From the NCBI GenBank assembly GCA_913774955.1, contig CAJYKV010000028.1, forward strand, positions 1-64,000: DNA of 64,000 nucleotides. The letters are read 5' to 3'. This stretch comes from an uncultured Acidovorax sp. (lineage in GTDB: Bacteria; Pseudomonadota; Gammaproteobacteria; Burkholderiales; Burkholderiaceae_C). Below the pieces are notes generated by a model. The model did not search any database, was not told the origin of the DNA, and saw only the letters and a program-made list of their open reading frames with translations. Positions 1 through 64,000 of the stretch are shown in pieces (the first letter of the stretch is position 1; the number at the start of each line of letters is the position of its first letter). The translations under genes and the position numbers were made by a program.

Positions 1-57
1 GCGCCTGCGGCGCTGGTCCTTCACCACTACCTCTACTGACTCCGTATGCCTAGTCAT
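1..57 (-). CDS. IS3-family transposase OrfA, N-terminal fragment (continues beyond the window)
   Basis: Nineteen codons are visible, reading MTRHTESVEVVVKDQRRRR and then open to the edge. An AGGAC ribosome binding site lies about 8 bases before the ATG. A short acidic start followed by a basic run resembles IS2-group OrfA proteins, whose helix-turn-helix begins right after it. The small visible length limits certainty; the IS-like terminus just upstream supports the call. Confidence 0.5.
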   Translation of the reverse strand, partial: MTRHTESVEVVVKDQRRRR

Positions 58-127
58 ATGCACAGTCCTGTTCCTATCTCCAAAGATAAGCGACAGGACG
101 GGGCCGGGGAATCAGGGGGCTATCTCA
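1..127 (-). mobile_element. End of an IS3-family (IS2-like) insertion sequence, truncated by the window edge
   Basis: Read on the minus strand, a stretch starting near 127 (TGAGATAGCCCCCTGATTCC) resembles the terminal repeat of IS2-group elements, which carry a conserved CCCCCTGA block. About 70 bases further in, a start codon opens a reading frame rich in Arg/Lys that continues to the window edge, as orfA does in this group. The element therefore enters the window with its left end and continues outside it. The direct repeat and the other end are not visible. The exact tip of the terminal repeat is inferred. Confidence 0.65.
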
Positions 128-202
128 AACTCCTGCTACCGCTAAGCTATTGATTTAAAGGCAAAAAATAAAAAATTCGGAAAACTCTTGCGGACGGGTC
201 AA

Positions 203-277
203 TGGTCCCCTCAGCAGGAATCGAACCTGCATCTAGCGCTTAGGAGGCACTCGTTCTATCCATTGAACTATGAGGAG
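203..277 (-). tRNA. tRNA-Arg (anticodon CCU)
   Basis: The minus strand folds as a full cloverleaf. The acceptor stem CTCCTCA pairs with TGAGGGG. The D arm is GTTC/GAAC. The anticodon stem AGTGC/GCGCT encloses loop CTCCTAA with anticodon CCT. The T arm is GCAGG-TTCGAAT-CCTGC. The discriminator is A and CCA is encoded at 203-205. It decodes AGG, a rare codon in GC-rich genomes. An AT-rich spacer (about 150-190) separates it from the IS end on its 3' side; tRNA 3' ends are common integration sites. Confidence 0.95.
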
Positions 278-393
278 AAGCGAGGGCGGATTGTAATGCC
301 CGGCAGTGAGCCCCTTCGCAGAGCGTAGACGGCGCGCCCAGGCGATGGCACAGCTGGCTTGGAGGCTGTTCGGATATACAGTATGCTCTGGCC

Positions 394-684
394 ATGCCGT
401 TCGATTCCCTCGCTCTCGCCCTGTCCGGTGCCATGGCCGTATGGCTGTCGCAGGCGCGCGGAGCGCAGTGGCGTCGGTGGGCCTGTGTCCTCGGCCTGTT
501 GAGCGTGCCGTTCTGGTTCTGGGCGGGGTGGCGCGCGGGGCGGTGGGAGATGCTGGCGGTGGCGGCGCTCTATGCGCTGGCCTGGCTGCGCGGCGTATGG
601 GTGTACTGGCTGGCGCCTCGGCCGGAGATGGATGCGCCCGTGGGGCTGGGCACCATCCAGCTGGCGCCCGGGCCCCGGCGCTGA
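394..684 (+). CDS. Small hypothetical membrane protein
   Basis: A 96-residue protein with two to three hydrophobic segments: about residues 2-18 (FDSLALALSGAMAVWL), 28-46 (rich in Trp, FWFWAGW) and 51-73 (MLAVAALYALAWLRGVWVYW). The C-terminal tail is polar and Pro-rich. It lies just after the divergently oriented tRNA, with a TATACAGTATG-like stretch some 20 bases before the start. I do not recognise a family. The hydrophobic pattern and the lack of any competing frame support a real gene, but it could be a spurious reading frame. Confidence 0.5.
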   Translation: MPFDSLALALSGAMAVWLSQARGAQWRRWACVLGLLSVPFWFWAGWRAGRWEMLAVAALYALAWLRGVWVYWLAPRPEMDAPVGLGTIQLAPGPRR

Positions 685-800
685 ACCCACCAGGCCGTGG
701 CCGAGCCCGTACCCGCACTGGTTCTGCGGGTGCTCTTGCGGATGCGGTCTTTTTGCGGCGGTGCTTTCCCCATCAAACCCCGCTCTACAATGGCTCGATC

Positions 801-1355
801 ATGTCCATGCCCCACGAGCTGACGCCCTCGCAACTGCTGGCCATCCTGCGCGGGCGGGGGCTGGATGCCGGCATGGAGGCGCTGAATGCCAGCGTTGCGC
901 ACCGTTATACCGGCATCTTCCACATCGCAGGTCCCCGCTTGTACAACGTCCATGTGTACGACAAGCTCGGCCAGTCACGGCTGGAGGGGCTGGCGGTGGT
1001 GACCCTGGCCGACAGCTTCTGCCAGTTCGTGCTCCGCGACGGCGAACTGCTGACGGAAAACTCCCTGCACGACGAGCGGCTCGTGGACAGCCCGTACCGC
1101 GGCGTGGTGGTCGCCTACCACGGCGTTCCGATAGGCGACAACCTGGGCGGGCTCTGGGGCACGCTGTGCCATTTCGACTTCGAGGAGCGCGGGCTGTCCG
1201 AGAGGCAGTACGAACTGCTCAAGGCCGCGGGCCACATGCTGTATCCCTTCGTGCGCCATTTGCAGGGCAGTGCGGTCTCCCAGGCGGAGCAGGCCCCGCC
1301 GGAGCCTGTGCCTGCGCCGTCGCCTTCCCCATCGCTCCCGGCGCATCTGATCTGA
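801..1355 (+). CDS. GAF domain-containing protein
   Basis: A 184-residue protein. After an N-terminal helix (residues 5-30), residues about 35-155 have a GAF-like layout: strands around YTGIFHIAG and RLYNVHVYD, a central stretch FCQFVLRDGELLTENSLHDERL, and the late strand pair GGLWGTLCHFDFEERGLS. The tail (165-184) is low-complexity Pro/Ser/Ala. GAF domains bind small ligands or nucleotides, or act as redox/NO sensors. A stand-alone GAF protein with no output domain would act through a partner; the ligand cannot be told. The start at 801 is chosen because the longer upstream frame is Arg-rich and non-protein-like; a second Met follows two codons later. Confidence 0.75.
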   Translation: MSMPHELTPSQLLAILRGRGLDAGMEALNASVAHRYTGIFHIAGPRLYNVHVYDKLGQSRLEGLAVVTLADSFCQFVLRDGELLTENSLHDERLVDSPYRGVVVAYHGVPIGDNLGGLWGTLCHFDFEERGLSERQYELLKAAGHMLYPFVRHLQGSAVSQAEQAPPEPVPAPSPSPSLPAHLI

Positions 1356-1544
1356 CCTGATCTGGTCTGCGCCCGCCTGCAGGCGCGACCGGCACTGTGC
1401 CTGGTCGTGCGGCCCGTTCCTGCCTGCCGTCGCGCCAGCCTGCACGTGTCCCCCTTCCGTGCGGCTGCTCCGGGCGCCGCCGAGGACGGGGCCTGGAGCA
1501 GGCGCCCGCCGCACGTGGCGGGATACAGGGCTTGTTGCCGCCGA

Positions 1545-4500
1545 TCAGTCGTACCGCAGCGTGTAGATCAGGTCCACCGCGCTTTGGGCGCCGGTCTGTC
1601 CGCGCAGCGTGAGCCGCTGGGTCAGGTCGTAGAAGATGTAGAGCGTGCCCAAGGCACCTGACAGGCTGCGCTCGTAGGTCACGTACAGGTCCTTCGACAG
1701 CCGTTTGCCGAACGTGAGCGCGGCGCCCGAGGCGTCTTCCCCGCTGGCGCCGGAGTTGGCACCGCGGAAGCCGATCTCGTCGAGGCCCAGGCGGTTGGCG
1801 AAGTTGCCCGCGCTGTTGTTGCCGCCGCCGCCCAGGAGCGCGAGCGCGGCCTGCTGCAGCAGCGCGGCTTCGGCGCCGCCCGCGGCGGTGCTGCGGCCCA
1901 GCACCACCCAGGAGAGCTTTTCGGCGTCGGGCAGGTCGGGGTCGGAGTAGAGCGCCACGCGCGGCGCCTTGGCGGTGCCGGTGACCTGCACGCCCGCGCG
2001 CACGCTGATGTTGGGCCGGATGGCCAGCACGTCGAGCGCGGGGTTGTCGTAGGGACCGTTGAAGCGCGCGAGGCCGGTCTCGATGTTGAGGGCCTGGCCC
2101 CAGGCGCGGTAGCGGCCTTCCACGGTGCGCACCTCGCCGGTGATGCGCGGCGGGCCCCCGGCCACTGCGGGGCCGCGGATGTCCAGCTCGCCGGACAGGC
2201 GCGTGGTGACGCCGTGGCCCTGCAGCGCGAAATCGTCGCCCAGGTTGAAGGTGATCGCGATGTCGGGCGGCCGTGCGGCCTCCACGCGGCCGGCCTTCGC
2301 GCCCTCGCGCTGGGCGGCCTCGGCCTTGGCGCGGTCGGTGGCGGCGGAGCGCACCACCACGTCGCTGCCCAGGCTCGGCGCGCCGGCCTCGGCCAGGATG
2401 ATGGTGGCGCGGTCGGCGGTGAGCTTGCCGCGCAGCGACAGCTGGCCCTGGCGCAGTTGGGCGCGCACGTCGCCCGAGACGCTGACCTGGCGGTCGGCGC
2501 GCACCAGCACCTGCAGCGCGCGCGCCTGCGCGGTGAAGTCCATCGTGATGCCCGAGCCGCCGGACGCGGCCTCCTGGCCCATGCCGGCCCACGACAGGCT
2601 GCCGGTGCCGCTCAGGGTGCCGCCGTCCTTCGGGGCCGATGTGCGGTTGCCGCTGAAACCCGCGATGCGCGTGCTGCTGCCCTGGCCGCCGCTCACGCGG
2701 AATTCGGTGATGTCGATCCGGTCGCCGCGCAGCGTGGCGCGCAGGCGGCCGTTCTGCAGATCGACGCCGTCCAGCAGCGAGCGCACGGCCAGCTGGTCCG
2801 CCGCGAGCGTGCCGCTCCAGCGCGGCGCGGCGCGCGTGCCGGAGAGCGCCACGTCGGCATCGAGCGTGCCCTGCACGCGCCATCCCGGCGGCGCCAGCGT
2901 GGACCAGACGCCGATGTTCGGCAGGCGCGCGCGCGCGGTGCCGGCGAGGGGTGCGTCGGCCGGCAATTGCCAGCCCCCGTCCACGCGCGCCAGGCGCGTG
3001 GAGGCTTCGGCCTGCACCTGGCCGGCGCGTTCGCTGTCCCACTGCAGGCGGGCGCGCACGGTGTCGCCTTCGGCCTGCAGGCGCAGTTCGGCGGTGCGCA
3101 CGCCCGCGGCGATGCCCGGTCCCTGCGGCGTTTCCGTCGCATCCGCCTGGGCGGCGGTGGCCCGGCCCATGCCCATGTCGGTACCCGTGCCCGTGCCGGC
3201 GCTGGGGCCGCTGCTGCGCACCACGGTCGCTGCCGGCGCGCTGCCCGCGAGCAGGCGCAGATCGCCCGACGTGCGGCGCACGCTGGCGGAGGCGCGCAGG
3301 GTATCGCCCGCATCCACGTCCCAGTCGCCGTCGAAGACGAGATCGCCCTGCAGGCCGAGGCGGTCGAGCGCATCGCTGCCCTCGGCCAGCGCACGGGCCC
3401 AGGCCATCGGCAGGCCCTGCAGCTGGCCGCGCGTGCGCAGCTGCACGGCACCGCCTTCGGTGCGTGCGAATCGGGAGGGCTCCCAGCGCAGCGTGGCTTC
3501 GCCGGGCGCGGGTGCGGAGATGCGCGCCTGCCCGCCCGAGGTCTCGACCAGCAGGGTGGGCGCGGTGCGGGCGGTGAGGGTGAGTGGCTGGGCGAACTGC
3601 ACGGTCCAGGGGCCGGGGCGCTGGCCGTCGCGGGCCTGGGCGCGCAGTTCGTCGATCTGGGCGCGCCACTGGCCGGCGCCGGCCGCGCCGCCGGAGCCGC
3701 GCAGGCGCAGATCCAGGCGGCGCTCGTCCATGCGCGCTTCGCCGTCGAGCGACAGCGTGGCGCGCGGCACGGAGCCGGCCACCTCGGCACGCACGGCCGT
3801 GAGCCGCACGGTGGAAGGCCCCGCGCCCGTGCCGGGACGCGGCGGCAGCGCGACCTCCCAGCGCGGCGCTGCGAGGCGGGCCTGCAGCTCGAACGGGCCG
3901 GCCGCGGTGGCGGGCGCGCCCTGGGGCCTGGCCACGAGGCCGGCCGCCTGCAACTGCCCGAGCAGGGACTGCCAGCCGCCATTCCAGCGCGCATCGAGCC
4001 GCGCCTCGCCCTGCAGCGCCGCGCCGCCCAGGGCGGTGCGCAGGCCGGGAAGGGATTCGATCCATTGCTGCATGCGCTGCGCATCGGCCACGCGCACATC
4101 GAGCGTGCCGATACCTGCGCGCGGCGCGATGCGGCCGTCGGCCTGCGCCGTGGCGCCTGGCAGGGTGGCCTGGAACTGGCCCTGGGCGGACTGCGCCGCC
4201 GTGTCGATGCGCAGCTGGCGCGCGCTGGCCTGCACCTGGAGTGCGTCGAGCTGCAGCTGCGCGAGCGTGATCAGAGGGCCTTGCCAGGTGCCTTCGGTGG
4301 CGAGCCGGTCGATGCGCAGCGGAGCGCCCGCGGCCTGTGCAGTGCGCGCCCTTGGGCGGGCGCCGCGGGCGGCGGAGGCGTTGCCGGCCGAGCGGATGTC
4401 GGCGGAGAAGCGCACCAGGGGCTCTGGCGCGGGAGCGGCGTCCGACCCGGCGGCATCGGCGGGCTTTGCGGCGGCGTTGCCGGACGGCGGACGCGCGGCA

Positions 4501-6011
4501 CCGTCGCTGCGCGCACGGGCGCGGCCGGACAGCGGAGCGGCGTCCAGCGTGCTGAGCACCGCGTCGGGCCGCACGTTGCGCAGTTCCAGATCGCCCTGCA
4601 GGGCCTGCGTGGCGGGAGTGAAGGCACCTTCGAGTTCGAGGGTGCCGCCACCGACGCGCGCGGTGGCGGCGGGCACCGTCCAGCGTGCGCCGTCGAAGTC
4701 CGCGCGGGCATCGATGGATTCGACCGGCAGCCGGCGCTGGTCCCAGGGGCCGGGCAGGGCGTTCTCCAGCTGTGCGGACAGTGCCCAGCCGGTGGCGGGC
4801 TGTGCGGCAGGGGTCGTGCCCGCGGCGGGAGCGGATGCCGGGGCCGCAGGCGGCGTGGCGGGCTGCTGCTGCGCTGCCTCCGCGGTCACCGGGGCGGGCG
4901 AGGCCTCGATGCGCCCGCTCAGGCGCGTCGCGGGGGCCTGCGGCCAGAGCGCGGAGACGTCCAGGGCCTGCACGTCGGCGCGGGCCTGCAGCAGAGGTTG
5001 TTTCATCCAGGGTGCGATGCGGGCCTGTACTTGCGCCTGCATGGGCTGGGCCTCGGCGGGTGCGGTGGCCGGGGCGGCTGCACTGGCCCGGGGCGCGGCG
5101 CGGCGCGCGGTGGCGGAGCGGGCGGGCGCGGAAGCCGGGGCCGAGGCGGCGGCCGACGCAGCGGCCGATGGGGCCGAAGCCGCCGAACGCGGTGCCGCGG
5201 CGCCCTCCACGGCAGCGGCCTGCAGGCGGCCCGTCAGGTCCAGTCGCGCGGCGGCGGTGGCGAGGGTGCCGCGCACTTCGGCGCGGGCGGTGGCCTCCAG
5301 GTCCGCGCCGCCGCCGGGCGCGGGTGTGCGCACGACGCCGTCGGCCGTGAGCTCCAGCGCCATGGGGGCCTGTGCCTGCAGCGTGGCGCTGGCCGAGTAG
5401 CGGCCCTGGGCGAGTTCGAGGTTGTCGAGCGTGGCGCTGTGCTGCTGGCCGTCGAAGCGGTAGCGGCCGGCCACGTTGCGCACGGTGACGGGGCTGGGGC
5501 CCGCCCAGGTGATCTCGTCCACGCGCAGGGGAATGTCGATGCGCAGCGGCAGCACCAGCTGCTCCAGCGGCTGGACAGGCTTATCCGGCTCCGGTTCCGC
5601 CGCGGGATGCGGCGTGGCGATGACGCGGGCGGCATGCACCTCGCCCAGGGCGAGTTCACGGTGCAGCAGCGGCGGCAGGCTCCAGCCGATGCGCGCGTCC
5701 TGCACTTCCACCGTGAGGGTCGGGCTGCTCCAGCGCAGCCAGCCGATCTGCCCGCCGGCCCGCACCGATCCGGACACGTCGCGGGTTTCGAGGGACTGGC
5801 CGGCGGGCAGGTAGCGGGCCGCCTGCGTGAGCGCGGTGGCCAGGGAGTTGCCCGTGCCGCTCCACCACCAGGCCGCGGCGAGCACGGCGAGCACCAGCGC
5901 GAAGAGTGCGGCCAGCGTCCAGAGCACGGCGCGCAGGGCGCGCCGCCGGCGGGGTCGGGGCTTGGGGGCCGCGGCGGCGGCGTAGGGGTTCGGTGTCTGG
6001 TGCGTGGCCAT
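1545..6011 (-). CDS. tamB: TamB, translocation and assembly module inner-membrane protein (DUF490/AsmA-like)
   Basis: A 1488-residue protein with one N-terminal transmembrane anchor (residues about 25-50, ALRAVLWTLAALFALVLAVL) and a very long periplasmic part made of short amphipathic beta strands. It ends in the conserved DUF490 C-terminus (LRGQTGAQSAVDLIYTLRYD). TamB-type proteins form a hydrophobic groove bridging the inner and outer membranes and work with TamA in outer-membrane protein insertion and phospholipid transport. It lies 30 bases downstream of tamA, in the usual tamA-tamB order. Odd points are three Ala/Pro-rich low-complexity stretches (about residues 270-325, 370-410 and 500-535), which interrupt the beta-strand region and are not typical of enterobacterial TamB. 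Confidence 0.93.
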   Translation of the reverse strand: MATHQTPNPYAAAAAPKPRPRRRRALRAVLWTLAALFALVLAVLAAAWWWSGTGNSLATALTQAARYLPAGQSLETRDVSGSVRAGGQIGWLRWSSPTLTVEVQDARIGWSLPPLLHRELALGEVHAARVIATPHPAAEPEPDKPVQPLEQLVLPLRIDIPLRVDEITWAGPSPVTVRNVAGRYRFDGQQHSATLDNLELAQGRYSASATLQAQAPMALELTADGVVRTPAPGGGADLEATARAEVRGTLATAAARLDLTGRLQAAAVEGAAAPRSAASAPSAAASAAASAPASAPARSATARRAAPRASAAAPATAPAEAQPMQAQVQARIAPWMKQPLLQARADVQALDVSALWPQAPATRLSGRIEASPAPVTAEAAQQQPATPPAAPASAPAAGTTPAAQPATGWALSAQLENALPGPWDQRRLPVESIDARADFDGARWTVPAATARVGGGTLELEGAFTPATQALQGDLELRNVRPDAVLSTLDAAPLSGRARARSDGAARPPSGNAAAKPADAAGSDAAPAPEPLVRFSADIRSAGNASAARGARPRARTAQAAGAPLRIDRLATEGTWQGPLITLAQLQLDALQVQASARQLRIDTAAQSAQGQFQATLPGATAQADGRIAPRAGIGTLDVRVADAQRMQQWIESLPGLRTALGGAALQGEARLDARWNGGWQSLLGQLQAAGLVARPQGAPATAAGPFELQARLAAPRWEVALPPRPGTGAGPSTVRLTAVRAEVAGSVPRATLSLDGEARMDERRLDLRLRGSGGAAGAGQWRAQIDELRAQARDGQRPGPWTVQFAQPLTLTARTAPTLLVETSGGQARISAPAPGEATLRWEPSRFARTEGGAVQLRTRGQLQGLPMAWARALAEGSDALDRLGLQGDLVFDGDWDVDAGDTLRASASVRRTSGDLRLLAGSAPAATVVRSSGPSAGTGTGTDMGMGRATAAQADATETPQGPGIAAGVRTAELRLQAEGDTVRARLQWDSERAGQVQAEASTRLARVDGGWQLPADAPLAGTARARLPNIGVWSTLAPPGWRVQGTLDADVALSGTRAAPRWSGTLAADQLAVRSLLDGVDLQNGRLRATLRGDRIDITEFRVSGGQGSSTRIAGFSGNRTSAPKDGGTLSGTGSLSWAGMGQEAASGGSGITMDFTAQARALQVLVRADRQVSVSGDVRAQLRQGQLSLRGKLTADRATIILAEAGAPSLGSDVVVRSAATDRAKAEAAQREGAKAGRVEAARPPDIAITFNLGDDFALQGHGVTTRLSGELDIRGPAVAGGPPRITGEVRTVEGRYRAWGQALNIETGLARFNGPYDNPALDVLAIRPNISVRAGVQVTGTAKAPRVALYSDPDLPDAEKLSWVVLGRSTAAGGAEAALLQQAALALLGGGGNNSAGNFANRLGLDEIGFRGANSGASGEDASGAALTFGKRLSKDLYVTYERSLSGALGTLYIFYDLTQRLTLRGQTGAQSAVDLIYTLRYD

Positions 6012-6041
6012 CGGGTCGCGGAAGAATCGGTCGGATGCCGG

Positions 6042-7931
6042 TCAGAAGCTGAAGCCCAGGCGCAGGTGCAGCCGCAGGGCCTTGGCCTGCACGCCGTAGG
6101 CGACGTCGGCCTGCAGCGGCCCCACGGGGCTGCGCCAGCGCAGGCCGGCGCCCACGCCCACGCGGGGATCGAAATCGCCCCAGCGGTCGGCCACGGCGCC
6201 GGCGTCCACGAAGACGGCGCTCTCGAAATCGGTGCGGTTGCCGCGCAGCTCGATCGGGCGCTGCCACTCGACGCTGCCCACGGCCAGGTAGCGGCCGCCG
6301 TAGAGCGTGTCGTTCTCGGTGCGCGCACCGATCTTGCGGTAGCCGTAGCCGCGCACGGTGGTGTCGCCGCCGGTGAGGAACAGCTGGGTGACGGGAATGT
6401 CCGCGCTCTGGCGGGCGATCACTGCGCCGCCTTCCGCGCGCAGCGAGAGCCGGCCCGTGCGCACTACACCCTCACCCATGTCCACGCGGCCCATGGGCAC
6501 GAACGACTGCCAGCGCACGCGCGTGCGCACGAACGGCTCGCGCTCGGGCCGCAGCGTGGTGCCCGCGCCGAGTTCCGCCGCGATCCCGTAGCCGCGCGTG
6601 GGCGAAGTGTCGTTGTTGAAGTAACGGCCCGTCCAGCCGTAGTTGGCGGTGATGGCGTTGCTGGAGGGAGGCGCCGACGGGCCGCGGCTCTTGGAGTCGT
6701 CGTACTGCAGGAAGTAGCTGCGGTCGATGTGCCCGGCGCTCTTGGTGCGGCCGCCGCGCAGGCGCACGCTGTCGGTGTCGTAGCTGCCGGTTTCCTCGCG
6801 CTGCAGCTGCGCGCCGCCGAACCAGCGCCAGCCGTCCTCGTTCGGCAGATCCGTCCATTCGGTGGACAGCAGCCGCGTCTTCTGGTCGATGGTGATCTTG
6901 CTCACCGCGCGCCAGCCGATGCCGGGCAGGCGGTTGTGGATGTGGTCGAGGCTCAGGCGCGCGCCGGTGTCGGTGGAGATGCCCACGCCGAACACCACCT
7001 TCTGCAGCGGCGCCTCGCGCACCTGCGCCGTGACGGGCGCGGCCTGCGGGTTGGTGCCGTCGGTATCGAGCGTGAGGAACACCGCGTCGTAGTAACCGCT
7101 GCTCGCCAGGCGCGCCTGGGCGTCGAGCAGCGCGGTCTCGGAATATTCGGAGCCCGTCGGCAGGCGCGCGATGCGGCGCGCGCCGTCGGGGTCGTAGCGC
7201 TGGGCGCCCTGAACGCGCAGCGCGCCGAAGCGGTAGGGCGGCCCGGGCGCGTAGGTGACGCCGAGCTTCGCCTCGCTGCGGTCGGCGTCGATCTCGGCGC
7301 GGCTCGTGTCGATGCGCGCGGTGGGGTAGCGGCGCGTCTGCAGCTGGCGCAGGCCATTGGCCTTGGCCCCGTCCCAGGCGTCCTGCGTGAAGGGCTGGCC
7401 GGGCGGCAGCGACCAGGAGCGCTGGATGCGTTCCTTGCGGCGCGCGAACTCCGGGGAATCGGCCTCCGGGCCGGTGAAGGCGATGTCGGCGCTCGCGATG
7501 CGCGTCTGGGGGCCGGGATCGACGTCCACGGTGATGGCGCGCGGCGCGGGCCCGCCGGGCGTCTCTTTCAGCGCGATGGTGATCGTGGGGCTGAAGTAGC
7601 CCATGGTGCCAAGCAGTTCACGGGCGTTGGCGTCGGCCGCGCCGAGCAGGCGCGAGAGCTCGCTCGCCTGCAGGCCGGGCAGCCTGCGGAAGCGCTGCAG
7701 CTCCATGTGCCGCGTGAGCAGATCGCGCACGGCAGCGGGGCCCTGCACGTCGAGGGTGAAGGCCTCGGCGCCCTCGCCGGCAACGCCGGCGTCGGATGCG
7801 AGGGTGGAGGTGTTGTCGTCGCTGTCCGCCTTGTCGCGGGCGCCGGGCAGCAGGCTGCAGCCCTGGAGCGCCACGAGACTCAGAAGCAGCAACGCCGGCC
7901 AACGGGCCGGCGCTGTGGTCAGGCTGGGCAT
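6042..7931 (-). CDS. tamA: TamA, outer-membrane assembly factor of the BamA/Omp85 family
   Basis: A 629-residue protein. It starts with a lipoprotein-type signal (LLLLSLVALQGC, lipid-carrying Cys near residue 25), followed by three POTRA-like modules (about 55-300). The C-terminal half is an Omp85 barrel (about 310-629) with the lid-loop region VTQLFLTGGDTTVRGYGYR and a terminal strand ending LHLRLGFSF with a final Phe. Together with TamB it forms the TAM complex. I start it at 7931 because the signal sequence begins there; the frame upstream belongs to the preceding gene. The lipobox is notable, as E. coli TamA has an ordinary signal peptide. tamB follows after 30 bases. Confidence 0.92.
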   Translation of the reverse strand: MPSLTTAPARWPALLLLSLVALQGCSLLPGARDKADSDDNTSTLASDAGVAGEGAEAFTLDVQGPAAVRDLLTRHMELQRFRRLPGLQASELSRLLGAADANARELLGTMGYFSPTITIALKETPGGPAPRAITVDVDPGPQTRIASADIAFTGPEADSPEFARRKERIQRSWSLPPGQPFTQDAWDGAKANGLRQLQTRRYPTARIDTSRAEIDADRSEAKLGVTYAPGPPYRFGALRVQGAQRYDPDGARRIARLPTGSEYSETALLDAQARLASSGYYDAVFLTLDTDGTNPQAAPVTAQVREAPLQKVVFGVGISTDTGARLSLDHIHNRLPGIGWRAVSKITIDQKTRLLSTEWTDLPNEDGWRWFGGAQLQREETGSYDTDSVRLRGGRTKSAGHIDRSYFLQYDDSKSRGPSAPPSSNAITANYGWTGRYFNNDTSPTRGYGIAAELGAGTTLRPEREPFVRTRVRWQSFVPMGRVDMGEGVVRTGRLSLRAEGGAVIARQSADIPVTQLFLTGGDTTVRGYGYRKIGARTENDTLYGGRYLAVGSVEWQRPIELRGNRTDFESAVFVDAGAVADRWGDFDPRVGVGAGLRWRSPVGPLQADVAYGVQAKALRLHLRLGFSF

Positions 7932-7936
7932 GCGGC

Positions 7937-9124
7937 TTATTTTGACAGCAGCCGCATGGTCTCCTCGAGCCCTTTGAGGGACAGCGGGTACATCCGACCC
8001 CCCATCAACTGTAGGATGAGGTCGATACTTTGCCGGTACTGCCACACGCCCTGGGGTTCGGGGTTGATCCAGGCGTGTTTCGGGAAGGCGTGGGTGAGCC
8101 GCTTCAGCCACTCCGCGCCGGGCTCCTCGTTGTGGTATTCGACGCTGCCGCCGGGCTGCACGATCTCGTAGGGGCTCATGGTCGCATCGCCCACGAAGAT
8201 CAGCTTGTAGTCGCGGTTGTACTTGCGGATGATGTCCCAGGTGGGGAACTTCTCCGCGAAGCGGCGCCGGTTGTTCTTCCACATGTAGTCGTAGACGCAG
8301 TTGTGGAAGTAGTAGAACTCTAGGTGCTTGAACTCGCTCTTGACGGCGGAGAACAGCTCCTCGACGCGCTGGATGTGTTCGTCCATGGTGCCGCCCACGT
8401 CCATCAGCAGCAGCACCTTCACGTTGTTGTGGCGCTCCGGCACCATCTTGATGTCCAGCCAGCCGGCGTTGGCGGCGGTGCTGCGGATCGTGCCGTCCAG
8501 GTCCAGCTCCAGTTCGTTGCCTTCGCGCGCGAAGCGCCGCAGCCGGCGCAGGGCGACCTTGATGTTGCGGGTGCCCAGCTCCTGGGTGTCGTCGTAGTCG
8601 CGGTAGGCGCGCTGCTCCCACACCTTCACGGCGCTCTTGTTCTTGCCGGCGCCGCCGATGCGCACGCCCTGCGGGTTGTAGCCTCCGTGGCCATAGGGGC
8701 TGGTTCCGCCGGTGCCGATCCACTTGCTGCCGCCCTCGTGGCGCTCCTTCTGCTCTTCGAGGCGTTTCCTGAGCGTTTCCATGAGCTCGTCCCAGCCCAT
8801 CTTCTCGATGGCGGCCTTCTGCTCGGGCGTGAGCTCGCGCTCCAGGATCTGGCGCAGCCAGTCGGCGGGCACTTCCTTGCGGAAGTCGGTGACCATCTCC
8901 ACGCCCTTGAAGTAGGCGCCGAAGGCACGGTCGAACTTGTCGAAGTGCTTCTCGTCCTTGACGAGCACGGTGCGCGCGAGGTGGTAGAAGTCGTCGAGGC
9001 TCCAGCCGTCCTCGGACTTGGGGCCGACGACGCCCGCCTCCAGCGCCTCCAGCAGCGCGAGGTATTCCTTCACCGACACCGGCAGCTGGCCGGCGCGCAG
9101 CGCGTAGAAGAAGTCGATCAGCAT
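7937..9124 (-). CDS. CoxE-like von Willebrand factor A domain protein
   Basis: A 395-residue protein. The N-terminal helical part (1-160) is charged; the C-terminal vWA domain (about 200-395) has the metal-site core VLLLMDVGGTMDEH. The MIDAS is a DxGxT variant rather than the classical DxSxS, as is common in CoxE-like proteins. Further motifs are FYYFHNCVYD and VGDATMSPYEI. Such proteins pair with a MoxR AAA ATPase as a chaperone system for cofactor insertion or complex assembly. The MoxR partner lies just upstream (9821-10675), separated by an acetyltransferase gene. The stop lies 5 bases from the tamA start, so the two may share a transcript. Confidence 0.88.
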   Translation of the reverse strand: MLIDFFYALRAGQLPVSVKEYLALLEALEAGVVGPKSEDGWSLDDFYHLARTVLVKDEKHFDKFDRAFGAYFKGVEMVTDFRKEVPADWLRQILERELTPEQKAAIEKMGWDELMETLRKRLEEQKERHEGGSKWIGTGGTSPYGHGGYNPQGVRIGGAGKNKSAVKVWEQRAYRDYDDTQELGTRNIKVALRRLRRFAREGNELELDLDGTIRSTAANAGWLDIKMVPERHNNVKVLLLMDVGGTMDEHIQRVEELFSAVKSEFKHLEFYYFHNCVYDYMWKNNRRRFAEKFPTWDIIRKYNRDYKLIFVGDATMSPYEIVQPGGSVEYHNEEPGAEWLKRLTHAFPKHAWINPEPQGVWQYRQSIDLILQLMGGRMYPLSLKGLEETMRLLSK

Positions 9125-9168
9125 GCCGGTGCGTCCTTCGTTGCTTTCTTGCGTGCGTGCGGGCCGCG

Positions 9169-9804
9169 TCAGGCAGCCGCAGCGCCCGCGCCTGCCGCCG
9201 TCGCCGCCGTCGCCGTGTGGCGCTCCAGCAGGTAGCGCAGATGGGCCTTCGTCTCGGGCCATTCGCCGGCGCGCAGGCTGTACATCACGGTGTCGCGGAT
9301 GGTGCCGTCGCGGCGCAGCGCGTGGCCGCGGAGCACGCCGTCCTTCTTCGCGCCCAGGCGCTCGATGGCGCGCTGCGAGGCGAAGTTGAAGTTGTCGGTG
9401 CGCCAGCCCACGACGTGGCAGCCCAGCGTGTCGAACGCATGGCCCATCATCAGCAGCTTGGCGGTGGTGTTGACGTGGGTGCGCTGCACGCGCCGGGCAT
9501 ACCACGTCCAGCCGATCTCCACGCGCTTCACGGCGGGCAGGATGTCGTGGTAGCTGGTGGTGCCCAGCACTTCGCCGCTGGCCGCGTCGACCACCGCGAA
9601 GGCGAAGCGGTGGCCCTGGGCCCGGCCTTCCAGCGCGGTCTCTATGTAGGCGCGGGTGTTCGCGGGTTCGGGGACGGAAGTGACGCGCAGCGTCCAGAGC
9701 TGGCCGTCGGCCGCCGCGGCGGCGAGGCCCGTTTCGTGGGAGAGCGCGAGCGGCTCCAGGCGGATGCCGCGGTCCTGCAGGATGACGGGTTCGACGAACG
9801 CCAT
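9169..9804 (-). CDS. GNAT-family N-acetyltransferase (RimJ/RimL type)
   Basis: A 211-residue protein of the RimL-like acetyltransferase class. It begins with VILQDRGIRLEPLALSHETGL, the usual N-terminal strand and helix. It has a central acceptor strand (FAFAVVDAASGEVLGTTSYHDI), then VEIGWTWYARRVQRTHVNTTAKLLMMGHAF, where the acetyl-CoA pyrophosphate loop is expected. The late motif TDNFNFASQRAIERLGAKKDG is diagnostic of this subfamily (N.AS..A...LG). The C-terminal tail is Ala-rich. It would acetylate an amine, perhaps a protein N-terminus or amino acid; the substrate cannot be inferred. It sits between a MoxR ATPase and its vWA partner, 16 bases after the former. Confidence 0.9.
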   Translation of the reverse strand: MAFVEPVILQDRGIRLEPLALSHETGLAAAAADGQLWTLRVTSVPEPANTRAYIETALEGRAQGHRFAFAVVDAASGEVLGTTSYHDILPAVKRVEIGWTWYARRVQRTHVNTTAKLLMMGHAFDTLGCHVVGWRTDNFNFASQRAIERLGAKKDGVLRGHALRRDGTIRDTVMYSLRAGEWPETKAHLRYLLERHTATAATAAGAGAAAA

Positions 9805-9820
9805 GGCGTCAGCCTCCGGT

Positions 9821-10675
9821 TCAGCGGTTGCGCTGGTTCATGAACACCAGCTTCTCGAACAGGCTCACGTCCTGTTCGTTCTTCAGCAGCGCGCCCACGA
9901 GCGGCGGGATCGAGACCTTGTCATCCGCGCTCTGCAGGGCCGAGAGCGGGATGTCTTCCGCCACCAGCAGCTTGAGCCAGTCGATCAGCTCGCTGGTGGA
10001 GGGCTTCTTCTTGAGGCCCGGCAGGTTGCGCACGTCGTAGAAGGTCTTCATCGCCGCACTGAGCAGTTCGCTCTTGAGCGTGGGGAAGTGCACGGCCACG
10101 ATCTGGCGCATGGTGTCCGCATCGGGGAAGCGGATGTAGTGGAAGAAGCAGCGGCGCAGGAAGGCGTCGGGCAGTTCCTTCTCGTTGTTCGAAGTGATGA
10201 ACACCAGCGGGCGGTGCCTGGCGCGGATCAGCTCGCGCGTCTCGTAGCAGTAGAACTCCATGCGGTCGAGCTCGCGCAGCAGGTCGTTCGGAAATTCGAT
10301 GTCGGCCTTGTCGATCTCGTCGATCAGCAGGGCCACCGGCTGGTCGGCGGTGAACGCCTGCCAGAGCACGCCCTGGACGATGTAGTTGCGGATGTCCTTG
10401 ACCCGCTCGCTGCTGCCTTCGTCGCCGAGCTGGCTGTCGCGCAGCCGGCTCACCGCGTCGTATTCGTAGAGGCCCTGCTGGGCCTTGGTGGTGGACTTGA
10501 CGTGCCACTGCAGCAGCGGCAGCCCGAGGGTGCGGGCCACCTCTTCGGCCAGCAGCGTCTTGCCGGTGCCCGGCTCGCCCTTGACCAGCAGGGGGCGCTG
10601 CAGGGTGATGGCCGCATTGACGGCCAGCTTCAGATCCGGCGTGGCGACATAACTTTCGGAGCCTTGGAATTTCAT
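9821..10675 (-). CDS. MoxR-family AAA+ ATPase
   Basis: A 284-residue protein. Walker A is GEPGTGKT (residues 33-40). Walker B lies in PVALLIDEIDKAD, sensor 1 in VFITSNNEKELPDAF, and the Arg finger in LRRCFFHYIRFPD, a typical MoxR signature. MoxR ATPases act with vWA proteins as chaperones for metallo-enzyme maturation or membrane complex assembly. The vWA partner is two genes downstream. The start at 10675 (MKFQGSESYV) fits family members; longer versions have non-conserved sequence. The divergent cytochrome c4 gene shares the 115-base upstream region. Confidence 0.93.
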   Translation of the reverse strand: MKFQGSESYVATPDLKLAVNAAITLQRPLLVKGEPGTGKTLLAEEVARTLGLPLLQWHVKSTTKAQQGLYEYDAVSRLRDSQLGDEGSSERVKDIRNYIVQGVLWQAFTADQPVALLIDEIDKADIEFPNDLLRELDRMEFYCYETRELIRARHRPLVFITSNNEKELPDAFLRRCFFHYIRFPDADTMRQIVAVHFPTLKSELLSAAMKTFYDVRNLPGLKKKPSTSELIDWLKLLVAEDIPLSALQSADDKVSIPPLVGALLKNEQDVSLFEKLVFMNQRNR

Positions 10676-10734
10676 GGGCGTTGCGCGTGGGCGGTGAGGG
10701 TAATCGTTGATAAATGGCCGGAACGGGCGCTGTC

Positions 10735-10740
10735 TATAAT
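10735..10740 (+). promoter_or_regulatory. Probable -10 element of the cytochrome c4 gene
   Basis: A perfect TATAAT lies 51 bases before the start codon at 10791, in the intergenic region shared with the divergent MoxR gene. No good -35 at the ideal distance is seen; TTGATA at 10707-10712 is 22 bases away, which is too long for a standard promoter. Confidence 0.45.
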
Positions 10741-10790
10741 CATCTTGGCCCCCCGAGCACCGACAAACTCCATTGGATTGTGCGCGCAAA

Positions 10791-11462
10791 ATGAACAAGA
10801 AGCTGTCCACGATATTCGCCGCCGCTGTCGCTTGCGTGACCATCGGCGCCCATGCCCAGGAGGCCAAGGGAGACGCGAAGGCCGGGGCGGGCAAGATCGC
10901 CATGTGCATCGGCTGCCACGGCATTCCCGGCTACCAGGCGAGCTTTCCCGAGGTGTACAAGGTGCCGATGATCTCGGGCCAGAACGCAGGCTACATCGCC
11001 TCCGCCCTGCAGGCCTACAAGAAGGGCGACCGCCGGCATCCCACCATGCGCGGCATCGCCGATTCGCTCACCGACCAGGACATCGCGGACGTCTCCGCCT
11101 ACTACGCGGGCCAGGTGCCCCAGGGCGGCGCGCCCGCCAAGGCCTCCCGCGAGCCGAGCGCCCAGGTGGCGCAGCTGCTGCAAAAGGGCGCCTGCGTGTC
11201 CTGCCACGGCGAGAGCTTCTCCAAGCCGATCGATCCTTCATACCCGAAGATCGCCGGCCAGCATCCCGACTACCTCTTCGCCGCGCTCAAGGCGTACAAG
11301 GCGGGCGGCGGCGCGAACAGCAATGCCCCCGTCGGCCGCTCCAACGCCATCATGGCGGGCATCGCCAAGCAGTTCTCCAACGCCGAGCTGAAGGCCCTGG
11401 CGGGCTATCTGGGTTCACTGGACGGTGAATTGCAGGTGGTGCGCCAATCGCCGTTCCGTTGA
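10791..11462 (+). CDS. Diheme cytochrome c (cytochrome c4-like)
   Basis: A 223-residue exported protein. It has a Sec signal (residues 1-22, ending AHAQ) and two c-type domains in tandem with heme motifs CIGCH (39-43) and CVSCH (135-139). The methionine ligands probably lie in HPTMRG and NAIMAGI. Tandem class I domains of this size are cytochrome c4, a periplasmic electron carrier between the bc1 complex and terminal oxidases. The ATG at 10791 is preferred over a TTG at 10773 because it begins the signal peptide (MNKKLST). It is transcribed alone, divergent from the MoxR gene and convergent with the long minus-strand operon that follows. Confidence 0.92.
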   Translation: MNKKLSTIFAAAVACVTIGAHAQEAKGDAKAGAGKIAMCIGCHGIPGYQASFPEVYKVPMISGQNAGYIASALQAYKKGDRRHPTMRGIADSLTDQDIADVSAYYAGQVPQGGAPAKASREPSAQVAQLLQKGACVSCHGESFSKPIDPSYPKIAGQHPDYLFAALKAYKAGGGANSNAPVGRSNAIMAGIAKQFSNAELKALAGYLGSLDGELQVVRQSPFR

Positions 11463-11632
11463 GTTTGCCGGGCCGCCCGGGATATTGCAGGGTATTTACG
11501 CATTCCTTTGGGCGAGAAAATCTGATCGATTAATTTCGGCGGGCTGACGCGGCCTGAGCGGCACTGGCCCGGGCAGGGCTGCCGCTGCAGCGGCGGTGGC
11601 GCTCCCCCGCCGCCGCGCCGCCCTCCCGCGCT

Positions 11633-14191
11633 TCACGGCAGGGCGCTCGCTGCCTTCGAGATTGGGCAGCCGAAGAGATCGCCGACCCAGTTCACCACCT
11701 TCTCGAGTTCGTAGCCCAGCGCCACCATCGCCTGCTGCACCTGGGCCGCCAGCGCGCCCAGGCTCTGGAGCGCGGAGGCCAGCACCTGGCCCAGCTGCTT
11801 GAACTGCTCCTGCAGGATCTTGCCGATCAGTTCCAGCCCGTTGACGAAGTTGCGCCACTGCGCCTTGGCCCAGCGCAGGAAGTCCTGCAGGCCCGACAGC
11901 ACCGCCTGCATGAGCGCGGAGGCTTCGCGCTGCACCGCGACGAGCAGTTGGCCGGCCACGTCCTTGAGGCGGGTGATCACGTGGGCCACGTCCACGTTCA
12001 GCAGGGTGTAGGGGCTGTCCTGGCTGCCCAGATGCAGTTCGAGGCCCAGCAGGCTGAAATCGAAGTAGCCCGTCACCACTAGCGACTGCAGCGATGCGGA
12101 GAATCCCAGGCCCGCGGCAATGCTGAAATCGGGCAGGCGGATCTGCGGCACCAGGGTGACGCCCCAGAGGGTGATGCCGCTCCACTGGAGGTCTTTCCAG
12201 CCGAAGTTGAATCCGAAGGCGGCGGCCAGCTGGGTCTTGTCCGGATCGAGCAGGAAGGTGATGCTGTGGCCGCTCCAGACGCCGCATCCGCCAGCGGGTT
12301 GTCCGTTCTGCACGGCGTAGTCCAGCTGGAACCGGTTGTCGGTGGTGGCGAGGGCGTACAGGTGGTCTTCCACCAGGTCGAGGAACCGCAGGTAGAGCGA
12401 GGAGTAGAAGCGCACGGGGTTGCCGCCGTTCACCCCCGGCACGACGATGCCTTCGGGCGTGGCCGCGATCGCGATCTGCGGCCCCTGCGCGCTGGGCGTG
12501 CGCGTGTCCGGGTCCCACCCCGAAATCCGGAAGACCGAGCCCCAGACGATGGCCTGCTGCACCAGGATGAGGCCGGTGAATCCGGCCTTGGCGCTGGCCG
12601 ACTGGGCGAGCGTGGCGGTGATGCGCACGTCCGGCTGGCCCAGCAGGGCGAAGTCCGCCTGCAGGCCGAAACCGGCGGGAAAGGGGCCGTGGTCGCCGAT
12701 CTTCTGCAGCGAGGCGCCCTCCACGAACCAGAACACGAACTGGCGCAGGCGGACGATCTCGTCCAGGAACCGCACCACCTCGGCGATCTCGGGCTCGCCT
12801 TGCCGGTCGAGTGCCGCAGGCGAGATGTCGAGCGCGAAGGCGGCGTTGAAGACGCTCGACAGCTGCATCGGCGCCTGATCGGCCTGCGTCCAGAGGGCGA
12901 TGCCGCTGGGCACTTCGAAATCGATCACTTCGACTTCGAAGCCGACGTCGAACTCGTACTGCGGCGCATCGGGGTTCTGCAGCTTGATGGCGCCGCCGGC
13001 GCTGATCGCCACGCCAGCGGCGGCGGCACCCATGGTCGCGGCGCCCTGCAGTTCGGCGATGGTGACGGTGCGCAGTCCGAAGGGCTGTTTCCAGTTCGTC
13101 AGCGCGAACGTGAGGGCGAAGGTGCCCTCCGAGGGCGTGACGCTGCCCGTGAGCGCCAGGTCGATCGCGGTGGAGGCGTCCGGGTGGAAGGACCCTGCGG
13201 CCGTGGCGCTGATGCGGCTGTTGCCCTGGCCCGGGTCGTCCCATTCGAGCGTGAATCCGCCGAAGGCGAAGACACCGTTGTCCATCGCGCTGAAACGATT
13301 GGCGAGCACGGCCTTGAGTGACTTGTCTCCGCTGCCCTTGGCATACGTGGCGAAGAGATCGAGCTCGGAGACGTCGCCCATGAAGCGGGCGACGGCCTGG
13401 AGCGCGCCGGTCAGCTGCAGTGAGCCGAAGAGCGCGAACCCGGGCGCGATGTCGAAGTCTCCGGCGATGGCGGGCACGTCCTGGGGGTTGAGCAGCCCGA
13501 GCGACGACAGGCTGCCGGACGACCCGGGCAGGGTGGAGACCACCACGCCGCCGTGCCGGAGCTGGAGCGAGGACAGCGGCTGCCAGAGCGACCCGGGGGA
13601 CCACTGGTCCACCACCGCGCCGACCATCACGCCCGTGCCTTCGGCGGCGCGCTGCACGCTGATCGCGGCATTCAGGAAGGGCTGGCCCGCATACACCAGC
13701 CCGCCCTGCCCGGTGAAGGCGATCGCCGGGCCGGGCGCATAGCGCAGCGCGAGCGTGCCGTGCGCGAAGGCGGTCTGGCTGGCCGGGTTCCAGTCCAGGA
13801 GCGCCGGCCAGACCGTGTTCAGCGGCCACTGCAGCGTGTCGCCCATGGTGGCGTCCAGCGCCATTTCCACGCCCGCGTCGGTGCGGTTGAATGTGAGCAC
13901 CACCTGCGCATCGGTGTACTGGGTGCTGGTGAGCGTGAGCGTGGCGCCGTCCGCCGTGGCCTGCAGATCCAGGTCGGCGCCATCGATGCGGGCCTGCACC
14001 TCGAGCTGCCGGGTGGAGGGGTTGACCGCCAGGGAGGCGGCCGGACCGAGCTGCAGCGTGATGCCCTGAAGGTAATACCCCAGCGCGGTCTGGATGGGGC
14101 CCGGAAACTGGTCGTGCGCCAGTTGCAGCACCTTGGTGGTGCTGGTGGATTGCAGTGCGCCCTGCAGGGTGGCATAGATGCTGTCGGCCAT
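11633..14191 (-). CDS. Large unrecognised protein, last gene of the TULIP-like operon
   Basis: An 852-residue protein I cannot assign to a known family. It has no signal peptide. Residues 1-60 form an amphipathic helix with a hydrophobic strand (GYYLQGITLQLGPAASLAV). The middle (60-680) is dominated by alternating beta-strand sequence with many G/S/A turns (for example GFALFGSLQLTGALQAVARF). The last 130 residues (about 715-835) are helical and amphipathic, with repeated hydrophobic heptads (LLVAVQREASALMQAVLSG, FVNGLELIGKILQEQFKQL). Long beta groove plus terminal helices would suit a lipid-binding or membrane-active protein; that is inference. It starts 4 bases after the stop of the 625-residue gene, so the two are surely cotranscribed. 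Confidence 0.85.
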   Translation of the reverse strand: MADSIYATLQGALQSTSTTKVLQLAHDQFPGPIQTALGYYLQGITLQLGPAASLAVNPSTRQLEVQARIDGADLDLQATADGATLTLTSTQYTDAQVVLTFNRTDAGVEMALDATMGDTLQWPLNTVWPALLDWNPASQTAFAHGTLALRYAPGPAIAFTGQGGLVYAGQPFLNAAISVQRAAEGTGVMVGAVVDQWSPGSLWQPLSSLQLRHGGVVVSTLPGSSGSLSSLGLLNPQDVPAIAGDFDIAPGFALFGSLQLTGALQAVARFMGDVSELDLFATYAKGSGDKSLKAVLANRFSAMDNGVFAFGGFTLEWDDPGQGNSRISATAAGSFHPDASTAIDLALTGSVTPSEGTFALTFALTNWKQPFGLRTVTIAELQGAATMGAAAAGVAISAGGAIKLQNPDAPQYEFDVGFEVEVIDFEVPSGIALWTQADQAPMQLSSVFNAAFALDISPAALDRQGEPEIAEVVRFLDEIVRLRQFVFWFVEGASLQKIGDHGPFPAGFGLQADFALLGQPDVRITATLAQSASAKAGFTGLILVQQAIVWGSVFRISGWDPDTRTPSAQGPQIAIAATPEGIVVPGVNGGNPVRFYSSLYLRFLDLVEDHLYALATTDNRFQLDYAVQNGQPAGGCGVWSGHSITFLLDPDKTQLAAAFGFNFGWKDLQWSGITLWGVTLVPQIRLPDFSIAAGLGFSASLQSLVVTGYFDFSLLGLELHLGSQDSPYTLLNVDVAHVITRLKDVAGQLLVAVQREASALMQAVLSGLQDFLRWAKAQWRNFVNGLELIGKILQEQFKQLGQVLASALQSLGALAAQVQQAMVALGYELEKVVNWVGDLFGCPISKAASALP

Positions 14192-14195
14192 GGTG

Positions 14196-16073
14196 TCACT
14201 GCCCCAGGTTGTCGAGTGCCGCGCGCGCGAACTTCGTCGCCGCGTCGCTGATCTGCTGCAGGTTGCCGGCGATGTAGTCGTTGAGCGCCGACACGATGGC
14301 CTGGATCAGCTGTGCCTGCCCCAGGAAGGCATTGATGAAGGCCGTGTACTGCGCTTCCGCGGGCGAGAGCGTGAGGGTCACGGTGACGTCCCCGTCGCCC
14401 GCGGCCAGCGCGATGCGGCTGTAGGTGAGCTGCAGCTCCTGCGGCGTGTCGCCGGAGGCCGAGAGCGTCGTCTGGATGCCGAGCTGGCCGCTCTGGTTGC
14501 GCAGGCCGAGGGCGAGCGTGCCCGACAGCGGAATCGGTGCGTTCTGCCCGACCTGCACGTTGAGCGTGAACGGCGTGCTGGCCGTGGCGGGCGGTGAGGG
14601 AACGGTGCGCGGCGTTCCCTTGACGTTCACGGTCGGACCCGGGTCGAGCTTGCCGAGCAGCAGCGTGGCACTGGCCTGCTGGTTGCTGCCGAAGACGATG
14701 TTGTCCGGCGGGGCGACCAGGTTCGACAGCCCCTGGATGGCGAGGCTCTGCAGCACGATGCCGGACAGCGAGAGGCTGACGCCCATGAGCTGCGTGGTGA
14801 AGGGGCCGTCGATGCGCAGGTCCACGGCGGTGTAGGGCTCCAGCACCGGCGACGCGGAGCCCAGCACCAGGGTGGGCAGGTACACGTAGCTGCTGCGGTC
14901 GTTGAGCGCGCCGCGGGCACGGTTGAACAGGTACTTGTCCACCGCGTTGGCGTCGGTGTCCACCGTGCTGCTGGCCACCTGCGTGCTGCCGAAGATGTCG
15001 TCGAAGGCGTTCTTGAACTGCTGGTTCAGCAGGCTCTGCACCTGGCCGATGTTGCCCTTGTCCATCAGGGCGCCGTTGACCTGGGCCGTCAGCATCTGCG
15101 CGGCCTGCGGGGTGGACAGGATCTGCACGAAGAACCGGCTCCAGATCGCGTAGAAGCGGTTCATGATGTCCGGCGGTGTCGGGAAGGGCATCGGCACCAT
15201 GCTCTGGTACTGCAGGTTCTTCAGCGTGAAATCGGGCTGGTCGCCCTGTTCCGCCACGAGCTGGATGCTGCCCAGATCGACCTGCAGCGCCTTGCCGTCG
15301 CCGGTCACGGTCACCTGCGTGTCCGAGACGATCCTGCCATTGGCCAGCGTGAGCAGCGCGATGCCGGAGGCGCTGCAGTCGAAACCGTCGGGGTGCCCGG
15401 GCGAGGGCGCGAGCCCCAGCGTCGGCGGTGGCGCGACGATGTTTCCCTGGGGATCGACGAAGCACAGGCACTGGGTGAGCGTGAAATTCAGGCCGTCGAA
15501 CGGCGTGGGCGGCTGGGTGCCCGGGTCCACCCCCTGCTCGGGGCCGGTGAGGGCGAGCGGCTGGCTCCAGGCGTCGCCGGAGGCCGGGTAGGCGTTGAGG
15601 TCCAGCGCGATCTGCGCGGCATAGCCGGCGTTGCTGGTGCTGACCGTGGGCGGCTGGCCGCTGACCTTGATGTTCGCCAGGCCGTCGATCTCGATGCGGC
15701 TCACGCTCAGGTCGGGGCCGCGGCCGGGAAAGGCCACCACGTTCAGCCGCCGGGACCGGATGTAGGTGTTGGCGGCGTTGGCGTCGTCGATCATCTTCTG
15801 CGTGATCTGCGGCCCCGGAGCCGAGGTGCCGATGAACCTGAGCAGCGGCGGGATCATCCCGAACCAGGAGCTGGCGAGGTTGTTCGACATGTCCACCGCG
15901 CCGCCGATGTCGTGCATGTCCCAGTCGGTTCCCCGGACCGGCAGGTAGGGCGTTCCGTCCGACTGCTTCATGCCCGAGAGCGCGACCGGCAGGAAAAGGC
16001 TGTTGCCCGGCGAATGGTCGTTCGCCTTCTGCATCAGGGTGTTGTAGACGAAATGGAATAGCTGCAGGCCCAT
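14196..16073 (-). CDS. Unrecognised 625-residue protein of the TULIP-like operon
   Basis: No signal peptide and no family I can name. The N-terminus (1-60) contains GDSxG-free, polar sequence with RGTDWDMHDIGG. The middle holds beta-strand blocks with repeated pattern VSRIEIDGLANIKVSG and ALQVDLGSIQLV. A helical block (about 300-365, FYAIWSRFFVQIL then LLNQQFKNAFDDIFG) is followed by further strands (DLRIDGPFTTQLMGVSLSLSG). The end is an amphipathic helix (FINAFLGQAQLIQAIVSALNDYI). Strand-rich halves joined by long amphipathic helices are the TULIP lipid-binding layout, as in P47/OrfX proteins; I offer this as inference. A strong ribosome site (AGAGGGAG) precedes the ATG. The polyprenyl synthetase gene ends 78 bases upstream. 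Confidence 0.82.
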   Translation of the reverse strand: MGLQLFHFVYNTLMQKANDHSPGNSLFLPVALSGMKQSDGTPYLPVRGTDWDMHDIGGAVDMSNNLASSWFGMIPPLLRFIGTSAPGPQITQKMIDDANAANTYIRSRRLNVVAFPGRGPDLSVSRIEIDGLANIKVSGQPPTVSTSNAGYAAQIALDLNAYPASGDAWSQPLALTGPEQGVDPGTQPPTPFDGLNFTLTQCLCFVDPQGNIVAPPPTLGLAPSPGHPDGFDCSASGIALLTLANGRIVSDTQVTVTGDGKALQVDLGSIQLVAEQGDQPDFTLKNLQYQSMVPMPFPTPPDIMNRFYAIWSRFFVQILSTPQAAQMLTAQVNGALMDKGNIGQVQSLLNQQFKNAFDDIFGSTQVASSTVDTDANAVDKYLFNRARGALNDRSSYVYLPTLVLGSASPVLEPYTAVDLRIDGPFTTQLMGVSLSLSGIVLQSLAIQGLSNLVAPPDNIVFGSNQQASATLLLGKLDPGPTVNVKGTPRTVPSPPATASTPFTLNVQVGQNAPIPLSGTLALGLRNQSGQLGIQTTLSASGDTPQELQLTYSRIALAAGDGDVTVTLTLSPAEAQYTAFINAFLGQAQLIQAIVSALNDYIAGNLQQISDAATKFARAALDNLGQ

Positions 16074-16151
16074 GGTGTTGGCTCCCTCTGGTGTGTGGAG
16101 CGCGTCGTCTGCCGGCCGGCCGCGGCGGGGTGCCCCGCGGCCGGGCGGGCG

Positions 16152-17174
16152 TCAGTACGCGCGGTTGACGACGTGCATGGTGATGTCGTGCAGCGCCCGC
16201 AGGTGCGGCCCCTGCGGCAGGTGGTCGAGGAACTGCACGGCCTGCAGCGCGGTATTGCGGGCCTGCGCATAGGCCAGCGCGAAGGCATCGGAGCGCCGGA
16301 TCTCGTCGACCCAGGCGTTGATGCGTGCCTCGTCGGCCGACTCCTGCCCGCGCAGGTAGCGCACCATGGGATGGTCGTCGCCGAACAGCTTCATCGCATG
16401 GATGATGGGCAGCGTGATGCGTCGCTGGTGCAGGTCGATGCCCTTGCGCTTCCCGGCCTCTTCGTCCGAATGGGACAGGTCGAAGATGTCGTCCATCATC
16501 TGGAAGGCCCGGCCCATGGCACGGCCGAAGCTGCCGAGGCGGCGCAGGTCGGAGGTGTGGGCGCGCATGAGCGCTGCCCCCGACTCGCAGGCCAGCCCGA
16601 ACAGCACGGCGGTCTTGCGGTCCACGGTGGTCAGGTACCGGGCCATCAGCGGGTCGGGATGCCAGGAGGGCTGGGTGGTCATCTCGTCGATTTCGCCGCG
16701 GCAGATGTCGAACGCGGAGTCCAGCACCCACTTCACGAGCTGCATGTCGGTCATGTCCTCGATCGTGTCCACGAAGCAGCGCACGGCCTGCAGGAACTGC
16801 ATGTCGCCGATCAGGATGGCCATCTCGGTGCCGCGCGCCGCGTTCACGCTGCTGTGGCTGCGCCGCAGGCTGGCGTGGTCCACGATGTCGTCGTGGATCA
16901 GGCTCGCCACGTGCAGCATCTCCAGCGAGGCGGAGGCGCGCAGCACCTTGTGCGGCAGTTCGCCCTGGGGCTGGAACAGGCGCGCAGTGATGAGCAGCAT
17001 GAGCGGGCGCAGCTTCTTGCCGCCCTGGTAGAGCGCCATCTCCACGTCCGTCAGGTAGCCCTGCTGCGGCTTCAGCGCTTCGTGCAGTTCGCGCTCGAAG
17101 CCCTGCATGTCCCCTGCCATCAGGTCCTGCAGGATGGCCTGGACCGGGTCGGCCCGGGTGGCGGCGATCTTCAC
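16152..17174 (-). CDS. Polyprenyl synthetase (trans-isoprenyl diphosphate synthase)
   Basis: A 340-residue protein with all core motifs: GGKKLRP for isopentenyl diphosphate binding, the first Asp-rich motif LIHDDIVDHASLRR, and the second FQMMDDIFDLS, followed by GKRKGIDLHQRRITLPII. It would condense isopentenyl diphosphate with an allylic diphosphate; product length cannot be read off safely. The segment after the first motif (RRSHSSVNAARGTEMAILIGDMQF) departs from housekeeping IspB-type enzymes (G..VLAGD), suggesting a specialised enzyme. The start is GTG at 17174, overlapping the previous stop by four bases (GTGA), so its translation is coupled to the 458-residue protein. Its place inside the operon suggests that an isoprenoid lipid is a ligand or precursor there. 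Confidence 0.9.
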   Translation of the reverse strand: MKIAATRADPVQAILQDLMAGDMQGFERELHEALKPQQGYLTDVEMALYQGGKKLRPLMLLITARLFQPQGELPHKVLRASASLEMLHVASLIHDDIVDHASLRRSHSSVNAARGTEMAILIGDMQFLQAVRCFVDTIEDMTDMQLVKWVLDSAFDICRGEIDEMTTQPSWHPDPLMARYLTTVDRKTAVLFGLACESGAALMRAHTSDLRRLGSFGRAMGRAFQMMDDIFDLSHSDEEAGKRKGIDLHQRRITLPIIHAMKLFGDDHPMVRYLRGQESADEARINAWVDEIRRSDAFALAYAQARNTALQAVQFLDHLPQGPHLRALHDITMHVVNRAY

Positions 17175-18547
17175 GGCCGAGCGTCCAGCAGGGCCTGCGC
17201 GAGCGGGCCCACCAGCGCGCGCTCCAGGGCGTCGGCGACGCGGTCGTGCAGCAGGCTTTTGATAAAGCGCGCCTCGGCGAGGGCGTCGCGCGCCGCGCCT
17301 GCCAGTTCCTGCCCCAGGGCCGCGTCCCAGCCGTGGTCGTCGAAGTGCAGGTCGAAGCCGTCCAGCTCCACCCGCCCGTCGATCCATGCCACGGCGCCGT
17401 CGCGCTCGCCGAACTGCAGATAGACGTCGCAGGCCAGCTGCGCCTGCAGGCCGGCCGCCGCCAGGGCCACGGGGCGCAGAGCCGCCAGGCGGGCGGCGTG
17501 TTCGGCGATGTCCGCCTGCATCTTGCGGACGAAGGCGCGCGCGTCCTCGTCGAGCACCATGGTCCAGGCATTGCCTTCGGCATCGCGGCCGCCGATGGGG
17601 CTGCCGTTCAGGAAGCTGTGCACGTCGGCCACGGTGTGGGGCGTGGCGGGCGTCCCGTGCTGCACGATGCCGTAGACGTCGGACTTGGTCTGCGGTTCGA
17701 TGTTCTCGATCTTGCCGTCCACGGGGTTGGTGTTGGCGACGACGGAACTGCCGAAGGTCAGCGTGGCCGCGGCGGCCTGGTTGTAGGGATTGGTGTCGTC
17801 GGTCTTGTTCTGCGGGTTGCCGAACTCGGCCAGCGCCGTCAGCGCGGTGAGCAGGGCCAGCTTCTGCGTCTGCGCATTGCCGTTGTAGGTGGTGTTGCCG
17901 TAGATCTTGCCGGCCTGGTTGACGGGGGTGCCGTCCTGGTTGAGCGCGGTGTTCGTGTCCGCCGCCATGTCCGAGATCGCCTGGGTTCCCCAGCCGACCT
18001 GGAAGGCGTAGGTGAGGTCGTCGGTGAAGACGTCGTTGAAGGCCGCGCGGTGGTTGGAGTAGGTGCTCAGCAGCGTGGCGCCGTTGCCCCCGGGCACGTT
18101 CTGCAGGTTCGCGCGCTGTTCGTTCGCGGTCTGGATCCAGGCGGGGTGCGCATTGGCATCGGCGCTGCCGCCGCGCCGGCGGGCGCCCGGGGGCAGTCCG
18201 GTGCCTGCGCCGTCGAGATCCGCTTCCCAGATCTGGGTGCCCTGCAGGGCGTAGCGGCCTTCGAGTGCGATGCCCTCCAGCCGCACCGCCACCACGCAGC
18301 GGTCTTGCGCATCGCTGCCGAATTCGGCCGCGACCGGCGTGCCGCGGTCGAAGGACAGCCGCATGTCCGACAGTTCGATGCCCAGGGAGCCGCGCTCGAA
18401 GCCGGCCTGCGCGGGCATGTCGAGCGATCGTGCGAGGGGCAGCGGAGGAATGTTGCTGACGTCGGTGTGCAGGGGCCGGGCGGTGCCCAGGGCCGTGCCA
18501 CCCCGGGCCGTCCAGCCGGCCAGGAAATCTTGGATTGCAGCGCTCAT
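17171..18547 (-). CDS. Unrecognised 458-residue protein of the TULIP-like operon
   Basis: No signal peptide. The N-terminal 130 residues hold beta strands (LGIELSDMRLSFDRG, RCVVAVRLEGIALEGRYALQG), with a pattern of inward hydrophobics seen in lipid-binding folds. The middle (150-320) is rich in Asn/Thr/Gln (NTTYNGNAQTQKLALLTALTAL, KSDVYGIVQHG). The C-terminus (360-458) has a strand pair (WIDGRVELDGFDLHFDDHGWD) and long Ala-rich helices ending LERALVGPLAQALLDARP. I recognise no enzyme motif. It ends in a four-base GTGA overlap with the polyprenyl synthetase gene and starts 35 bases after the 132-residue gene. Confidence 0.82.
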   Translation of the reverse strand: MSAAIQDFLAGWTARGGTALGTARPLHTDVSNIPPLPLARSLDMPAQAGFERGSLGIELSDMRLSFDRGTPVAAEFGSDAQDRCVVAVRLEGIALEGRYALQGTQIWEADLDGAGTGLPPGARRRGGSADANAHPAWIQTANEQRANLQNVPGGNGATLLSTYSNHRAAFNDVFTDDLTYAFQVGWGTQAISDMAADTNTALNQDGTPVNQAGKIYGNTTYNGNAQTQKLALLTALTALAEFGNPQNKTDDTNPYNQAAAATLTFGSSVVANTNPVDGKIENIEPQTKSDVYGIVQHGTPATPHTVADVHSFLNGSPIGGRDAEGNAWTMVLDEDARAFVRKMQADIAEHAARLAALRPVALAAAGLQAQLACDVYLQFGERDGAVAWIDGRVELDGFDLHFDDHGWDAALGQELAGAARDALAEARFIKSLLHDRVADALERALVGPLAQALLDARP

Positions 18548-18582
18548 GGATTTTCTCCTCGTTCGGTGGGCTGGTGGCGTGG

Positions 18583-18981
18583 TCAGGCGATGTCGACGCT
18601 GGCCGTGACGAGCACGTGGTCCGCGTCCGCGGTGGAAATGTTCAGGCCCGATGGGACGAGCTTGATCTGGACGCCTTCGAGCTGCAGCGGGATGTCCGGC
18701 ACGGTGAAGGACGCCTTTTCGTTGAGTTCCTTCTGCGCGGCGCTCTGGATCGTGGACTGCAGGAAGGGCGTGACGATCCCGATGACGCTGGTCGCCACGT
18801 GCTGCAGCACGCTGGCATTGAATTTCTCCCACCCGCTGCCGTTCGGCGCGTAGGTGATCTTGAAGGCGGGCAGTGGCTGCAACTGCAGCTGGATCTGCTT
18901 CGAGCCGGAGACGACGGGCTTCACGGTGACCGTCAGGGCTTTGGGATCGGTGCCGAAGTCGGCTTTGGCGAAATCAACCAT
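18583..18981 (-). CDS. Small TULIP/P47-like protein (132 residues)
   Basis: The protein is two strands (LTVTVKPVVSGSKQIQLQLQP), a long amphipathic helix (VLQHVATSVIGIVTPFLQST) and then KASFTVPDIPLQ and KLVPSGLNISTAD. From memory, the helix followed by an SFTV..(L/I)P element and an AGLN/SGLN turn resembles the C-terminal end of the clostridial P47 protein, a TULIP-fold member of the botulinum orfX cluster. Size also fits OrfX1-like proteins. This is an unverified resemblance, not a database hit. The gene begins 12 bases after the 308-residue gene. No signal peptide is seen. Confidence 0.75.
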   Translation of the reverse strand: MVDFAKADFGTDPKALTVTVKPVVSGSKQIQLQLQPLPAFKITYAPNGSGWEKFNASVLQHVATSVIGIVTPFLQSTIQSAAQKELNEKASFTVPDIPLQLEGVQIKLVPSGLNISTADADHVLVTASVDIA

Positions 18982-18993
18982 GGGGGTCTCCTG

Positions 18994-19920
18994 TCAGGGC
19001 AGCAAGTTCGATGCGGCTTCGAGCGCGCAGGCGGCGGGCACCAGCCACCAGGAGACGCCGACCTCGGCGGTGGCGGCGAAGGTGGCGGTGATGTTCACGT
19101 TCGGCAGCGTGGAGGCGAGCGCCACCGAAGGGTTGGTGATGCCTCCCTTCAGCGAGTAGCTGCCGCTCCAGTTGCTGTTGCTTTCGTTGATCTTCTTGTC
19201 GCTCATCTGCTGGATGAGCGCGTGGCTGTACTTCTGCAGCAGCGCCGACAGCAGGCGCCTGCCGATCAGCACGCCCAGGGGGTTCTGGGGCCACTGCACG
19301 CCGCCGATGTCGGGCGTGCCGTTCGCGACGAGGTTGCAGGCCAGCACCAGATGGCTGCCGGTGACGGTGACGACCGGAGGCGTGAAGTCCTGGCCCTCGA
19401 CGGAAATGCTGGCGGGGATCTGGTAGCCCTGGAGCAGGCCCTGCACTTTCTGGAAGACGATGCCGCAGATCACCTGCAGCATGAAGTCCGACATCGCGGT
19501 CGGATTGATCGGGAGCACCGCCACGCTGCCGAGCTGGACGTGGCGGTCCGCCGTGATCGTGACCTGGGCGAAGACGGTGAACGCGAAGGTCACCTTGGAC
19601 ACCGTTCCGTCCTGCAGGTGGAAGCCGGCCGTCACCGAGGCCAGCTGCACCTGGAACATCTGGTCCGTGGGCTGCGGCGGCTTGGTCCCCCCACTGGGAA
19701 CGAACGTGTGCTTGTCGTTCCACTGGTTGGCAGTGGGAGGGGCCAGCACGAACTGCGGGGCGGCGTCGATGCTCCAGTCCACCGAAACCAGGCCCATCTG
19801 GCCGATGTTCTCGCTGCCCTGGAAGAATTTCTGCCGTGCCAGCGTGTTCGCGTACAGCTGGGTCATCCCTTTGTTCAGGGTGCCGGCGTCCAGCACCAGC
19901 GCTGCGTCGTAGCTACTCAT
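18994..19920 (-). CDS. Unrecognised 308-residue protein with P47-like features
   Basis: The N-terminus (1-40, MSSYDAALVLDAGTLNKGMT then QLYANTLARQKFF) is helical, followed by strand VSVDWSIDAAPQFVL. This helix-then-DW(S/E)I arrangement recalls the start of P47-family proteins. Central strands (FQVQLASVTAGFHLQDGTVSKVTFAFTVFAQVTI) precede an amphipathic helix (DFMLQVICGIVFQKVQGLLQ), then LLSALLQKYSHALIQQMSDKKI, and terminal strands (SVALASTLPNVNITATFA). Strand-helix-strand order is compatible with a TULIP lipid-binding fold. No catalytic motif is seen. It overlaps the cysteine protease gene by eight bases, so the two are translationally linked. Confidence 0.8.
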   Translation of the reverse strand: MSSYDAALVLDAGTLNKGMTQLYANTLARQKFFQGSENIGQMGLVSVDWSIDAAPQFVLAPPTANQWNDKHTFVPSGGTKPPQPTDQMFQVQLASVTAGFHLQDGTVSKVTFAFTVFAQVTITADRHVQLGSVAVLPINPTAMSDFMLQVICGIVFQKVQGLLQGYQIPASISVEGQDFTPPVVTVTGSHLVLACNLVANGTPDIGGVQWPQNPLGVLIGRRLLSALLQKYSHALIQQMSDKKINESNSNWSGSYSLKGGITNPSVALASTLPNVNITATFAATAEVGVSWWLVPAACALEAASNLLP

Positions 19921-20545
19921 GTTCCAACTCTCCTTTGCATGGGGTATGGGCAGGGCGCGGGGCTTGCGTCCAGTAGGTCTCCATCCACTCGCCGCCGTGC
20001 CGGTAGCGCAGGGGAAACGTGTCGAAATCGAGGGTGGCTCGGCCGCATTGCGGATCGGCGACCGAGATGGTGCGGCGCGCGCGGCAGTACCCGTCCACGA
20101 GCACGTAGTGCTGCGATCCCGCGTGCCAGCGGATGGCAGCGGCCACGGGGCGGCCTTCGTCCAGTTCGCGCATCAGGCGCCGGAAGGGCGGGCGCCCGCT
20201 GCTCCAGCCGGCGAGGCAGTTCACGTAGCGCAGCGTCCGCTCCATGGCCGCCTGCTGGTCGTAGCGCTCCAGTTCCAGCAGGTCGGACGGGGGCAGGCCC
20301 TGGGCGGGGGACGCCGCATCGGCCGCGAGAATGCGCCAGGCCAGCTTCTCCTGCTGCCAGGAGGTGTCGCCGTAGTGGGCCGCGATCGCGCAGGTCACGG
20401 CGGCCCAGCACCAGTTGGTGCGCAGCTGGCGCTCCAGCACCAGGTCCAGGTCGCGCGACCCGGCGCCTTCGGCAGGCCAGGGGCCCGGAGGCATCGGGCC
20501 GACGCGGCGCGTGGTGCGCGCCAGCGGCTCGATCCGCAGCTTCAT
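19913..20545 (-). CDS. Papain-like cysteine protease (AvrRpt2/C39-like)
   Basis: A 210-residue protein. The catalytic centre is Q40-LRTNW-C46-WAAV, where Gln would form the oxyanion hole and Cys46 is the nucleophile. His146 lies in GSQHYVLVDGY and Asp164 in SVADPQCG. This Q..CWAA / H / D set is the signature of AvrRpt2-like papain-fold proteases. No signal peptide is present. The start at 20545 overlaps the previous stop by four bases (ATGA), which fixes it over an in-frame ATG 15 bases upstream. In the operon it may process one of the large neighbours or be a secreted toxin/effector; the sequence does not decide. Confidence 0.85.
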   Translation of the reverse strand: MKLRIEPLARTTRRVGPMPPGPWPAEGAGSRDLDLVLERQLRTNWCWAAVTCAIAAHYGDTSWQQEKLAWRILAADAASPAQGLPPSDLLELERYDQQAAMERTLRYVNCLAGWSSGRPPFRRLMRELDEGRPVAAAIRWHAGSQHYVLVDGYCRARRTISVADPQCGRATLDFDTFPLRYRHGGEWMETYWTQAPRPAHTPCKGELEHE

Positions 20546-21180
20546 GCGAGCGGCATGCATCGGGGCAGCAGCTTGTTCAGCTGTTCGCTGACGATGTCGT
20601 TGATCTGGGAGGAGATCAGGTTGCGGATGGCGCCCTTGGCCGCGTCGAGGATCAGGTTCTCCACCGGCTGGAGCAGATAGTTGAGGGGGCCCAGGTCGTT
20701 GATCCAGATCGCGGCGTTGCTGTAGTTGAAGTCGGCATCCATGGCCGAGATCGCATCCAGGCACAGCTTGCCGCCGGCCGTGCTGGCATGGAACTGCGCG
20801 TTCCCGGCGATGGTGGCCCCGTCGATGCGCAGGTTGCCGGAAATGCTCGGATCGACGAACAGGATGCTGACGCTGCCGCGGGCCTGCGCCGAGAGCGAGC
20901 TGCCCAGCGCGGCATGGAAGCTGAGGTTGCCCGACAGGCTGCTGCCCGAGCCGCTGACGTTGCTCACCACCATGTCCTGCAGCCGCAGCGAGGACAGGCC
21001 GGTCAGGTTTTCCACCGCGTACGAGGCGGTGCCGACGCCGATGCTGGCGGAGCCCGATGCGACGTTGCGGTAGGGGTCGTAGCCCGCGCCCGAGATCGCG
21101 CCCGGGATTTCGCCGTTGAGCTGCGTGACGAGGCCCTGCAGGACTTCGTTGAGGATCTGGGTGATCGGATCGTTGCTCAT
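20542..21180 (-). CDS. TULIP-like lipid-binding protein, first gene of the operon
   Basis: A 212-residue protein. It opens with an amphipathic helix (PITQILNEVLQGLVTQLNGE), followed by strands with alternating polarity: LSSLRLQDMVVSNVSG, LSGNLSFHAALG, ARGSVSILFVDPSISGNLRIDG, GNAQFHAS. It closes with INDLGPLNYLLQPVENLIL and ISSQINDIVSEQLNKLLP. A final strand segment (NLGPLN-like) leading into two helices that end in LP is the layout of TULIP proteins such as takeout/JHBP and group 7 mite allergens. It lacks a signal peptide, unlike those eukaryotic proteins. It starts the operon and overlaps the protease start by four bases. Confidence 0.8.
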   Translation of the reverse strand: MSNDPITQILNEVLQGLVTQLNGEIPGAISGAGYDPYRNVASGSASIGVGTASYAVENLTGLSSLRLQDMVVSNVSGSGSSLSGNLSFHAALGSSLSAQARGSVSILFVDPSISGNLRIDGATIAGNAQFHASTAGGKLCLDAISAMDADFNYSNAAIWINDLGPLNYLLQPVENLILDAAKGAIRNLISSQINDIVSEQLNKLLPRCMPLA

Positions 21181-21661
21181 GGGGATGCCTCTGGATGGGG
21201 TAGTGGTCGGATGTGCGTGGCTGCGGGCGTGCCGGGGCCTGCTGCAGGCATCGGCAGGAAGGGGGCCGGAGCGGGCTGGTCAGCCCGGCGGCGGTTGTCG
21301 ATGGGGGTGGGGCGCGGAGCGGCGGGCTGCTCAGGCGGGCCGGCGCGCGGGTTGCCGCCTCGTCCGGTCGCCGGGCGGCGGGGAGGCGGCGGGGCACGGG
21401 GTACCGGAAGAGCCCGGTGCGGGGAGACAGGTGGCAGGTGTCGGCACGGAGGTCTCGCTTGGCTGTTAGTGGACAGGCAGGCACAGCCCGTCCGGATGTG
21501 TTCTCACGCAGCGGGCCTGGCCCGCCTCCCTCCCTCGTCTGTGATCGCGAGGTGTGCCCATTCTCCCGGCGCCGCGGGGCCGCGGTTTGAATGGCGCCTT
21601 AAACGTTCTGAATCCACCTGAATCCAGAGCGTGCTTCCCGCGAGTGGCCGCGGTGCCGGGT
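21181..21661. other. 481-base intergenic region upstream of the TULIP-like operon
   Basis: This gap between the GGDEF-EAL gene stop and the first operon gene codes for nothing credible; the only long frame is Arg/Pro-rich. It should hold the operon promoter on the minus strand. I see no convincing -35/-10 pair, no PIP box (no CGAA pairs at the right spacing) and no clear terminator. The part near 21585-21625 is less GC-rich and is where I would look for a promoter. Confidence 0.6.
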
Positions 21662-24211
21662 TCAGGAATCCGCTGGAGCGAGGCGCAGCTGTTCCAGCGG
21701 CGCAGGCCGCCCGAAGTGGTAGCCCTGCGCATGGCCGCAGCCCATGGCGCGCAGGCGCTCGGCCTCCTCGGCGGTCTCCACGCCCTCGGCCACCACCGTC
21801 ACCGCGAAGCCCTTGGCCATGTTCAGCACGGCGGTCACGATGGCCTCGTCCTGCGGCGAGTGCAGCAGGTTGCGCACGAAGCGCTGGTCCACCTTGAGGC
21901 AGTCGAACGGCAGCCGCCCCAGGTAGGCGAGCGACGAATAGCCCGTGCCGAAATCGTCGATGGCGATCTTCACGCCGAGCGCGCGGATCGCGGCGAGGCG
22001 CGCGCCGGTCACGCCGTCGTCCTCCAGCAGCACCGATTCGGTGAGTTCCAGCGTCAGGTGGCGCGGCGGCAGGCCGCTCTCTTCCAGGATCTGCCGCAGC
22101 GTGTCCTGGAAGTCGGACTGGATGAGCTGGCGCGCGGAGACGTTGACGTGGATGTCGAAGTCCGCGGGCAGGTCGGGCAGCCGCTGCGCGATCGCGTGCG
22201 TGGCTGTGCGCAGCACCCATTCGCCGATGCCCAGGATCAGGTCGGACGCTTCGGCCACCGGGATGAACACGCCCGGCGGCACCATGCCGCGCGAGGGGCT
22301 GCTCCAGCGCAGCAGGGCCTCGGCGCCGGTGATGCGGCCCGGGCCGAGTTCCACCACGGGCTGGTAGTGCACCAGGAACTGGTCGCGCTCGAGCGCCTGC
22401 CGCAGCTCGGTGGCCAGGCGCGTGCGCTCCATCGAGCGTTCCATCATTTCGTCTGCGAACGGCACGCACTGGCTGCGGCCCAGGCGCTTGGCCTCGCCCA
22501 GCGCGATGCTCGCGTTGCGCAGCCATTCGGCCAGCTGCCCGCCCGGCAGCGTGCCCGCCACGACGCCGACCGAGGCGGTGAGCAGCACTTCGTCGTCGCC
22601 CACCGAGAACGGTGCACCGAAGGTGTTCAGCATGGCGCGGCCCGCGGCCTCGGGCGCCAGCACGTCGGCATCCAGCCGCAGCAGCGCGAATTCGTCGCCG
22701 CCCAGGCGTGCGATGAGCGCCGAGCCCGGCTGCGTGGCCTGCAGGCGTTCCGCGATCGCCCGCAGCAGCCGGTCGCCGGTGTCCAGGCCCATGCTGTCGT
22801 TCACCGCGCGGAAGGCGTCGAGGCCGGCCAGCACGAGAACGGCCCGCCGCGGTTGCGGCCCGCCGGCCTTCTCCAGCAGGCCGCGCCGCGTGAGCAGGCC
22901 CGTGAGGGGGTCGAACAACAGTTGCCCGCGCAATTGATGGAACGAATGCCGCAGCCGGCCGGCCATGTCGTTGAAGGCCTGTACCAGCGCCGCGGTCTCG
23001 CGCAGCGGGCTGGTCGCGCGCAGTTCGGTGTCCCAGTCGCCGCCCGACATGCGCTGCGCGGCCTGCGAGGTGAGCAGGATGGGGGCGGCGATCCGCTGCA
23101 CCGCCCACAGGCCCAGCAGCAGTCCGAAGGCCGCGATGGCGGCCGTGGCGACCAGGGCGCGGCGCGCGGCCGCGCGGGTATCGCCCAGCAGGTCGGATTC
23201 GGGCAGGGCGACCACGATGCGCCAGTGGACCCCGGGCACCCCGGTGAAGGGCGTCACGCGCGCGAAGTAGCGCTCGCCCGCCAGCCGGTAGGAATACGCG
23301 GCGGCCTCCCCGGCGAGCGTTCCGGCCGGCAGCCCTTCCGCTGCAGCGCGGACTTCGGCGCTGGGGCTCTGGGTGGCGAGACGCCGCGCGTACTGGCCGC
23401 TTCCGGGTGCGGGGGGCAGGGTGATTCGGCCCGGGTCGGACTGGGCGATCAGGCGGCCCTCGGCATCCAGCACGAAGATCTGGCCATGGCCGCGCAGCGG
23501 CTCCTCGCGCAGGAACCGGTGCAGCGTGTCCAGACGGACTTCGGCCTGCACCGCGCCCACGACCTCCCCGGCGGATACCACCGGGGAAGAGGCCGCGATG
23601 ATGACCTCTCCACGCTCGCCCGCGGTGGTGTAGACCTCCGACCATTGCGGCCGCCCCGAGGCCACCACCGGCGCGTACCAGGGCCGCACGCGGGGATCGT
23701 AGTCCGCGATCGAGGCGATGATCCGGTCGCTGTCCGTGCCGACGCCGTGCACCTGGAGGCGCGCCTGCGTGCTGCGGTCCTGCAGCACCAGGCGCAGCTG
23801 GCCGTCCGCTTCGCGGCGGATGCCGGTGTAGTCGCCGTCGCGGCTGCCGAAGCCCAGCATGCTGATCTGCGGCTGGTCGGCGTAGAGCGCATCGAGCACG
23901 GAACGCAGGTATTCGTGGACGGGGCGCAGGTCGCCGGAGCGGTAGAGGCCGTGGCGGCCGATCGCGTCGGCGGTGCTGCGCTGGATGCGGAAGGGCGTGT
24001 CGAGGAAGTTGACGAGCCGCTCGCCGGCCGTGTGCGTCACGGCGTCCAGCAGGCGGACGCTTTCCTGGTCGATGAGCGCGTCGATCTGCCGGTGCTGCGT
24101 GACCGCCTGCAGGGCCACGGTGCCGACGAACAGTGCGGCGAACGGCACGGCGATGGCCGTGCGCAGCGACAGCTGGATCCGCCGCACGTCAGCACCGTCC
24201 CTCGGGACCAC
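21662..24211 (-). CDS. Membrane dCache-HAMP-GGDEF-EAL cyclic-di-GMP enzyme
   Basis: An 849-residue protein. The N-terminal transmembrane helix (about 15-38) and a second one (about 345-370, ALVATAAIAAFGLLLGLWAV) flank a periplasmic dCache sensor with the RPWYAPVVASG motif. A HAMP-like linker follows. The GGDEF domain starts LLFDPLTGLLTRRG and keeps an intact RLGGDEF active site. The EAL domain keeps AEALLRW, LELTES, DDFGTGYSSL and KVDQRFV, so both diguanylate cyclase and phosphodiesterase activities look possible. The ligand of the sensor is unknown; dCache domains often bind amino or organic acids. An extended -10 lies upstream. It does not appear to be in an operon with the genes that follow. 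Confidence 0.93.
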   Translation of the reverse strand: MVPRDGADVRRIQLSLRTAIAVPFAALFVGTVALQAVTQHRQIDALIDQESVRLLDAVTHTAGERLVNFLDTPFRIQRSTADAIGRHGLYRSGDLRPVHEYLRSVLDALYADQPQISMLGFGSRDGDYTGIRREADGQLRLVLQDRSTQARLQVHGVGTDSDRIIASIADYDPRVRPWYAPVVASGRPQWSEVYTTAGERGEVIIAASSPVVSAGEVVGAVQAEVRLDTLHRFLREEPLRGHGQIFVLDAEGRLIAQSDPGRITLPPAPGSGQYARRLATQSPSAEVRAAAEGLPAGTLAGEAAAYSYRLAGERYFARVTPFTGVPGVHWRIVVALPESDLLGDTRAAARRALVATAAIAAFGLLLGLWAVQRIAAPILLTSQAAQRMSGGDWDTELRATSPLRETAALVQAFNDMAGRLRHSFHQLRGQLLFDPLTGLLTRRGLLEKAGGPQPRRAVLVLAGLDAFRAVNDSMGLDTGDRLLRAIAERLQATQPGSALIARLGGDEFALLRLDADVLAPEAAGRAMLNTFGAPFSVGDDEVLLTASVGVVAGTLPGGQLAEWLRNASIALGEAKRLGRSQCVPFADEMMERSMERTRLATELRQALERDQFLVHYQPVVELGPGRITGAEALLRWSSPSRGMVPPGVFIPVAEASDLILGIGEWVLRTATHAIAQRLPDLPADFDIHVNVSARQLIQSDFQDTLRQILEESGLPPRHLTLELTESVLLEDDGVTGARLAAIRALGVKIAIDDFGTGYSSLAYLGRLPFDCLKVDQRFVRNLLHSPQDEAIVTAVLNMAKGFAVTVVAEGVETAEEAERLRAMGCGHAQGYHFGRPAPLEQLRLAPADS

Positions 24212-24282
24212 GGTTCCGGCGTGCCAGAGGTCGTCGGTTCATGGAGGTGCTGCCGTGGTCGCTGTAAAGGAGTGCTATTTTT

Positions 24283-24288
24283 ATTATA
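24283..24288 (-). promoter_or_regulatory. Extended -10 promoter element for the GGDEF-EAL gene
   Basis: On the minus strand TTTGCTATAAT contains TGn-TATAAT, an extended -10, about 70 bases before the start at 24211. It sits within an inverted repeat, TGCTAT (24273-24278) and ATAGCA (24286-24291), which could also bind a regulator. This AT-rich patch stands out in GC-rich surroundings. No -35 is needed for this promoter type. Confidence 0.55.
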
Positions 24289-24324
24289 GCAAACGCCCGA
24301 CCCGGCCCTGCCCGGCCGGTGCGC

Positions 24325-24759
24325 TCAGTCCCGCGTGGCCCGGCGCTGCACGCAGGCCACGTAGGCGGCTCCGTCGGGCGGGCGGCCCGAGCGCTGGCTC
24401 TCCCAGAGCATGGTCCCCAGGCATTCCATCGCGGCGTGGTGCGCGTCCTGCAGCGAGCCCAGGCGCGCGGCCAGCAGCTCCACCGCCTGCCGGATGCCGC
24501 GCGGCTGGTCGATGCTGCACTGCTCGCTGATCGACAGGTGCATGGACAGGTGCAGGAAGGGGTTGGTGCGCCCGGGCGTGTCGTCGTAGTTGCGGGCCAG
24601 GGCGGCATCCACGTCGGAGAGTTCGGCGTGGTATTCGGGGTGTTCGGCGATCCAGAGGCTGGCCAGCGTCTCGATGGCCTCCATCGGCTGGCCCGCCTGC
24701 GCCTTGGCGTGGACCGCGCAGAAAAAGCGGCGCACGTCCGCTTGCGTGGGATTGAACAT
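24325..24759 (-). CDS. DUF1841 family protein
   Basis: A 144-residue protein. The start MFNPTQADVRRFFCAV is typical of the DUF1841 family, which supports the ATG at 24759 over an in-frame upstream Met. Conserved elements are HPEYH, then NPFLHLSMHLSISEQCSIDQPRGIR, and DAHHAAMECLGTMLWESQR. The His-rich central part could bind metal. The family is found in beta- and gammaproteobacteria and its function is unknown to me. It stands alone between the effector operon and the GGDEF-EAL gene. Confidence 0.9.
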   Translation of the reverse strand: MFNPTQADVRRFFCAVHAKAQAGQPMEAIETLASLWIAEHPEYHAELSDVDAALARNYDDTPGRTNPFLHLSMHLSISEQCSIDQPRGIRQAVELLAARLGSLQDAHHAAMECLGTMLWESQRSGRPPDGAAYVACVQRRATRD

Positions 24760-24832
24760 GATGCCGCGCAGCGTAGCACGGCGGGCCGTACCGATGCGCC
24801 GTGCGGTCATGCGCCATGCGGGCGCCGCGGAT

Positions 24833-26557
24833 TCACCGCCCGGGGCGGGCGGCCGGTGTGTCCTGCGGTGGCGCCGGGGTGGTGTCCGGTGCCCGGGGCG
24901 GTGATGGCGTCTGCGTGGCTGCCATCTCCAGTTCCGCCGGTGAGGGCTGCGGCGGCAGGGGCGGCACGGGCATGGCCGAGGGGGGCGGCTCTGCGACACC
25001 CAGCGTTTTGTAGAAGCTGGCGAGATGGGCCTTGGCGACGATCCAGCCGTTCAGGCTGGCCCAGGAGATCGCGTTGCCCGCCGCGGCGCGCTGGTAGGGG
25101 TTGCCGTTGTCGGCCATCACCTTGCGCAGCGTGATCAGCGGACCCAGCGGCAGCGTGAGCCCGAAGTTGAGCAGCGCGCGCGCCGTGATGCCCGCCAGCA
25201 TGGTCCGGCGGTCGACGGAGAGGTTCACGACGGTGGCCGCCTCCGCGCCCGGGAGAAAGGATTTGGCCAGCGTGCTGCTCAGGTCGGAGACGGTGTCCGC
25301 CGTGGCGCTGACCATGCGCTGCACGAAGGCGCTGGCCATCATCGACATCGGGCGTGCGAGGTCGGGGGCGATGCCGCGTTCCCTGAGGGCCTGCTCGATC
25401 ACGGGGCCGATCCGCGCATTCACCGCCACGTTCAGCATCGTGCCGCCGATGGCCGTCCACATGTCGTTGAAGCCCGCCATGACCCGCGGACCTTCGCGCT
25501 GCAGCACCGTCGCTCCCGGCAGCGCGATGGTCGCGCCCAGGCGGGGGATGGTTTTCATGGTCTCGCCGACGGCTTCCTTCAGCACGGCGCTGGAAGCGCC
25601 GCCGACGATGCTGGACAGGGCGGCAATGGACTCCCGGGAGGCGTTCCCGCCGCGCGCCGCGACGAGCGCTGCCACGGAGGCCGTCTGCAGCATCCAGGCC
25701 GCGGCATGGGCCGTGAAATAGGTGGTGGCGCGCTGGCCGAAGGTGCCGCCCAGCGCCGCGGCGGTTTCGCGCCACGTGGGCGGCCTCACCTGCGGGGCCT
25801 GCGGATCCGCCGACTCGATGTCGGCGGGCGGGTCGAGGTACATGGCCTCCGTGACGTTCGTCACGACGTTGCCGGGTGCCGCGAGCAGGGTCGATGCCAT
25901 GCTGATCTGATCGGGCCTCAGGGTGAAGCGCCTGCTGCTGTCCGTGGCGGTGGAGTAGGCGCTCGAATCGCGCTGCAGCCGCGCGCGTGGCAAGTGGCCC
26001 GAGCGGTCGCCCAGATAACCGGAGATGTCGTCCGCGGCCGGGAGCGGTGCCGGAGGCCGCGCCTGCCGGCGCAGCGGCAGGTCCGGATCGCCGAAGCTGG
26101 AATCCACGCGCCGGCTGCCCAGGATGGACGCGGTATCGCTTTCGCCGGCGTCGTTGCCGGTTTCCTCCAGGGCGTCGTAGAAGACGTCTTCGCCGGCCCG
26201 GGGCCGCGGCTGCAGGGAGGTCCCCTCGTTCCTGGAGCCCGCTGTCTGATGGGCCGTGTCCTGCAACCGATGCGCCGCCTCGGCCTGGCGCTGCAATCGC
26301 TCGCGCGTGGACATGCGGCTCAGCCCCAGCCGGTGCTGCATCGAGTATTGCCGGGGGGTGGTCAGGGAGCGCGCTGCCGCGGATTCTTCCCGGGCCGCGC
26401 CGCCTTCTCGCGCCTGCAGCCCGGGCGGGGCCTGCAGGGCCGGTGCGGAAGGGTTGCGGGACAGCGGCGCGTCCGGGCCGCGCTCTCCTTCGGCGGTGGC
26501 GAACGTCTGGACGGACGAGACACTGGAATTGCGGCTGACCGAGGGAGGGGACGCCAT
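24833..26557 (-). CDS. Candidate type III secreted effector
   Basis: A 574-residue protein. The first 50 residues are rich in Ser/Thr/Ala/Pro with few acidic residues (MASPPSVSRNSSVSSVQTFA), as in type III secretion signals. Residues 50-230 are disordered, polar and Arg-rich. Residues about 250-500 are Ala-rich helices with several hydrophobic stretches (AAWMLQTASVAALVAARGG, GTMLNVAVNARIGPV, LLNFGLTLPLGPLITL), suggesting membrane association in the host. The tail (about 520-574) is Pro-rich. I cannot name the effector family; a translocator-like role is also possible. It starts 10 bases after the chaperone gene, and a PIP box precedes the pair, so HrpX-type control is expected. Confidence 0.75.
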   Translation of the reverse strand: MASPPSVSRNSSVSSVQTFATAEGERGPDAPLSRNPSAPALQAPPGLQAREGGAAREESAAARSLTTPRQYSMQHRLGLSRMSTRERLQRQAEAAHRLQDTAHQTAGSRNEGTSLQPRPRAGEDVFYDALEETGNDAGESDTASILGSRRVDSSFGDPDLPLRRQARPPAPLPAADDISGYLGDRSGHLPRARLQRDSSAYSTATDSSRRFTLRPDQISMASTLLAAPGNVVTNVTEAMYLDPPADIESADPQAPQVRPPTWRETAAALGGTFGQRATTYFTAHAAAWMLQTASVAALVAARGGNASRESIAALSSIVGGASSAVLKEAVGETMKTIPRLGATIALPGATVLQREGPRVMAGFNDMWTAIGGTMLNVAVNARIGPVIEQALRERGIAPDLARPMSMMASAFVQRMVSATADTVSDLSSTLAKSFLPGAEAATVVNLSVDRRTMLAGITARALLNFGLTLPLGPLITLRKVMADNGNPYQRAAAGNAISWASLNGWIVAKAHLASFYKTLGVAEPPPSAMPVPPLPPQPSPAELEMAATQTPSPPRAPDTTPAPPQDTPAARPGR

Positions 26558-26567
26558 GGCATTCTCC

Positions 26568-27047
26568 TCAGCGGCTGGCGGGGGCAGGAGCCAGGGTGGC
26601 TGGCGCGGAAGGCGCCATCGCCGTGCCGCCCTGCGCCCGCGTGAAGCCCTGCGTGGCCTTCCAGACCGCGGCGGATTCGGCCATCCGGTCCAGCACGCCG
26701 TAGAGCACGTCGGCGCTCAGTTCCGCGATCGGCAGCGGCATGTCCATGACGAGGCCGGGACCGTCCAGCTGCATGCCCGCGACCGGACCGAGGCTTCCGG
26801 CCGACAGGGCATTGCTGCGCAGGAGCATTTCGCACACCTGCAGTTGCGCGTCCTGCGGGACCGTGCCCAGTTCGCTGCGCAGCACGATCATGCCGGTGGC
26901 CCCGTCGCCGGGGGGCTGTTGCAGGGAGAACGTCTGGCCGTTCACGTCGAACGGCAGGCCCGAAAGCCATTGCTCCGGCGTGGCCTGGACGCCCAGGGCG
27001 TGCGCCACGGTGTGGAGCACGGAGCGGATATCTGCAGGGTGGCCCAT
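26568..27047 (-). CDS. Type III secretion chaperone (CesT family)
   Basis: A 159-residue protein. It follows the CesT plan: an N-terminal helix (ADIRSVLHTVAHALG), strands around GLPFDVNGQTFSLQQ and MIVLRSELGTV, then QVCEMLLRSNALSAG and LDGPGLVMDMPLPIAELSAD, and a C-terminal helix (LYGVLDRMAESAAVWKATQG). Such chaperones are small acidic dimers that bind the N-terminal part of a cognate effector and deliver it to the injectisome. The gene immediately downstream encodes the likely client. Its N-terminus reads MGHPADIRSV, with a PIP box ending about 108 bases upstream. Confidence 0.85.
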   Translation of the reverse strand: MGHPADIRSVLHTVAHALGVQATPEQWLSGLPFDVNGQTFSLQQPPGDGATGMIVLRSELGTVPQDAQLQVCEMLLRSNALSAGSLGPVAGMQLDGPGLVMDMPLPIAELSADVLYGVLDRMAESAAVWKATQGFTRAQGGTAMAPSAPATLAPAPASR

Positions 27048-27154
27048 TTCGTTTGCCTTTCCTTCGTGGTCATGGAGAAGAGATCGCGGGTCTCACCGCC
27101 CGGAGGCGGTTTCGCGCAATTTCCTTTCAAGCCCATGCAGGCGACGCACGGAAA

Positions 27155-27179
27155 ACGAACCGAAGGGTGGCAAAGCGAA
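27155..27179 (-). promoter_or_regulatory. PIP box (HrpX/HrpB-type regulator site)
   Basis: On the minus strand the sequence is TTCGC-N15-TTCGT, matching the plant-inducible promoter consensus TTCGB-N15-TTCGB. A GAAATT lies 31 bases further downstream, one mismatch from the YANNNT -10 expected 30-32 bases after a PIP box. It lies between the iclR-type gene and the chaperone gene and is oriented towards the latter. Confidence 0.75.
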
Positions 27180-27193
27180 GCCGGGCGGCTCCC

Positions 27194-28039
27194 TCAGCCG
27201 CGGCGCGTGCCCAGCAGCCGGGAGATGGTCTCGGCCGTGCGCAGCAGCGCGGGCAGCAGTTCGCGCTGCATCACCTTCGCGCTCGTGCGATTGGCTTGGC
27301 CGCTGATGTTGAGCGCGGCCACGGTGCGGCCCGCGCGGTCGCGCAGCGGCGCGGCGACGGAGATCAGGCCTTCCTCGAGTTCCTGGTCGATCAGGCACCA
27401 GCCCTGCGTCCGGGCGGCCCGGATGCGCGCGAGCAGGTCCGCGTCGTCGAGCGCGGTGCGCGGCGTGAAGCGGCGGCGCGGCAGGTCGCGCAGCAGGGCC
27501 GCGAGCCGTTCCTCGGGCAGGTCGGCGAGCAGCATGCGGCCCATCGACGTCCAGAACGCCGGCAGGCGCGAGCCCACGCCGAGGTTGGTGCTCATGATCT
27601 TGTGGGTGTGCACGCGCAGCACGTAGACGATGTCGTGGCCGTCGAGCACGGCGGCGGAGCACGACTCGCGCACCTGGTCGGCCAGCGCCTCCATCGAGGG
27701 CTCCGCCAGGTCCCAGATGGGCATGGACGACAGATAGGCGAACCCCAGGTCGAGGATGCGCGGCGTGAGGCGGAACAGCCGGCCGTCGCTCTCCACGTAG
27801 CCGAGCGTCTGCAGCGTGAGCAGGATGCGGCGGGCCCCGGCGCGCGTGAGGCCGGAGGCGGCGGCCACCTCGCTCAGCGTCTGCTGGGGCGCGGCGGCGC
27901 TGAAGGAGCGGATCACCGCGAGGCCGCGCGCGAACGACTGCACGTAGCTGTCCCCGGGCCGCGGCGAGGCCTCCGGACCGGGCGTTTCCGGGTGGGCGTC
28001 GGCATCAGGGTTTTCCATGAGAGGGGGATCGCTTTGCAT
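27194..28039 (-). CDS. pcaR: IclR-family regulator of the beta-ketoadipate pathway (PcaR/PcaU type)
   Basis: A 281-residue protein. A winged helix-turn-helix (about 32-95, SFARGLAVIRSFS, TLSEVAAASGLTRAGARRIL) is followed by the IclR effector domain (about 110-275) with DGHDIVYVLRVH and the C-terminal signature LISVAAPLRDRAGRTVAALNISG. This subgroup regulates protocatechuate/catechol genes and responds to beta-ketoadipate or protocatechuate. It is divergent from pcaI, with a PcaU-type triple repeat in the 103 bases between them. The symbol follows from family and position. The start at 28039 is the first Met; a second Met eight codons later is possible. Confidence 0.88.
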   Translation of the reverse strand: MQSDPPLMENPDADAHPETPGPEASPRPGDSYVQSFARGLAVIRSFSAAAPQQTLSEVAAASGLTRAGARRILLTLQTLGYVESDGRLFRLTPRILDLGFAYLSSMPIWDLAEPSMEALADQVRESCSAAVLDGHDIVYVLRVHTHKIMSTNLGVGSRLPAFWTSMGRMLLADLPEERLAALLRDLPRRRFTPRTALDDADLLARIRAARTQGWCLIDQELEEGLISVAAPLRDRAGRTVAALNISGQANRTSAKVMQRELLPALLRTAETISRLLGTRRG

Positions 28040-28063
28040 GGCGTGTGGCGTATGATTCTTTTA

Positions 28064-28090
28064 GCGAACAATTGTTCTATATGCGAACAA
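28064..28090. promoter_or_regulatory. PcaR/PcaU operator: palindrome plus direct repeat
   Basis: GAACAATTGTTC (28066-28077) is a perfect 12-base palindrome. GCGAACAA at 28064-28071 recurs at 28083-28090, 19 bases apart, on the same strand. Two inverted copies and one direct copy of about 10 bases is the reported layout of the PcaU site in Acinetobacter. It lies between the divergent iclR-type gene and pcaI and probably controls both. Confidence 0.75.
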
Positions 28091-28142
28091 AAGCATACCC
28101 GGTTTTATGGGATGCGAGGCGTTCGGAACGAAGGACTTTTCC

Positions 28143-28844
28143 ATGATCGACAAACTGACCGACTCGGTGGCCGAGGCCCTGGCGGACGTGCGGGATGGTG
28201 CCACGGTGCTGATCGGGGGCTTCGGCACCGCGGGTATCCCGGGCGAGCTGATCGACGGCCTGATCGCCCAGGGCGCGCGCGACCTCACAGTGGTCAACAA
28301 CAACGCCGGCAACGGCGACACGGGCCTGGCCGCGCTGCTCAAGACGGGCCGCGTGCGCAAGATCATCTGCAGCTTTCCCCGCCAGGTGGACAGCCACGTC
28401 TTCGACGGCCTCTACCGCAGCGGCCAGCTGGAGCTGGAACTGGTGCCCCAGGGCAATCTGGCCGAGCGCCTGCGCGCGGCCGGTGCCGGCATCGGCGCGT
28501 TCTTCTGCCCCACGGCCTACGGCACCGAACTGGCCAAGGGCAAGGAAACGCGCGAGATCGACGGCCGGCAGTACGTGCTGGAGTACCCGATCCACGGCGA
28601 TGTGGCGCTCATCAAGGCCGAGCGCGGCGACCGCTGGGGCAACCTGACCTACCGCATGTCGGCGCGCAACTTCGGCCCGGTCATGGCGACGGCCGCGCGC
28701 TGCACGGTCGCCACGGTGCACGAGGTGGTGGAGCTCGGCGCGCTGGACCCGGAAGCCATCGTCACGCCCGGCATCTACGTGAGCCGCGTGGTGAAGATCG
28801 ACCGCGTGGCCACCCAGGCCGGCGGCTTCAAGAAATCGGCCTGA
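28143..28844 (+). CDS. pcaI: 3-oxoadipate CoA-transferase, alpha subunit
   Basis: A 233-residue protein. It is the A subunit of a class I CoA transferase, with GGFGTAGIP near residue 28, VVNNNAGNGDTGLAALLKTG, and PHEVVE-like late region VATVHEVVELG. With PcaJ it moves CoA from succinyl-CoA to 3-oxoadipate, giving 3-oxoadipyl-CoA. The ATG at 28143 (MIDKLTDSV) is preferred over an upstream ATG at 28107, because family members begin here. pcaJ starts 29 bases downstream. Confidence 0.93.
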   Translation: MIDKLTDSVAEALADVRDGATVLIGGFGTAGIPGELIDGLIAQGARDLTVVNNNAGNGDTGLAALLKTGRVRKIICSFPRQVDSHVFDGLYRSGQLELELVPQGNLAERLRAAGAGIGAFFCPTAYGTELAKGKETREIDGRQYVLEYPIHGDVALIKAERGDRWGNLTYRMSARNFGPVMATAARCTVATVHEVVELGALDPEAIVTPGIYVSRVVKIDRVATQAGGFKKSA

Positions 28845-28873
28845 CGCGCACCGCGCGCCGTGGAGAAGACAGC

Positions 28874-29521
28874 ATGAGCAGCTACCAGAAACGAAGCAAG
28901 GACGAACTCGCCCGCCGCGTGGCGCAGGACATCCACGACGGCGCCGTCGTGAACCTGGGCATCGGCCAGCCGACGCTCGTGGCCAACCACATTCCCGAAG
29001 GCCGCGAGGTCATCCTGCAGAGCGAGAACGGCATCCTGGGCATGGGCCCGGCGCCGGCCGCGGGCGAGGAGGACTACGACCTGATCAACGCGGGCAAGCA
29101 GCCCGTCACGCTGCTGTTGGGCGGCGCCTACTTCCACCATGCCGACAGCTTCGGGATGATGCGCGGCGGCCACCTGGACATCTGCGTGCTGGGCGCCTTC
29201 CAGGTGTCGGCCACGGGCGACCTGGCCAACTGGAGCACCGGCGAGCCCGGCGCCATCCCCGCCGTGGGCGGCGCGATGGACCTCGCGATCGGCGCCAAGC
29301 AGACCTGGGTGATGATGGACCTGCTCACCAAGCAGGGCCAGCCGAAGATCGTCGCGCAGTGCACCTACCCGCTCACCGGCATCGGCTGCGTGAAGCGCAT
29401 CTACACCGACCTGGCCACGCTGGCCTGCACGCCCGAGGGCCTGGTGTTCGTCGATGCCGTGCCGGGCCTGGACCGCGCCGCGCTCGAACAGCTGATCGGG
29501 CTGCCCATCCGGGCCGCCTGA
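28874..29521 (+). CDS. pcaJ: 3-oxoadipate CoA-transferase, beta subunit
   Basis: A 215-residue protein. The SENG motif (QSENGILGMG, around residue 50) carries the catalytic Glu that forms the CoA thioester. Other family marks are NLGIGQPTLVANHIP, GGHLDICVLGAFQVS, GDLANW and VGGAMDLAIGAK. It completes the PcaIJ transferase of the beta-ketoadipate pathway. The start is preceded by GGAGAAGA. pcaF follows after 43 bases. Confidence 0.95.
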   Translation: MSSYQKRSKDELARRVAQDIHDGAVVNLGIGQPTLVANHIPEGREVILQSENGILGMGPAPAAGEEDYDLINAGKQPVTLLLGGAYFHHADSFGMMRGGHLDICVLGAFQVSATGDLANWSTGEPGAIPAVGGAMDLAIGAKQTWVMMDLLTKQGQPKIVAQCTYPLTGIGCVKRIYTDLATLACTPEGLVFVDAVPGLDRAALEQLIGLPIRAA

Positions 29522-29564
29522 CCGACACCGACACCGACCCGACATTCCACAGGAGACGAAACCC

Positions 29565-30776
<1,212 letters not shown>

Positions 30777-30787
30777 GCGGGGGCGCC

Positions 30788-31585
30788 ATGACCGACGACC
30801 TGCTCCAGACCGCCGCGGGACGGTTCCGCGTGCGGGTGGAAGGGCCCGCGGAAGCGCCGGCCCTGGTGTTCTCCAATTCGCTGGGCACCACGCTGGAGAT
30901 GTGGGACGCGCAGGCCGAACGGTTCGCGCGCACCCACCGCGTGGTGCGCTACGACACCCGCGGCCATGGCGGCAGCGTGGTGTCGCCGGGCCCGTACACG
31001 GCGGAACAGCTCGGCGGCGACGTGGTCGCGCTGCTGGATGTCCTGGGCATCGAGCGCGCGAGCTTCTGCGGCATCTCGATGGGAGGCCTCACGGGCCTCT
31101 GGCTGGGCGTGAACGCGCCGCAGCGCCTGGAACGCCTGGTGGTGGCCAACAGCGCCGCGAAGATCGGCACGGCCGACGGTTGGGTCACGCGGGCCGCGCT
31201 GGTGCGCGAGAAGGGCGCAGCCGGCATGGCCGAACTCGCGGCCTCCGCGCCCGGGCGCTGGTTCACCGATGCCTTCGCCGCCGCGCAGCCCGAAGTGGTG
31301 CGGCGCGCCCAGGGCTGGCTGGCCGGCATCGCGCCGGAAGGCTATGCCGCCTGCTGCGAAGCGCTGGCGCAGGCCGACCTGCGCGGCGCGATCGGCGCCA
31401 TCACCGTGCCGACCCTGCTGATTGCCGGCCAGGCCGATCCGGTCACCACGGTGGCGGATGCGCAGGCCATGCAGGCCGCCGTCGCGGGCGCGCGGCTGGC
31501 CGGGCTGCCGGCATCGCACTTGTCGAACCTCGAAGCGCCGCAGGCTTTCGACACCGCGCTCGCGGATTTCCTGCAGAGGGACTAG
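30788..31585 (+). CDS. pcaD: 3-oxoadipate enol-lactonase (alpha/beta hydrolase)
   Basis: A 265-residue alpha/beta hydrolase. Ser97 sits in the nucleophile elbow GISMGG, the acid in AGQADPVT and the His in PASHLSNLE. The N-terminal VFSNSLGTTLEMWDAQAE and RYDTRGHGGS are marks of PcaD. It hydrolyses 3-oxoadipate enol-lactone to 3-oxoadipate, feeding PcaIJ. I start at ATG 30788, with a GGGGGC-type ribosome site just before it; a GTG at 30773 overlapping the pcaF stop is an alternative. The cyclase gene follows after 10 bases. Confidence 0.92.
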   Translation: MTDDLLQTAAGRFRVRVEGPAEAPALVFSNSLGTTLEMWDAQAERFARTHRVVRYDTRGHGGSVVSPGPYTAEQLGGDVVALLDVLGIERASFCGISMGGLTGLWLGVNAPQRLERLVVANSAAKIGTADGWVTRAALVREKGAAGMAELAASAPGRWFTDAFAAAQPEVVRRAQGWLAGIAPEGYAACCEALAQADLRGAIGAITVPTLLIAGQADPVTTVADAQAMQAAVAGARLAGLPASHLSNLEAPQAFDTALADFLQRD

Positions 31586-31595
31586 GACCGCATCC

Positions 31596-32669
31596 ATGGA
31601 ACAGCCACAGCCTTCCAACCCCCGCTGGAAGCACCGCCCGCCCGGCTCCACGTGGGGCGATTTCGGGCCCGACGACCAGCGGGGCCGCCTGAACCTGCTC
31701 ACACCCGAGAAGGTGCGCCAGGGTGTGGCGGAGGTGCGCGAGGGCCTGGCCTTCGCGCTCAGCCTGCCGCTGGACTATCCGGGCGGCAGCGCGCTCAATC
31801 CGAACCGCCACCCGCCGGTGCTGCGGCCCACGCTGCGCAAGGGGCTGGTCAACTTCAATTGCCTGATGGCCGAACTGGAGCCGGGCCGCACCGATGTGAT
31901 GTCGGACGACCTGGCCATCCTCTATCTGCAGTATTCGACGCAGTGGGACAGCCTGGCGCACGCCGGCTCGATGTTCGACGCCAACGGCGACGGCCTGCCC
32001 GAAGCGCTCTACTACAACGGCTTCGCCGCGGGGCGGCACATCGTCGGCCCGCAGGACGTGGGCGACACGGGCGTTCCGGCCACGCCGGGCACGGCCGGCG
32101 CCAGCACATCGGCCGCGCACGCCCTGGGCATCGAGAACATGGCCCGCACGGGCGTGCAGGGCCGCGGCGTGATGATCGACCTGCGTGCCCACCTGGGCGA
32201 CGCGCGCACGCTTGTCGGCTACGACACGCTGATGCGCGTGCTGGACGCCGACGGCGTGGCGGTGGACGCGGGCGACATCGTCTGCCTGCACACCGGCTTC
32301 GCCGACGTGGTGCTGGGCATGCGCCGCCACCCCGATCCGGCGGTGCTGCAGGGCGCCTGCGCGGTGCTGGACGGCCGCGACGGGAAGCTGCTGCAGTGGA
32401 TCACCGACAGCCAGCTCGCCGCCATCGCGGCCGACAACTACGCCGTCGAAGGGCTGCCCGCACGGCCCGGCCCCGCATGCTGCGCGGCGCTGCCGCTGCA
32501 CGAGCACTGCCTCTTCAAGCTCGGCGTGCACCTGGGCGAGCTGTGGCACCTCACGCCGCTGGCCGAATGGCTGCGTGCCCATGGTCGCCACCGCTTCCTG
32601 CTGACGGCGCCGCCGCTGAACCTGCCCGGCGCCGTGGGCTCGCCCGTGACGCCCGTCGCCACGGTCTGA
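31596..32669 (+). CDS. Cyclase family protein (kynurenine formamidase-like, metal dependent)
   Basis: A 357-residue protein of the cyclase/formamidase fold. Recognisable parts are GDFGPDDQRGRLNLLTPEKV near the N-terminus, LQYSTQWDSLAHAGSMFD where the metal-binding His cluster is expected (H in the LAHAG element), GVMIDLRAHLGD, GDIVCLHTGFAD, and the late LPLHEHCLFKLGVHLGELWHL. Family members hydrolyse amides or lactones; a lactone or ring-opened intermediate would suit this cluster. The classical HxGTHxD motif is changed here to a WDSLAHAG form, common to a longer subgroup. Function in the pathway is not known. Confidence 0.85.
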   Translation: MEQPQPSNPRWKHRPPGSTWGDFGPDDQRGRLNLLTPEKVRQGVAEVREGLAFALSLPLDYPGGSALNPNRHPPVLRPTLRKGLVNFNCLMAELEPGRTDVMSDDLAILYLQYSTQWDSLAHAGSMFDANGDGLPEALYYNGFAAGRHIVGPQDVGDTGVPATPGTAGASTSAAHALGIENMARTGVQGRGVMIDLRAHLGDARTLVGYDTLMRVLDADGVAVDAGDIVCLHTGFADVVLGMRRHPDPAVLQGACAVLDGRDGKLLQWITDSQLAAIAADNYAVEGLPARPGPACCAALPLHEHCLFKLGVHLGELWHLTPLAEWLRAHGRHRFLLTAPPLNLPGAVGSPVTPVATV

Positions 32670-32798
32670 CGCCTGCCTGCCCGCCACCTGCGGGGCCGCG
32701 GCCCCGTGGGCGCGGTTCCTTTCCCGATGAACCCACGCTGCCGCCACCAGGCCGGCGGCCGCCATGTGCCGGCCTGCCGCGCACGGAGAGAACACGCC

Positions 32799-33095
32799 AT
32801 GCCTTTCATCATCGAAACCTTCGACAAGCCCGGCCACCAGCACGTGCGCCAGGCCACGCGCGCCGCGCACCTGGAGTTCCTCGACCGCCACAAGGCCCTG
32901 CTGCTGGCCTGCGGCGCCAAGCTGGACGACGACGGCAAAGACCTGGGCGGTGGCCTCTACGTGGTGGCGCTGGATTCGCGCGAGGAGGCGCAGCGCTTCA
33001 TCGAATCCGACCCGTTCCATGCCGCCGGCCTGTTCGAGCGCGTGGTGCTCACACGCTGGCGCAAGGCGTACGTCGACGGGCAGTGCCACCTGTGA
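32799..33095 (+). CDS. YciI family protein
   Basis: A 98-residue dimeric alpha+beta barrel-type protein (MPFIIETFDKPGH at the start, then RQATRAAHLEFLDRH and GGLYVVALDSREEAQRFIESDPF, the family core). The His/Asp pair of YciI proteins is present. The fold is close to muconolactone isomerase, so it could act on a lactone in the same pathway; that is inference. It begins 129 bases after the cyclase gene, with an ACGGAGAG ribosome site. The SDR gene follows closely. Confidence 0.88.
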   Translation: MPFIIETFDKPGHQHVRQATRAAHLEFLDRHKALLLACGAKLDDDGKDLGGGLYVVALDSREEAQRFIESDPFHAAGLFERVVLTRWRKAYVDGQCHL

Positions 33096-33142
33096 GCCAG
33101 ACGCTGCCGCGCGGCACCCCTTATTCCCCCGAAGGATTTCCC

Positions 33143-33877
33143 ATGACGACTTCCACTGCTTCTTCCACGCGCGAGCGCGTCCTCATCACCGGCGGCGGTG
33201 CCGGCATCGGCGCGGCCACGGCCGAGCGCTGCCGCGCCGACGGCTACGAGCCGGTCGTCATCGACCGCGTGGTGGACCACGTGCCCGGCGGCATCCAGGC
33301 GGACCTGTCCAACCCCGCCGAAACCGCGCGCGCGCTGCAGCAGGCGCTCGCCGGCGGCCCGATCACGCGGCTGGTCAACAACGTCGGCATCGTGGTGCCG
33401 GCCGAGGCGGCCGACCAGACGCTGGAGCAGTTCGACCTCGCCGTCGCGCTGAACCTGCGCTGCAGCCTGCAGTGCATGCAGGCGCTGCTGCCGGGCATGC
33501 AGGCCGCCGGCTTCGGCCGCATCGTGAACATGTCCTCGCGCGCCGCGCTCGGCAAGGAGCTGCGCACCGCGTACTCGGCCACCAAGGCCGGTCTGATCGG
33601 CATGACGCGCGTCTGGGCGCTGGAACTGGGACGCCACGGCATCACGGCCAACGCGATCGGCCCCGGGCCCATCCGCACGGAGCTGTTCGACCGTGCCAAC
33701 CCGCCCGGCGCGCCGCGCACGCAGGCCATCATCGATGCGGTGCCCGTGAAGCGCGTGGGCACGCCCGACGACGTGGCGCATGCCGTGTCGTACCTGCTCG
33801 ACGAGCGCAGCGGCTTCGTCACGGGGCAGGTGCTGTACGTCTGCGGCGGAATGACCGTCGGAGTCGCGGGGGTCTGA
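33143..33877 (+). CDS. SDR-family oxidoreductase (FabG-like)
   Basis: A 244-residue classical short-chain dehydrogenase. The nucleotide site TGGGAGIG is at residues 16-23, NNVG follows near 85, and the catalytic set is NMSSRAA (Ser), Tyr144 and Lys148 in AYSATKAG. The C-terminal FVTGQVLYVCGGM is the usual FabG-type end. It would oxidise or reduce an alcohol or ketone, probably in a side route feeding the beta-ketoadipate pathway; the substrate cannot be predicted. GAAGGA precedes the start by 6 bases. Confidence 0.92.
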   Translation: MTTSTASSTRERVLITGGGAGIGAATAERCRADGYEPVVIDRVVDHVPGGIQADLSNPAETARALQQALAGGPITRLVNNVGIVVPAEAADQTLEQFDLAVALNLRCSLQCMQALLPGMQAAGFGRIVNMSSRAALGKELRTAYSATKAGLIGMTRVWALELGRHGITANAIGPGPIRTELFDRANPPGAPRTQAIIDAVPVKRVGTPDDVAHAVSYLLDERSGFVTGQVLYVCGGMTVGVAGV

Positions 33878-33947
33878 CGGCCACCGAGCATCCACGGCTT
33901 CTCTCTTCGTTTCTCAGAAATCCACAACACCAAAGAGACAACTCCCG

Positions 33948-35285
33948 ATGTCGAAAATCACCGCTTTCTTCACCGAACTGATGCGGCGCTACCTGCCCGA
34001 TCCGTTCGTCTTCGCAATCCTGCTCACGCTACTCACCATGGCGCTCGCCTTCGGCGTGGAGAGCCGCCCGATCGATGCCGTGGTGCAGGACTGGGGCAAG
34101 GGCTTCTGGAGCCTGCTGGCCTTCACGACGCAGATGGCCGTCATCCTGGTGATGGGCTACGTGCTGGCGGCCGCGCCCATCGTGGACCGCTTCCTCGACC
34201 GCATCGCCGCGCGCGTGAGCACGCCGCGCCAGGCCATCATCGTCGCCACCATCGTGGGCGGTGTGGGCAGCTACCTGAACTGGGGCTTCGGCCTGGTGAT
34301 CGGCGGCATCATGGCGCGCAAGCTGGCGCTGAAGGTGAAGGGCGTGCACTACCCGCTGATCATCGCGGCGGCCTATACGGGCTTCACGATGTACAGCCTG
34401 GGATTCTCGGCGACGATTCCGGTGCTCGTCTCCACCAAGGGCCATGCCTTCGAGGGCACCATGGGCCTGATCCCGCTCACGCAGACGATCTTCTCCGCGC
34501 CCATCCTGCTCACCAGCCTGGCCGTGCTGATCGCGCTGCCGCTGCTCAACGCCGCCATGCACCCCAAGCAGGGCGAGAACGTGGTCGAGCTGGACCCGGC
34601 CACCGTCGCGGATGCCAAGCCCGCCGCCAGCGCCGAAGGGCTGCTGGGCGACGAGAAGACGCTGGCCTGGCGCCTGAACAACAGCCGCGTCCTGAGCCTG
34701 CTGATCGGCCTGTGCGGCATGGCGTACGTGGCCATGCATTTCGTCAAGGGCGGCAACCTCGACCTGAACATGATCAACTTCTTCATCCTGTTCCTCGGGG
34801 TGCTGCTGCTGGGCACGCCGATGAAGTACGTGGAGAAGGTCAACGAAGGCGTGAAGACCATCGGCGGGATCATCCTGCAGTTCCCGTTCTACGCCGGGAT
34901 CATGGCGATCATGCACGGCTCGGGGCTGGTGGAATCGATCGCGCACGTGTTCGTGAACATCTCCACCGCCGCCACGCTGCCGCTCTGGGGCCTCGTGAGT
35001 TCCTTCGTGATCAACTTCTTCGCGCCTTCGGGCGGCGGCCACTGGGTGCTGCAGGGCCCGTTCATGATCAACGCAGCCACCACGCTCGGCGCCTCGCAGG
35101 CGCAGACGGCCATGTCGGTGATGCTGGGCAACGGCTGGAACGACCTCGTGCAGCCGTTCTGGATCCTGCCGGCGCTGGCGCTGTCCAAGCTCAAGCTCAA
35201 GGACATCATGGGCTACACGGTGGTCTCCATGCTGCTCGTGGGCGCCATCTACGCCGTGACCATGCTGGTCTGGCCGCATCTCTGA
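33948..35285 (+). CDS. atoE: Short-chain fatty acid transporter (AtoE family)
   Basis: A 445-residue inner-membrane protein with about ten hydrophobic segments. Early markers are RYLPDPFVFAILLTLLTMAL and NWGFGLVIGGIMARKLA. Late markers are FFAPSGGGHWVLQGPFM and GNGWNDLVQPFWILPAL, which define the AtoE/TIGR00366 family. These are thought to import short-chain acids such as acetoacetate. In this cluster it may carry a ring-cleavage product or an organic acid. It lies 70 bases after the SDR gene and 52 bases before catC, in the same direction. Confidence 0.88.
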   Translation: MSKITAFFTELMRRYLPDPFVFAILLTLLTMALAFGVESRPIDAVVQDWGKGFWSLLAFTTQMAVILVMGYVLAAAPIVDRFLDRIAARVSTPRQAIIVATIVGGVGSYLNWGFGLVIGGIMARKLALKVKGVHYPLIIAAAYTGFTMYSLGFSATIPVLVSTKGHAFEGTMGLIPLTQTIFSAPILLTSLAVLIALPLLNAAMHPKQGENVVELDPATVADAKPAASAEGLLGDEKTLAWRLNNSRVLSLLIGLCGMAYVAMHFVKGGNLDLNMINFFILFLGVLLLGTPMKYVEKVNEGVKTIGGIILQFPFYAGIMAIMHGSGLVESIAHVFVNISTAATLPLWGLVSSFVINFFAPSGGGHWVLQGPFMINAATTLGASQAQTAMSVMLGNGWNDLVQPFWILPALALSKLKLKDIMGYTVVSMLLVGAIYAVTMLVWPHL

Positions 35286-35337
35286 TCGATTCTCCGTTCT
35301 TGTTCTCGCCTCTTTTCTTTGTCTCAAGGAGCAACCC

Positions 35338-35622
35338 ATGCTGTTCATGGCCGAAATGACCGTCCGCATCCCGTCCACGCTGGCCCCCGAGGTGGCCGAC
35401 GAGATCAAGCGCAAGGAAAAGGAGTATTCGCAGCAGCTGCAGCGCGATGGCAAGTGGCGCCACCTGTGGCGCGTCGTTGGCGAGTACGCCAACGTGAGCA
35501 TCTTCGACGTGTCCGGCAACGACGAGCTGCACACCATCCTGAGCGGGCTGCCGCTGTTCCCGTACATGGAGATCAAGGTGACGCCTCTGGCCAACCACCC
35601 GTCGTCCATCGTGCAGGAGTGA
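35338..35622 (+). CDS. catC: Muconolactone delta-isomerase
   Basis: A 94-residue protein with the family opening MLFMAEMTVRIP and RKEKEYSQQLQRDGKWRHLWRVVGEYAN, then IFDVSGNDELHTILSGLPLFPYM. It isomerises muconolactone to 3-oxoadipate enol-lactone in the catechol branch, the substrate of PcaD upstream. No catA or catB is in the window, so muconolactone must come from enzymes encoded elsewhere. A good AGGAG ribosome site precedes the ATG. The inverted repeat downstream separates it from the Bug gene. Confidence 0.95.
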   Translation: MLFMAEMTVRIPSTLAPEVADEIKRKEKEYSQQLQRDGKWRHLWRVVGEYANVSIFDVSGNDELHTILSGLPLFPYMEIKVTPLANHPSSIVQE

Positions 35623-35652
35623 CGCGGCGCGCCGCCTTTCGTACCCCATCAG

Positions 35653-35762
35653 AGCGGCTGACACGACCCAGCGAAGCGGTTCTGGCCAGGCGCCGGATCG
35701 CAGGCAGTACAGACCGTACGACAAGATCCGGCAACGACGCCAGAAGGGGCGTGTCGGCCGCT
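35653..35762. repeat. Long imperfect palindrome (hairpin element)
   Basis: The left arm (35653-35699) begins AGCGGCTGACACG and ends TTCTGGC..CCGGATC. The right arm (35725-35762) is its reverse complement: GATCCGG..GCCAGAA, then CGTGTCGGCCGCT. Outer blocks match 12 of 13 bases with one G-T; inner blocks of 7 bases match exactly. The loop contains GTAC-N5-GTAC. There is no following T-run. It resembles an extragenic palindromic element between catC and the Bug gene; it may act as an RNA stabiliser or terminator. Confidence 0.8.
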
Positions 35763-35793
35763 CCAACCATTGAGAGATCCGAGGAAACAAACC

Positions 35794-36780
35794 ATGACCA
35801 TCGCCCACTCCCCCTTCCGCCGCGGCCTGCTCGCCGCCGCGGCCGCCTGCGCCCTGCTGCCCGGCCTCGCCGCCGCCCAGGCGTTCCCGAGCAAGCCGAT
35901 CACCATCATCGTGCCCTTCGCGGCCGGCGGCACCACCGACATCCTCGCGCGCATCATCGCCCAGGGCATGGGCGGCGAACTGGGACAGTCGGTGGTGGTG
36001 GACAACCGCGCCGGCGCGGGCGGCAACATCGGCGGCCAGGTGGCGGCCCGCGCGCCGGCCGACGGCTACACGCTCTTCATGGGCACGGTGGGCACGCACG
36101 CCATCAATGCGGCGCTCTACAAGAAGATGCCCTTCGACCCTATCAAGGACTTCGCGCCCCTGACGCGCGTGGCCAACGTGCCCAACCTGCTGGTCGCCAA
36201 CCCCGCGCAGCCGTTCAAGACGGTGCAGGAGCTGATCGCCTATGCCAAGGCGAACCCCGGCAAGATCAACTTCGGCTCTTCGGGCAGCGGCAGCTCCATC
36301 CACCTGTCGGGCGAGCTGTTCAAGAGCATGGCCAAGGTGGACATGCAGCACGTGCCCTACAAGGGCAGCGCGCCGGCCGTGACCGACCTGCTGGGCAACC
36401 AGATCGCCATCATGTTCGACAACATGCCCTCGGCCATCCAGCACGTGCGCTCGGGCAAGCTGCGCGCCATCGCCGTCACCACGGCCAAGCGCTCGCCCGA
36501 ACTGCCCGACGTGCCGACCATCGCCGAAGCCGGCGTGCCCGGCTACGAGGCCACGTCGTGGTTCGGCATGTTCGCGCCGGCCGGCACGCCCGCGCCTGTG
36601 GTCGCGCAGCTCAACGCCACCATCGTGAAGGTGCTGGCCATGCCCGACATCAAGAAGAAGCTCGCGGAGCAGGGCGCCGAGGCCGCTGGCGAAACGCCCG
36701 CGCAGTTCGCCGACTTCATCCAGAAGGAGAGCGTGAAGTGGGGCAAGGTGGTGAAGGAGTCCGGCGCCAGCGTGGATTGA
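35794..36780 (+). CDS. Bug-family tripartite tricarboxylate transporter substrate-binding protein
   Basis: A 328-residue periplasmic protein. The signal peptide (1-29) has a twin-arginine-like start (RRGLLAAAAACALLPGLAAAQA). Family markers are FPSKPITIIVPFAAGGTTDI, DNRAGAGGNIG, the ligand loop GTHAINAAL, and VPYKGSAPAVTDLLG. It would bind a carboxylated compound; no TctA/TctB membrane genes are in the window, as is common for the many orphan Bug proteins of this group. The ligand may be an aromatic acid from the adjacent pathways. A GAGG ribosome site is present. It is convergent with the XdhC-type gene. Confidence 0.92.
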   Translation: MTIAHSPFRRGLLAAAAACALLPGLAAAQAFPSKPITIIVPFAAGGTTDILARIIAQGMGGELGQSVVVDNRAGAGGNIGGQVAARAPADGYTLFMGTVGTHAINAALYKKMPFDPIKDFAPLTRVANVPNLLVANPAQPFKTVQELIAYAKANPGKINFGSSGSGSSIHLSGELFKSMAKVDMQHVPYKGSAPAVTDLLGNQIAIMFDNMPSAIQHVRSGKLRAIAVTTAKRSPELPDVPTIAEAGVPGYEATSWFGMFAPAGTPAPVVAQLNATIVKVLAMPDIKKKLAEQGAEAAGETPAQFADFIQKESVKWGKVVKESGASVD

Positions 36781-36796
36781 GGGATTCGCGGGCCGC

Positions 36797-37789
36797 TTAG
36801 AACGCAGTCCCCAACGTGCCGTTCTTCGCCGCCACCACCTCGGCCACCATCGACACAGCGATCTCTGCCGGCGTCCGGCTGCCGATGAACAGGCCCGCGG
36901 GGCCGTGCAGGCGCTGCAGTTCGGCGTCCTGAAGCCCGAAGTGCGCCTGCAGCCGCTCGCGCCGCCGCGCGCTGTTGCCGCGCGAGCCGATGGCGCCGAC
37001 GTAGAACGCGCGCGAGCGCAGGGCTTCGATCAGGGCCAGGTCGTCGAGCTTGGGGTCGTGGCTCAGGGCGAGCACGGCCGTGCGGTCGTCGTCCCGCAGG
37101 GCCAGGACCACGTCGTCGGGCATGTCGCGCGTGAAGGCGATGCGGCCCCGGGCCCAGGCGGGCGCTTCGTCCAGGCGAGGGTCGCACAGCACGATGTCGA
37201 AGCCGACGTCCAGGGCCATCCGGCATGCGTAGTACGCGGTGTCGCCCGCGCCGATGACGACCAGGCGCGCGACCGGCGCGAAGCACGTGACGAAGCGGTC
37301 CGCGTCCAGCTGCGGCGCCGCGCCCTGCGCGGCCTCGCGCAGCAGCACGTCGCCGGTGGCCAGGTGCAGCGCGCGCTCCACGCAGCGCCGCTGCGCGCAG
37401 GCCTCCATCAGTTCCGGCAGACGGCTGCGCTCCCGCAGCGGCTCCACCACCAGTTCCACCGTGCCGCCACAGGGCAGGCCGAAGCGATGGGCCTCGTCGG
37501 CCGAGATGCCGTAGCGCAGGACTTCCGGCAGCGGCGCGGTGCCTTCGGCAAGTGCGTGCGCCTGCGCCGCGGCCTGCTGCCGGATGCGGTGCACCAGATC
37601 GTCTTCGATGCAGCCGCCCGACACCGACCCCACGACTTCGCCGCGCGCATTCATCGCCATCAGCGATCCGGGAGGGCGCGGGGACGATCCCCAGGTGCGC
37701 GCGACCGCCACGAGCCATGCGGGCACGCCGGCGTGCAGCCAGCCGTCCGCCGTGCGCAGCACGACGCTGTCCAGGTCGCCCGCCTCCAT
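36797..37789 (-). CDS. XdhC/CoxI family molybdenum-hydroxylase maturation protein
   Basis: A 330-residue protein. The N-terminal domain carries the conserved GSSPRPPGSLMAMN, GSVSGGCIEDDLV and FGLPCGGTVEL. A Rossmann-like C-terminal domain has RLVVIGAGDTAYYACRMA and FYVGAIGSRGN. XdhC proteins bind the molybdenum cofactor, help sulfurate it and insert it into xanthine-oxidase-family enzymes. It starts two bases after the hydroxylase subunit gene (TGACATG), so its client is very likely that nicotinate-type hydroxylase. Confidence 0.92.
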   Translation of the reverse strand: MEAGDLDSVVLRTADGWLHAGVPAWLVAVARTWGSSPRPPGSLMAMNARGEVVGSVSGGCIEDDLVHRIRQQAAAQAHALAEGTAPLPEVLRYGISADEAHRFGLPCGGTVELVVEPLRERSRLPELMEACAQRRCVERALHLATGDVLLREAAQGAAPQLDADRFVTCFAPVARLVVIGAGDTAYYACRMALDVGFDIVLCDPRLDEAPAWARGRIAFTRDMPDDVVLALRDDDRTAVLALSHDPKLDDLALIEALRSRAFYVGAIGSRGNSARRRERLQAHFGLQDAELQRLHGPAGLFIGSRTPAEIAVSMVAEVVAAKNGTLGTAF

Positions 37790-37790
37790 G

Positions 37791-40073
37791 TCAGCCGGCG
37801 AGCGCGGACCGCACCACGTCCGGAGTGAACGGGGCCTGGTAGAAGCGCCGCCCCGTGGCCTCGAACAGCGCATTGGCGAGCGCGGCCGGACCGGGCACCG
37901 AGGCGGATTCGCCGGCGCCCATGGGCGGCTCGTCCTGGCGCGGCATCAGCACCACCTCGATCGGCGGTACGTCGCGGAAACCGATGATGGGGTAGCCGCC
38001 CCATTCGCGGCTGGCCACGCCCTGTTCATCGAAGGCCACGCGCTCCAGCAGGCTGCGGCTCAGGGTCTGGATGACGTTGCCGTGGATCTGGTGGCGCACG
38101 CCGTCGGGGTTGACCATCATGCCCGTGTCCTGGCCGACGACGACGCGCCGCACGGCGATGCGGCCGCTCGCCGGATCGACCTCGATATCGACGACCCAGG
38201 CGGCCCAGGCCGCGCCGAAGCCGGGAAACCGGCTGTGCACATAGCGCGCATAGGCCACGCCGCGCCCGCGCAGCAGACCCTGGGCACCGGGCCGGCCCCG
38301 GCTGCCCGGCTGCCCGCGCTGCCAGCCGGCATGGCGGGCCGTGGCGTCGATCAGGTCGATTGCGCGTTGGTCGTCCAGGTGCCGGATCCGGTAGTCCACC
38401 GGATCGGCGCCGGCCGCGTGGGCCAGTTCGTCGATCATGCAGTCGTGGGCGAACGAATTGGGCAGGGCGGACACGCCGCGCAGCCACGAGGAGCGCACCA
38501 GCGGCGCCATGTCGTGGCAGGCGATGCGGCGGCTCGCGTAGCGGTAGGGCGGCACGGCGGTGCGGTCGCCCATCTCCAGCGTGCGCGGCTGGCCCGGCAC
38601 GCGGCCGGTGAGCAGCAGGGCCAGCAGGGGCGCATCGTTGGAGGGATAGCGCACGGCGAAATCGCAGGCCAGCAGCTCGCCGCCCTGGCCGATGGCCGCG
38701 CGCACGTCCATCAGCTGGCCCGTGCCCTTGGGCTCCCACTGGTGCTCCTGCTCGCGCGTGAGCTGCACGCGCACCGGGGCGCCCACGGCCATCGACAGCA
38801 GGGCCGCGTCGGCGCACACGTCGTCCGCGCAGTTGCGGCCGTAGCAGCCCGCGGCTTCCAGGCGCACGATGTCGATGCGGTCCTCGCCCAGCCGCAGCAG
38901 CCGGTCCAGGTCGGTGCGCAGCATGTGCGGGTTCTGCGTGCCGGACCATACGGTGAGCTGGCCGCCCTGGAAGTCGGCCACCGCACAGGAGGGGCCGATG
39001 GAGGCATGCATCTGGTAGGGCCAGACGTAGCTGCGTTCCAGCACCGCGGCGGTGCGCGGGTCCGCGAAGGCGGCCTCGACGTCGCCCTCGTCCACCAGCG
39101 CGCGGCGCTGCGCGGGGTTCGCGCGGATCGCGCCGGCCACGTCGCGCAGATCGGGCGCGGGCGGTAGGGGCCGCCATTGCACGCGCAGCGCGCGCAGGGC
39201 GGCGATGGCCTGTTCTTCTCGGTCTGCCACGACGCCGACGAAGTCTCCCTCGGAGACCACCTGCACGTTGCCCGGCAGGTGGGCGACGGAGGCAGGGTCC
39301 ACCGCGACGAGGCAGTGGCCGATGAAATCGCCGCCGTCGCGGCCCGGATGCGGCGGCCGCACGACGCGGCCATGGCGCATGCCGGGCACGCGCACGTCGT
39401 GCACGAAGCTCAGCTCGCCGGTGGCCTTGGCGGGAATGTCCACGCGCGCGGCGCCGCGGCCCACCAGCCGGTACTCGCTCGCGGGCTTGAGCTTCACCGG
39501 CTGCTCGGGCGGTGCCAGCGGGAGATGCAGTCTCTGGCCCTCCAATAGCTGCCCATAGTGGAGCGCGCGCGCATCGCCGCCACCGGCGAAGCGCACGATG
39601 CCATCGCGTGCCTGCAGTTGTCCGGCCTCCACTTTCCAGTGCGCGGCGGCGAGCGCCAGCAGCTGCTCGCGCGCCTGGGCCGCGGCACGGCGCAGCGGCA
39701 CCGCGGAAATCTGGATGCTCGCGCTGGCGATGGTCGGCCCCTGGTTGGGCGATGCGGCCGTGTGGCCCAGCACCATCTCCAGCCGGTCCAGGGGCACTTC
39801 GAGTTCTTCCGCCACGATCTGCGCGAGCGCGGTGCGGATGCCCGTGCCCAGGTCCACGTGGCCGTTGAACGCCAGTGCGCGCCAGCCCGCTTCCGCACCG
39901 GGGTCGGCCAGCACGGCCACGAAGATCTCGGGCGTGGCCTGCACGTAGTCGGTGCCCGACCCCGGCTGCCCCGGCGCGGGCTTCGGAGGCGCCACGGGCT
40001 GGCGCACGAGCAGCAGGGTGTCGGGGCGGTCCAGCAGCGGGGCGTGCAGGTCGTGGGGCTGGGGCAGGTTCAT
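37791..40073 (-). CDS. Molybdopterin-binding hydroxylase subunit (nicotinate dehydrogenase type)
   Basis: A 760-residue xanthine-oxidase-family catalytic subunit without cytochrome. Markers are LGTGIRTALAQIVAEELEVP, the GHTAASPNQGPTIASASIQ loop, ASIGPSCAVADF, GCYGRNCADDVCADAALL and the C-terminal PMGAGESASVPGPAALANAL, where Glu722 is the catalytic base. It probably hydroxylates nicotinate at C6 together with NicA and the cytochrome protein encoded on the other arm. The gene precedes the XdhC-type gene and follows nicF after 55 bases. Unlike the fused NicB of Pseudomonas putida, no cytochrome domains are attached. No signal peptide is seen, so it probably acts in the cytoplasm or at the membrane. 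Confidence 0.88.
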   Translation of the reverse strand: MNLPQPHDLHAPLLDRPDTLLLVRQPVAPPKPAPGQPGSGTDYVQATPEIFVAVLADPGAEAGWRALAFNGHVDLGTGIRTALAQIVAEELEVPLDRLEMVLGHTAASPNQGPTIASASIQISAVPLRRAAAQAREQLLALAAAHWKVEAGQLQARDGIVRFAGGGDARALHYGQLLEGQRLHLPLAPPEQPVKLKPASEYRLVGRGAARVDIPAKATGELSFVHDVRVPGMRHGRVVRPPHPGRDGGDFIGHCLVAVDPASVAHLPGNVQVVSEGDFVGVVADREEQAIAALRALRVQWRPLPPAPDLRDVAGAIRANPAQRRALVDEGDVEAAFADPRTAAVLERSYVWPYQMHASIGPSCAVADFQGGQLTVWSGTQNPHMLRTDLDRLLRLGEDRIDIVRLEAAGCYGRNCADDVCADAALLSMAVGAPVRVQLTREQEHQWEPKGTGQLMDVRAAIGQGGELLACDFAVRYPSNDAPLLALLLTGRVPGQPRTLEMGDRTAVPPYRYASRRIACHDMAPLVRSSWLRGVSALPNSFAHDCMIDELAHAAGADPVDYRIRHLDDQRAIDLIDATARHAGWQRGQPGSRGRPGAQGLLRGRGVAYARYVHSRFPGFGAAWAAWVVDIEVDPASGRIAVRRVVVGQDTGMMVNPDGVRHQIHGNVIQTLSRSLLERVAFDEQGVASREWGGYPIIGFRDVPPIEVVLMPRQDEPPMGAGESASVPGPAALANALFEATGRRFYQAPFTPDVVRSALAG

Positions 40074-40128
40074 GGCGCGGCGTTCTTCGCTGGCACGCGA
40101 TCATGCATGCCCGGCACGGCAGAGGGTT

Positions 40129-40806
40129 TCAACGCGCGAGCGCGCCGGTATCGGCCAGGGCCTGGTCGAGGGGCATCACGGCCGCGTACTTCTGCGCCAT
40201 GTCGAACAGGTTGGCCTCGTGCGGGCCCAGGGCGCGGTCGCCGCAGCAGTCGGCCACCACCAGCGGGCGGAAGCCCGACTGCATGGCATCGACCACGCTG
40301 GCGCGCACGCAGCCGCTGGTCACGCAGCCGGCCACGAGCAGCGTCTGCACGCCGCGCTGGGCCAGCCAGGGCGCGAGCATGGTGCCGAAGAAGGCCGAGG
40401 GCGTGCTCTTGCGCACCACGTATTCGCCGGGGGCGGGGGCCAGCGCGGGCACGATGGCGCTGGCCGGGCTGTCCTCTTTCAGGGTCAGCATGCCCGGCAC
40501 CTTCAGGCAGAAGATGTTGCTGTCCGCGTCGTCGTCCGAGAACACGATGCGGCTGTGCGCCACCGGCCAGCCGCGCTCGCGCGCATGGGCCAGCAGGCCG
40601 CGCGTGCGCTCGATCGCCTCGGGAATGTTGCCGCCGCCGAACACGGCCGGGTCGGCGAAGCCGTTGACGAAGTCGATGATGAGCAGGCCGAAGGGCGCCT
40701 TGAGCGGCAGCGGCGTGCCGAAGCCCTGGCGGGCGTAGGCGGAGATGTCGCCCTGCACGGCCCCGGCGGGGACGTGCTGGGCGCCGGTGGGGATGGGATG
40801 CGTCAT
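40129..40806 (-). CDS. nicF: Maleamate amidohydrolase
   Basis: A 225-residue isochorismatase-like cysteine hydrolase. The triad is Asp45 (LLIIDFVNGF), Lys133 (YVVRKSTPSAF) and Cys166 (AGCVTSGCVRAS). It hydrolyses maleamate to maleate and ammonia, the step after NicD. Its start overlaps the nicX stop by four bases (ATGA), fixing the start at 40806. The N-terminal 30 residues are an extension shared by maleamate amidohydrolases of this type. Confidence 0.93.
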   Translation of the reverse strand: MTHPIPTGAQHVPAGAVQGDISAYARQGFGTPLPLKAPFGLLIIDFVNGFADPAVFGGGNIPEAIERTRGLLAHARERGWPVAHSRIVFSDDDADSNIFCLKVPGMLTLKEDSPASAIVPALAPAPGEYVVRKSTPSAFFGTMLAPWLAQRGVQTLLVAGCVTSGCVRASVVDAMQSGFRPLVVADCCGDRALGPHEANLFDMAQKYAAVMPLDQALADTGALAR

Positions 40807-41888
40807 GCGGTGTCCTTGCGTTGCGGGGATCTTCTGGCGGCGCGCGCCAGTCCTGGTTCGTCCTGCACCACGCCCTCGATCACCACGGGCGTGCCGTCCA
40901 GCGCCACCGTGCAGCGGCGCATGGGAATGTCGATGTGGCAGGCGGTGGTGCGGCTGCCGCCGGCTTCGTTGTTGGGACCCATGGACCAGAGGAAGTTGCC
41001 CTCGAAGGCGCGGGCGTCCATGCCGATGTGGGTTTCCTTGTTGTAGTGCGCGAGCATCGACCAGTGGGCGCGCGGCTGCAGGCCCCAGCCGACGTGGGAG
41101 ACGGCGTAGGCCTCCGGGTCTTCGTACGAGGCCATGTACTCGCTCAGGATCTCGGCCTGCAGGCCGCCGCTGATGCGCGTGACGTAGCCCTTCTCGATCG
41201 TGAGCTCGATCGGGTCGGTGACGTAGTCCTTCATGGGCAGCAGGATGTCGCCGCGGTCCAGCACCACGCGGCCGCAGCTTCCACCTTCGTCGGGCCAGGT
41301 CAGCACGAAGCCGCTCGGCCAGTGGTCCCACCGGCCGGGCTCGTCCACGAAGCCGTATTCGCAGATGGCGGGGAACTCGCCCAAGGCGCAGCGCAGGTCG
41401 GTGCCGGCCGCGGAGGTGATGTGCATCTGCTTCGCCGCCTCGATGCGCTTCGATGCGGCCTGCACGCGCGCGCGGTCGGCCTCGGTGGGCACGAGCCGGC
41501 ACAGCACCTCGGGCGGCTCCACGGCCAGCAGGATCTTGGTGCCGGTCTGCAGGATTTCGTGCTGCTCGGGCGAGAACAGCAGGGTCATGAGATCGAGCAC
41601 CAGGTCGCTGGCCTCGAGCGCGGCGATGGCGGCGGGGTTGCCGGTCAGCGGCGTGGTGCCCAGGTAGGCCAGCGAGTCGCGGCTGAGCGATTTCTCGGCG
41701 TTGACGGGCGGCAGGTCCAGCCGGTTGACGCGCGCGCCCAGGTCGCTGGAGGCCGCGATCGCGCAGCGCAGCGTCTGCGGATGCGTGTCGGCGCCCGTGA
41801 GCACGGTGACTGTCTGGCCGGGCTCGAGCCGGGACAGCGTGAGCACCTGCTTCCAGGCGTGGATCAGATCGTTGTCGCTGACGGACAT
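40803..41888 (-). CDS. nicX: 2,5-dihydroxypyridine 5,6-dioxygenase
   Basis: A 361-residue extradiol dioxygenase. His265 (YAVSH), His318 and Asp320 (TACHID) lie at exactly the residue numbers given for the iron ligands of Pseudomonas NicX. It opens 2,5-dihydroxypyridine to N-formylmaleamate using Fe(II) and oxygen. It follows nicD after 50 bases and overlaps nicF by four. The C-terminal tail beyond the fold (ARRSPQRKDTA) is basic and variable. Confidence 0.96.
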   Translation of the reverse strand: MSVSDNDLIHAWKQVLTLSRLEPGQTVTVLTGADTHPQTLRCAIAASSDLGARVNRLDLPPVNAEKSLSRDSLAYLGTTPLTGNPAAIAALEASDLVLDLMTLLFSPEQHEILQTGTKILLAVEPPEVLCRLVPTEADRARVQAASKRIEAAKQMHITSAAGTDLRCALGEFPAICEYGFVDEPGRWDHWPSGFVLTWPDEGGSCGRVVLDRGDILLPMKDYVTDPIELTIEKGYVTRISGGLQAEILSEYMASYEDPEAYAVSHVGWGLQPRAHWSMLAHYNKETHIGMDARAFEGNFLWSMGPNNEAGGSRTTACHIDIPMRRCTVALDGTPVVIEGVVQDEPGLARAARRSPQRKDTA

Positions 41889-41938
41889 GCGGGGCTCCTT
41901 GGCGGTGTGGTGGCGGAGAGGGTGCGGCAGGCGGGCAT

Positions 41939-42775
41939 TCAGTCGATTTCTGTGCCGAGGAAGTCGCCGAGCGCCGCATAGAATCCGGCCTCGTTGTCCC
42001 ACGGGATCATGTGCCCGGCGCCGGGCACGCGCACGTGCTGCGTCTGGGGCGCGAGGCCCTGCCACTCGGCCACGTCCGCGTCGCGCACCACGTCGCCGCG
42101 CTCGGCGGTGACGAGCAGCAGCGGCTGCGGAATGCGGGGCAGGTCGGCGTGGATGTCGTCGCGGCCGAAATCCTCGAAGCTCCGCACGATCGCGGGTTCA
42201 TGGCAGGTGTGCAGCCACTGTGCGCGCAACTGGCGCTGCTCCTCGGTCCAGGTGGGGCAGAAGGCGCGCATGGCTTCGGCATCCATGCCCTGCGTGGCCT
42301 GGCGGATCGAATCCACGTACCAGGGCAGGGCGGCCGGATAGGCGCGGCGGCCGGGGCCGGAGACGGGCGGATCGACGATGACCAGGCGCGTGAGCCCGGC
42401 CGGCTGGCTGCGGGCCGCGCGCACGGCGATGCGCCCGCCCATGGAGTGGCCGACCAGGGCCCAGCGCTGCAGGCCCAGGGCCTGCGCCAGCGCGACCACG
42501 TCGGCGGCCTGGGCGTCGAGGCCGTAGTCCAGGCCGGGGCCGGACGACGACAGCCCGCGGCCCCGCACGTCCAGCACGTAGGTGTCGAACCGGCGGCCCA
42601 GGTGCTCGGCGACGAAGCCCCAGGTCACCGCCGGGCTGGTGATGCCGGGGATCAGGATGACGGCATCGCGCGCCGCGCGCTCGCCCTCGGCGCCGCCGTA
42701 GCGCAGGTAGTGCTGGCGGATGCCGTTGGCATGGACGTGGCCGCCGTAGCGGAAGGTGCTGGCGTGGTCGCTCAT
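41939..42775 (-). CDS. nicD: N-formylmaleamate deformylase
   Basis: A 278-residue alpha/beta hydrolase. Ser111 is in GHSMGG, Asp134 in RLVIVDPPVSG and His254 in PGAGHMIPWD. The acid placed soon after the nucleophile strand, 23 residues downstream of Ser, matches the atypical triad known for NicD (Ser101, Asp125, His245). It removes the formyl group from N-formylmaleamate, giving maleamate and formate. It lies 10 bases after nicE and before nicX. Confidence 0.93.
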   Translation of the reverse strand: MSDHASTFRYGGHVHANGIRQHYLRYGGAEGERAARDAVILIPGITSPAVTWGFVAEHLGRRFDTYVLDVRGRGLSSSGPGLDYGLDAQAADVVALAQALGLQRWALVGHSMGGRIAVRAARSQPAGLTRLVIVDPPVSGPGRRAYPAALPWYVDSIRQATQGMDAEAMRAFCPTWTEEQRQLRAQWLHTCHEPAIVRSFEDFGRDDIHADLPRIPQPLLLVTAERGDVVRDADVAEWQGLAPQTQHVRVPGAGHMIPWDNEAGFYAALGDFLGTEID

Positions 42776-42785
42776 GGAATGCTCC

Positions 42786-43565
42786 TCAGGCCTTGGCGGC
42801 CGTGTCGTACGGATAGGCGCCCGACAGCAGCGCGCCCGCGCCCGGCACCACCGGGTCCAGGCCCAGTTCCTTGAGGATGGCGTAGGTGGTGGCGATCGAT
42901 GCCGTGAGCACGGGTTTGCCCGTGGCCGCTTCCACCTGGGCCACCGCCGGCAGCGAGGGCATCTGCACGCAGGCCGACAGCACGATCACGTCGGCATCGG
43001 CGTAGTCCATGCCGGCGACGATGCCCGGCAGCTTCGCGGGATCGTGGCGGCCCACCTCGAGGTTGTCGGGAATCTCCAGCGCGCGCCAATCGACGATCTC
43101 GAAGCCCTCGGCGGCGATGTAGTCCATCACCAGCTGGGTGAGTGGAACCATGTAGGGCGCCACCAGAGCGATCTTCTTCGCGCCCATCACCTTCAGCGCC
43201 TCGACCAGCGCGCCGGCGCTCGTGATCACCGGGGCGGTGGCGCCGTTGCTGGCCGTGCGTTCCGTCAGGCGCTGCTGCGACACGCGGTGGTAGCCCTTGC
43301 CCATCGCCATGATGGCCACGAGGCAGGCATAGCCCAGCACATCGACCCGCGCGTCGCTCAGCTCCAGCGCGCAGCGGTCGCTCTCGGCATCCATGGCGGC
43401 CAGCTCTTCCTTCTGCACTTTCTTCATGCGCATGCGGCTGGAGTGGAAGGTGAAGCGGTCCTGCGGGCACAGCGTGGAGTGGGCCTGCAGCATGGCCGGC
43501 ACCTCGGTCTCCATCGTGGTGTTGGAGCTGGGGACGATCTGGCCGATGCGGTATGTCTGGGTCAT
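42786..43565 (-). CDS. nicE: Maleate cis-trans isomerase
   Basis: A 259-residue Asp/Glu racemase-superfamily protein. The two active-site cysteines are Cys81 (VLGYACLVAIM) and Cys199 (IVLSACVQMPS). The N-terminal GQIVPSSNTTMETEVPAML is typical of maleate isomerases. It converts maleate to fumarate, which enters the citric acid cycle. It is the first gene of the minus arm and shares the 323-base promoter region with nicC. Confidence 0.95.
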   Translation of the reverse strand: MTQTYRIGQIVPSSNTTMETEVPAMLQAHSTLCPQDRFTFHSSRMRMKKVQKEELAAMDAESDRCALELSDARVDVLGYACLVAIMAMGKGYHRVSQQRLTERTASNGATAPVITSAGALVEALKVMGAKKIALVAPYMVPLTQLVMDYIAAEGFEIVDWRALEIPDNLEVGRHDPAKLPGIVAGMDYADADVIVLSACVQMPSLPAVAQVEAATGKPVLTASIATTYAILKELGLDPVVPGAGALLSGAYPYDTAAKA

Positions 43566-45046
<1,481 letters not shown>

Positions 45047-45076
45047 TACTCCCCTGCCGCCGCCGAAACGCATTCC

Positions 45077-45619
45077 ATGGGACATCCCCTCCAATCCAGC
45101 AGCCCGGCCCCCGGCCTCCGGCTGCGGGTCAATGGCCGCGCCTGCGACGTGCCCGCCGCGCCCGGCACGGCGCTGCTGCACGTGCTGCGCAACGATCTGG
45201 AGCTGAATGGCCCGAAGTACGGCTGCGGCCTGGGCGAGTGCGGTGCCTGCACGGTGCTGATCGACGGCGTGGCCGCGCGCTCCTGCGTGATTCCCGTGCA
45301 GGCCGCCGTGGGCCGCGAGGTGACCACGCTCGAAGGGCTCGGCACGCGCGCATGCCCGGGCACCACCCAGCAGGCCTTCATCGACTGCCAGGCGGCCCAG
45401 TGCGGCTACTGCCTGAACGGCATGGTCATGACCGTCGAGGCCCTGCTGCGCCGCAATCCCGATCCCTCGGAGCAGGAGGTGCGCAGCGAGCTGCACCACA
45501 ACCTCTGCCGCTGCGGCACGCACGTCGAGATCCTGCAGGCCGCGATGCGCGCCGCGCGGTTGCGCGTGGGTGGCACGGGTGCGGATGGTGGCACGGCGGC
45601 ACCGGAGGTGCGGCCATGA
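45077..45619 (+). CDS. nicA: Nicotinate dehydrogenase small iron-sulfur subunit
   Basis: A 180-residue protein with two [2Fe-2S] sites. The plant-ferredoxin-like one is CGLGECGACTVLIDG with a later Cys in ARSC. The helical one is CGYCLNGMVMT and CRCGTH. It relays electrons from the molybdenum site to the cytochrome-bearing subunit. The 15-residue N-terminal extension and the Gly/Thr-rich tail are variable. Its stop overlaps the next start by four bases (ATGA). Confidence 0.95.
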   Translation: MGHPLQSSSPAPGLRLRVNGRACDVPAAPGTALLHVLRNDLELNGPKYGCGLGECGACTVLIDGVAARSCVIPVQAAVGREVTTLEGLGTRACPGTTQQAFIDCQAAQCGYCLNGMVMTVEALLRRNPDPSEQEVRSELHHNLCRCGTHVEILQAAMRAARLRVGGTGADGGTAAPEVRP

Positions 45620-48612
45620 ACCTGCCGGCCCGTTCCATCGCGTCGCCTGCCCCGGCCTCTGCATCCGCGTCTCCGGGCGTGCCCGCGGACCTGCTGCACG
45701 GCCTGGCCGTCCGCCCGCCGCGCATGGGCTGGGACGGGCTGCGCTACCAGGGCGACACACTGGCCGATGCCCGGCTGGACCTCGCTCGCACCATGGCCGG
45801 AGTGGTGTCCGTGGTGCACCACGACAACTTCCTGGGCGTGGTCGCCATGGCGCCGGTCCATGCGCAGCAGGCGGCCGCGGTCCTGGCGCCGGTCTGGCGC
45901 GGGATGGATGCCGATACCCGGTCCCATGCCGATGCGGGTGCGGGTGCCGGTGCTGGCGCACTGCGGCCCGATGCCCAGGCAGGCGACGCGTTCGTCTGGC
46001 ATGCGCTCGCACCCGATGTACCTGCAGGCGCACGCGCCATCGCCTGGTGCCTGGACGGCCACGCGAGCCTCTGGCTGCCCGCCTGCGCGCCCGAGGTGCA
46101 GGCGCTGGTCACCGGCGAAATCGCCGCGCTGCTGCAGTTGCCGGTGCAGGCCGTGCACCTGTCCCTGATCGACGGCCCCGCGCTGCACGCGCTGGCGCTG
46201 ATGGATGCGGCGGCCGATGCGGCGCTGCTGTCCCGGGCCGTGGGCCGGCCGGTGGGCGTGCCCTGCAGCGTGGCCGGTGAGCCGCGCGCGCTGGTGCTGC
46301 ATACCCTGCAGGAGCAGCCCGCCGCGCCCGGCACCGCGCTGCAGCCGGCGGATGGTGCAGGTGCCGGTGCTCCCGTTACCCCTGCTGAATCCTTTCGCTT
46401 TTCCCCTTCGTTGCCCTGGGCCGTTCGGCCCAGTGGTGCACGCCTGCTCGGCCAGCCTGGCGCGGCACGCTCGGCGGCCCTGCCTGGCGTGCGCGGTGCC
46501 GGTACCGTGGAAGCCGCGCGGCCTGCCCCCGGTCTCGCGCAGGCCGGGGTGGACGACTTCAATGCCGCCCAGGTGTTCGCCAGCGAAAGCCTGTGGCACG
46601 AACGGGCCCTGGAGCAGGGCCACGATCCGCTCGAATGGCGTCTGCGGCACCTGCCCGAAGGCCCGGCGCGCGACCTGGCCACGCGTGTGGCGCAGAGCGC
46701 GCAGTCGCGCGGCGAGTCGCAGCACGCCGACGGGCGCCTGCACGGCCGGGGTTTCGCGACCGCCTGCGTGCAGGGCCTCGATCCCGATGGCCGGGACCGC
46801 GTGGTCTGGAGCGCCTGGGTCGCCGAGGTGGCCGTGCATCCGCGCACCGGCGAGATCGAGGTCACCCGGGTGGTCGCGGGCCACGACAGCCAGCACCTGC
46901 AGCCAGCGCAGGGCGCCGCCGTGCATGCGCAGACCGTGGAGCAGGACGCGCACTGGCTGGCCGGCGCGCGCCGCCTGCTGGGCGCGCCACCCGCGTTCGA
47001 CGACTGGCGCAGTCCTGCGGGCGCTGCCGCCACCGGCGCGCCGGCCGCAGAGGGCGCGCTCGTGGCCGGCAAGGTGGGCGACGGCACCCTCATCCGCCAT
47101 GGCCAGCTGGGCCTGGACGGCGTGGCCACCCTGCCCGCCGCCGCCGCCATCGCCAACGCCATCCGCCACGCCACGGGCGTGCGCCTGCGCGAGGTGCCGT
47201 TCCAGACGGAGCCGCTGCGCCTCGCGCTGGCCGGCGAGGCGGATGCGGCCGGACAGCCCGCGCGCAGCACGCTGCGCCGCGGCCTGGGCTGGCTCGCGGC
47301 CGGTGCCGCCGGCATCGCGGGCCTGGCCGCCATGGCGTGGCCCATGAAGCCGGCGTTGCCGCTGACCGACGGGCCCGATGCCTCGCTCTATTCCCCGCAG
47401 GCGATCGAGCGCGGGCGGCTGGTCGCGGCGGCTGGCGATTGCGTCGTCTGCCACACCGCGCCGGGCGGTGCCCCGAATGCGGGAGGCCTGGGCCTGGAGA
47501 CGCCGTTCGGCACCATCTACTCGACCAACATCACGCCCGATACGGAGACCGGCATCGGCCGGTGGTCGTACGCGGCGTTCGAGCGCGCGATGCGCCAGGG
47601 CATCCACCAGGACGGCCGCCAGCTCTATCCGGCGTTTCCGTACACGGCCTTCGCCAAGCTCAGCGACGGCGATCTGCAGGCCCTCTACGGCTACCTGATG
47701 TCGCGGCCCGCCGTGCAGGCCCGGGCGCCCGAGACGCAACTGGCCTTCCCCTACAGCCTGCGCCCGGCCATGGCCGGCTGGAACCTGCTGTTCCACGATG
47801 CCACGCCCTTCCAGGCGGACCCGGCACGCAGCGCCGAATGGAACCGCGGCGCCTACCTGGTGCAGGGCGCGGGCCACTGCGCCGCCTGCCATTCGCCGCG
47901 CAATGCGCTGGGCGCAGAGAAGGGCGGCATCCACTATCTGGGCGGCGGCGAGGCCGAAGGATGGAGCGCCCCCGCGCTCCACCAGCTGGCCGGCGGCCCG
48001 CGGCCCTGGAGCCGCGAATCGCTCTACCAGTACCTGCGCACGGGCTTCTCCGCGCGCCACGGCGTGGCCGCCGGGCCCATGGCACCCGTGATCCATGGCC
48101 TGGCCGAACTGCCCGATGCCGACGTGCGCGCCATGGCCACCTACCTGATGGAGCTGCCCGGCCAGGCGCCGCAGGCCGCGCCGGCGCCCGGTCCTGCGCC
48201 CGCCCCGGCGGCGGCCGTCCCAGCGGCCACCGCGGTGCCGATGCCGGCCCCCGCGCGCACCCTCGACCGCCATGCCAGCGGCGAGCGCATCTACCAGAAC
48301 GCCTGCGCCGTCTGCCACGAGGCCGGCAGCGGCCCGACCCTGTTCGGCGCGAAGCCGCAGCTGGGGCTCAACACCAACCTGCACGCCGCCACGCCGGACA
48401 ACCTGGTCCAGGTGATCCTGCACGGCATCCAGGAACCCGCCGACGGCGCCCTGGGCTACATGCCGGGCTTCCGCGACAGCCTGGACGACCGGCAGATCGC
48501 CGACCTGCTCGGTTACCTGCGCGCCCGGTTCGCGCCGGAGGAGGCGCCGTGGCCGCAGGAGATGGAAACGGTCCGCCGGCTGCGCGCCACGGCGCATGCG
48601 GGCGCGCCTTGA
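45616..48612 (+). CDS. nicB: NicB-like subunit: degenerate molybdopterin domain fused to triheme cytochrome c
   Basis: A 998-residue protein. Residues about 25-545 are related to molybdopterin-binding hydroxylase subunits but worn: the region that should hold a Gly-rich CYGR motif reads IDGPALHALALMD, and the catalytic Glu position is Gly502 (GLDGVATLP). A transmembrane segment (about 556-577) leads to three c-type heme motifs: CVVCH (609), CAACH (755) and CAVCH (896), joined by Pro/Ala linkers. The cytochrome part probably passes electrons from nicotinate hydroxylation to the respiratory chain on the periplasmic side. Catalysis must then rest with the separate 760-residue subunit. It is coupled to nicA by a four-base overlap. 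Confidence 0.88.
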   Translation: MNLPARSIASPAPASASASPGVPADLLHGLAVRPPRMGWDGLRYQGDTLADARLDLARTMAGVVSVVHHDNFLGVVAMAPVHAQQAAAVLAPVWRGMDADTRSHADAGAGAGAGALRPDAQAGDAFVWHALAPDVPAGARAIAWCLDGHASLWLPACAPEVQALVTGEIAALLQLPVQAVHLSLIDGPALHALALMDAAADAALLSRAVGRPVGVPCSVAGEPRALVLHTLQEQPAAPGTALQPADGAGAGAPVTPAESFRFSPSLPWAVRPSGARLLGQPGAARSAALPGVRGAGTVEAARPAPGLAQAGVDDFNAAQVFASESLWHERALEQGHDPLEWRLRHLPEGPARDLATRVAQSAQSRGESQHADGRLHGRGFATACVQGLDPDGRDRVVWSAWVAEVAVHPRTGEIEVTRVVAGHDSQHLQPAQGAAVHAQTVEQDAHWLAGARRLLGAPPAFDDWRSPAGAAATGAPAAEGALVAGKVGDGTLIRHGQLGLDGVATLPAAAAIANAIRHATGVRLREVPFQTEPLRLALAGEADAAGQPARSTLRRGLGWLAAGAAGIAGLAAMAWPMKPALPLTDGPDASLYSPQAIERGRLVAAAGDCVVCHTAPGGAPNAGGLGLETPFGTIYSTNITPDTETGIGRWSYAAFERAMRQGIHQDGRQLYPAFPYTAFAKLSDGDLQALYGYLMSRPAVQARAPETQLAFPYSLRPAMAGWNLLFHDATPFQADPARSAEWNRGAYLVQGAGHCAACHSPRNALGAEKGGIHYLGGGEAEGWSAPALHQLAGGPRPWSRESLYQYLRTGFSARHGVAAGPMAPVIHGLAELPDADVRAMATYLMELPGQAPQAAPAPGPAPAPAAAVPAATAVPMPAPARTLDRHASGERIYQNACAVCHEAGSGPTLFGAKPQLGLNTNLHAATPDNLVQVILHGIQEPADGALGYMPGFRDSLDDRQIADLLGYLRARFAPEEAPWPQEMETVRRLRATAHAGAP

Positions 48613-48703
48613 GCCGTTGAACCGGTGACGGCCCGGCGGCAGCATGCGGTGCCGCGAAGAACAAAAAGGGAAAGGCCGGGAGGAAGGTTATTTCGCGATC
48701 GGC

Positions 48704-48725
48704 CCCTCCGGGTGGCGCCGGAGGG
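48704..48725 (+). other. Hairpin between nicB and the MFS gene
   Basis: CCCTCCGG and CCGGAGGG are perfect 8-base arms around a GTGGCG loop. No T-run follows, so it is not a classical terminator. It lies 46 bases before the transporter start and could attenuate or stabilise the transcript. Confidence 0.5.
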
Positions 48726-48771
48726 CTCGATCGCACATCAACAGCTAGCGGTGACGACCACAGGAGTTCCC

Positions 48772-50088
48772 ATGTCATCTTCATTCGTTTCGGTGGAAAA
48801 AGGCATCCAGACAGCGGGTGTCGGCCGGTTCCAGTACCGGCTCTTCGTGATCTTCGGCCTGGTCTGGCTGGCCGACGCCATGCAGGTGCTGTCCATCGGC
48901 TTCAGCGCGCCGTCCATCGCCAAGACCTTCGGCAAGACGGTGCCCGAGGCGCTGCAGACCGGCACCTTCTTCTTCATCGGCATGCTGATCGGCGCCTTCG
49001 TCTTCGGCCGCCTGGCCGACCGCATCGGGCGCCGCCCGGTGCTGATGATGGCGGTGGTGATCGACGCCTGCGCTGGCGTGGCCTCGGCCTTCGCGCCCGA
49101 GTTCGCCTGGCTGCTGGTGCTGCGCTTCATCACCGGCATCGGCGTGGGCGGTACGCTGCCGGTGGACTACACCATGATGGCCGAGTTCCTGCCCAGCGAT
49201 CGCCGCGGCCGCTGGCTGGTGCTGCTGGAATCGTTCTGGGCCGTGGGCACCATCTTCCTGGCGATCCTGGCACTGGTGGCCGTCTCCTGGGACAACGACG
49301 CCTGGCGCGTGATCTTCTTCGTGACCGGCATCCCGGCGCTGATCGGCGTGGTGCTGCGGTTCTACATCCCCGAGTCGCCGATGTTCCTGAACCGCAACGG
49401 CAAGTCCGACCAGGCCCGCCAGGTGCTGGAGCGCGTGGCCAAGGTCAACGGCAACACCACGCCGATCCCGCCGCTGCAGCCCGAGAAGCAGGAGCGCAAG
49501 TCGCTCTTCTCGCTGTTCTCGGCCGAACTGCGCCGCCGCAGCCTGGCGCTGTTCCTGGCCTGGGCGCTGATCTCCATCGCCTACTACGGCGTCTTCGTCT
49601 ACCTGCCCGTCAAGCTCAGCAGCGAGGGCTTCGCCTTCATGCGCGGCCAGGTCTTCCTGGTGGTGCTGGCACTGGTGCAGCTGCCCGGCTTTGCGCTCTC
49701 GGCCTATGGCGTGGAGCGCTGGGGCCGCAAGCCCACGCTGATCGGCTTCCTGCTGCTGAGCGCCGTGGGCTGCATGCTCTACAGCCTCGGCTCGTCGCCG
49801 GTCGTGGTGATCGGCTCGACCCTGCTCATGAGCTTCTCGCTGCTGGGCACCTGGGGCGCGCTCTACGCGTTCACCCCCGAGGTCTATCCCACCGACCTGC
49901 GCGCCAGCGGCATGGGCATGGCGGGCGCCGTCGCGCGCTTCGGCGGCCTGTTCGCACCGGCCATCATCGCGCCGATCATGGCCACGCATTTCACGCTGGC
50001 CCTGGCCGTGCTGTCCGCCATGCTGGTGGGCGGCGCGCTGTCGATCTGGGCGGTGGACGTGGAATCGCGCAACCGCGCGCTCGACTGA
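48772..50088 (+). CDS. MFS transporter, probable nicotinate importer (NiaP-like)
   Basis: A 438-residue protein with twelve hydrophobic segments. Major-facilitator markers are GRLADRIGRRPVLMM after segment 2 and PESPMFLNRNGK before the central loop, then YGVERWGRKPTLIGF and AFTPEVYPTDLRASGMG, the sugar/acid-porter signature. It resembles NiaP-type niacin transporters, and its place in the nic cluster supports nicotinate as substrate; aromatic acid transport is the alternative. GGAG precedes the start by 6 bases. Its stop and the chemoreceptor start share one base (TGATG). Confidence 0.88.
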   Translation: MSSSFVSVEKGIQTAGVGRFQYRLFVIFGLVWLADAMQVLSIGFSAPSIAKTFGKTVPEALQTGTFFFIGMLIGAFVFGRLADRIGRRPVLMMAVVIDACAGVASAFAPEFAWLLVLRFITGIGVGGTLPVDYTMMAEFLPSDRRGRWLVLLESFWAVGTIFLAILALVAVSWDNDAWRVIFFVTGIPALIGVVLRFYIPESPMFLNRNGKSDQARQVLERVAKVNGNTTPIPPLQPEKQERKSLFSLFSAELRRRSLALFLAWALISIAYYGVFVYLPVKLSSEGFAFMRGQVFLVVLALVQLPGFALSAYGVERWGRKPTLIGFLLLSAVGCMLYSLGSSPVVVIGSTLLMSFSLLGTWGALYAFTPEVYPTDLRASGMGMAGAVARFGGLFAPAIIAPIMATHFTLALAVLSAMLVGGALSIWAVDVESRNRALD

Positions 50089-51665
50089 TGGCCGCCGCCC
50101 TGGTCCCTGCCGGCAGGGCGGATGCCGCCCTGCGCGAGGACGAATACCTCATCACGCGCACCGACATCGAGGGCCGCATGGTGTACGTGAACGCGGCCTT
50201 CGTCGAACGCAGCGGCTATGCATCCATCGAACTGCTGGGGCATCCGGCTGGCATGGTGTATGCGCCCGACACGCCGCCCGAGCTGAGCGCGGACCTGTGG
50301 CGCACCGTCAAGGCCCAGGGCGCCTGGACCGGCGTGATGCGCCACCGCTGCAAAGACGGCAGCTGCTTCTGGGCGCAGGCCACGATCACGCGCACGATGC
50401 AGGACGGCCGGCACGTGGGCCACACCACCGTGCGCACCCGGGCGGGCGATCAGGAGGTGGAACGGATGCGCCGCTTCAACGCCGCGCGGCAGGCCGGTGA
50501 GCCGACCATGCACACCCTGCAGGAGGGACGGCTCGCCGTGCGCGGCATCGGCAGGGTGCTGCGCCTCGTGGCCGCACCCACCCTGTCGTCGCGCCTGGCG
50601 CTGGCCCAGGCGGCGAATGCCGTGGTGGTCTGCCTGGCGGCGGTGCAGTGGCTCGGCGCTGGAGGCGATGCATCGCATACCGCCATCGCGATCTGCGCGG
50701 TGTCGCTGGCCCTCGGCGCCGCGCTGGAGATGACGCGGCGGCGCATCCGCAGGCCCGTGGGTCGCCTGCTGTCGCATGCGCGCGGCATCGGTGCGGGCGA
50801 CCTCACCTGGCCCGCGTCGCCGCCCGCCCGCTCCGACGACGAGGTGGCGCGCCTCGGCGCCAGCATGGACGTCATGCAGAAAAGCCTGGCCAGCCTGGTG
50901 CGCGATCTGCGCGAAGGCGTGCGCACCGTTGATGGCGCGGCGAGCGAAATCTCCGACGCCAACATGGACCTGGCGGCGCGCACCGAGGCAACCGCTTCCG
51001 CCATCGAACAGGCGGTGGGGCGCATGCACGACCTGAGCGAGGCGGTGCACCGCAACGCCACCCATGCGGACCGGACGCACCGGCTGGCCGCCTCGTCGAA
51101 GGATGCGGCCGAACAGGGCCGCGAACTGGTGCGGCAGGTGATCGACGGCATGGGCGACATCGCACGCAGCACCGCCGGCATTTCCGACATCTCCTCGATG
51201 ATCGAGGGCATCGCGTTCCAGACCAACATCCTGGCGCTCAATGCTGCCGTCGAGGCGGCGCGCGCGGGCGCCCACGGCCGCGGCTTCGCGGTGGTGGCCG
51301 CCGAAGTGCGCAGCCTCGCCCAGCGCAGTTCGGAGGCCGTGCGGCAGATCAGCCAGCTGCTCGAGGTCTCGCGGGGGCACGTCGCCGGCGGAGAGCGGCT
51401 GGCCCAGGCCGCGGGCGGCAGCATCGACGAGATCGTGCGCCTCGCCTCCCAGGTGCTGGCCACCGTCGGCGAGATGTCGCAGGCCTCGCAAAGCCAGCAC
51501 GAGGAAATCACGCGCATCAACGGCGTCATCGGGCAGATCGACGATGCCGTCCGGCAGAACTCCGCCATGGTGGAGCAGGCCGCCGCTGCGGCCGCCTCGC
51601 TCGCGGACCAGAGCCGCAGGCTGGACCAGTCCGTCTCCCTGTTCAGGACGGGCGGCGCCCATTAG
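50088..51665 (+). CDS. PAS-containing methyl-accepting chemotaxis protein (Aer-like)
   Basis: A 525-residue chemoreceptor. The N-terminal PAS domain (about 20-125, ITRTDIEGRMVYVNAAFVERSGY then MRHRCKDGSCFWAQATITRT) is cytoplasmic. Two hydrophobic segments (about 178-215) anchor it. A HAMP-like region and a signalling domain follow, with the kinase-contact tip IEGIAFQTNILALNAAVEAA and RAGAHGRGFAVVAAEVRSLAQ. It has no periplasmic sensor, so it should sense redox state or an internal metabolite as Aer does. One-base overlap with the transporter gene suggests coupling and a role in taxis towards nicotinate. A C-terminal CheR-binding pentapeptide is not seen. Confidence 0.92.
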   Translation: MAAALVPAGRADAALREDEYLITRTDIEGRMVYVNAAFVERSGYASIELLGHPAGMVYAPDTPPELSADLWRTVKAQGAWTGVMRHRCKDGSCFWAQATITRTMQDGRHVGHTTVRTRAGDQEVERMRRFNAARQAGEPTMHTLQEGRLAVRGIGRVLRLVAAPTLSSRLALAQAANAVVVCLAAVQWLGAGGDASHTAIAICAVSLALGAALEMTRRRIRRPVGRLLSHARGIGAGDLTWPASPPARSDDEVARLGASMDVMQKSLASLVRDLREGVRTVDGAASEISDANMDLAARTEATASAIEQAVGRMHDLSEAVHRNATHADRTHRLAASSKDAAEQGRELVRQVIDGMGDIARSTAGISDISSMIEGIAFQTNILALNAAVEAARAGAHGRGFAVVAAEVRSLAQRSSEAVRQISQLLEVSRGHVAGGERLAQAAGGSIDEIVRLASQVLATVGEMSQASQSQHEEITRINGVIGQIDDAVRQNSAMVEQAAAAAASLADQSRRLDQSVSLFRTGGAH

Positions 51666-51695
51666 GCGTGCCGTGCGCTCCCTACAATCCCGGCC

Positions 51696-52160
51696 ATGCC
51701 AGACAAGACCGCGACCGAGGGTGCCGATGAGGGATATGTGTTCTCCGAACAGGTGGGACATTTGCTGCGCCGCGTCTACCAGCGGCACACGGCGCTGTTC
51801 CAGCAGTACATCCCCGACTCGCAGCTGACGGCTGCCCAGTTCGTGGTGCTCTGCTCGCTGCACGACCAGGGCAGCAGTTCGCTGGCCGAGGTGGTGAAGG
51901 CCACTGTCATTGACCAGGCCACGATCCGCGGCGTGGTCGACCGGCTGAAGCAGCGCGGTCTGATCAGCGTGGACCACGACCGCGTGGACCGGCGCAAGGT
52001 GGTGATCGAGCTCACGGACGAAGGCCGCGACCTCGTGCGCACGATGCAGCCGTTCGCGCGAAGCATCACCCAGAGCACCTACGGCAAGCTCAACCCCGCG
52101 GAAAGGCTGGCGCTGGATTTCCTGCTGCGCAAGATGCTGGAGAGCGGCGAGGACGCGTAG
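51696..52160 (+). CDS. nicR: MarR-family regulator, probable NicR
   Basis: A 154-residue protein. The winged helix core is LTAAQFVVLCSLHDQGSSSL, AEVVKATVIDQATIRGVVDRL and KQRGLISVDHDRVDRRKVVI, with dimerisation helices at both ends. In Pseudomonas putida the MarR-type NicR represses the nic genes and responds to 6-hydroxynicotinate; the position at the end of the nic plus arm supports the same role, so the symbol is an inference. It follows the chemoreceptor by 30 bases and is convergent with the cytochrome b561 gene. Confidence 0.85.
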   Translation: MPDKTATEGADEGYVFSEQVGHLLRRVYQRHTALFQQYIPDSQLTAAQFVVLCSLHDQGSSSLAEVVKATVIDQATIRGVVDRLKQRGLISVDHDRVDRRKVVIELTDEGRDLVRTMQPFARSITQSTYGKLNPAERLALDFLLRKMLESGEDA

Positions 52161-52167
52161 GGCAGGT

Positions 52168-52704
52168 TCATGCCATCCGCCGCAGCCCGTTGTCCCGCCG
52201 CACGAAGGCGTGCCAGAGCGCGGCGGCGACGTGCAGGCCGATCACCCAGTAGAAGGCGGTGCCGAGCCATGCGTGCGCGGCTTCCAGGCTACCGGCGAGG
52301 GCCTTGTCGACCCAGGCAGCCGGCGAGGGGATGGCGGCGGAGGTGAACGGCAGGCCGATCCCGCGGCCACTCACGAGGCGGCAGGCCATGCCCAGCAGCG
52401 GCTGCGCGACGAGGAACGCATAGAGCAGCGCATGCCCCAGGTGCGCGCCGATGCGCAGGACCGCCGGCAGCGGCGGCTCGATCGGCGGCTGCGGCGAGCG
52501 CCAGCGTGCGACGAGCCGCGGCACCACGAGCAGCAGCACCAGCATGCCGAGCAGGAAATGCGTTTCGACCACCAGCAGCCGCGCGTTGCTGCCGCGCTCG
52601 AACGCCTGGCGCAGATTGATCGTGGCGTAGGCGAGCGCGACGAGCAAGAACATCACCCAGTGCAGCATGCGCAGGGTCGCCGAATACTTTGGGGCTCGCG
52701 TCAT
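52168..52704 (-). CDS. Cytochrome b561 family protein
   Basis: A 178-residue protein with four hydrophobic helices. Probable heme-binding His residues lie in LRMLHWVMFL, VVETHFLLGML, GHALLYAFLV and YWVIGLHVAAALWHAF. Such proteins take electrons from quinol to periplasmic acceptors, or serve superoxide or ferric reduction. It lies 141 bases after the TonB-dependent receptor in the same direction, so a part in iron reduction after uptake is possible. The start MTRAPKYSATLRMLHW at 52704 is the family-like one. Confidence 0.9.
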   Translation of the reverse strand: MTRAPKYSATLRMLHWVMFLLVALAYATINLRQAFERGSNARLLVVETHFLLGMLVLLLVVPRLVARWRSPQPPIEPPLPAVLRIGAHLGHALLYAFLVAQPLLGMACRLVSGRGIGLPFTSAAIPSPAAWVDKALAGSLEAAHAWLGTAFYWVIGLHVAAALWHAFVRRDNGLRRMA

Positions 52705-52845
52705 CGGGGGCCTCTCCAGGGCGTTCCCGCCAGGCCGGTCCCGCGGGTGGCACAGTGTGCCATGGCGTGGAATCCGCCGGAACAGCGGCACGGCGGTGCG
52801 GCGCCGCGCCGCCCAAGGCGGAAGCGGCAGCGGGAGCGGTCGGCG

Positions 52846-55038
52846 TCAGAAGAAGTAGGTCAGGCCCACGCTGAAGTTGCGCGGCAGCGAGGGCGAGACC
52901 ACGTTGGCGTTGATCGCGCCGTCGTAGTAGGCCCGGTCGAACACGTTCTTCACGCCGGCGGTGATGCGGTAGCTGGGCCCGGTGTAGCCGACGGAGAGGT
53001 CCACCACCGTGTAGGCGGGCAGGGAGAACGGATAGGAGCCGACCTGCCGGGTCACGTGGCGGGCGCCCGCGCCCAGTGTGAGCTGCGGCATCTGCGGCAG
53101 CTGGTAGGTGGCCCACAGCGCGAACGTGCTGCGGGGCGTCAGGTTGAGCGGCTTGCCGACGATGGCGGCGTTGTTGTCGCGCGTGACCTCCGAATCGGTG
53201 TAGGTATAGGCGCCGGTGAGCTTCCAGTGGCGCTGCAGCTCGGCGCCCACTTCCAGCTCCAGCCCGCGGGCACGCTGCGCGCCGGTCTGCACCTGGAAGG
53301 TGGCGTTCACCGGGTCGGCGGTGGTGACGTTGCTGCGCTTCAGATCGAAGAGGGCCAGCGAGCCGGTGACGCTGTGGTCGGGGGCTTCGTACTTCAGGCC
53401 GGTCTCCCACTGCTTGCCGGTTTCCGGAACGAACGGCGCACCCGAGAAGCTGGTGCCGGGCACGGGCAGGAACGATTCGCCGTAGCTGGCGTAGGCGGCC
53501 CAGCCGGGCACGAACTCGTACACCACGCCGGCGGACAGCGTCGTGGCCGAATCCTTCTGCCGTGTCTTCTGCCGGGCGATGCGGTTGTCGATGGTGTTGG
53601 TGGACCAATCGCGGCGAAGGCCGGCCAGGACGGTCCACTGCGGCGTGAGCTTGATCTGGTCCTGCGCATAGAGGCCGGCCACGGTGAGCCGCTCGGGCGC
53701 GTCGATCGTCAGCCCCGTGGGACAGCGCGCCGCCACGCCGTACACCGGGTTGAACAGGTCCATCGGCGCGATGCTGCAGGTGCGGCGGCCCAGCCAGTTC
53801 TTGCCGGTGCGTGCGTCCAGCCCGGCCACCAGCTGGTGCTGCACGCCGAGGGCTGCGAACTTCGCCAGCACCGAGGTGTCGGTGGCCAGCATGTCGTCGT
53901 CCATGTATTGGCGCGTGGCGGTGCGGTTCTGCAGGCGCTGGTTCGATTGCAGCGTGGAGTTGGCGACGAGGTTGCCGGTGCCGCCTTCTGTCTCGTAGCG
54001 CACGTTCTGGCGCAGCGTGAGTGCGGGCGAGAACCGGTGCTCCAGCGCATAGCCCAGCGACTTGGTTTCGATGTCGTAGCCGCCGAAGCCCGGGTCGCCC
54101 GTGTAGAGCGTGCGCCGCACCGGGCCGTTGCGGTTGGGCAGCACCGTGCCGTAGGGCGTGACGCCCTGCTGGCGCATCCACTGGCTCTGGTTGTAGGTGG
54201 CGAAGACCACCAGATCGGTCTGCGGTCCCAGGTCCAGCGACAGGGAGGGCGCGATCCAGCGGTCGCGGCGGTAGATGAAATCGGTCGGGTCGTCGCTGTT
54301 GGCGACCTGCGCGTTGATGCGGAACGCCGCCTTGCCGGACTCGTTCAGCGGCCGGTTCAGGTCCGCCTGCAGCGTGCGCTGGCCGAAGCTGCCCACCTCC
54401 ACGCCGATTTCGGTGAGCGCCTCGCGCTTGGGCCGCTTGCTCACCGCGTTGACGATGCCGCCGGGCTGCACCTGGCCGTAGAGCACCGATGCAGCGCCCT
54501 TGAGCACCTCGAAGCGCTCGTAGCCGTAGGGGTTCAAGCGCGTCCACATGCCGGCGCTCTGCACCAGCCCGTCGATCAGCACGGACTCGGTGGAGCGGAA
54601 GCCCCGGATGTTGAGGTCGTCCACGCCGCGGCGCCCGAAGTTCACGGGGCTCACGCCCGCCACGGTCTGCAGCGCCTGCTGCAGGTTGGTGATCTGGCGC
54701 GACTCCATCTGCTCGCGCGTCACCACGCCGACCGATTGCGGCGTCTCCAGCCGGCGCATCGGCATCTTGCCGGCCGTCTGTGCCTCCACGGGGGCGAAAC
54801 CCACGTCCTTCTCGGTGCCGGCGTTGATGCGCACTTCCTGCAATTGCGCAGGGGACTGCGCGGTGCCGTCCGCGGCAGCGCCGGCCTGGGCGAACGCGGC
54901 CTGCGAGAGGCACAGTGCCAGCGGGGTGAGGGCGCAGCAGCCCAGGCGGAATGCGGAAGAAGAGGAACGGGCAGCAAAGCCTGGCGAAGCGATGCCAGCG
55001 GCGCGCGGAAACGCTGCGCCGGTACGGGGGTGGATCAT
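52846..55038 (-). CDS. TonB-dependent siderophore receptor
   Basis: A 730-residue outer-membrane protein. The signal sequence (1-51) ends at AFAQA. The plug domain (about 85-210) has ETPQSVGVVTREQMESRQI, NIRGFRSTESVLIDGL and LYGQVQPGGIVNAVSKRP, diagnostic of ferric-siderophore receptors. The 22-stranded barrel ends NFSVGLTYFF with the terminal Phe. A TonB box may be QLQEVRINA. The siderophore type is not evident. A Fur-like box lies about 80 bases upstream. The Cys pair in GRRTCSIAP and AARCPTG may form a loop disulfide. Confidence 0.94.
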   Translation of the reverse strand: MIHPRTGAAFPRAAGIASPGFAARSSSSAFRLGCCALTPLALCLSQAAFAQAGAAADGTAQSPAQLQEVRINAGTEKDVGFAPVEAQTAGKMPMRRLETPQSVGVVTREQMESRQITNLQQALQTVAGVSPVNFGRRGVDDLNIRGFRSTESVLIDGLVQSAGMWTRLNPYGYERFEVLKGAASVLYGQVQPGGIVNAVSKRPKREALTEIGVEVGSFGQRTLQADLNRPLNESGKAAFRINAQVANSDDPTDFIYRRDRWIAPSLSLDLGPQTDLVVFATYNQSQWMRQQGVTPYGTVLPNRNGPVRRTLYTGDPGFGGYDIETKSLGYALEHRFSPALTLRQNVRYETEGGTGNLVANSTLQSNQRLQNRTATRQYMDDDMLATDTSVLAKFAALGVQHQLVAGLDARTGKNWLGRRTCSIAPMDLFNPVYGVAARCPTGLTIDAPERLTVAGLYAQDQIKLTPQWTVLAGLRRDWSTNTIDNRIARQKTRQKDSATTLSAGVVYEFVPGWAAYASYGESFLPVPGTSFSGAPFVPETGKQWETGLKYEAPDHSVTGSLALFDLKRSNVTTADPVNATFQVQTGAQRARGLELEVGAELQRHWKLTGAYTYTDSEVTRDNNAAIVGKPLNLTPRSTFALWATYQLPQMPQLTLGAGARHVTRQVGSYPFSLPAYTVVDLSVGYTGPSYRITAGVKNVFDRAYYDGAINANVVSPSLPRNFSVGLTYFF

Positions 55039-55118
55039 GGAACGGCAGAAAGAAGCGATGCCGCACCGGTGCAGGAAGCATCCCGGAGTCCAGTGAAGCG
55101 TCAGAGCTATAAATTTTT

Positions 55119-55137
55119 TTGAGAATAATTCGTATTT
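55119..55137 (-). promoter_or_regulatory. Fur-like iron box upstream of the siderophore receptor
   Basis: TTGAGAATAATTCGTATTT is a good partial match to the Fur box core (GAGAATaATTCtcAT pattern), inside an AT-rich patch (55109-55146) in otherwise GC-rich DNA, about 80 bases before the receptor start. It implies repression by Fur with iron. Confidence 0.65.
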
Positions 55138-55229
55138 AACTTTATGTAAAGACGGTCGAGCACGATTTTCCGCAGCCTGCGGGCTGGACCATGGAAGTCC
55201 GCGGCTCCGGCGCCCACGGGCGCGGGGCG

Positions 55230-57479
55230 TCAGCGGCCCTGTTCCTGCAGCAGCAGCGCCAGCGTGGAGAGTGCGTTCAGCAGGGGCCCACGGTCGGGCG
55301 AACGCCATTGCGCGGGCAGGGCATCGAGCAGCGCCGCGCCGCGTTCCAGGCCCGCCTGCCGCAGCCGCCGCGCCTGCGCGTGCGCCCACGCGTCCATCCC
55401 GCCCGGTTGGTGGCGCAGCCCGCGGCGCAGGCAGTGGATCAGCCATTGCCGGGTCTCGCCGATGAGGGCCCGCAGCACGCCGCTTGTCTCCGTGGCGGTG
55501 CGCAGGGCCAGCGGCTGCGCGGCGGGCGCCTCGATCTGCGGCACCACGGCGCGCTGATCGGTGAGCAGCGCGAGCGGTTGCATTACCGCTTCGCCGTGGC
55601 GCAGCGCCACGGGGCCCGCGACGGCGCGCAGAGCGCCCCATTCCCCGGCCAGCGCGCGCGCCAGCGCATCCACCGCGCCAGGGGCCGCCGCGCGGTGCGG
55701 CAGGGCCAGGTGCAGCGCGGGTGCCGGGGCGTCGCATCCACCCGCGTCCGCGCAGGACGCCCGCACGATGCGGGCATGCAGCACCTGCGTGGACGCATCC
55801 CATTCGCAGTCCTCCACCTGCATGCCGCCGAAGGCCAGCACGTGCAGCGATCCGTCCGCACCCCCGGCCGCGCCCGTGGCCGCGAGGCGCGGGCGCACGA
55901 AGTCCGGCAGGGTGGTGCGCAGGCGTTCCACCAGGGCCTGCACGCTGCCTTGCCGCAGCGGCGGCGCGAGATCGTCCCAGGCCGTGGGCGACAGCGGCAT
56001 CACGCCCGTCTGGCGCGCGCCGGAGCCGATGTCGATGGCCCCGTTGGCGCGGCGCGTCGCCGTCTTGGTGATGACCTGTCCCGCCGCGATCTGCCGCAGC
56101 GGGAACCCCGCCACGCGGCGCGAGGAAAGGACCTGCGCGGGCTCGCCTTGGCCGCGCGGCCACTGGCGTTCCAGCACCGTCACGGTCTGCGTGTCCGGAT
56201 CGGCGAACAGCACGCTGGCGCCCTCGGCCGTGTCGTCGGCCCAGAGCGCCGCACCCAGCGACACGAGCTTGAGGTGGTCCAGCGCCACCTCGCCCTGCAC
56301 GCCGATGCCCAGGATCTGGCTCGCATGCAGCGGCGGGCGGGCGGCATCCGGCGGCAGGTCCGCGGCCTCTTCGGCGTGCGCCGCGGCGCGGGGCCGCGCC
56401 CACAGTTCTGCCGCCACCTGCAGCGTGCGCGCGGGGTCGTCGCGGCTGCTGCGCGCCTGCTGCGATCGCAGCAGCAGCGACAGCTCGGCGAGGCCGTCGT
56501 CGACCCAGCGCCAGCCCAGCGCCTGCGCCCGGGTCCGCACGGCCGCGAAACGGGCGTCCAGCGCCAAGGGGGGCTGCGAGGTGCCATCGAGCCACAGCGC
56601 CAGCAGCAGGCCGTCGAGGGCATCGCGCAGCTGCGCGGCCTCTGCGGAGCGCAGCCGGCCGGGGGGGGCAGCGGGCTCCGCGGCCGCCGGGCCCTTCTCC
56701 GCCTTCGTGTCCGCCCCCGTTTCCGGCGTGGTGCCACCGCCTCGCGCAGGGGCTGGCAATGCCGGCCCGCGCGCCGGCACCTCCACCATGGCGTCGTCAC
56801 CCCCCGCTGGCAATTCGCCCGCCGCCCGGAAGGCCCAGACCGCGACCACGACGTGGGCGCAGCCGCTGCCCTGCTGGCAGTCGCAGCGTGCGTGCGCCAG
56901 CGAGCTGCGCGAGAAAAAGCGCACCGTGCACATCGGCAGCCGCGCCGCCGGAGGCACCGAAGGGCCGTGCCAGGGCTGCACCGCCACCACGGGCCGCGAG
57001 GCCGCCAGTCGCGTGGCCTGCTCCATCACCGAGGGCGTGATGCTGGCCGCCACCATCGCATCGTCGAAATGGGCCGGGCTCCAGGGGCCTTCGGCAGCGG
57101 CCGGAGGAGCCACCGATGTGGCCGGCGCGGCGCCGGGCTCGCCACCGCCGGCTTCGGTTCCGGCCCCGGTGCCGGCTGCAGCCTCCGCGGCACGGACCTG
57201 CTGCTGGTAGGCCAGCACCAGCATCACGCGGTGCCGGCACATGCCGCTGGCCGCGCAGGTGCAGGCGGCGTCCCGCAGCGTGCGGCCGGGCGGCAGGCGC
57301 GTGCATGCGCCATCGGAAAACTCCGCAACCACCGTGCCGTCGGCTTCCGTCGCGAGCCGGGGCAGCAGGCCCGCAGCCACGTCCTTCTGCGCGCGCTTCA
57401 CGAACCCCGCATTGGCCAGGGCCGCGAGCGCCTCGGGCGTGAGTTCGAGCAGATCGGCCCGGAGCGCGGCGCCGCTCAT
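55230..57479 (-). CDS. yehQ: Double SWIM zinc-finger protein (YehQ-like)
   Basis: A 749-residue protein. Two SWIM motifs are present: C73-x-C75-x5-C81-x-H83 and C199-x-C201-x5-C207-x-H209, separated by an Ala/Gly/Pro-rich stretch. The rest is helical with no enzyme motif I recognise. SWIM domains bind zinc and contact DNA or proteins. It is the last gene of a cluster arranged as E. coli yehL-yehM-yehP-yehQ; the symbol is by position and domain. Its start overlaps the vWA stop by four bases (ATGA). Confidence 0.85.
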   Translation of the reverse strand: MSGAALRADLLELTPEALAALANAGFVKRAQKDVAAGLLPRLATEADGTVVAEFSDGACTRLPPGRTLRDAACTCAASGMCRHRVMLVLAYQQQVRAAEAAAGTGAGTEAGGGEPGAAPATSVAPPAAAEGPWSPAHFDDAMVAASITPSVMEQATRLAASRPVVAVQPWHGPSVPPAARLPMCTVRFFSRSSLAHARCDCQQGSGCAHVVVAVWAFRAAGELPAGGDDAMVEVPARGPALPAPARGGGTTPETGADTKAEKGPAAAEPAAPPGRLRSAEAAQLRDALDGLLLALWLDGTSQPPLALDARFAAVRTRAQALGWRWVDDGLAELSLLLRSQQARSSRDDPARTLQVAAELWARPRAAAHAEEAADLPPDAARPPLHASQILGIGVQGEVALDHLKLVSLGAALWADDTAEGASVLFADPDTQTVTVLERQWPRGQGEPAQVLSSRRVAGFPLRQIAAGQVITKTATRRANGAIDIGSGARQTGVMPLSPTAWDDLAPPLRQGSVQALVERLRTTLPDFVRPRLAATGAAGGADGSLHVLAFGGMQVEDCEWDASTQVLHARIVRASCADAGGCDAPAPALHLALPHRAAAPGAVDALARALAGEWGALRAVAGPVALRHGEAVMQPLALLTDQRAVVPQIEAPAAQPLALRTATETSGVLRALIGETRQWLIHCLRRGLRHQPGGMDAWAHAQARRLRQAGLERGAALLDALPAQWRSPDRGPLLNALSTLALLLQEQGR

Positions 57480-58600
57480 GCCTGCACCTTCTCGGCCAGC
57501 CAGGCCGCGAGCTGGCCCGGCGTCATCGCGCCCACCTGCGCGCCCTCGCGCACGAGCCGCGCGGCCATCTCCCGGTCGTAGGCGGGTTCGGCCTGCGCGT
57601 CGAGCGCGGCCAGGCCCAGCACTTTCGCGCCCGCGCCGGTCAGCGCCTTCACGCGGCGCACCAGTTCGCCCGGGTCGCCGCCTTCGTAGAAATCGCTCAC
57701 CAGCACGACGATGGTGCGCGCGGGGTGGGCCACCAGCGATTGCGCATAGCCCACGGCCTTGGCGATGTCGGTGCCGCCGCCCAGCTGCACCTTCATGAGC
57801 AGCTCCACCGGATCGGACACATCGGCCGTGAGGTCCACCACCTGCGTGTCGAAGGCCACCAGCCGCGTGCGCATGCCCGGCAGTTGCCACAGGCAGGCGG
57901 CCATCACCGCGCTGTGGATGACGGAGTCGACCATCGAGCCGCTCTGGTCGATGAGCAGGAGGATGTCCCACGGCTCGGCATGCCGGCGCGTGCGGCTCAC
58001 GAACACGGGCCGCTCCAGGTAGAGCCTGCCGCGCGCCGGGTCCCAGCGGCGCAGGTTGGCCGCGAGCGTCCGCCGGAAGTCGAAGTTGCGCGCCACTTTC
58101 AGGCGCGAGCGCCGGCGCCGGTCGCGGCTGCCGCCGAAGGCCTGCCGCACTTCGGTCGCGAGCTTTTCCATGATGCGCCGCACGACCTCGGCGACCAGCC
58201 GGCGCGCGGCGGCGAGCACGTCGGGGTTCATCAGGTGCTTGGTGTGCAGCACCGCGCGCAGCAGCGATTCCGACGGCTCGATGCGTTCCAGCACGTCGAG
58301 GTTCGTGACGACCTCGTCGATGCCGTAGCGCTCTACCGCATCGCGCTCCAGGCGCTCGATCACTTCCCTGGGAAAGAGCGTGTGGATGGCGTTGATCCAG
58401 TCCGGCGTGCTCAGCGCCGAGGGGCCCAGGCCGGCGCTGCGCTCGCCGCGTTCGGCCCTGTCGCCATCGCGGCCGTAGAGCCATTCGAGGGCCGCGTCGG
58501 CCGCCCGCGCGGCCTCGCCCAGCGCACCGCAGGACGGCTCGGCCGGCTCGCCGAGCAGCAGGCGCCAGCGTTGCAGGGGGTCGGGGATCGAGAGGGTCAT
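57476..58600 (-). CDS. yehP: von Willebrand factor A protein (YehP-like)
   Basis: A 374-residue protein. The N-terminal 200 residues are helical and basic (RRRRSRLKVARNFDFRRTL). The vWA domain (about 210-360) has a full MIDAS: D218-Q-S220-G-S222, Thr in GGGTDIAKAV and Asp in VVLVSDFYEGGD. It is the adaptor partner expected for the MoxR-type ATPase two genes upstream. Both ends overlap neighbours by four bases (ATGA). Confidence 0.9.
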   Translation of the reverse strand: MTLSIPDPLQRWRLLLGEPAEPSCGALGEAARAADAALEWLYGRDGDRAERGERSAGLGPSALSTPDWINAIHTLFPREVIERLERDAVERYGIDEVVTNLDVLERIEPSESLLRAVLHTKHLMNPDVLAAARRLVAEVVRRIMEKLATEVRQAFGGSRDRRRRSRLKVARNFDFRRTLAANLRRWDPARGRLYLERPVFVSRTRRHAEPWDILLLIDQSGSMVDSVIHSAVMAACLWQLPGMRTRLVAFDTQVVDLTADVSDPVELLMKVQLGGGTDIAKAVGYAQSLVAHPARTIVVLVSDFYEGGDPGELVRRVKALTGAGAKVLGLAALDAQAEPAYDREMAARLVREGAQVGAMTPGQLAAWLAEKVQA

Positions 58601-61164
58601 GCAGGAGCTCCGGTGCCGGCGTGGATGCCCCACGCCGCCAGTCGCGCCGCCGCGGCCGCTTCGGCGGCGCGGGCGCGCGCGATGTCTTCGGCGGTGAAAC
58701 CGCCGGCCTGCGCGGCGGTGAGCGCGCGGCGCGGCAGATGCTGCGCGCCGTGCAGCGCGAGCACCTGCCCGGCCAGATCGCCGCGCTCGCGCGGCGGCAG
58801 CCAGGCGAAGGCGGCGCGCAGGGCGGGCAGCGCCTGCACGAAGGTGTCGTCGTCGAGTGCGCGCACGCGGCGGTCCATGGCGGCGGCGAACGCCGGTTCG
58901 GTGGCCAGCACCTCGCGCGCGAGCGCCAGCAGGCCGGCGAGCGCGTCGCCCAGGGTGGCCGCGGTCATGGCGCCGAGCAGGTCCATGGCTTCAGGGATGC
59001 CGTTGCCGGGATGCGTGCCGCCATCGGCGGCGCCATCACTATCGCTGGCATCGCCTTCTCCACCGGCAGCGGAGGTACCGCCTGCGAGCGCCAGCACCGC
59101 GCCGAGCGCCGCCCCCCGGCTGACCGGCGCGGCCTGCGGATCGGCCGCCTTGCGCCGCCAAACGGCGACGGCGCGCGCGGGTTCCAGCGAGAGCGGCGCC
59201 GGGGCGCCGTCGCGCAGGTCCGCCAGCGTGTCCGCCACGATGCGGTGCAGGGCCCGGTGGCCGCGCAGATGGTCTTCCACGTCGGCGGGGGCGACGGCCG
59301 CGGGGGCTTCCAGCAGCCAGAGCGCGCGGTCGAAGCCCGCCTCCACCACCACGCGCAGCACGGGCGCATCGGCCATGCCGAGCACCTGCCCGTGCCGCAG
59401 CAGCGTATGCAAGACGCCCAGCGCCGGCGCCAGGGCGTCGAAGCGCGGCTCCTGCGCGATCGCCGCGCCGATGTCCCGCAGCAGCCCCGCGCTCAGGGCC
59501 GCCAGGCCCGCCCAGGCCGCGCGTTGCAGGCCCTCCGCCAGCGGGGCGATACGGCCCCGGGCCTGCCGCAGGTCGTCCTCCAGCCGCGCGCGGGCCGCGT
59601 CGGCCAGCGTCGCGCCCCAGGCGCCGGCTTCGATCAGCGCCGCCTGCTGTTCCAGGGGTTCGCTCAGGGCCCAGGTTTCCAGGCGCTCGCCGGACATCGC
59701 CTGCGCCGGGCCGGCGGTGCGCACCACGCCCGGCAGGTGCAGCAGGGCCAGCCGGTGCAGGATGCGGCTGCGCGCGCGGTCTTCGTCCTGCTGCAGATCG
59801 AGCCGGACGGTGCCGCGCAGCACGAGGCCGTGCGCCGCCAGTTCCGCGTGCAGTGCCGCCACCAGCGGCGGCTGCGGCGTGCCGGACGCGAGGCGGCCCG
59901 CGGCGTCGCCGGCCAGCACGTCCATCGCCTGCACCAGCACCGGGTCGGTGCCCGCGCGCAGCGGCCCGCGGTAGGTCCATGGCAGGGGGGCGTCCAGCGC
60001 ATCCTTGACGAGCGCGCCCGCGAGCGCATCGAGCCAGTCGGAGCGCAGCGGATCACGGTGGCCGCGCAGCCGCGCGAGGCCCGTCGCCCGCGCGTGCACG
60101 GCCATCAGGTCGGCGGTGGAGGCCGGCAACCGGCGGTCGCGCAGCCGCTGCACCACGTGCCGCAGCGCCTCGCGCGCGGCACCTTCGGGGCCGTGCTCCC
60201 AGAGCCACTGGTAGTACTGCGGCGAGGGCATGCCCGAGGCATAGCCCGCGAACGCGTCGAGCCGGCGGAAGGTATAGGGCACGAGGTAGGAGCCGAAGCG
60301 CAATGGCGCGTCGGCGGACGCAGCGTGCGGCGGCTCGGCGCCGCCGCTGCCTGCACCCGCGCCGGCATTGATATCGGCATCGGCATCGGCATCGTGGGCA
60401 CCGGGCAGCGGTACCGCCGGCTCGTCCGGCGGCAGGCCGCGCCAGAGCCGTGCGAGCGCGGGCGCGTGGTAGCCGCCGCAGACCACCACCACGGGCCCCG
60501 CCCCCTGCGCCATCGCCCAGGCGATCCACCGCGCCATCATGCGTTCGCGCGCCTGGTTGCCGAGGGAGCCGGCTTCGCCATCGCCGCGCAGATGGCTGAA
60601 ATACGTGGACAGGCGCAGGGCCAGGGAGTCGACAGCGCCTTCCGCCGCCGCGTCTGCCTCCGAATGCGAATCCGTGTCCGCGGCTCCGCCGTCCTCGAAA
60701 AGATGGTCCCAGAGTGCGTCCCGGCCCTGCACCGCGAGCTTCTCCGCCAGGGCGTGCTCGTAGGCCTCGGCGCGGGCCTGGTGCTCGGCATCCGCCGCGT
60801 CGGCGTAGCGGTTCTCGAGGTGGGCGAAGGCGCCATGCCATGCGGGCAGGTCGATGAAGCGCAGCTGCGCGCCGGTCTCGCGCCCTGCCTGCAGCGCCTG
60901 CCACTCGGGCGAGTGCTCGGCGAACGGCGTCCACGATCCGCGGTGCGTATCGCCGTGCGACAGGTAGCTGTAGATCGCCACCGGCAGCCGGTGGGGCAGG
61001 GCGAGCTCATCGAGCCGGCCGTTGAAATCCGCCGGCCCCTCGACCAGCACGAAGGCCGGCCGCAGCGCGCGGATGCGCTCGGCCACGAGCCGCGCGCAGG
61101 CGGGGCTGTGGTGGCGCACGCCGAGGATGACGGGGTCGCCGCCCGGCACCGTGCGGTTCCTCAC
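58597..61164 (-). CDS. yehM: DUF5682 family protein (YehM-like)
   Basis: An 855-residue protein. The N-terminus VILGVRHHSPACARLVAERI with LVEGPADFN resembles the TraB/PrgY-like (EreA/ChaN-type) fold, which carries an HHSP and E-G-P element at its putative active site. Later motifs are AIYSYLSHGDTHRGSW, VVVVCGGYHAPAL and PSPQYYQWLWEHGPEG. The C-terminal half is helical and Ala-rich. Function is unknown; a hydrolase role is possible. The start is GTG at 61164, overlapping the ATPase stop (GTGA). A DADADADINAGAGAGSGG stretch arises from hexanucleotide repeats. Confidence 0.88.
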   Translation of the reverse strand: MRNRTVPGGDPVILGVRHHSPACARLVAERIRALRPAFVLVEGPADFNGRLDELALPHRLPVAIYSYLSHGDTHRGSWTPFAEHSPEWQALQAGRETGAQLRFIDLPAWHGAFAHLENRYADAADAEHQARAEAYEHALAEKLAVQGRDALWDHLFEDGGAADTDSHSEADAAAEGAVDSLALRLSTYFSHLRGDGEAGSLGNQARERMMARWIAWAMAQGAGPVVVVCGGYHAPALARLWRGLPPDEPAVPLPGAHDADADADINAGAGAGSGGAEPPHAASADAPLRFGSYLVPYTFRRLDAFAGYASGMPSPQYYQWLWEHGPEGAAREALRHVVQRLRDRRLPASTADLMAVHARATGLARLRGHRDPLRSDWLDALAGALVKDALDAPLPWTYRGPLRAGTDPVLVQAMDVLAGDAAGRLASGTPQPPLVAALHAELAAHGLVLRGTVRLDLQQDEDRARSRILHRLALLHLPGVVRTAGPAQAMSGERLETWALSEPLEQQAALIEAGAWGATLADAARARLEDDLRQARGRIAPLAEGLQRAAWAGLAALSAGLLRDIGAAIAQEPRFDALAPALGVLHTLLRHGQVLGMADAPVLRVVVEAGFDRALWLLEAPAAVAPADVEDHLRGHRALHRIVADTLADLRDGAPAPLSLEPARAVAVWRRKAADPQAAPVSRGAALGAVLALAGGTSAAGGEGDASDSDGAADGGTHPGNGIPEAMDLLGAMTAATLGDALAGLLALAREVLATEPAFAAAMDRRVRALDDDTFVQALPALRAAFAWLPPRERGDLAGQVLALHGAQHLPRRALTAAQAGGFTAEDIARARAAEAAAAARLAAWGIHAGTGAPA

Positions 61165-62303
61165 GGCAGCCGGTGGCGCGCTTCGTAGTACGCGCGCCAG
61201 TGCGCACCCGTGCGCTTGGCCGCCTTCTGCTCGAAGTAGCGGCGCAGCTTGGCGCGGTCGTCGGCATTGTCCTTGACCACCGTCCCGGCGATGCAGTCCA
61301 CCAGGTCGGCGGGCGAGCCCTCGCGCTGCTCCAGGAACCATGCGCGCACGCCCACGGCGTGGGCGACGTTCACGGCCTCCGCGGTGGACATCACGGCCGA
61401 GAGTCGGTCCATGGCCGCATCCGCGGGCGCGCCGCCGCGGCCATCGGCCGGTGCGCCGCGCAGGTCGCGGAAGGTGGACACCAGCAGTTCCACCACCGGC
61501 TGCGGCACGGCATGCGGAATGCCGCTCTGCGCCAGCAGCCGTGCGCTGGCGTCCTGCACCAGCGACAGCTCTCGATCGAAGTCGAGGATCGGGAACACGG
61601 TCTCGAAATCGAAACGGCGCTTGAGCGCCGCGCTCATCTCGTTCACGCCGCGGTCGCGCGTGTTGGCCGTGGCGATGATGTTGAAGCCCTCGCGCGCATA
61701 GAGCATGGCGTGCTCGCCCGCGAGCTCAGGCACCGCCATCACGCGGTCGGAGAGCATGCCCAGCAGGCAGTCCTGCACCTCCAGCGGCGCGCGCGTGATC
61801 TCTTCGAAGCGCACGATGCGCCCCTGCTGCATGCCCTGGTAGAGCGGCGCGGGCACGAGGGCGCGCGGGCTGGGCCCTTCGTTGATCAGCAGCGCGTAGT
61901 TCCAGCCGTACTTGATCTGGTCTTCGGTGATCGACGCGCCGCCCTGGATGGTCAGCGTGGAGATGCCCGAGATCGCCGTGGCGAGCAGTTCCGACAGCAG
62001 CGATTTGGCGGTGCCGGGCTCGCCCACCAGCATCAGGCCGCGGCCGGTGGCCAGGGTCACCAGCATGCGCTCGATGCCCGCCACGGGCGCGACGATCTTG
62101 GGCGCGATGCCCAACGCCGCGTCGCCGAGGAGGAAGCTGCGTGCGGCCCGCAGGCCCATCGACCAGCCCGGCGGGCGTGGGTCGGTGTCCTGGGCGCGCA
62201 GGCGCTCCAGCTCGGCGGCGTGGAGGATCTCCGCGGGCGGGCGCTGCAGCGGAGCGCCGGCCGCGGCATCGCCGGAGGGTGTCGATGTGCGGGAAGTGGC
62301 CAT
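61161..62303 (-). CDS. yehL: MoxR-like AAA+ ATPase (YehL-like)
   Basis: A 380-residue protein. Walker A is GEPGTAKS (94-101), Walker B lies in GRIVRFEEITRAPLEVQDCL and sensor 1 in FNIIATANTRDRGVNEMS; the Arg finger is in ALKRRFDFETVFPI. It is the motor of the cluster and should act on or with the vWA, DUF5682 and DUF4132 proteins. The N-terminal 45 residues are polar and variable. The DUF4132 gene ends 49 bases upstream. Confidence 0.92.
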   Translation of the reverse strand: MATSRTSTPSGDAAAGAPLQRPPAEILHAAELERLRAQDTDPRPPGWSMGLRAARSFLLGDAALGIAPKIVAPVAGIERMLVTLATGRGLMLVGEPGTAKSLLSELLATAISGISTLTIQGGASITEDQIKYGWNYALLINEGPSPRALVPAPLYQGMQQGRIVRFEEITRAPLEVQDCLLGMLSDRVMAVPELAGEHAMLYAREGFNIIATANTRDRGVNEMSAALKRRFDFETVFPILDFDRELSLVQDASARLLAQSGIPHAVPQPVVELLVSTFRDLRGAPADGRGGAPADAAMDRLSAVMSTAEAVNVAHAVGVRAWFLEQREGSPADLVDCIAGTVVKDNADDRAKLRRYFEQKAAKRTGAHWRAYYEARHRLP

Positions 62304-62352
62304 ATGGAATCGGTGTTCGGAGAAGTGGGGGAGCGGCTGCGCACGGCGCGCG

Positions 62353-64000
62353 TCAGGCGCGCAGTCCCTCCATGTCGCGGATCAGTTCGCTCGCGGAGAT
62401 GGCGTCCAGCCGCCCGATCGCCTCGGGATTGTCCATGTCGCCCCAGGCCGACGGCTTGCCGACCTGCACCTCGCCCAGCTCCTGCTCGGGGTATTCGTCC
62501 ACCATGCCGACGATGATCCCCGGGTCCAGGTGCAGCTCGATCACGCGGTCGGCGCCCAGCGGCTTCGTGAAGTACCAGATGCAGCCGGCGTCCTGCGCCT
62601 GGCCGCGGCGCCAGCCCTTGTTCACCAGGCCCAGCACGCGGCCCGTGGGCACCTTGGCCTTCACCCAGCGCGAGAGCCTGGTGCCCGCCTGCTCGGCCTC
62701 GGTCAGCGTGTAGGTGTCGCGGCCGATCTGGGGGAAGGGCTGCAGCAGTTCGTAGTCGGCGAAGATCTGTCCGAACGCGGCCGCGTCCGCAGGCGTGATC
62801 TCCAGCGCATGCGGCACCCCGATGCGTACCTGCGCGCCCTCGGGAATGTCGAACGGATCGTCCTCGGCGGTGGTGGCGCTGCCGTCCTCGGCCACGCGGA
62901 AGCAGGCCGACAGCATGCCGCCATGGCTGCCGCCGTCCTCCACCGCGTACACGCCCCAGACCAGGCGCTGCACGATGTGGCGCACCAGGGGGTGGCCGGC
63001 CAGGAAGGTGCGGAACACCTCCGGCGTCCAGCGGCGGCGCGTGCACATGGCCACCTCCAGCCGCAGCAACTGCTGGCTGGCGATGGTGCGCGCATCCTTC
63101 TTGAGCAGCTTGAAGCGCTCCACCGCCTCCTGCGAGAGGGCCGGGTCGTCGGTCTTCTTCGGCTTGGGCAGGTCCGGCAGGCGCGCGCCGTCGCTGCCGT
63201 CCGCCGCGATCTCGCGCACGTAGGGCTTGAGGGTTTCGTCGAAGCCCACCTTGAAGGCGCGCGGCCCGAAGTCCAGCCGCAGCGTGCCCTGGGCATCCAG
63301 GCCCAGGTCGGGCGCGAGGCGGTCCTCCAGCTCCTCGGGGCTGAGTCCGCGCGCTTCGGCGATCGCGGCGATCTTCTCGCGCGCCTTGTCCTGCAGGCCC
63401 TTGAACTTCACTTTCTGCGCAATGCCGTTGAGCAGCATCAGCGCGACGTCGGTGCCGATCTGCGCGAGCACGTCCAGCCCGGTCACGGCCCGCGCATGCG
63501 CCGATTCGCCCGGCCATGCACGGATGAACGGCGTGAGCCGGCGGGCCGTGTCGTCGGTGCCCAGCAGTCCGAGCGCGGTCAGTACCCAGCCTTCCTTCGA
63601 CGGGCCGCCCGCCTCCAGCCAGGCGCTGAAGGCATCCCAGGCGAAGTCGGCCAGCGAATCGGGCGTGCAGGCCTCGCGCACCAGCGCGATGCCGGCATAC
63701 ACCTCTTCGCTGGTGGGGAAGGTGAGCATCTGCCCGAGCGCGTCCAGCGCGTCGTCCGGCAGGGCCTTGCCCTGGCCCGCGCCGCCCCGCAGCACCGGCC
63801 GCCGCCAGCCGCGCGGTTGCCAGAATTCCGGCAGCTTCGCGCGCTTGGTGGGGAAGCGGTCGAGCGGGCTTTCGTCGAGCACCGCGCGCAGCGCCTGCAC
63901 CACGGCATCGTCGCCGTAGCGCGCCGCCACGTCGAGCAGCAGCGCGTCGTGCCCTTGCGTGCACAGCAGGCGCAGGGCCAGACCCGCGCAATCGCGCGCC
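62353..64000 (-). CDS. DUF4132 domain protein (YehI/MolR-like), 5' end outside the window
   Basis: At least 549 codons are visible and the frame is open at the right edge, so the N-terminal part is missing. Visible parts are a helical HEAT-like region (for example LLNGIAQKVKFKGLQDKAREK), then LSPEELEDRLAPDLGLD, LDFGPRAFKVGFDETLKPYV, and the DUF4132 core with RRWTPEVFRTFLAGHPLVRH, LVWGVYAVED and AEDGSATTAEDDPFDIPEGA. The C-terminal end WGDMDNPEAIGRLDAISASEL closes the domain. It is the molR-like member of the yeh-type cluster. Molecular function is unknown. Confidence 0.88.
   Translation of the reverse strand, partial: ARDCAGLALRLLCTQGHDALLLDVAARYGDDAVVQALRAVLDESPLDRFPTKRAKLPEFWQPRGWRRPVLRGGAGQGKALPDDALDALGQMLTFPTSEEVYAGIALVREACTPDSLADFAWDAFSAWLEAGGPSKEGWVLTALGLLGTDDTARRLTPFIRAWPGESAHARAVTGLDVLAQIGTDVALMLLNGIAQKVKFKGLQDKAREKIAAIAEARGLSPEELEDRLAPDLGLDAQGTLRLDFGPRAFKVGFDETLKPYVREIAADGSDGARLPDLPKPKKTDDPALSQEAVERFKLLKKDARTIASQQLLRLEVAMCTRRRWTPEVFRTFLAGHPLVRHIVQRLVWGVYAVEDGGSHGGMLSACFRVAEDGSATTAEDDPFDIPEGAQVRIGVPHALEITPADAAAFGQIFADYELLQPFPQIGRDTYTLTEAEQAGTRLSRWVKAKVPTGRVLGLVNKGWRRGQAQDAGCIWYFTKPLGADRVIELHLDPGIIVGMVDEYPEQELGEVQVGKPSAWGDMDNPEAIGRLDAISASELIRDMEGLRA

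Follow-up and report, generated by a model that had tools for sequence, protein, structure and literature searches.

The orfX-p47 clusters (OrfX1-3 and P47), whose proteins carry no signal peptides, are among the described systems closest to the operon reported here. According to the portions of two reports available to us, these clusters combine several TULIP proteins and have varied toxin genes nearby (PMC7020563, PMC13030710); the available text of the first also places them in unrelated bacteria, including plant pathogens (PMC7020563). Structural evidence or remote homology has led other bacterial proteins, i.e., YceB, DUF4403, DUF2140 and DUF2993, to be assigned to the TULIPs, and the available part of that report mentions no synthase partner for them (PMC6791001). 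The present operon resembles the orfX-p47 clusters in the presence of several neighbouring candidate TULIP-type proteins, in its unrelated hosts and in the varied enzymes found near these proteins. It differs from them in that none of its products matches the Pfam P47 model, the P47-sized gene is split, no toxin gene was recognised, and a dedicated polyprenyl diphosphate synthase, which also sets it apart from YceB and the DUF families as described there, is accompanied by a family of giant proteins. A literature search turned up no account of such a set of genes.

Layout of the operon and its recurrence in other genomes

The operon occupies positions 11633-21180 on the minus strand of the window, i.e., the whole stretch of 64,000 nucleotides that was analysed, and its eight open reading frames are all found at the coordinates given in Table 1. 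The preliminary description had read these packed genes as a single operon, had assigned six of the products to no known family and had noted the absence of signal peptides in these six; all three statements were borne out. Overlaps are of 4, 8 and 4 bases, and the gaps measure 12, 35, 78 and 4 bases. The six products other than PEP and PPS have no Pfam match above the cut-off and none in NCBIfam or PADLOC, and their PHROGs rows, at E 0.012 or worse and to families of unknown function, are not convincing. Simple hydropathy readings show no signal peptide in any of the eight products, whose highest mean over 19 residues, 1.53, stays below the 1.6 that usually marks a membrane segment. A scan for sigma-70 promoters between positions 11000 and 22000 found none. 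Regulation through a PIP box was rejected, given that the window has a single PIP-box-like site, which is located away from the operon, and that one site is no more than the chance mean of 0.83 would give.

Table 1. Genes of the operon, with their positions in the window
Gene	Position	Strand	Product
G212	20542-21180	-	212 aa; candidate single-domain TULIP-type protein; seen only in Paracidovorax
PEP	19913-20545	-	210 aa; papain-like cysteine protease, C39/C70 type
G308	18994-19920	-	308 aa; apparent N-terminal part of a P47-sized protein (single 433-aa protein in L012)
G132	18583-18981	-	132 aa; probable C-terminal part of the split protein with G308
G458	17171-18547	-	458 aa; candidate TULIP-type protein, long insert
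PPS	16152-17174	-	340 aa, GTG start; trans-polyprenyl diphosphate synthase, separate operon clade
G625	14196-16073	-	625 aa; C-terminal half related to 427-aa (L012) and 283-aa (L006) proteins
G852	11633-14191	-	852 aa; giant-family protein, helical tail; relatives of 998-3380 aa

All eight genes are present in Paracidovorax anthurii, in the same order and with identities of 73-86%, and the dN/dS values of 0.27-0.47 between the window and this species indicate that each of them is under purifying selection. Because every frame has an ortholog in the same position of the order and shows such a ratio, these are genes and not chance open frames. At the same genomic site, 14 of 15 loci of other Paracidovorax genomes lack the operon, the exception being P. 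anthurii. Of 17 Paracidovorax genomes, 2 contain the operon, G265 being counted among the 15 negatives on a protein search alone; in the family it was found in 1 of 299 genomes. In another phylum, the megaplasmid of Streptantibioticus cattleyicolor carries G308-like, G458, PPS, G625-like and giant-family sequences in the order of the window; the hydrolase, G132 and G212 were not recognised in this locus, and its G625-like and G308-like sequences are spread over more than one frame. Two loci from another class of the window's phylum contain the same five families in a changed order. The preliminary description had left to be checked whether the gene order is conserved elsewhere: it is in P. anthurii and, for five families, in S. 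cattleyicolor, and it is not in these two loci. The graded sizes of the products, in which it had seen a parallel to the orfX clusters, are not conserved: the corresponding proteins elsewhere differ in size.

Genomes G321, G769 and G728 were assigned to the window's phylum and to another class, and probably belong to the Sphingomonadales (Alphaproteobacteria); in the class of G321 a strong PPS match was found in 2 of 289 genomes. The PPS loci found number only five, two of them from one genus, and G212 and PEP were found only in Paracidovorax. A search of GTDB contigs with G625 gave 25 stretches that match a pattern, one of which, from P. anthurii, is a relative. Viral contigs held no relatives of A9, A10 and A12, phages and plasmids none of the window's 852-residue protein, and plasmids none of the 433- and 471-residue relatives, while PPS retrieved two plasmid records, both from one S. 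cattleyicolor strain. A match in the genome that carries the handle G308 (E 4e-5) was rejected, as the open frame at that place looks like one for a SulP-type transporter. The gene set seems to be rare and patchy, present in distant bacterial groups, and to couple an isoprenoid-lipid enzyme with proteins of a lipid-holding type.

Relation to TULIP and P47/OrfX proteins

JHBP/Takeout, whose insect namesake JHBP binds an isoprenoid hormone, and the group 7 allergens are small, soluble, single-domain TULIPs of insects and mites, and their profiles match members of two operon families with scores below the Pfam cut-offs. The G212 ortholog of P. anthurii matches JHBP with an E-value of 7.7e-4 over residues 5-200, i.e., nearly end to end, and Grp7_allergen with 0.076; G212 of the window matches Grp7_allergen with 0.012. 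Relatives of G458 were found in L006, L012 and L015, and the distant one in L012 matches JHBP with an E-value of 1.7e-5; the window's own G458 has no JHBP match. Both families resemble the insect and mite proteins as small soluble proteins with these profile matches, and differ from them in being bacterial, encoded in an operon and without a signal peptide, and in their scores below the curated cut-offs. YceB, DUF4403, DUF2140 and DUF2993 are absent from the Pfam matches of the operon proteins. The matches, together with poor structure predictions, would allow an ordinary operon of unrelated proteins in which the TULIP hits arose by chance. Nevertheless, the families of G212 and G458, between which no similarity was detected, both lead to one family out of 24,736 models (about 40 proteins were scanned), and the genes are found together in different phyla with a partly identical order, so that chance is a very improbable explanation. 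The TULIP-like reading of the preliminary description is partly supported: these two families speak for it, albeit below the curated cut-offs, and no profile match was found for G625, G308, G132 and G852.

In the TULIP fold a curved antiparallel sheet wraps around a long helix. The AlphaFold model of G212 shows a helix, seven strands and a long helix, but with a mean pLDDT of 38.5; that of G625 reached 28.4, and both were built from two-row alignments. Foldseek and VIA-align searches with the low-confidence G212 model returned only unrelated rows and no TULIP, which counts neither for nor against the fold. Solved structures were also searched by sequence, and the queries A6, A5, A2, A1, the 450-residue protein of L012, A11, A14 and A9 gave nothing convincing; the weak rows included 2qgu with A14 (E 0.023) and sticholysin with the N-terminal part of A9 (E 0.16-0.45).

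The other families were compared with phmmer and hhalign, whose E-values and probabilities refer to small sets or single pairs and not to a database. The C-terminal half of G625 aligns with the 427-residue protein of L012 and the 283-residue protein of L006 (phmmer E-values between 1e-4 and 2e-3, set of 28; 65.5% by hhalign, 64 columns), which ties it weakly to the TULIP-type group; its S. cattleyicolor relative scores 7e-18 with the P. anthurii protein and 2e-15 with that of the window. G308 matches the 433-residue protein of L012 at 6.7e-11 (phmmer, set of 28) and 94.9% over 294 columns (hhalign). Against this 433-residue protein, phmmer in the same set gives 2.5e-6 for the P. anthurii ortholog of G132 and 3.3e-5 for G132 of the window, and hhalign gives a weak 11.5%. 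The two genes seem to be halves of a single protein that has been split, with the part of G132 being probable, and the split is kept in P. anthurii in the same order. The preliminary description had likened these two products to P47/OrfX, and what remains of this likeness is size. Pfam PF06597 (Clostridium_P47) has no match at E 1 among the six unknown proteins, at E 10 in a set of 23 proteins from the operon families or at E 0.01 in the window's genome, while in the positive control, Bacteroides ihuae, it was found (1 of 14 genomes). Membership in P47/OrfX is therefore not supported by these searches, and the combination of one p47 copy with orfX genes that defines an orfX-p47 cluster was not found.

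The polyprenyl diphosphate synthase and its partners

PPS matches PF00348 above the cut-off (E 3e-55) and has both DDxxD motifs intact, with aspartates invariant in four aligned operon synthases. As in long-chain trans-polyprenyl diphosphate synthases, small residues precede the first motif, which is the rule for long-chain enzymes. Unlike them, it belongs to a separate clade whose five members in the tree all lie within these operons; this group has a support of 100/100 against 14 other synthases (from seven genomes, including four with the operon), in a tree for which three long open frames were trimmed to their last 345 residues and which carries a long-branch warning that includes the operon group. 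Because the five enzymes group apart, the operon synthase is not a housekeeping copy; the window's genome encodes three further prenyl synthases. The synthases of G770 and G843 (34-35% identity) fall outside the clade and were left out of the count of operon synthases. All five PPS loci contain a G458-type gene, and none was found in the four giant-family loci that lack PPS, i.e., those of Priestia, Herpetosiphon, Azospirillum and G728 (tblastn at E 0.05 over 20-29 kb, and for G728 also profile searches). In these G728 searches one G625 row appeared at E 0.035 and was not counted.

From these observations we propose, with a probability of about 40%, that the products of the operon make up a soluble, multi-protein carrier of an isoprenoid lipid that serves a lineage-specific hydrolase. 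PPS would make a dedicated polyprenyl diphosphate; G212, G458 and probably G625 and the split G308 and G132 would hold the polyprenyl lipid or a derivative in hydrophobic tubes, and G852 could be a scaffold or a long hydrophobic conduit. The loaded complex would give the hydrolase, here the papain-like protease, access to a membrane or lipid-linked target, or let it act there. This proposal is favoured because the eight-gene order is conserved in P. anthurii under purifying selection and that of five families in S. cattleyicolor, because these five families recur in two loci of another class, because the synthases form their own clade with intact DDxxD motifs and occur together with G458, because relatives of two dissimilar operon families match JHBP, and because the hydrolase differs between loci. 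Against it stand the TULIP scores below cut-off, none of them on G625, G308, G132 or G852, the want of a usable AlphaFold model or of a lipid-modifying enzyme beside PPS, the confinement of G212 and PEP to Paracidovorax, the hydrolase, G132 and G212 not recognised in S. cattleyicolor and the broken frames there, the two EEP-like proteins without a Pfam match, the occurrence of the giant family without PPS and the small number of PPS loci. Since genes of TULIP type here move between phyla together with a prenyl-lipid synthase of their own, they offer a testable ligand class for bacterial TULIPs of the OrfX/P47 type.

A bolder version, which we consider unlikely, is a mobile cross-phylum system in which a polyprenyl lipid made by the operon itself is loaded into a TULIP carrier and a giant conduit that deliver or target an interchangeable hydrolase. 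If true, no delivery machine so far described would resemble it, being loaded with an isoprenoid that it supplies itself, and the purpose of the lipid-binding fold of OrfX/P47 might find its explanation.

The synthase adjoining lipid-binding-type proteins, and the absence of signal peptides and membrane segments, would also fit a pathway of the cell itself, which would produce an additional polyprenyl lipid, transport it and deposit it in a membrane or store, while the hydrolase matures a protein of the pathway or trims the lipid (EEP folds include phosphatases). This seems improbable given the patchy presence of the operon in Paracidovorax, in the family and in the class of G321; moreover, the operon encodes no glycosyl- or methyltransferase, and a protease standing where other loci have an EEP-like enzyme, described below, fits a single pathway step poorly.

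The accompanying hydrolases and the giant family

PEP matches Peptidase_C70 (2.9e-7) and Peptidase_C39_2 (4.1e-7), both above the cut-off, and C46, H146 and D164, read as a catalytic triad, are invariant in the window and P. anthurii. It shares these features with AvrRpt2-type (C70) and C39-like papain-fold proteases, and differs from them in its operon partners and in the lack, in both orthologs, of the GPxL motif, which the available text of a report on AvrRpt2 describes as the means of activation by host cyclophilin (PMC8150971). The hydrolase varies among loci: it is the C39/C70 protease here, an EEP-like protein in four loci and, in one, a metallo-beta-lactamase next to the giant gene. 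Pfam gave no match for two EEP-like proteins; scores with the MnuA nuclease model, far under its cut-off, were obtained for two.

Such varied enzymes recall the toxin genes near orfX-p47 clusters, and the TULIP-type proteins could in the same manner form a complex that helps an exported enzyme against a target in eukaryotes or bacteria; this enzyme would be the protease in Paracidovorax and the EEP-like protein elsewhere. The match to C70, the AvrRpt2 family, the reported inclusion of plant pathogens in Paracidovorax and the nuclease scores agree with this. However, besides the unmatched P47 model and the missing GPxL motif, the operon holds no recognisable gene for export or immunity, and the one paper found to join orfX with polyprenyl is on Staphylococcus, so that the synthase would be a new feature; we hold this reading to be unlikely.

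G852 matches the 1345-residue protein of L006 (hhalign 98.5% over 562 columns; phmmer about 1e-20), and no hhalign link to the other operon families was detected, which leaves it in a separate giant family. This family occurs in Pseudomonadota, Actinomycetota, Bacillota and Chloroflexota, with 852-3380 residues in the loci seen. It is part of the interest of the operon that six proteins without a Pfam match above cut-off include such a family, which stands with hydrolases of different folds in several loci. Four giant-family loci yielded neither PPS nor TULIP genes, and therefore the giant protein does not need them. It could be the core of a conflict or defence system with the protease, EEP-like, metallo-beta-lactamase or CHAT partners as active parts, as the differing hydrolases, the sporadic spread, the plasmid locations and the neighbours of the giant genes might suggest. 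This is less likely still than the helper complex, in view of the fact that PADLOC models match none of the eight proteins at E 1, no defence gene was recognised within the operon, defence-type neighbours are common on plasmids, and their association comes from reading individual loci. These neighbours are TIR, macro-domain and restriction genes in Priestia, type III-B CRISPR genes in Azospirillum and a CHAT-AAA-TPR gene in G728.

Architecture and products of the operon

The eight genes are transcribed in the order G212, PEP, G308, G132, G458, PPS, G625 and G852 (numbers give residues; PEP is a protease and PPS a polyprenyl synthase with a GTG start), and the position, minus-strand orientation, overlaps and gaps of 4-78 bases agree with the preliminary description. 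As had also been proposed, six products fall outside known families: only PEP (C70, 2.9e-7; C39_2, 4.1e-7) and PPS (3e-55) gave Pfam matches above cut-off, and NCBIfam, PHROGs and PADLOC provided no family name for the remaining six. A hydropathy scan of all eight products detected neither a signal peptide nor a membrane segment; net charge is negative in seven. Elsewhere in the window, a 1985-residue open frame reads as low-complexity, overlaps opposite-strand open frames in its last part and is probably a high G+C artefact.

Coordinates of the operon and of other features discussed; locations without an L-handle refer to the window
Feature	Location	Strand	Remarks
Eight-gene operon	11633-21180	-	Overlaps of 4, 8 and 4 bases; gaps of 12, 35, 78 and 4 bases
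GGDEF/EAL protein	21662-24211	-	Orthologs mark the operon insertion site in other Paracidovorax genomes
574-residue protein	24833-26557	-	Ser/Pro-rich N-terminus; no Pfam match
1985-residue open frame	2214-8171	+	
Shorter open frame, Paracidovorax anthurii	L001:13-1107		Upstream of GGDEF/EAL gene
G625-like and G308-like sequence, S. cattleyicolor megaplasmid	L015:16769-18514 and L015:21048-21925		Spread over more than one frame
Plasmid stretch, Priestia megaterium	L016:1-24022		Includes giant protein
Giant gene, Azospirillum lipoferum plasmid	L018:10467-20609		Among insertion sequences, near type III-B CRISPR genes
Metallo-beta-lactamase and CHAT-AAA-TPR genes beside the giant gene, genome G728	L064:12884-18717		

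Conservation and distribution

All eight genes recur in the same order in P. anthurii, with 73-86% identity and dN/dS ratios between the two genomes of 0.27-0.47, against 0.34 for the flanking GGDEF/EAL gene; this recurrence and these ratios show that the gene set is real. That genome, too, has G308 and G132 as two separate genes. Of the 15 loci compared at this site in other genomes of the genus, only that of P. anthurii (genome G1291) carries the operon; in the other 14 it is absent, and genes of GGDEF/EAL, cytochrome c and MoxR type lie near one another. A seventeenth genome (G265), which is outside these site comparisons as it has no close GGDEF/EAL ortholog, gave no G625 match. Either an old insertion has been lost many times, or the operon has moved between species at one site. 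Next to this site the window encodes a 574-residue protein that recalls a secreted effector, and a shorter frame resembling it is found in P. anthurii.

G625 was detected in one of 299 family genomes and the window's PPS, at E 1e-50, in one of 369 class genomes, in both cases the window's own. G321 belongs to the same phylum and another class, probably Alphaproteobacteria; in that class PPS was found in 4 of 289 genomes at E 1e-40, strongly in two (G321 and G769), and in the family of G321 in that genome alone (1/169). Of 398 genomes in the phylum, three matched a G852 profile, one of these matches being considered false; for the giant family, formed by G852 and its relatives, a profile built from four rows matched three of 230 genomes in G321's class.

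The G769 locus encodes, on the minus strand, proteins of 427, 450, 433, 354 (EEP-like, i.e., DNase-I-like) and 1313 residues and PPS; that of G321, also on the minus strand, encodes proteins of 471, 447, 377 (EEP-like) and 1345 residues, PPS, and a protein of 283 residues. According to phmmer and hhalign, the 450/471-residue proteins are G458-like, the 433/447-residue ones correspond to G308 plus G132, the 427/283-residue ones to the C-terminal portion of G625 and the 1313/1345-residue ones to G852, the correspondences of G132 and G625 being the weakest. In the S. cattleyicolor megaplasmid, G458-, PPS-, G625- and G852-like genes are consecutive and in the window's order. G308-like sequence lies upstream of them (E 8.8e-7, small set), and G132 and G212 have no match there; since its G625- and G308-like sequences extend over more than one frame, the genes may be disrupted, or there may be errors in the record. 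Conservation of gene order beyond the window, raised as a question in the preliminary description, is thus seen for the complete set in P. anthurii and for these five genes in S. cattleyicolor. Among the loci compared, relatives of G212 and PEP were seen only in Paracidovorax.

The synthase and proposed lipid binding

In a tree that also includes 14 synthases from outside the operons, drawn from seven genomes of which four are operon-bearing, the five operon synthases (two Paracidovorax, G769, G321 and S. cattleyicolor) cluster together with 100/100 support; the method issued a long-branch warning for this tree. The four operon synthases that were aligned retain both DDxxD motifs, and in PPS the small residues A90 and S91 precede the first one. 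Small residues before the first motif of a synthase favor a long-chain product, and the sequence suggests such a product for PPS. Besides this separate one, three more synthases are encoded in the window's genome.

Resemblance of the operon proteins to TULIP and P47/OrfX proteins had been proposed. The TULIP profile JHBP matched the P. anthurii G212 ortholog (residues 5-200 on profile positions 28-228 of 239; E 7.7e-4) and, in G769, the G458-like protein (1.7e-5 over 66 residues), and a second one, Grp7_allergen, gave 0.076 for the same ortholog and 0.012 for the window's G212. When 23 operon-family members were scanned together, each profile matched two. Because of these matches, though all lie below curated cut-offs, G212 and G458 are likely TULIP proteins as judged from sequence, with moderate evidence; G625 and the G308/G132 pair may be TULIP proteins too; a TULIP nature of G852 has no support, and hhalign revealed no link between G852 and the other operon families. 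Structure prediction from two-row alignments gave no usable model. The P47 part of the proposal was not sustained, given that the Pfam P47 model matched nothing in the operon families or in the window's genome. According to a 2026 review (PMC13030710), OrfX/P47 proteins resemble TULIP domains and make their toxin more potent by the oral route.

All five PPS loci combine a gene of G458 type with a giant gene, and no G458-type gene was found in the fetched stretches of four giant-gene loci without PPS. This co-occurrence, suggestive only given that the loci are few and partly related, is the main reason to propose that PPS would supply a lipid that the TULIP-type proteins would hold.

The literature searched, to which most subscription journals do not belong, mentions orfX together with polyprenyl only in Staphylococcus work and has nothing joining TULIP domains, bacteria and polyprenyl; the main text of a study of thirteen strains with orfX-p47 clusters (PMC7020563) does not mention polyprenyl. 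On this basis no description of the gene set was found in that literature. Added to the preliminary description are the cross-phylum synteny, a synthase clade of its own, the P47-sized protein in split form and the family of giant proteins.

The giant family and its hydrolase neighbours

Giant relatives without PPS occur in Priestia megaterium (998 residues), Herpetosiphon aurantiacus (1446), Azospirillum lipoferum (3380) and G728 (1510). Both Paracidovorax operons include a C39/C70-type protease with C46, H146 and D164 conserved. The EEP-like proteins of G769 and G321 gave no Pfam match, and MnuA-nuclease values of 2.3e-5 and 8.3e-5, far below the model cut-off. An EEP gene directly precedes the giant gene in Herpetosiphon (Pfam 2e-8, over cut-off) and in Azospirillum (2.4e-4, below cut-off), and in G728 a metallo-beta-lactamase gene faces it, with a CHAT-AAA-TPR gene beyond. 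No hydrolase was recognised by reading beside the S. cattleyicolor genes, and the gene adjoining the Priestia giant gene encodes an Eco57I-type methylase. Thus, as a descriptive count, a hydrolase of one of three folds accompanies the giant gene in seven of nine loci. The reading we favor, with a probability of about 0.4, is that the operon would encode a soluble isoprenoid-lipid carrier complex serving such a hydrolase; a toxin-helper role comparable to that of OrfX/P47 proteins and a lipid pathway of the cell itself are less probable alternatives of equal standing, and a conflict system is slightly less probable again.

In the Azospirillum plasmid, the EEP gene upstream of the giant gene is accompanied by a gene for a 1083-residue protein without Pfam match. 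The Priestia giant protein is encoded on a plasmid among TIR, macro-domain and restriction genes.
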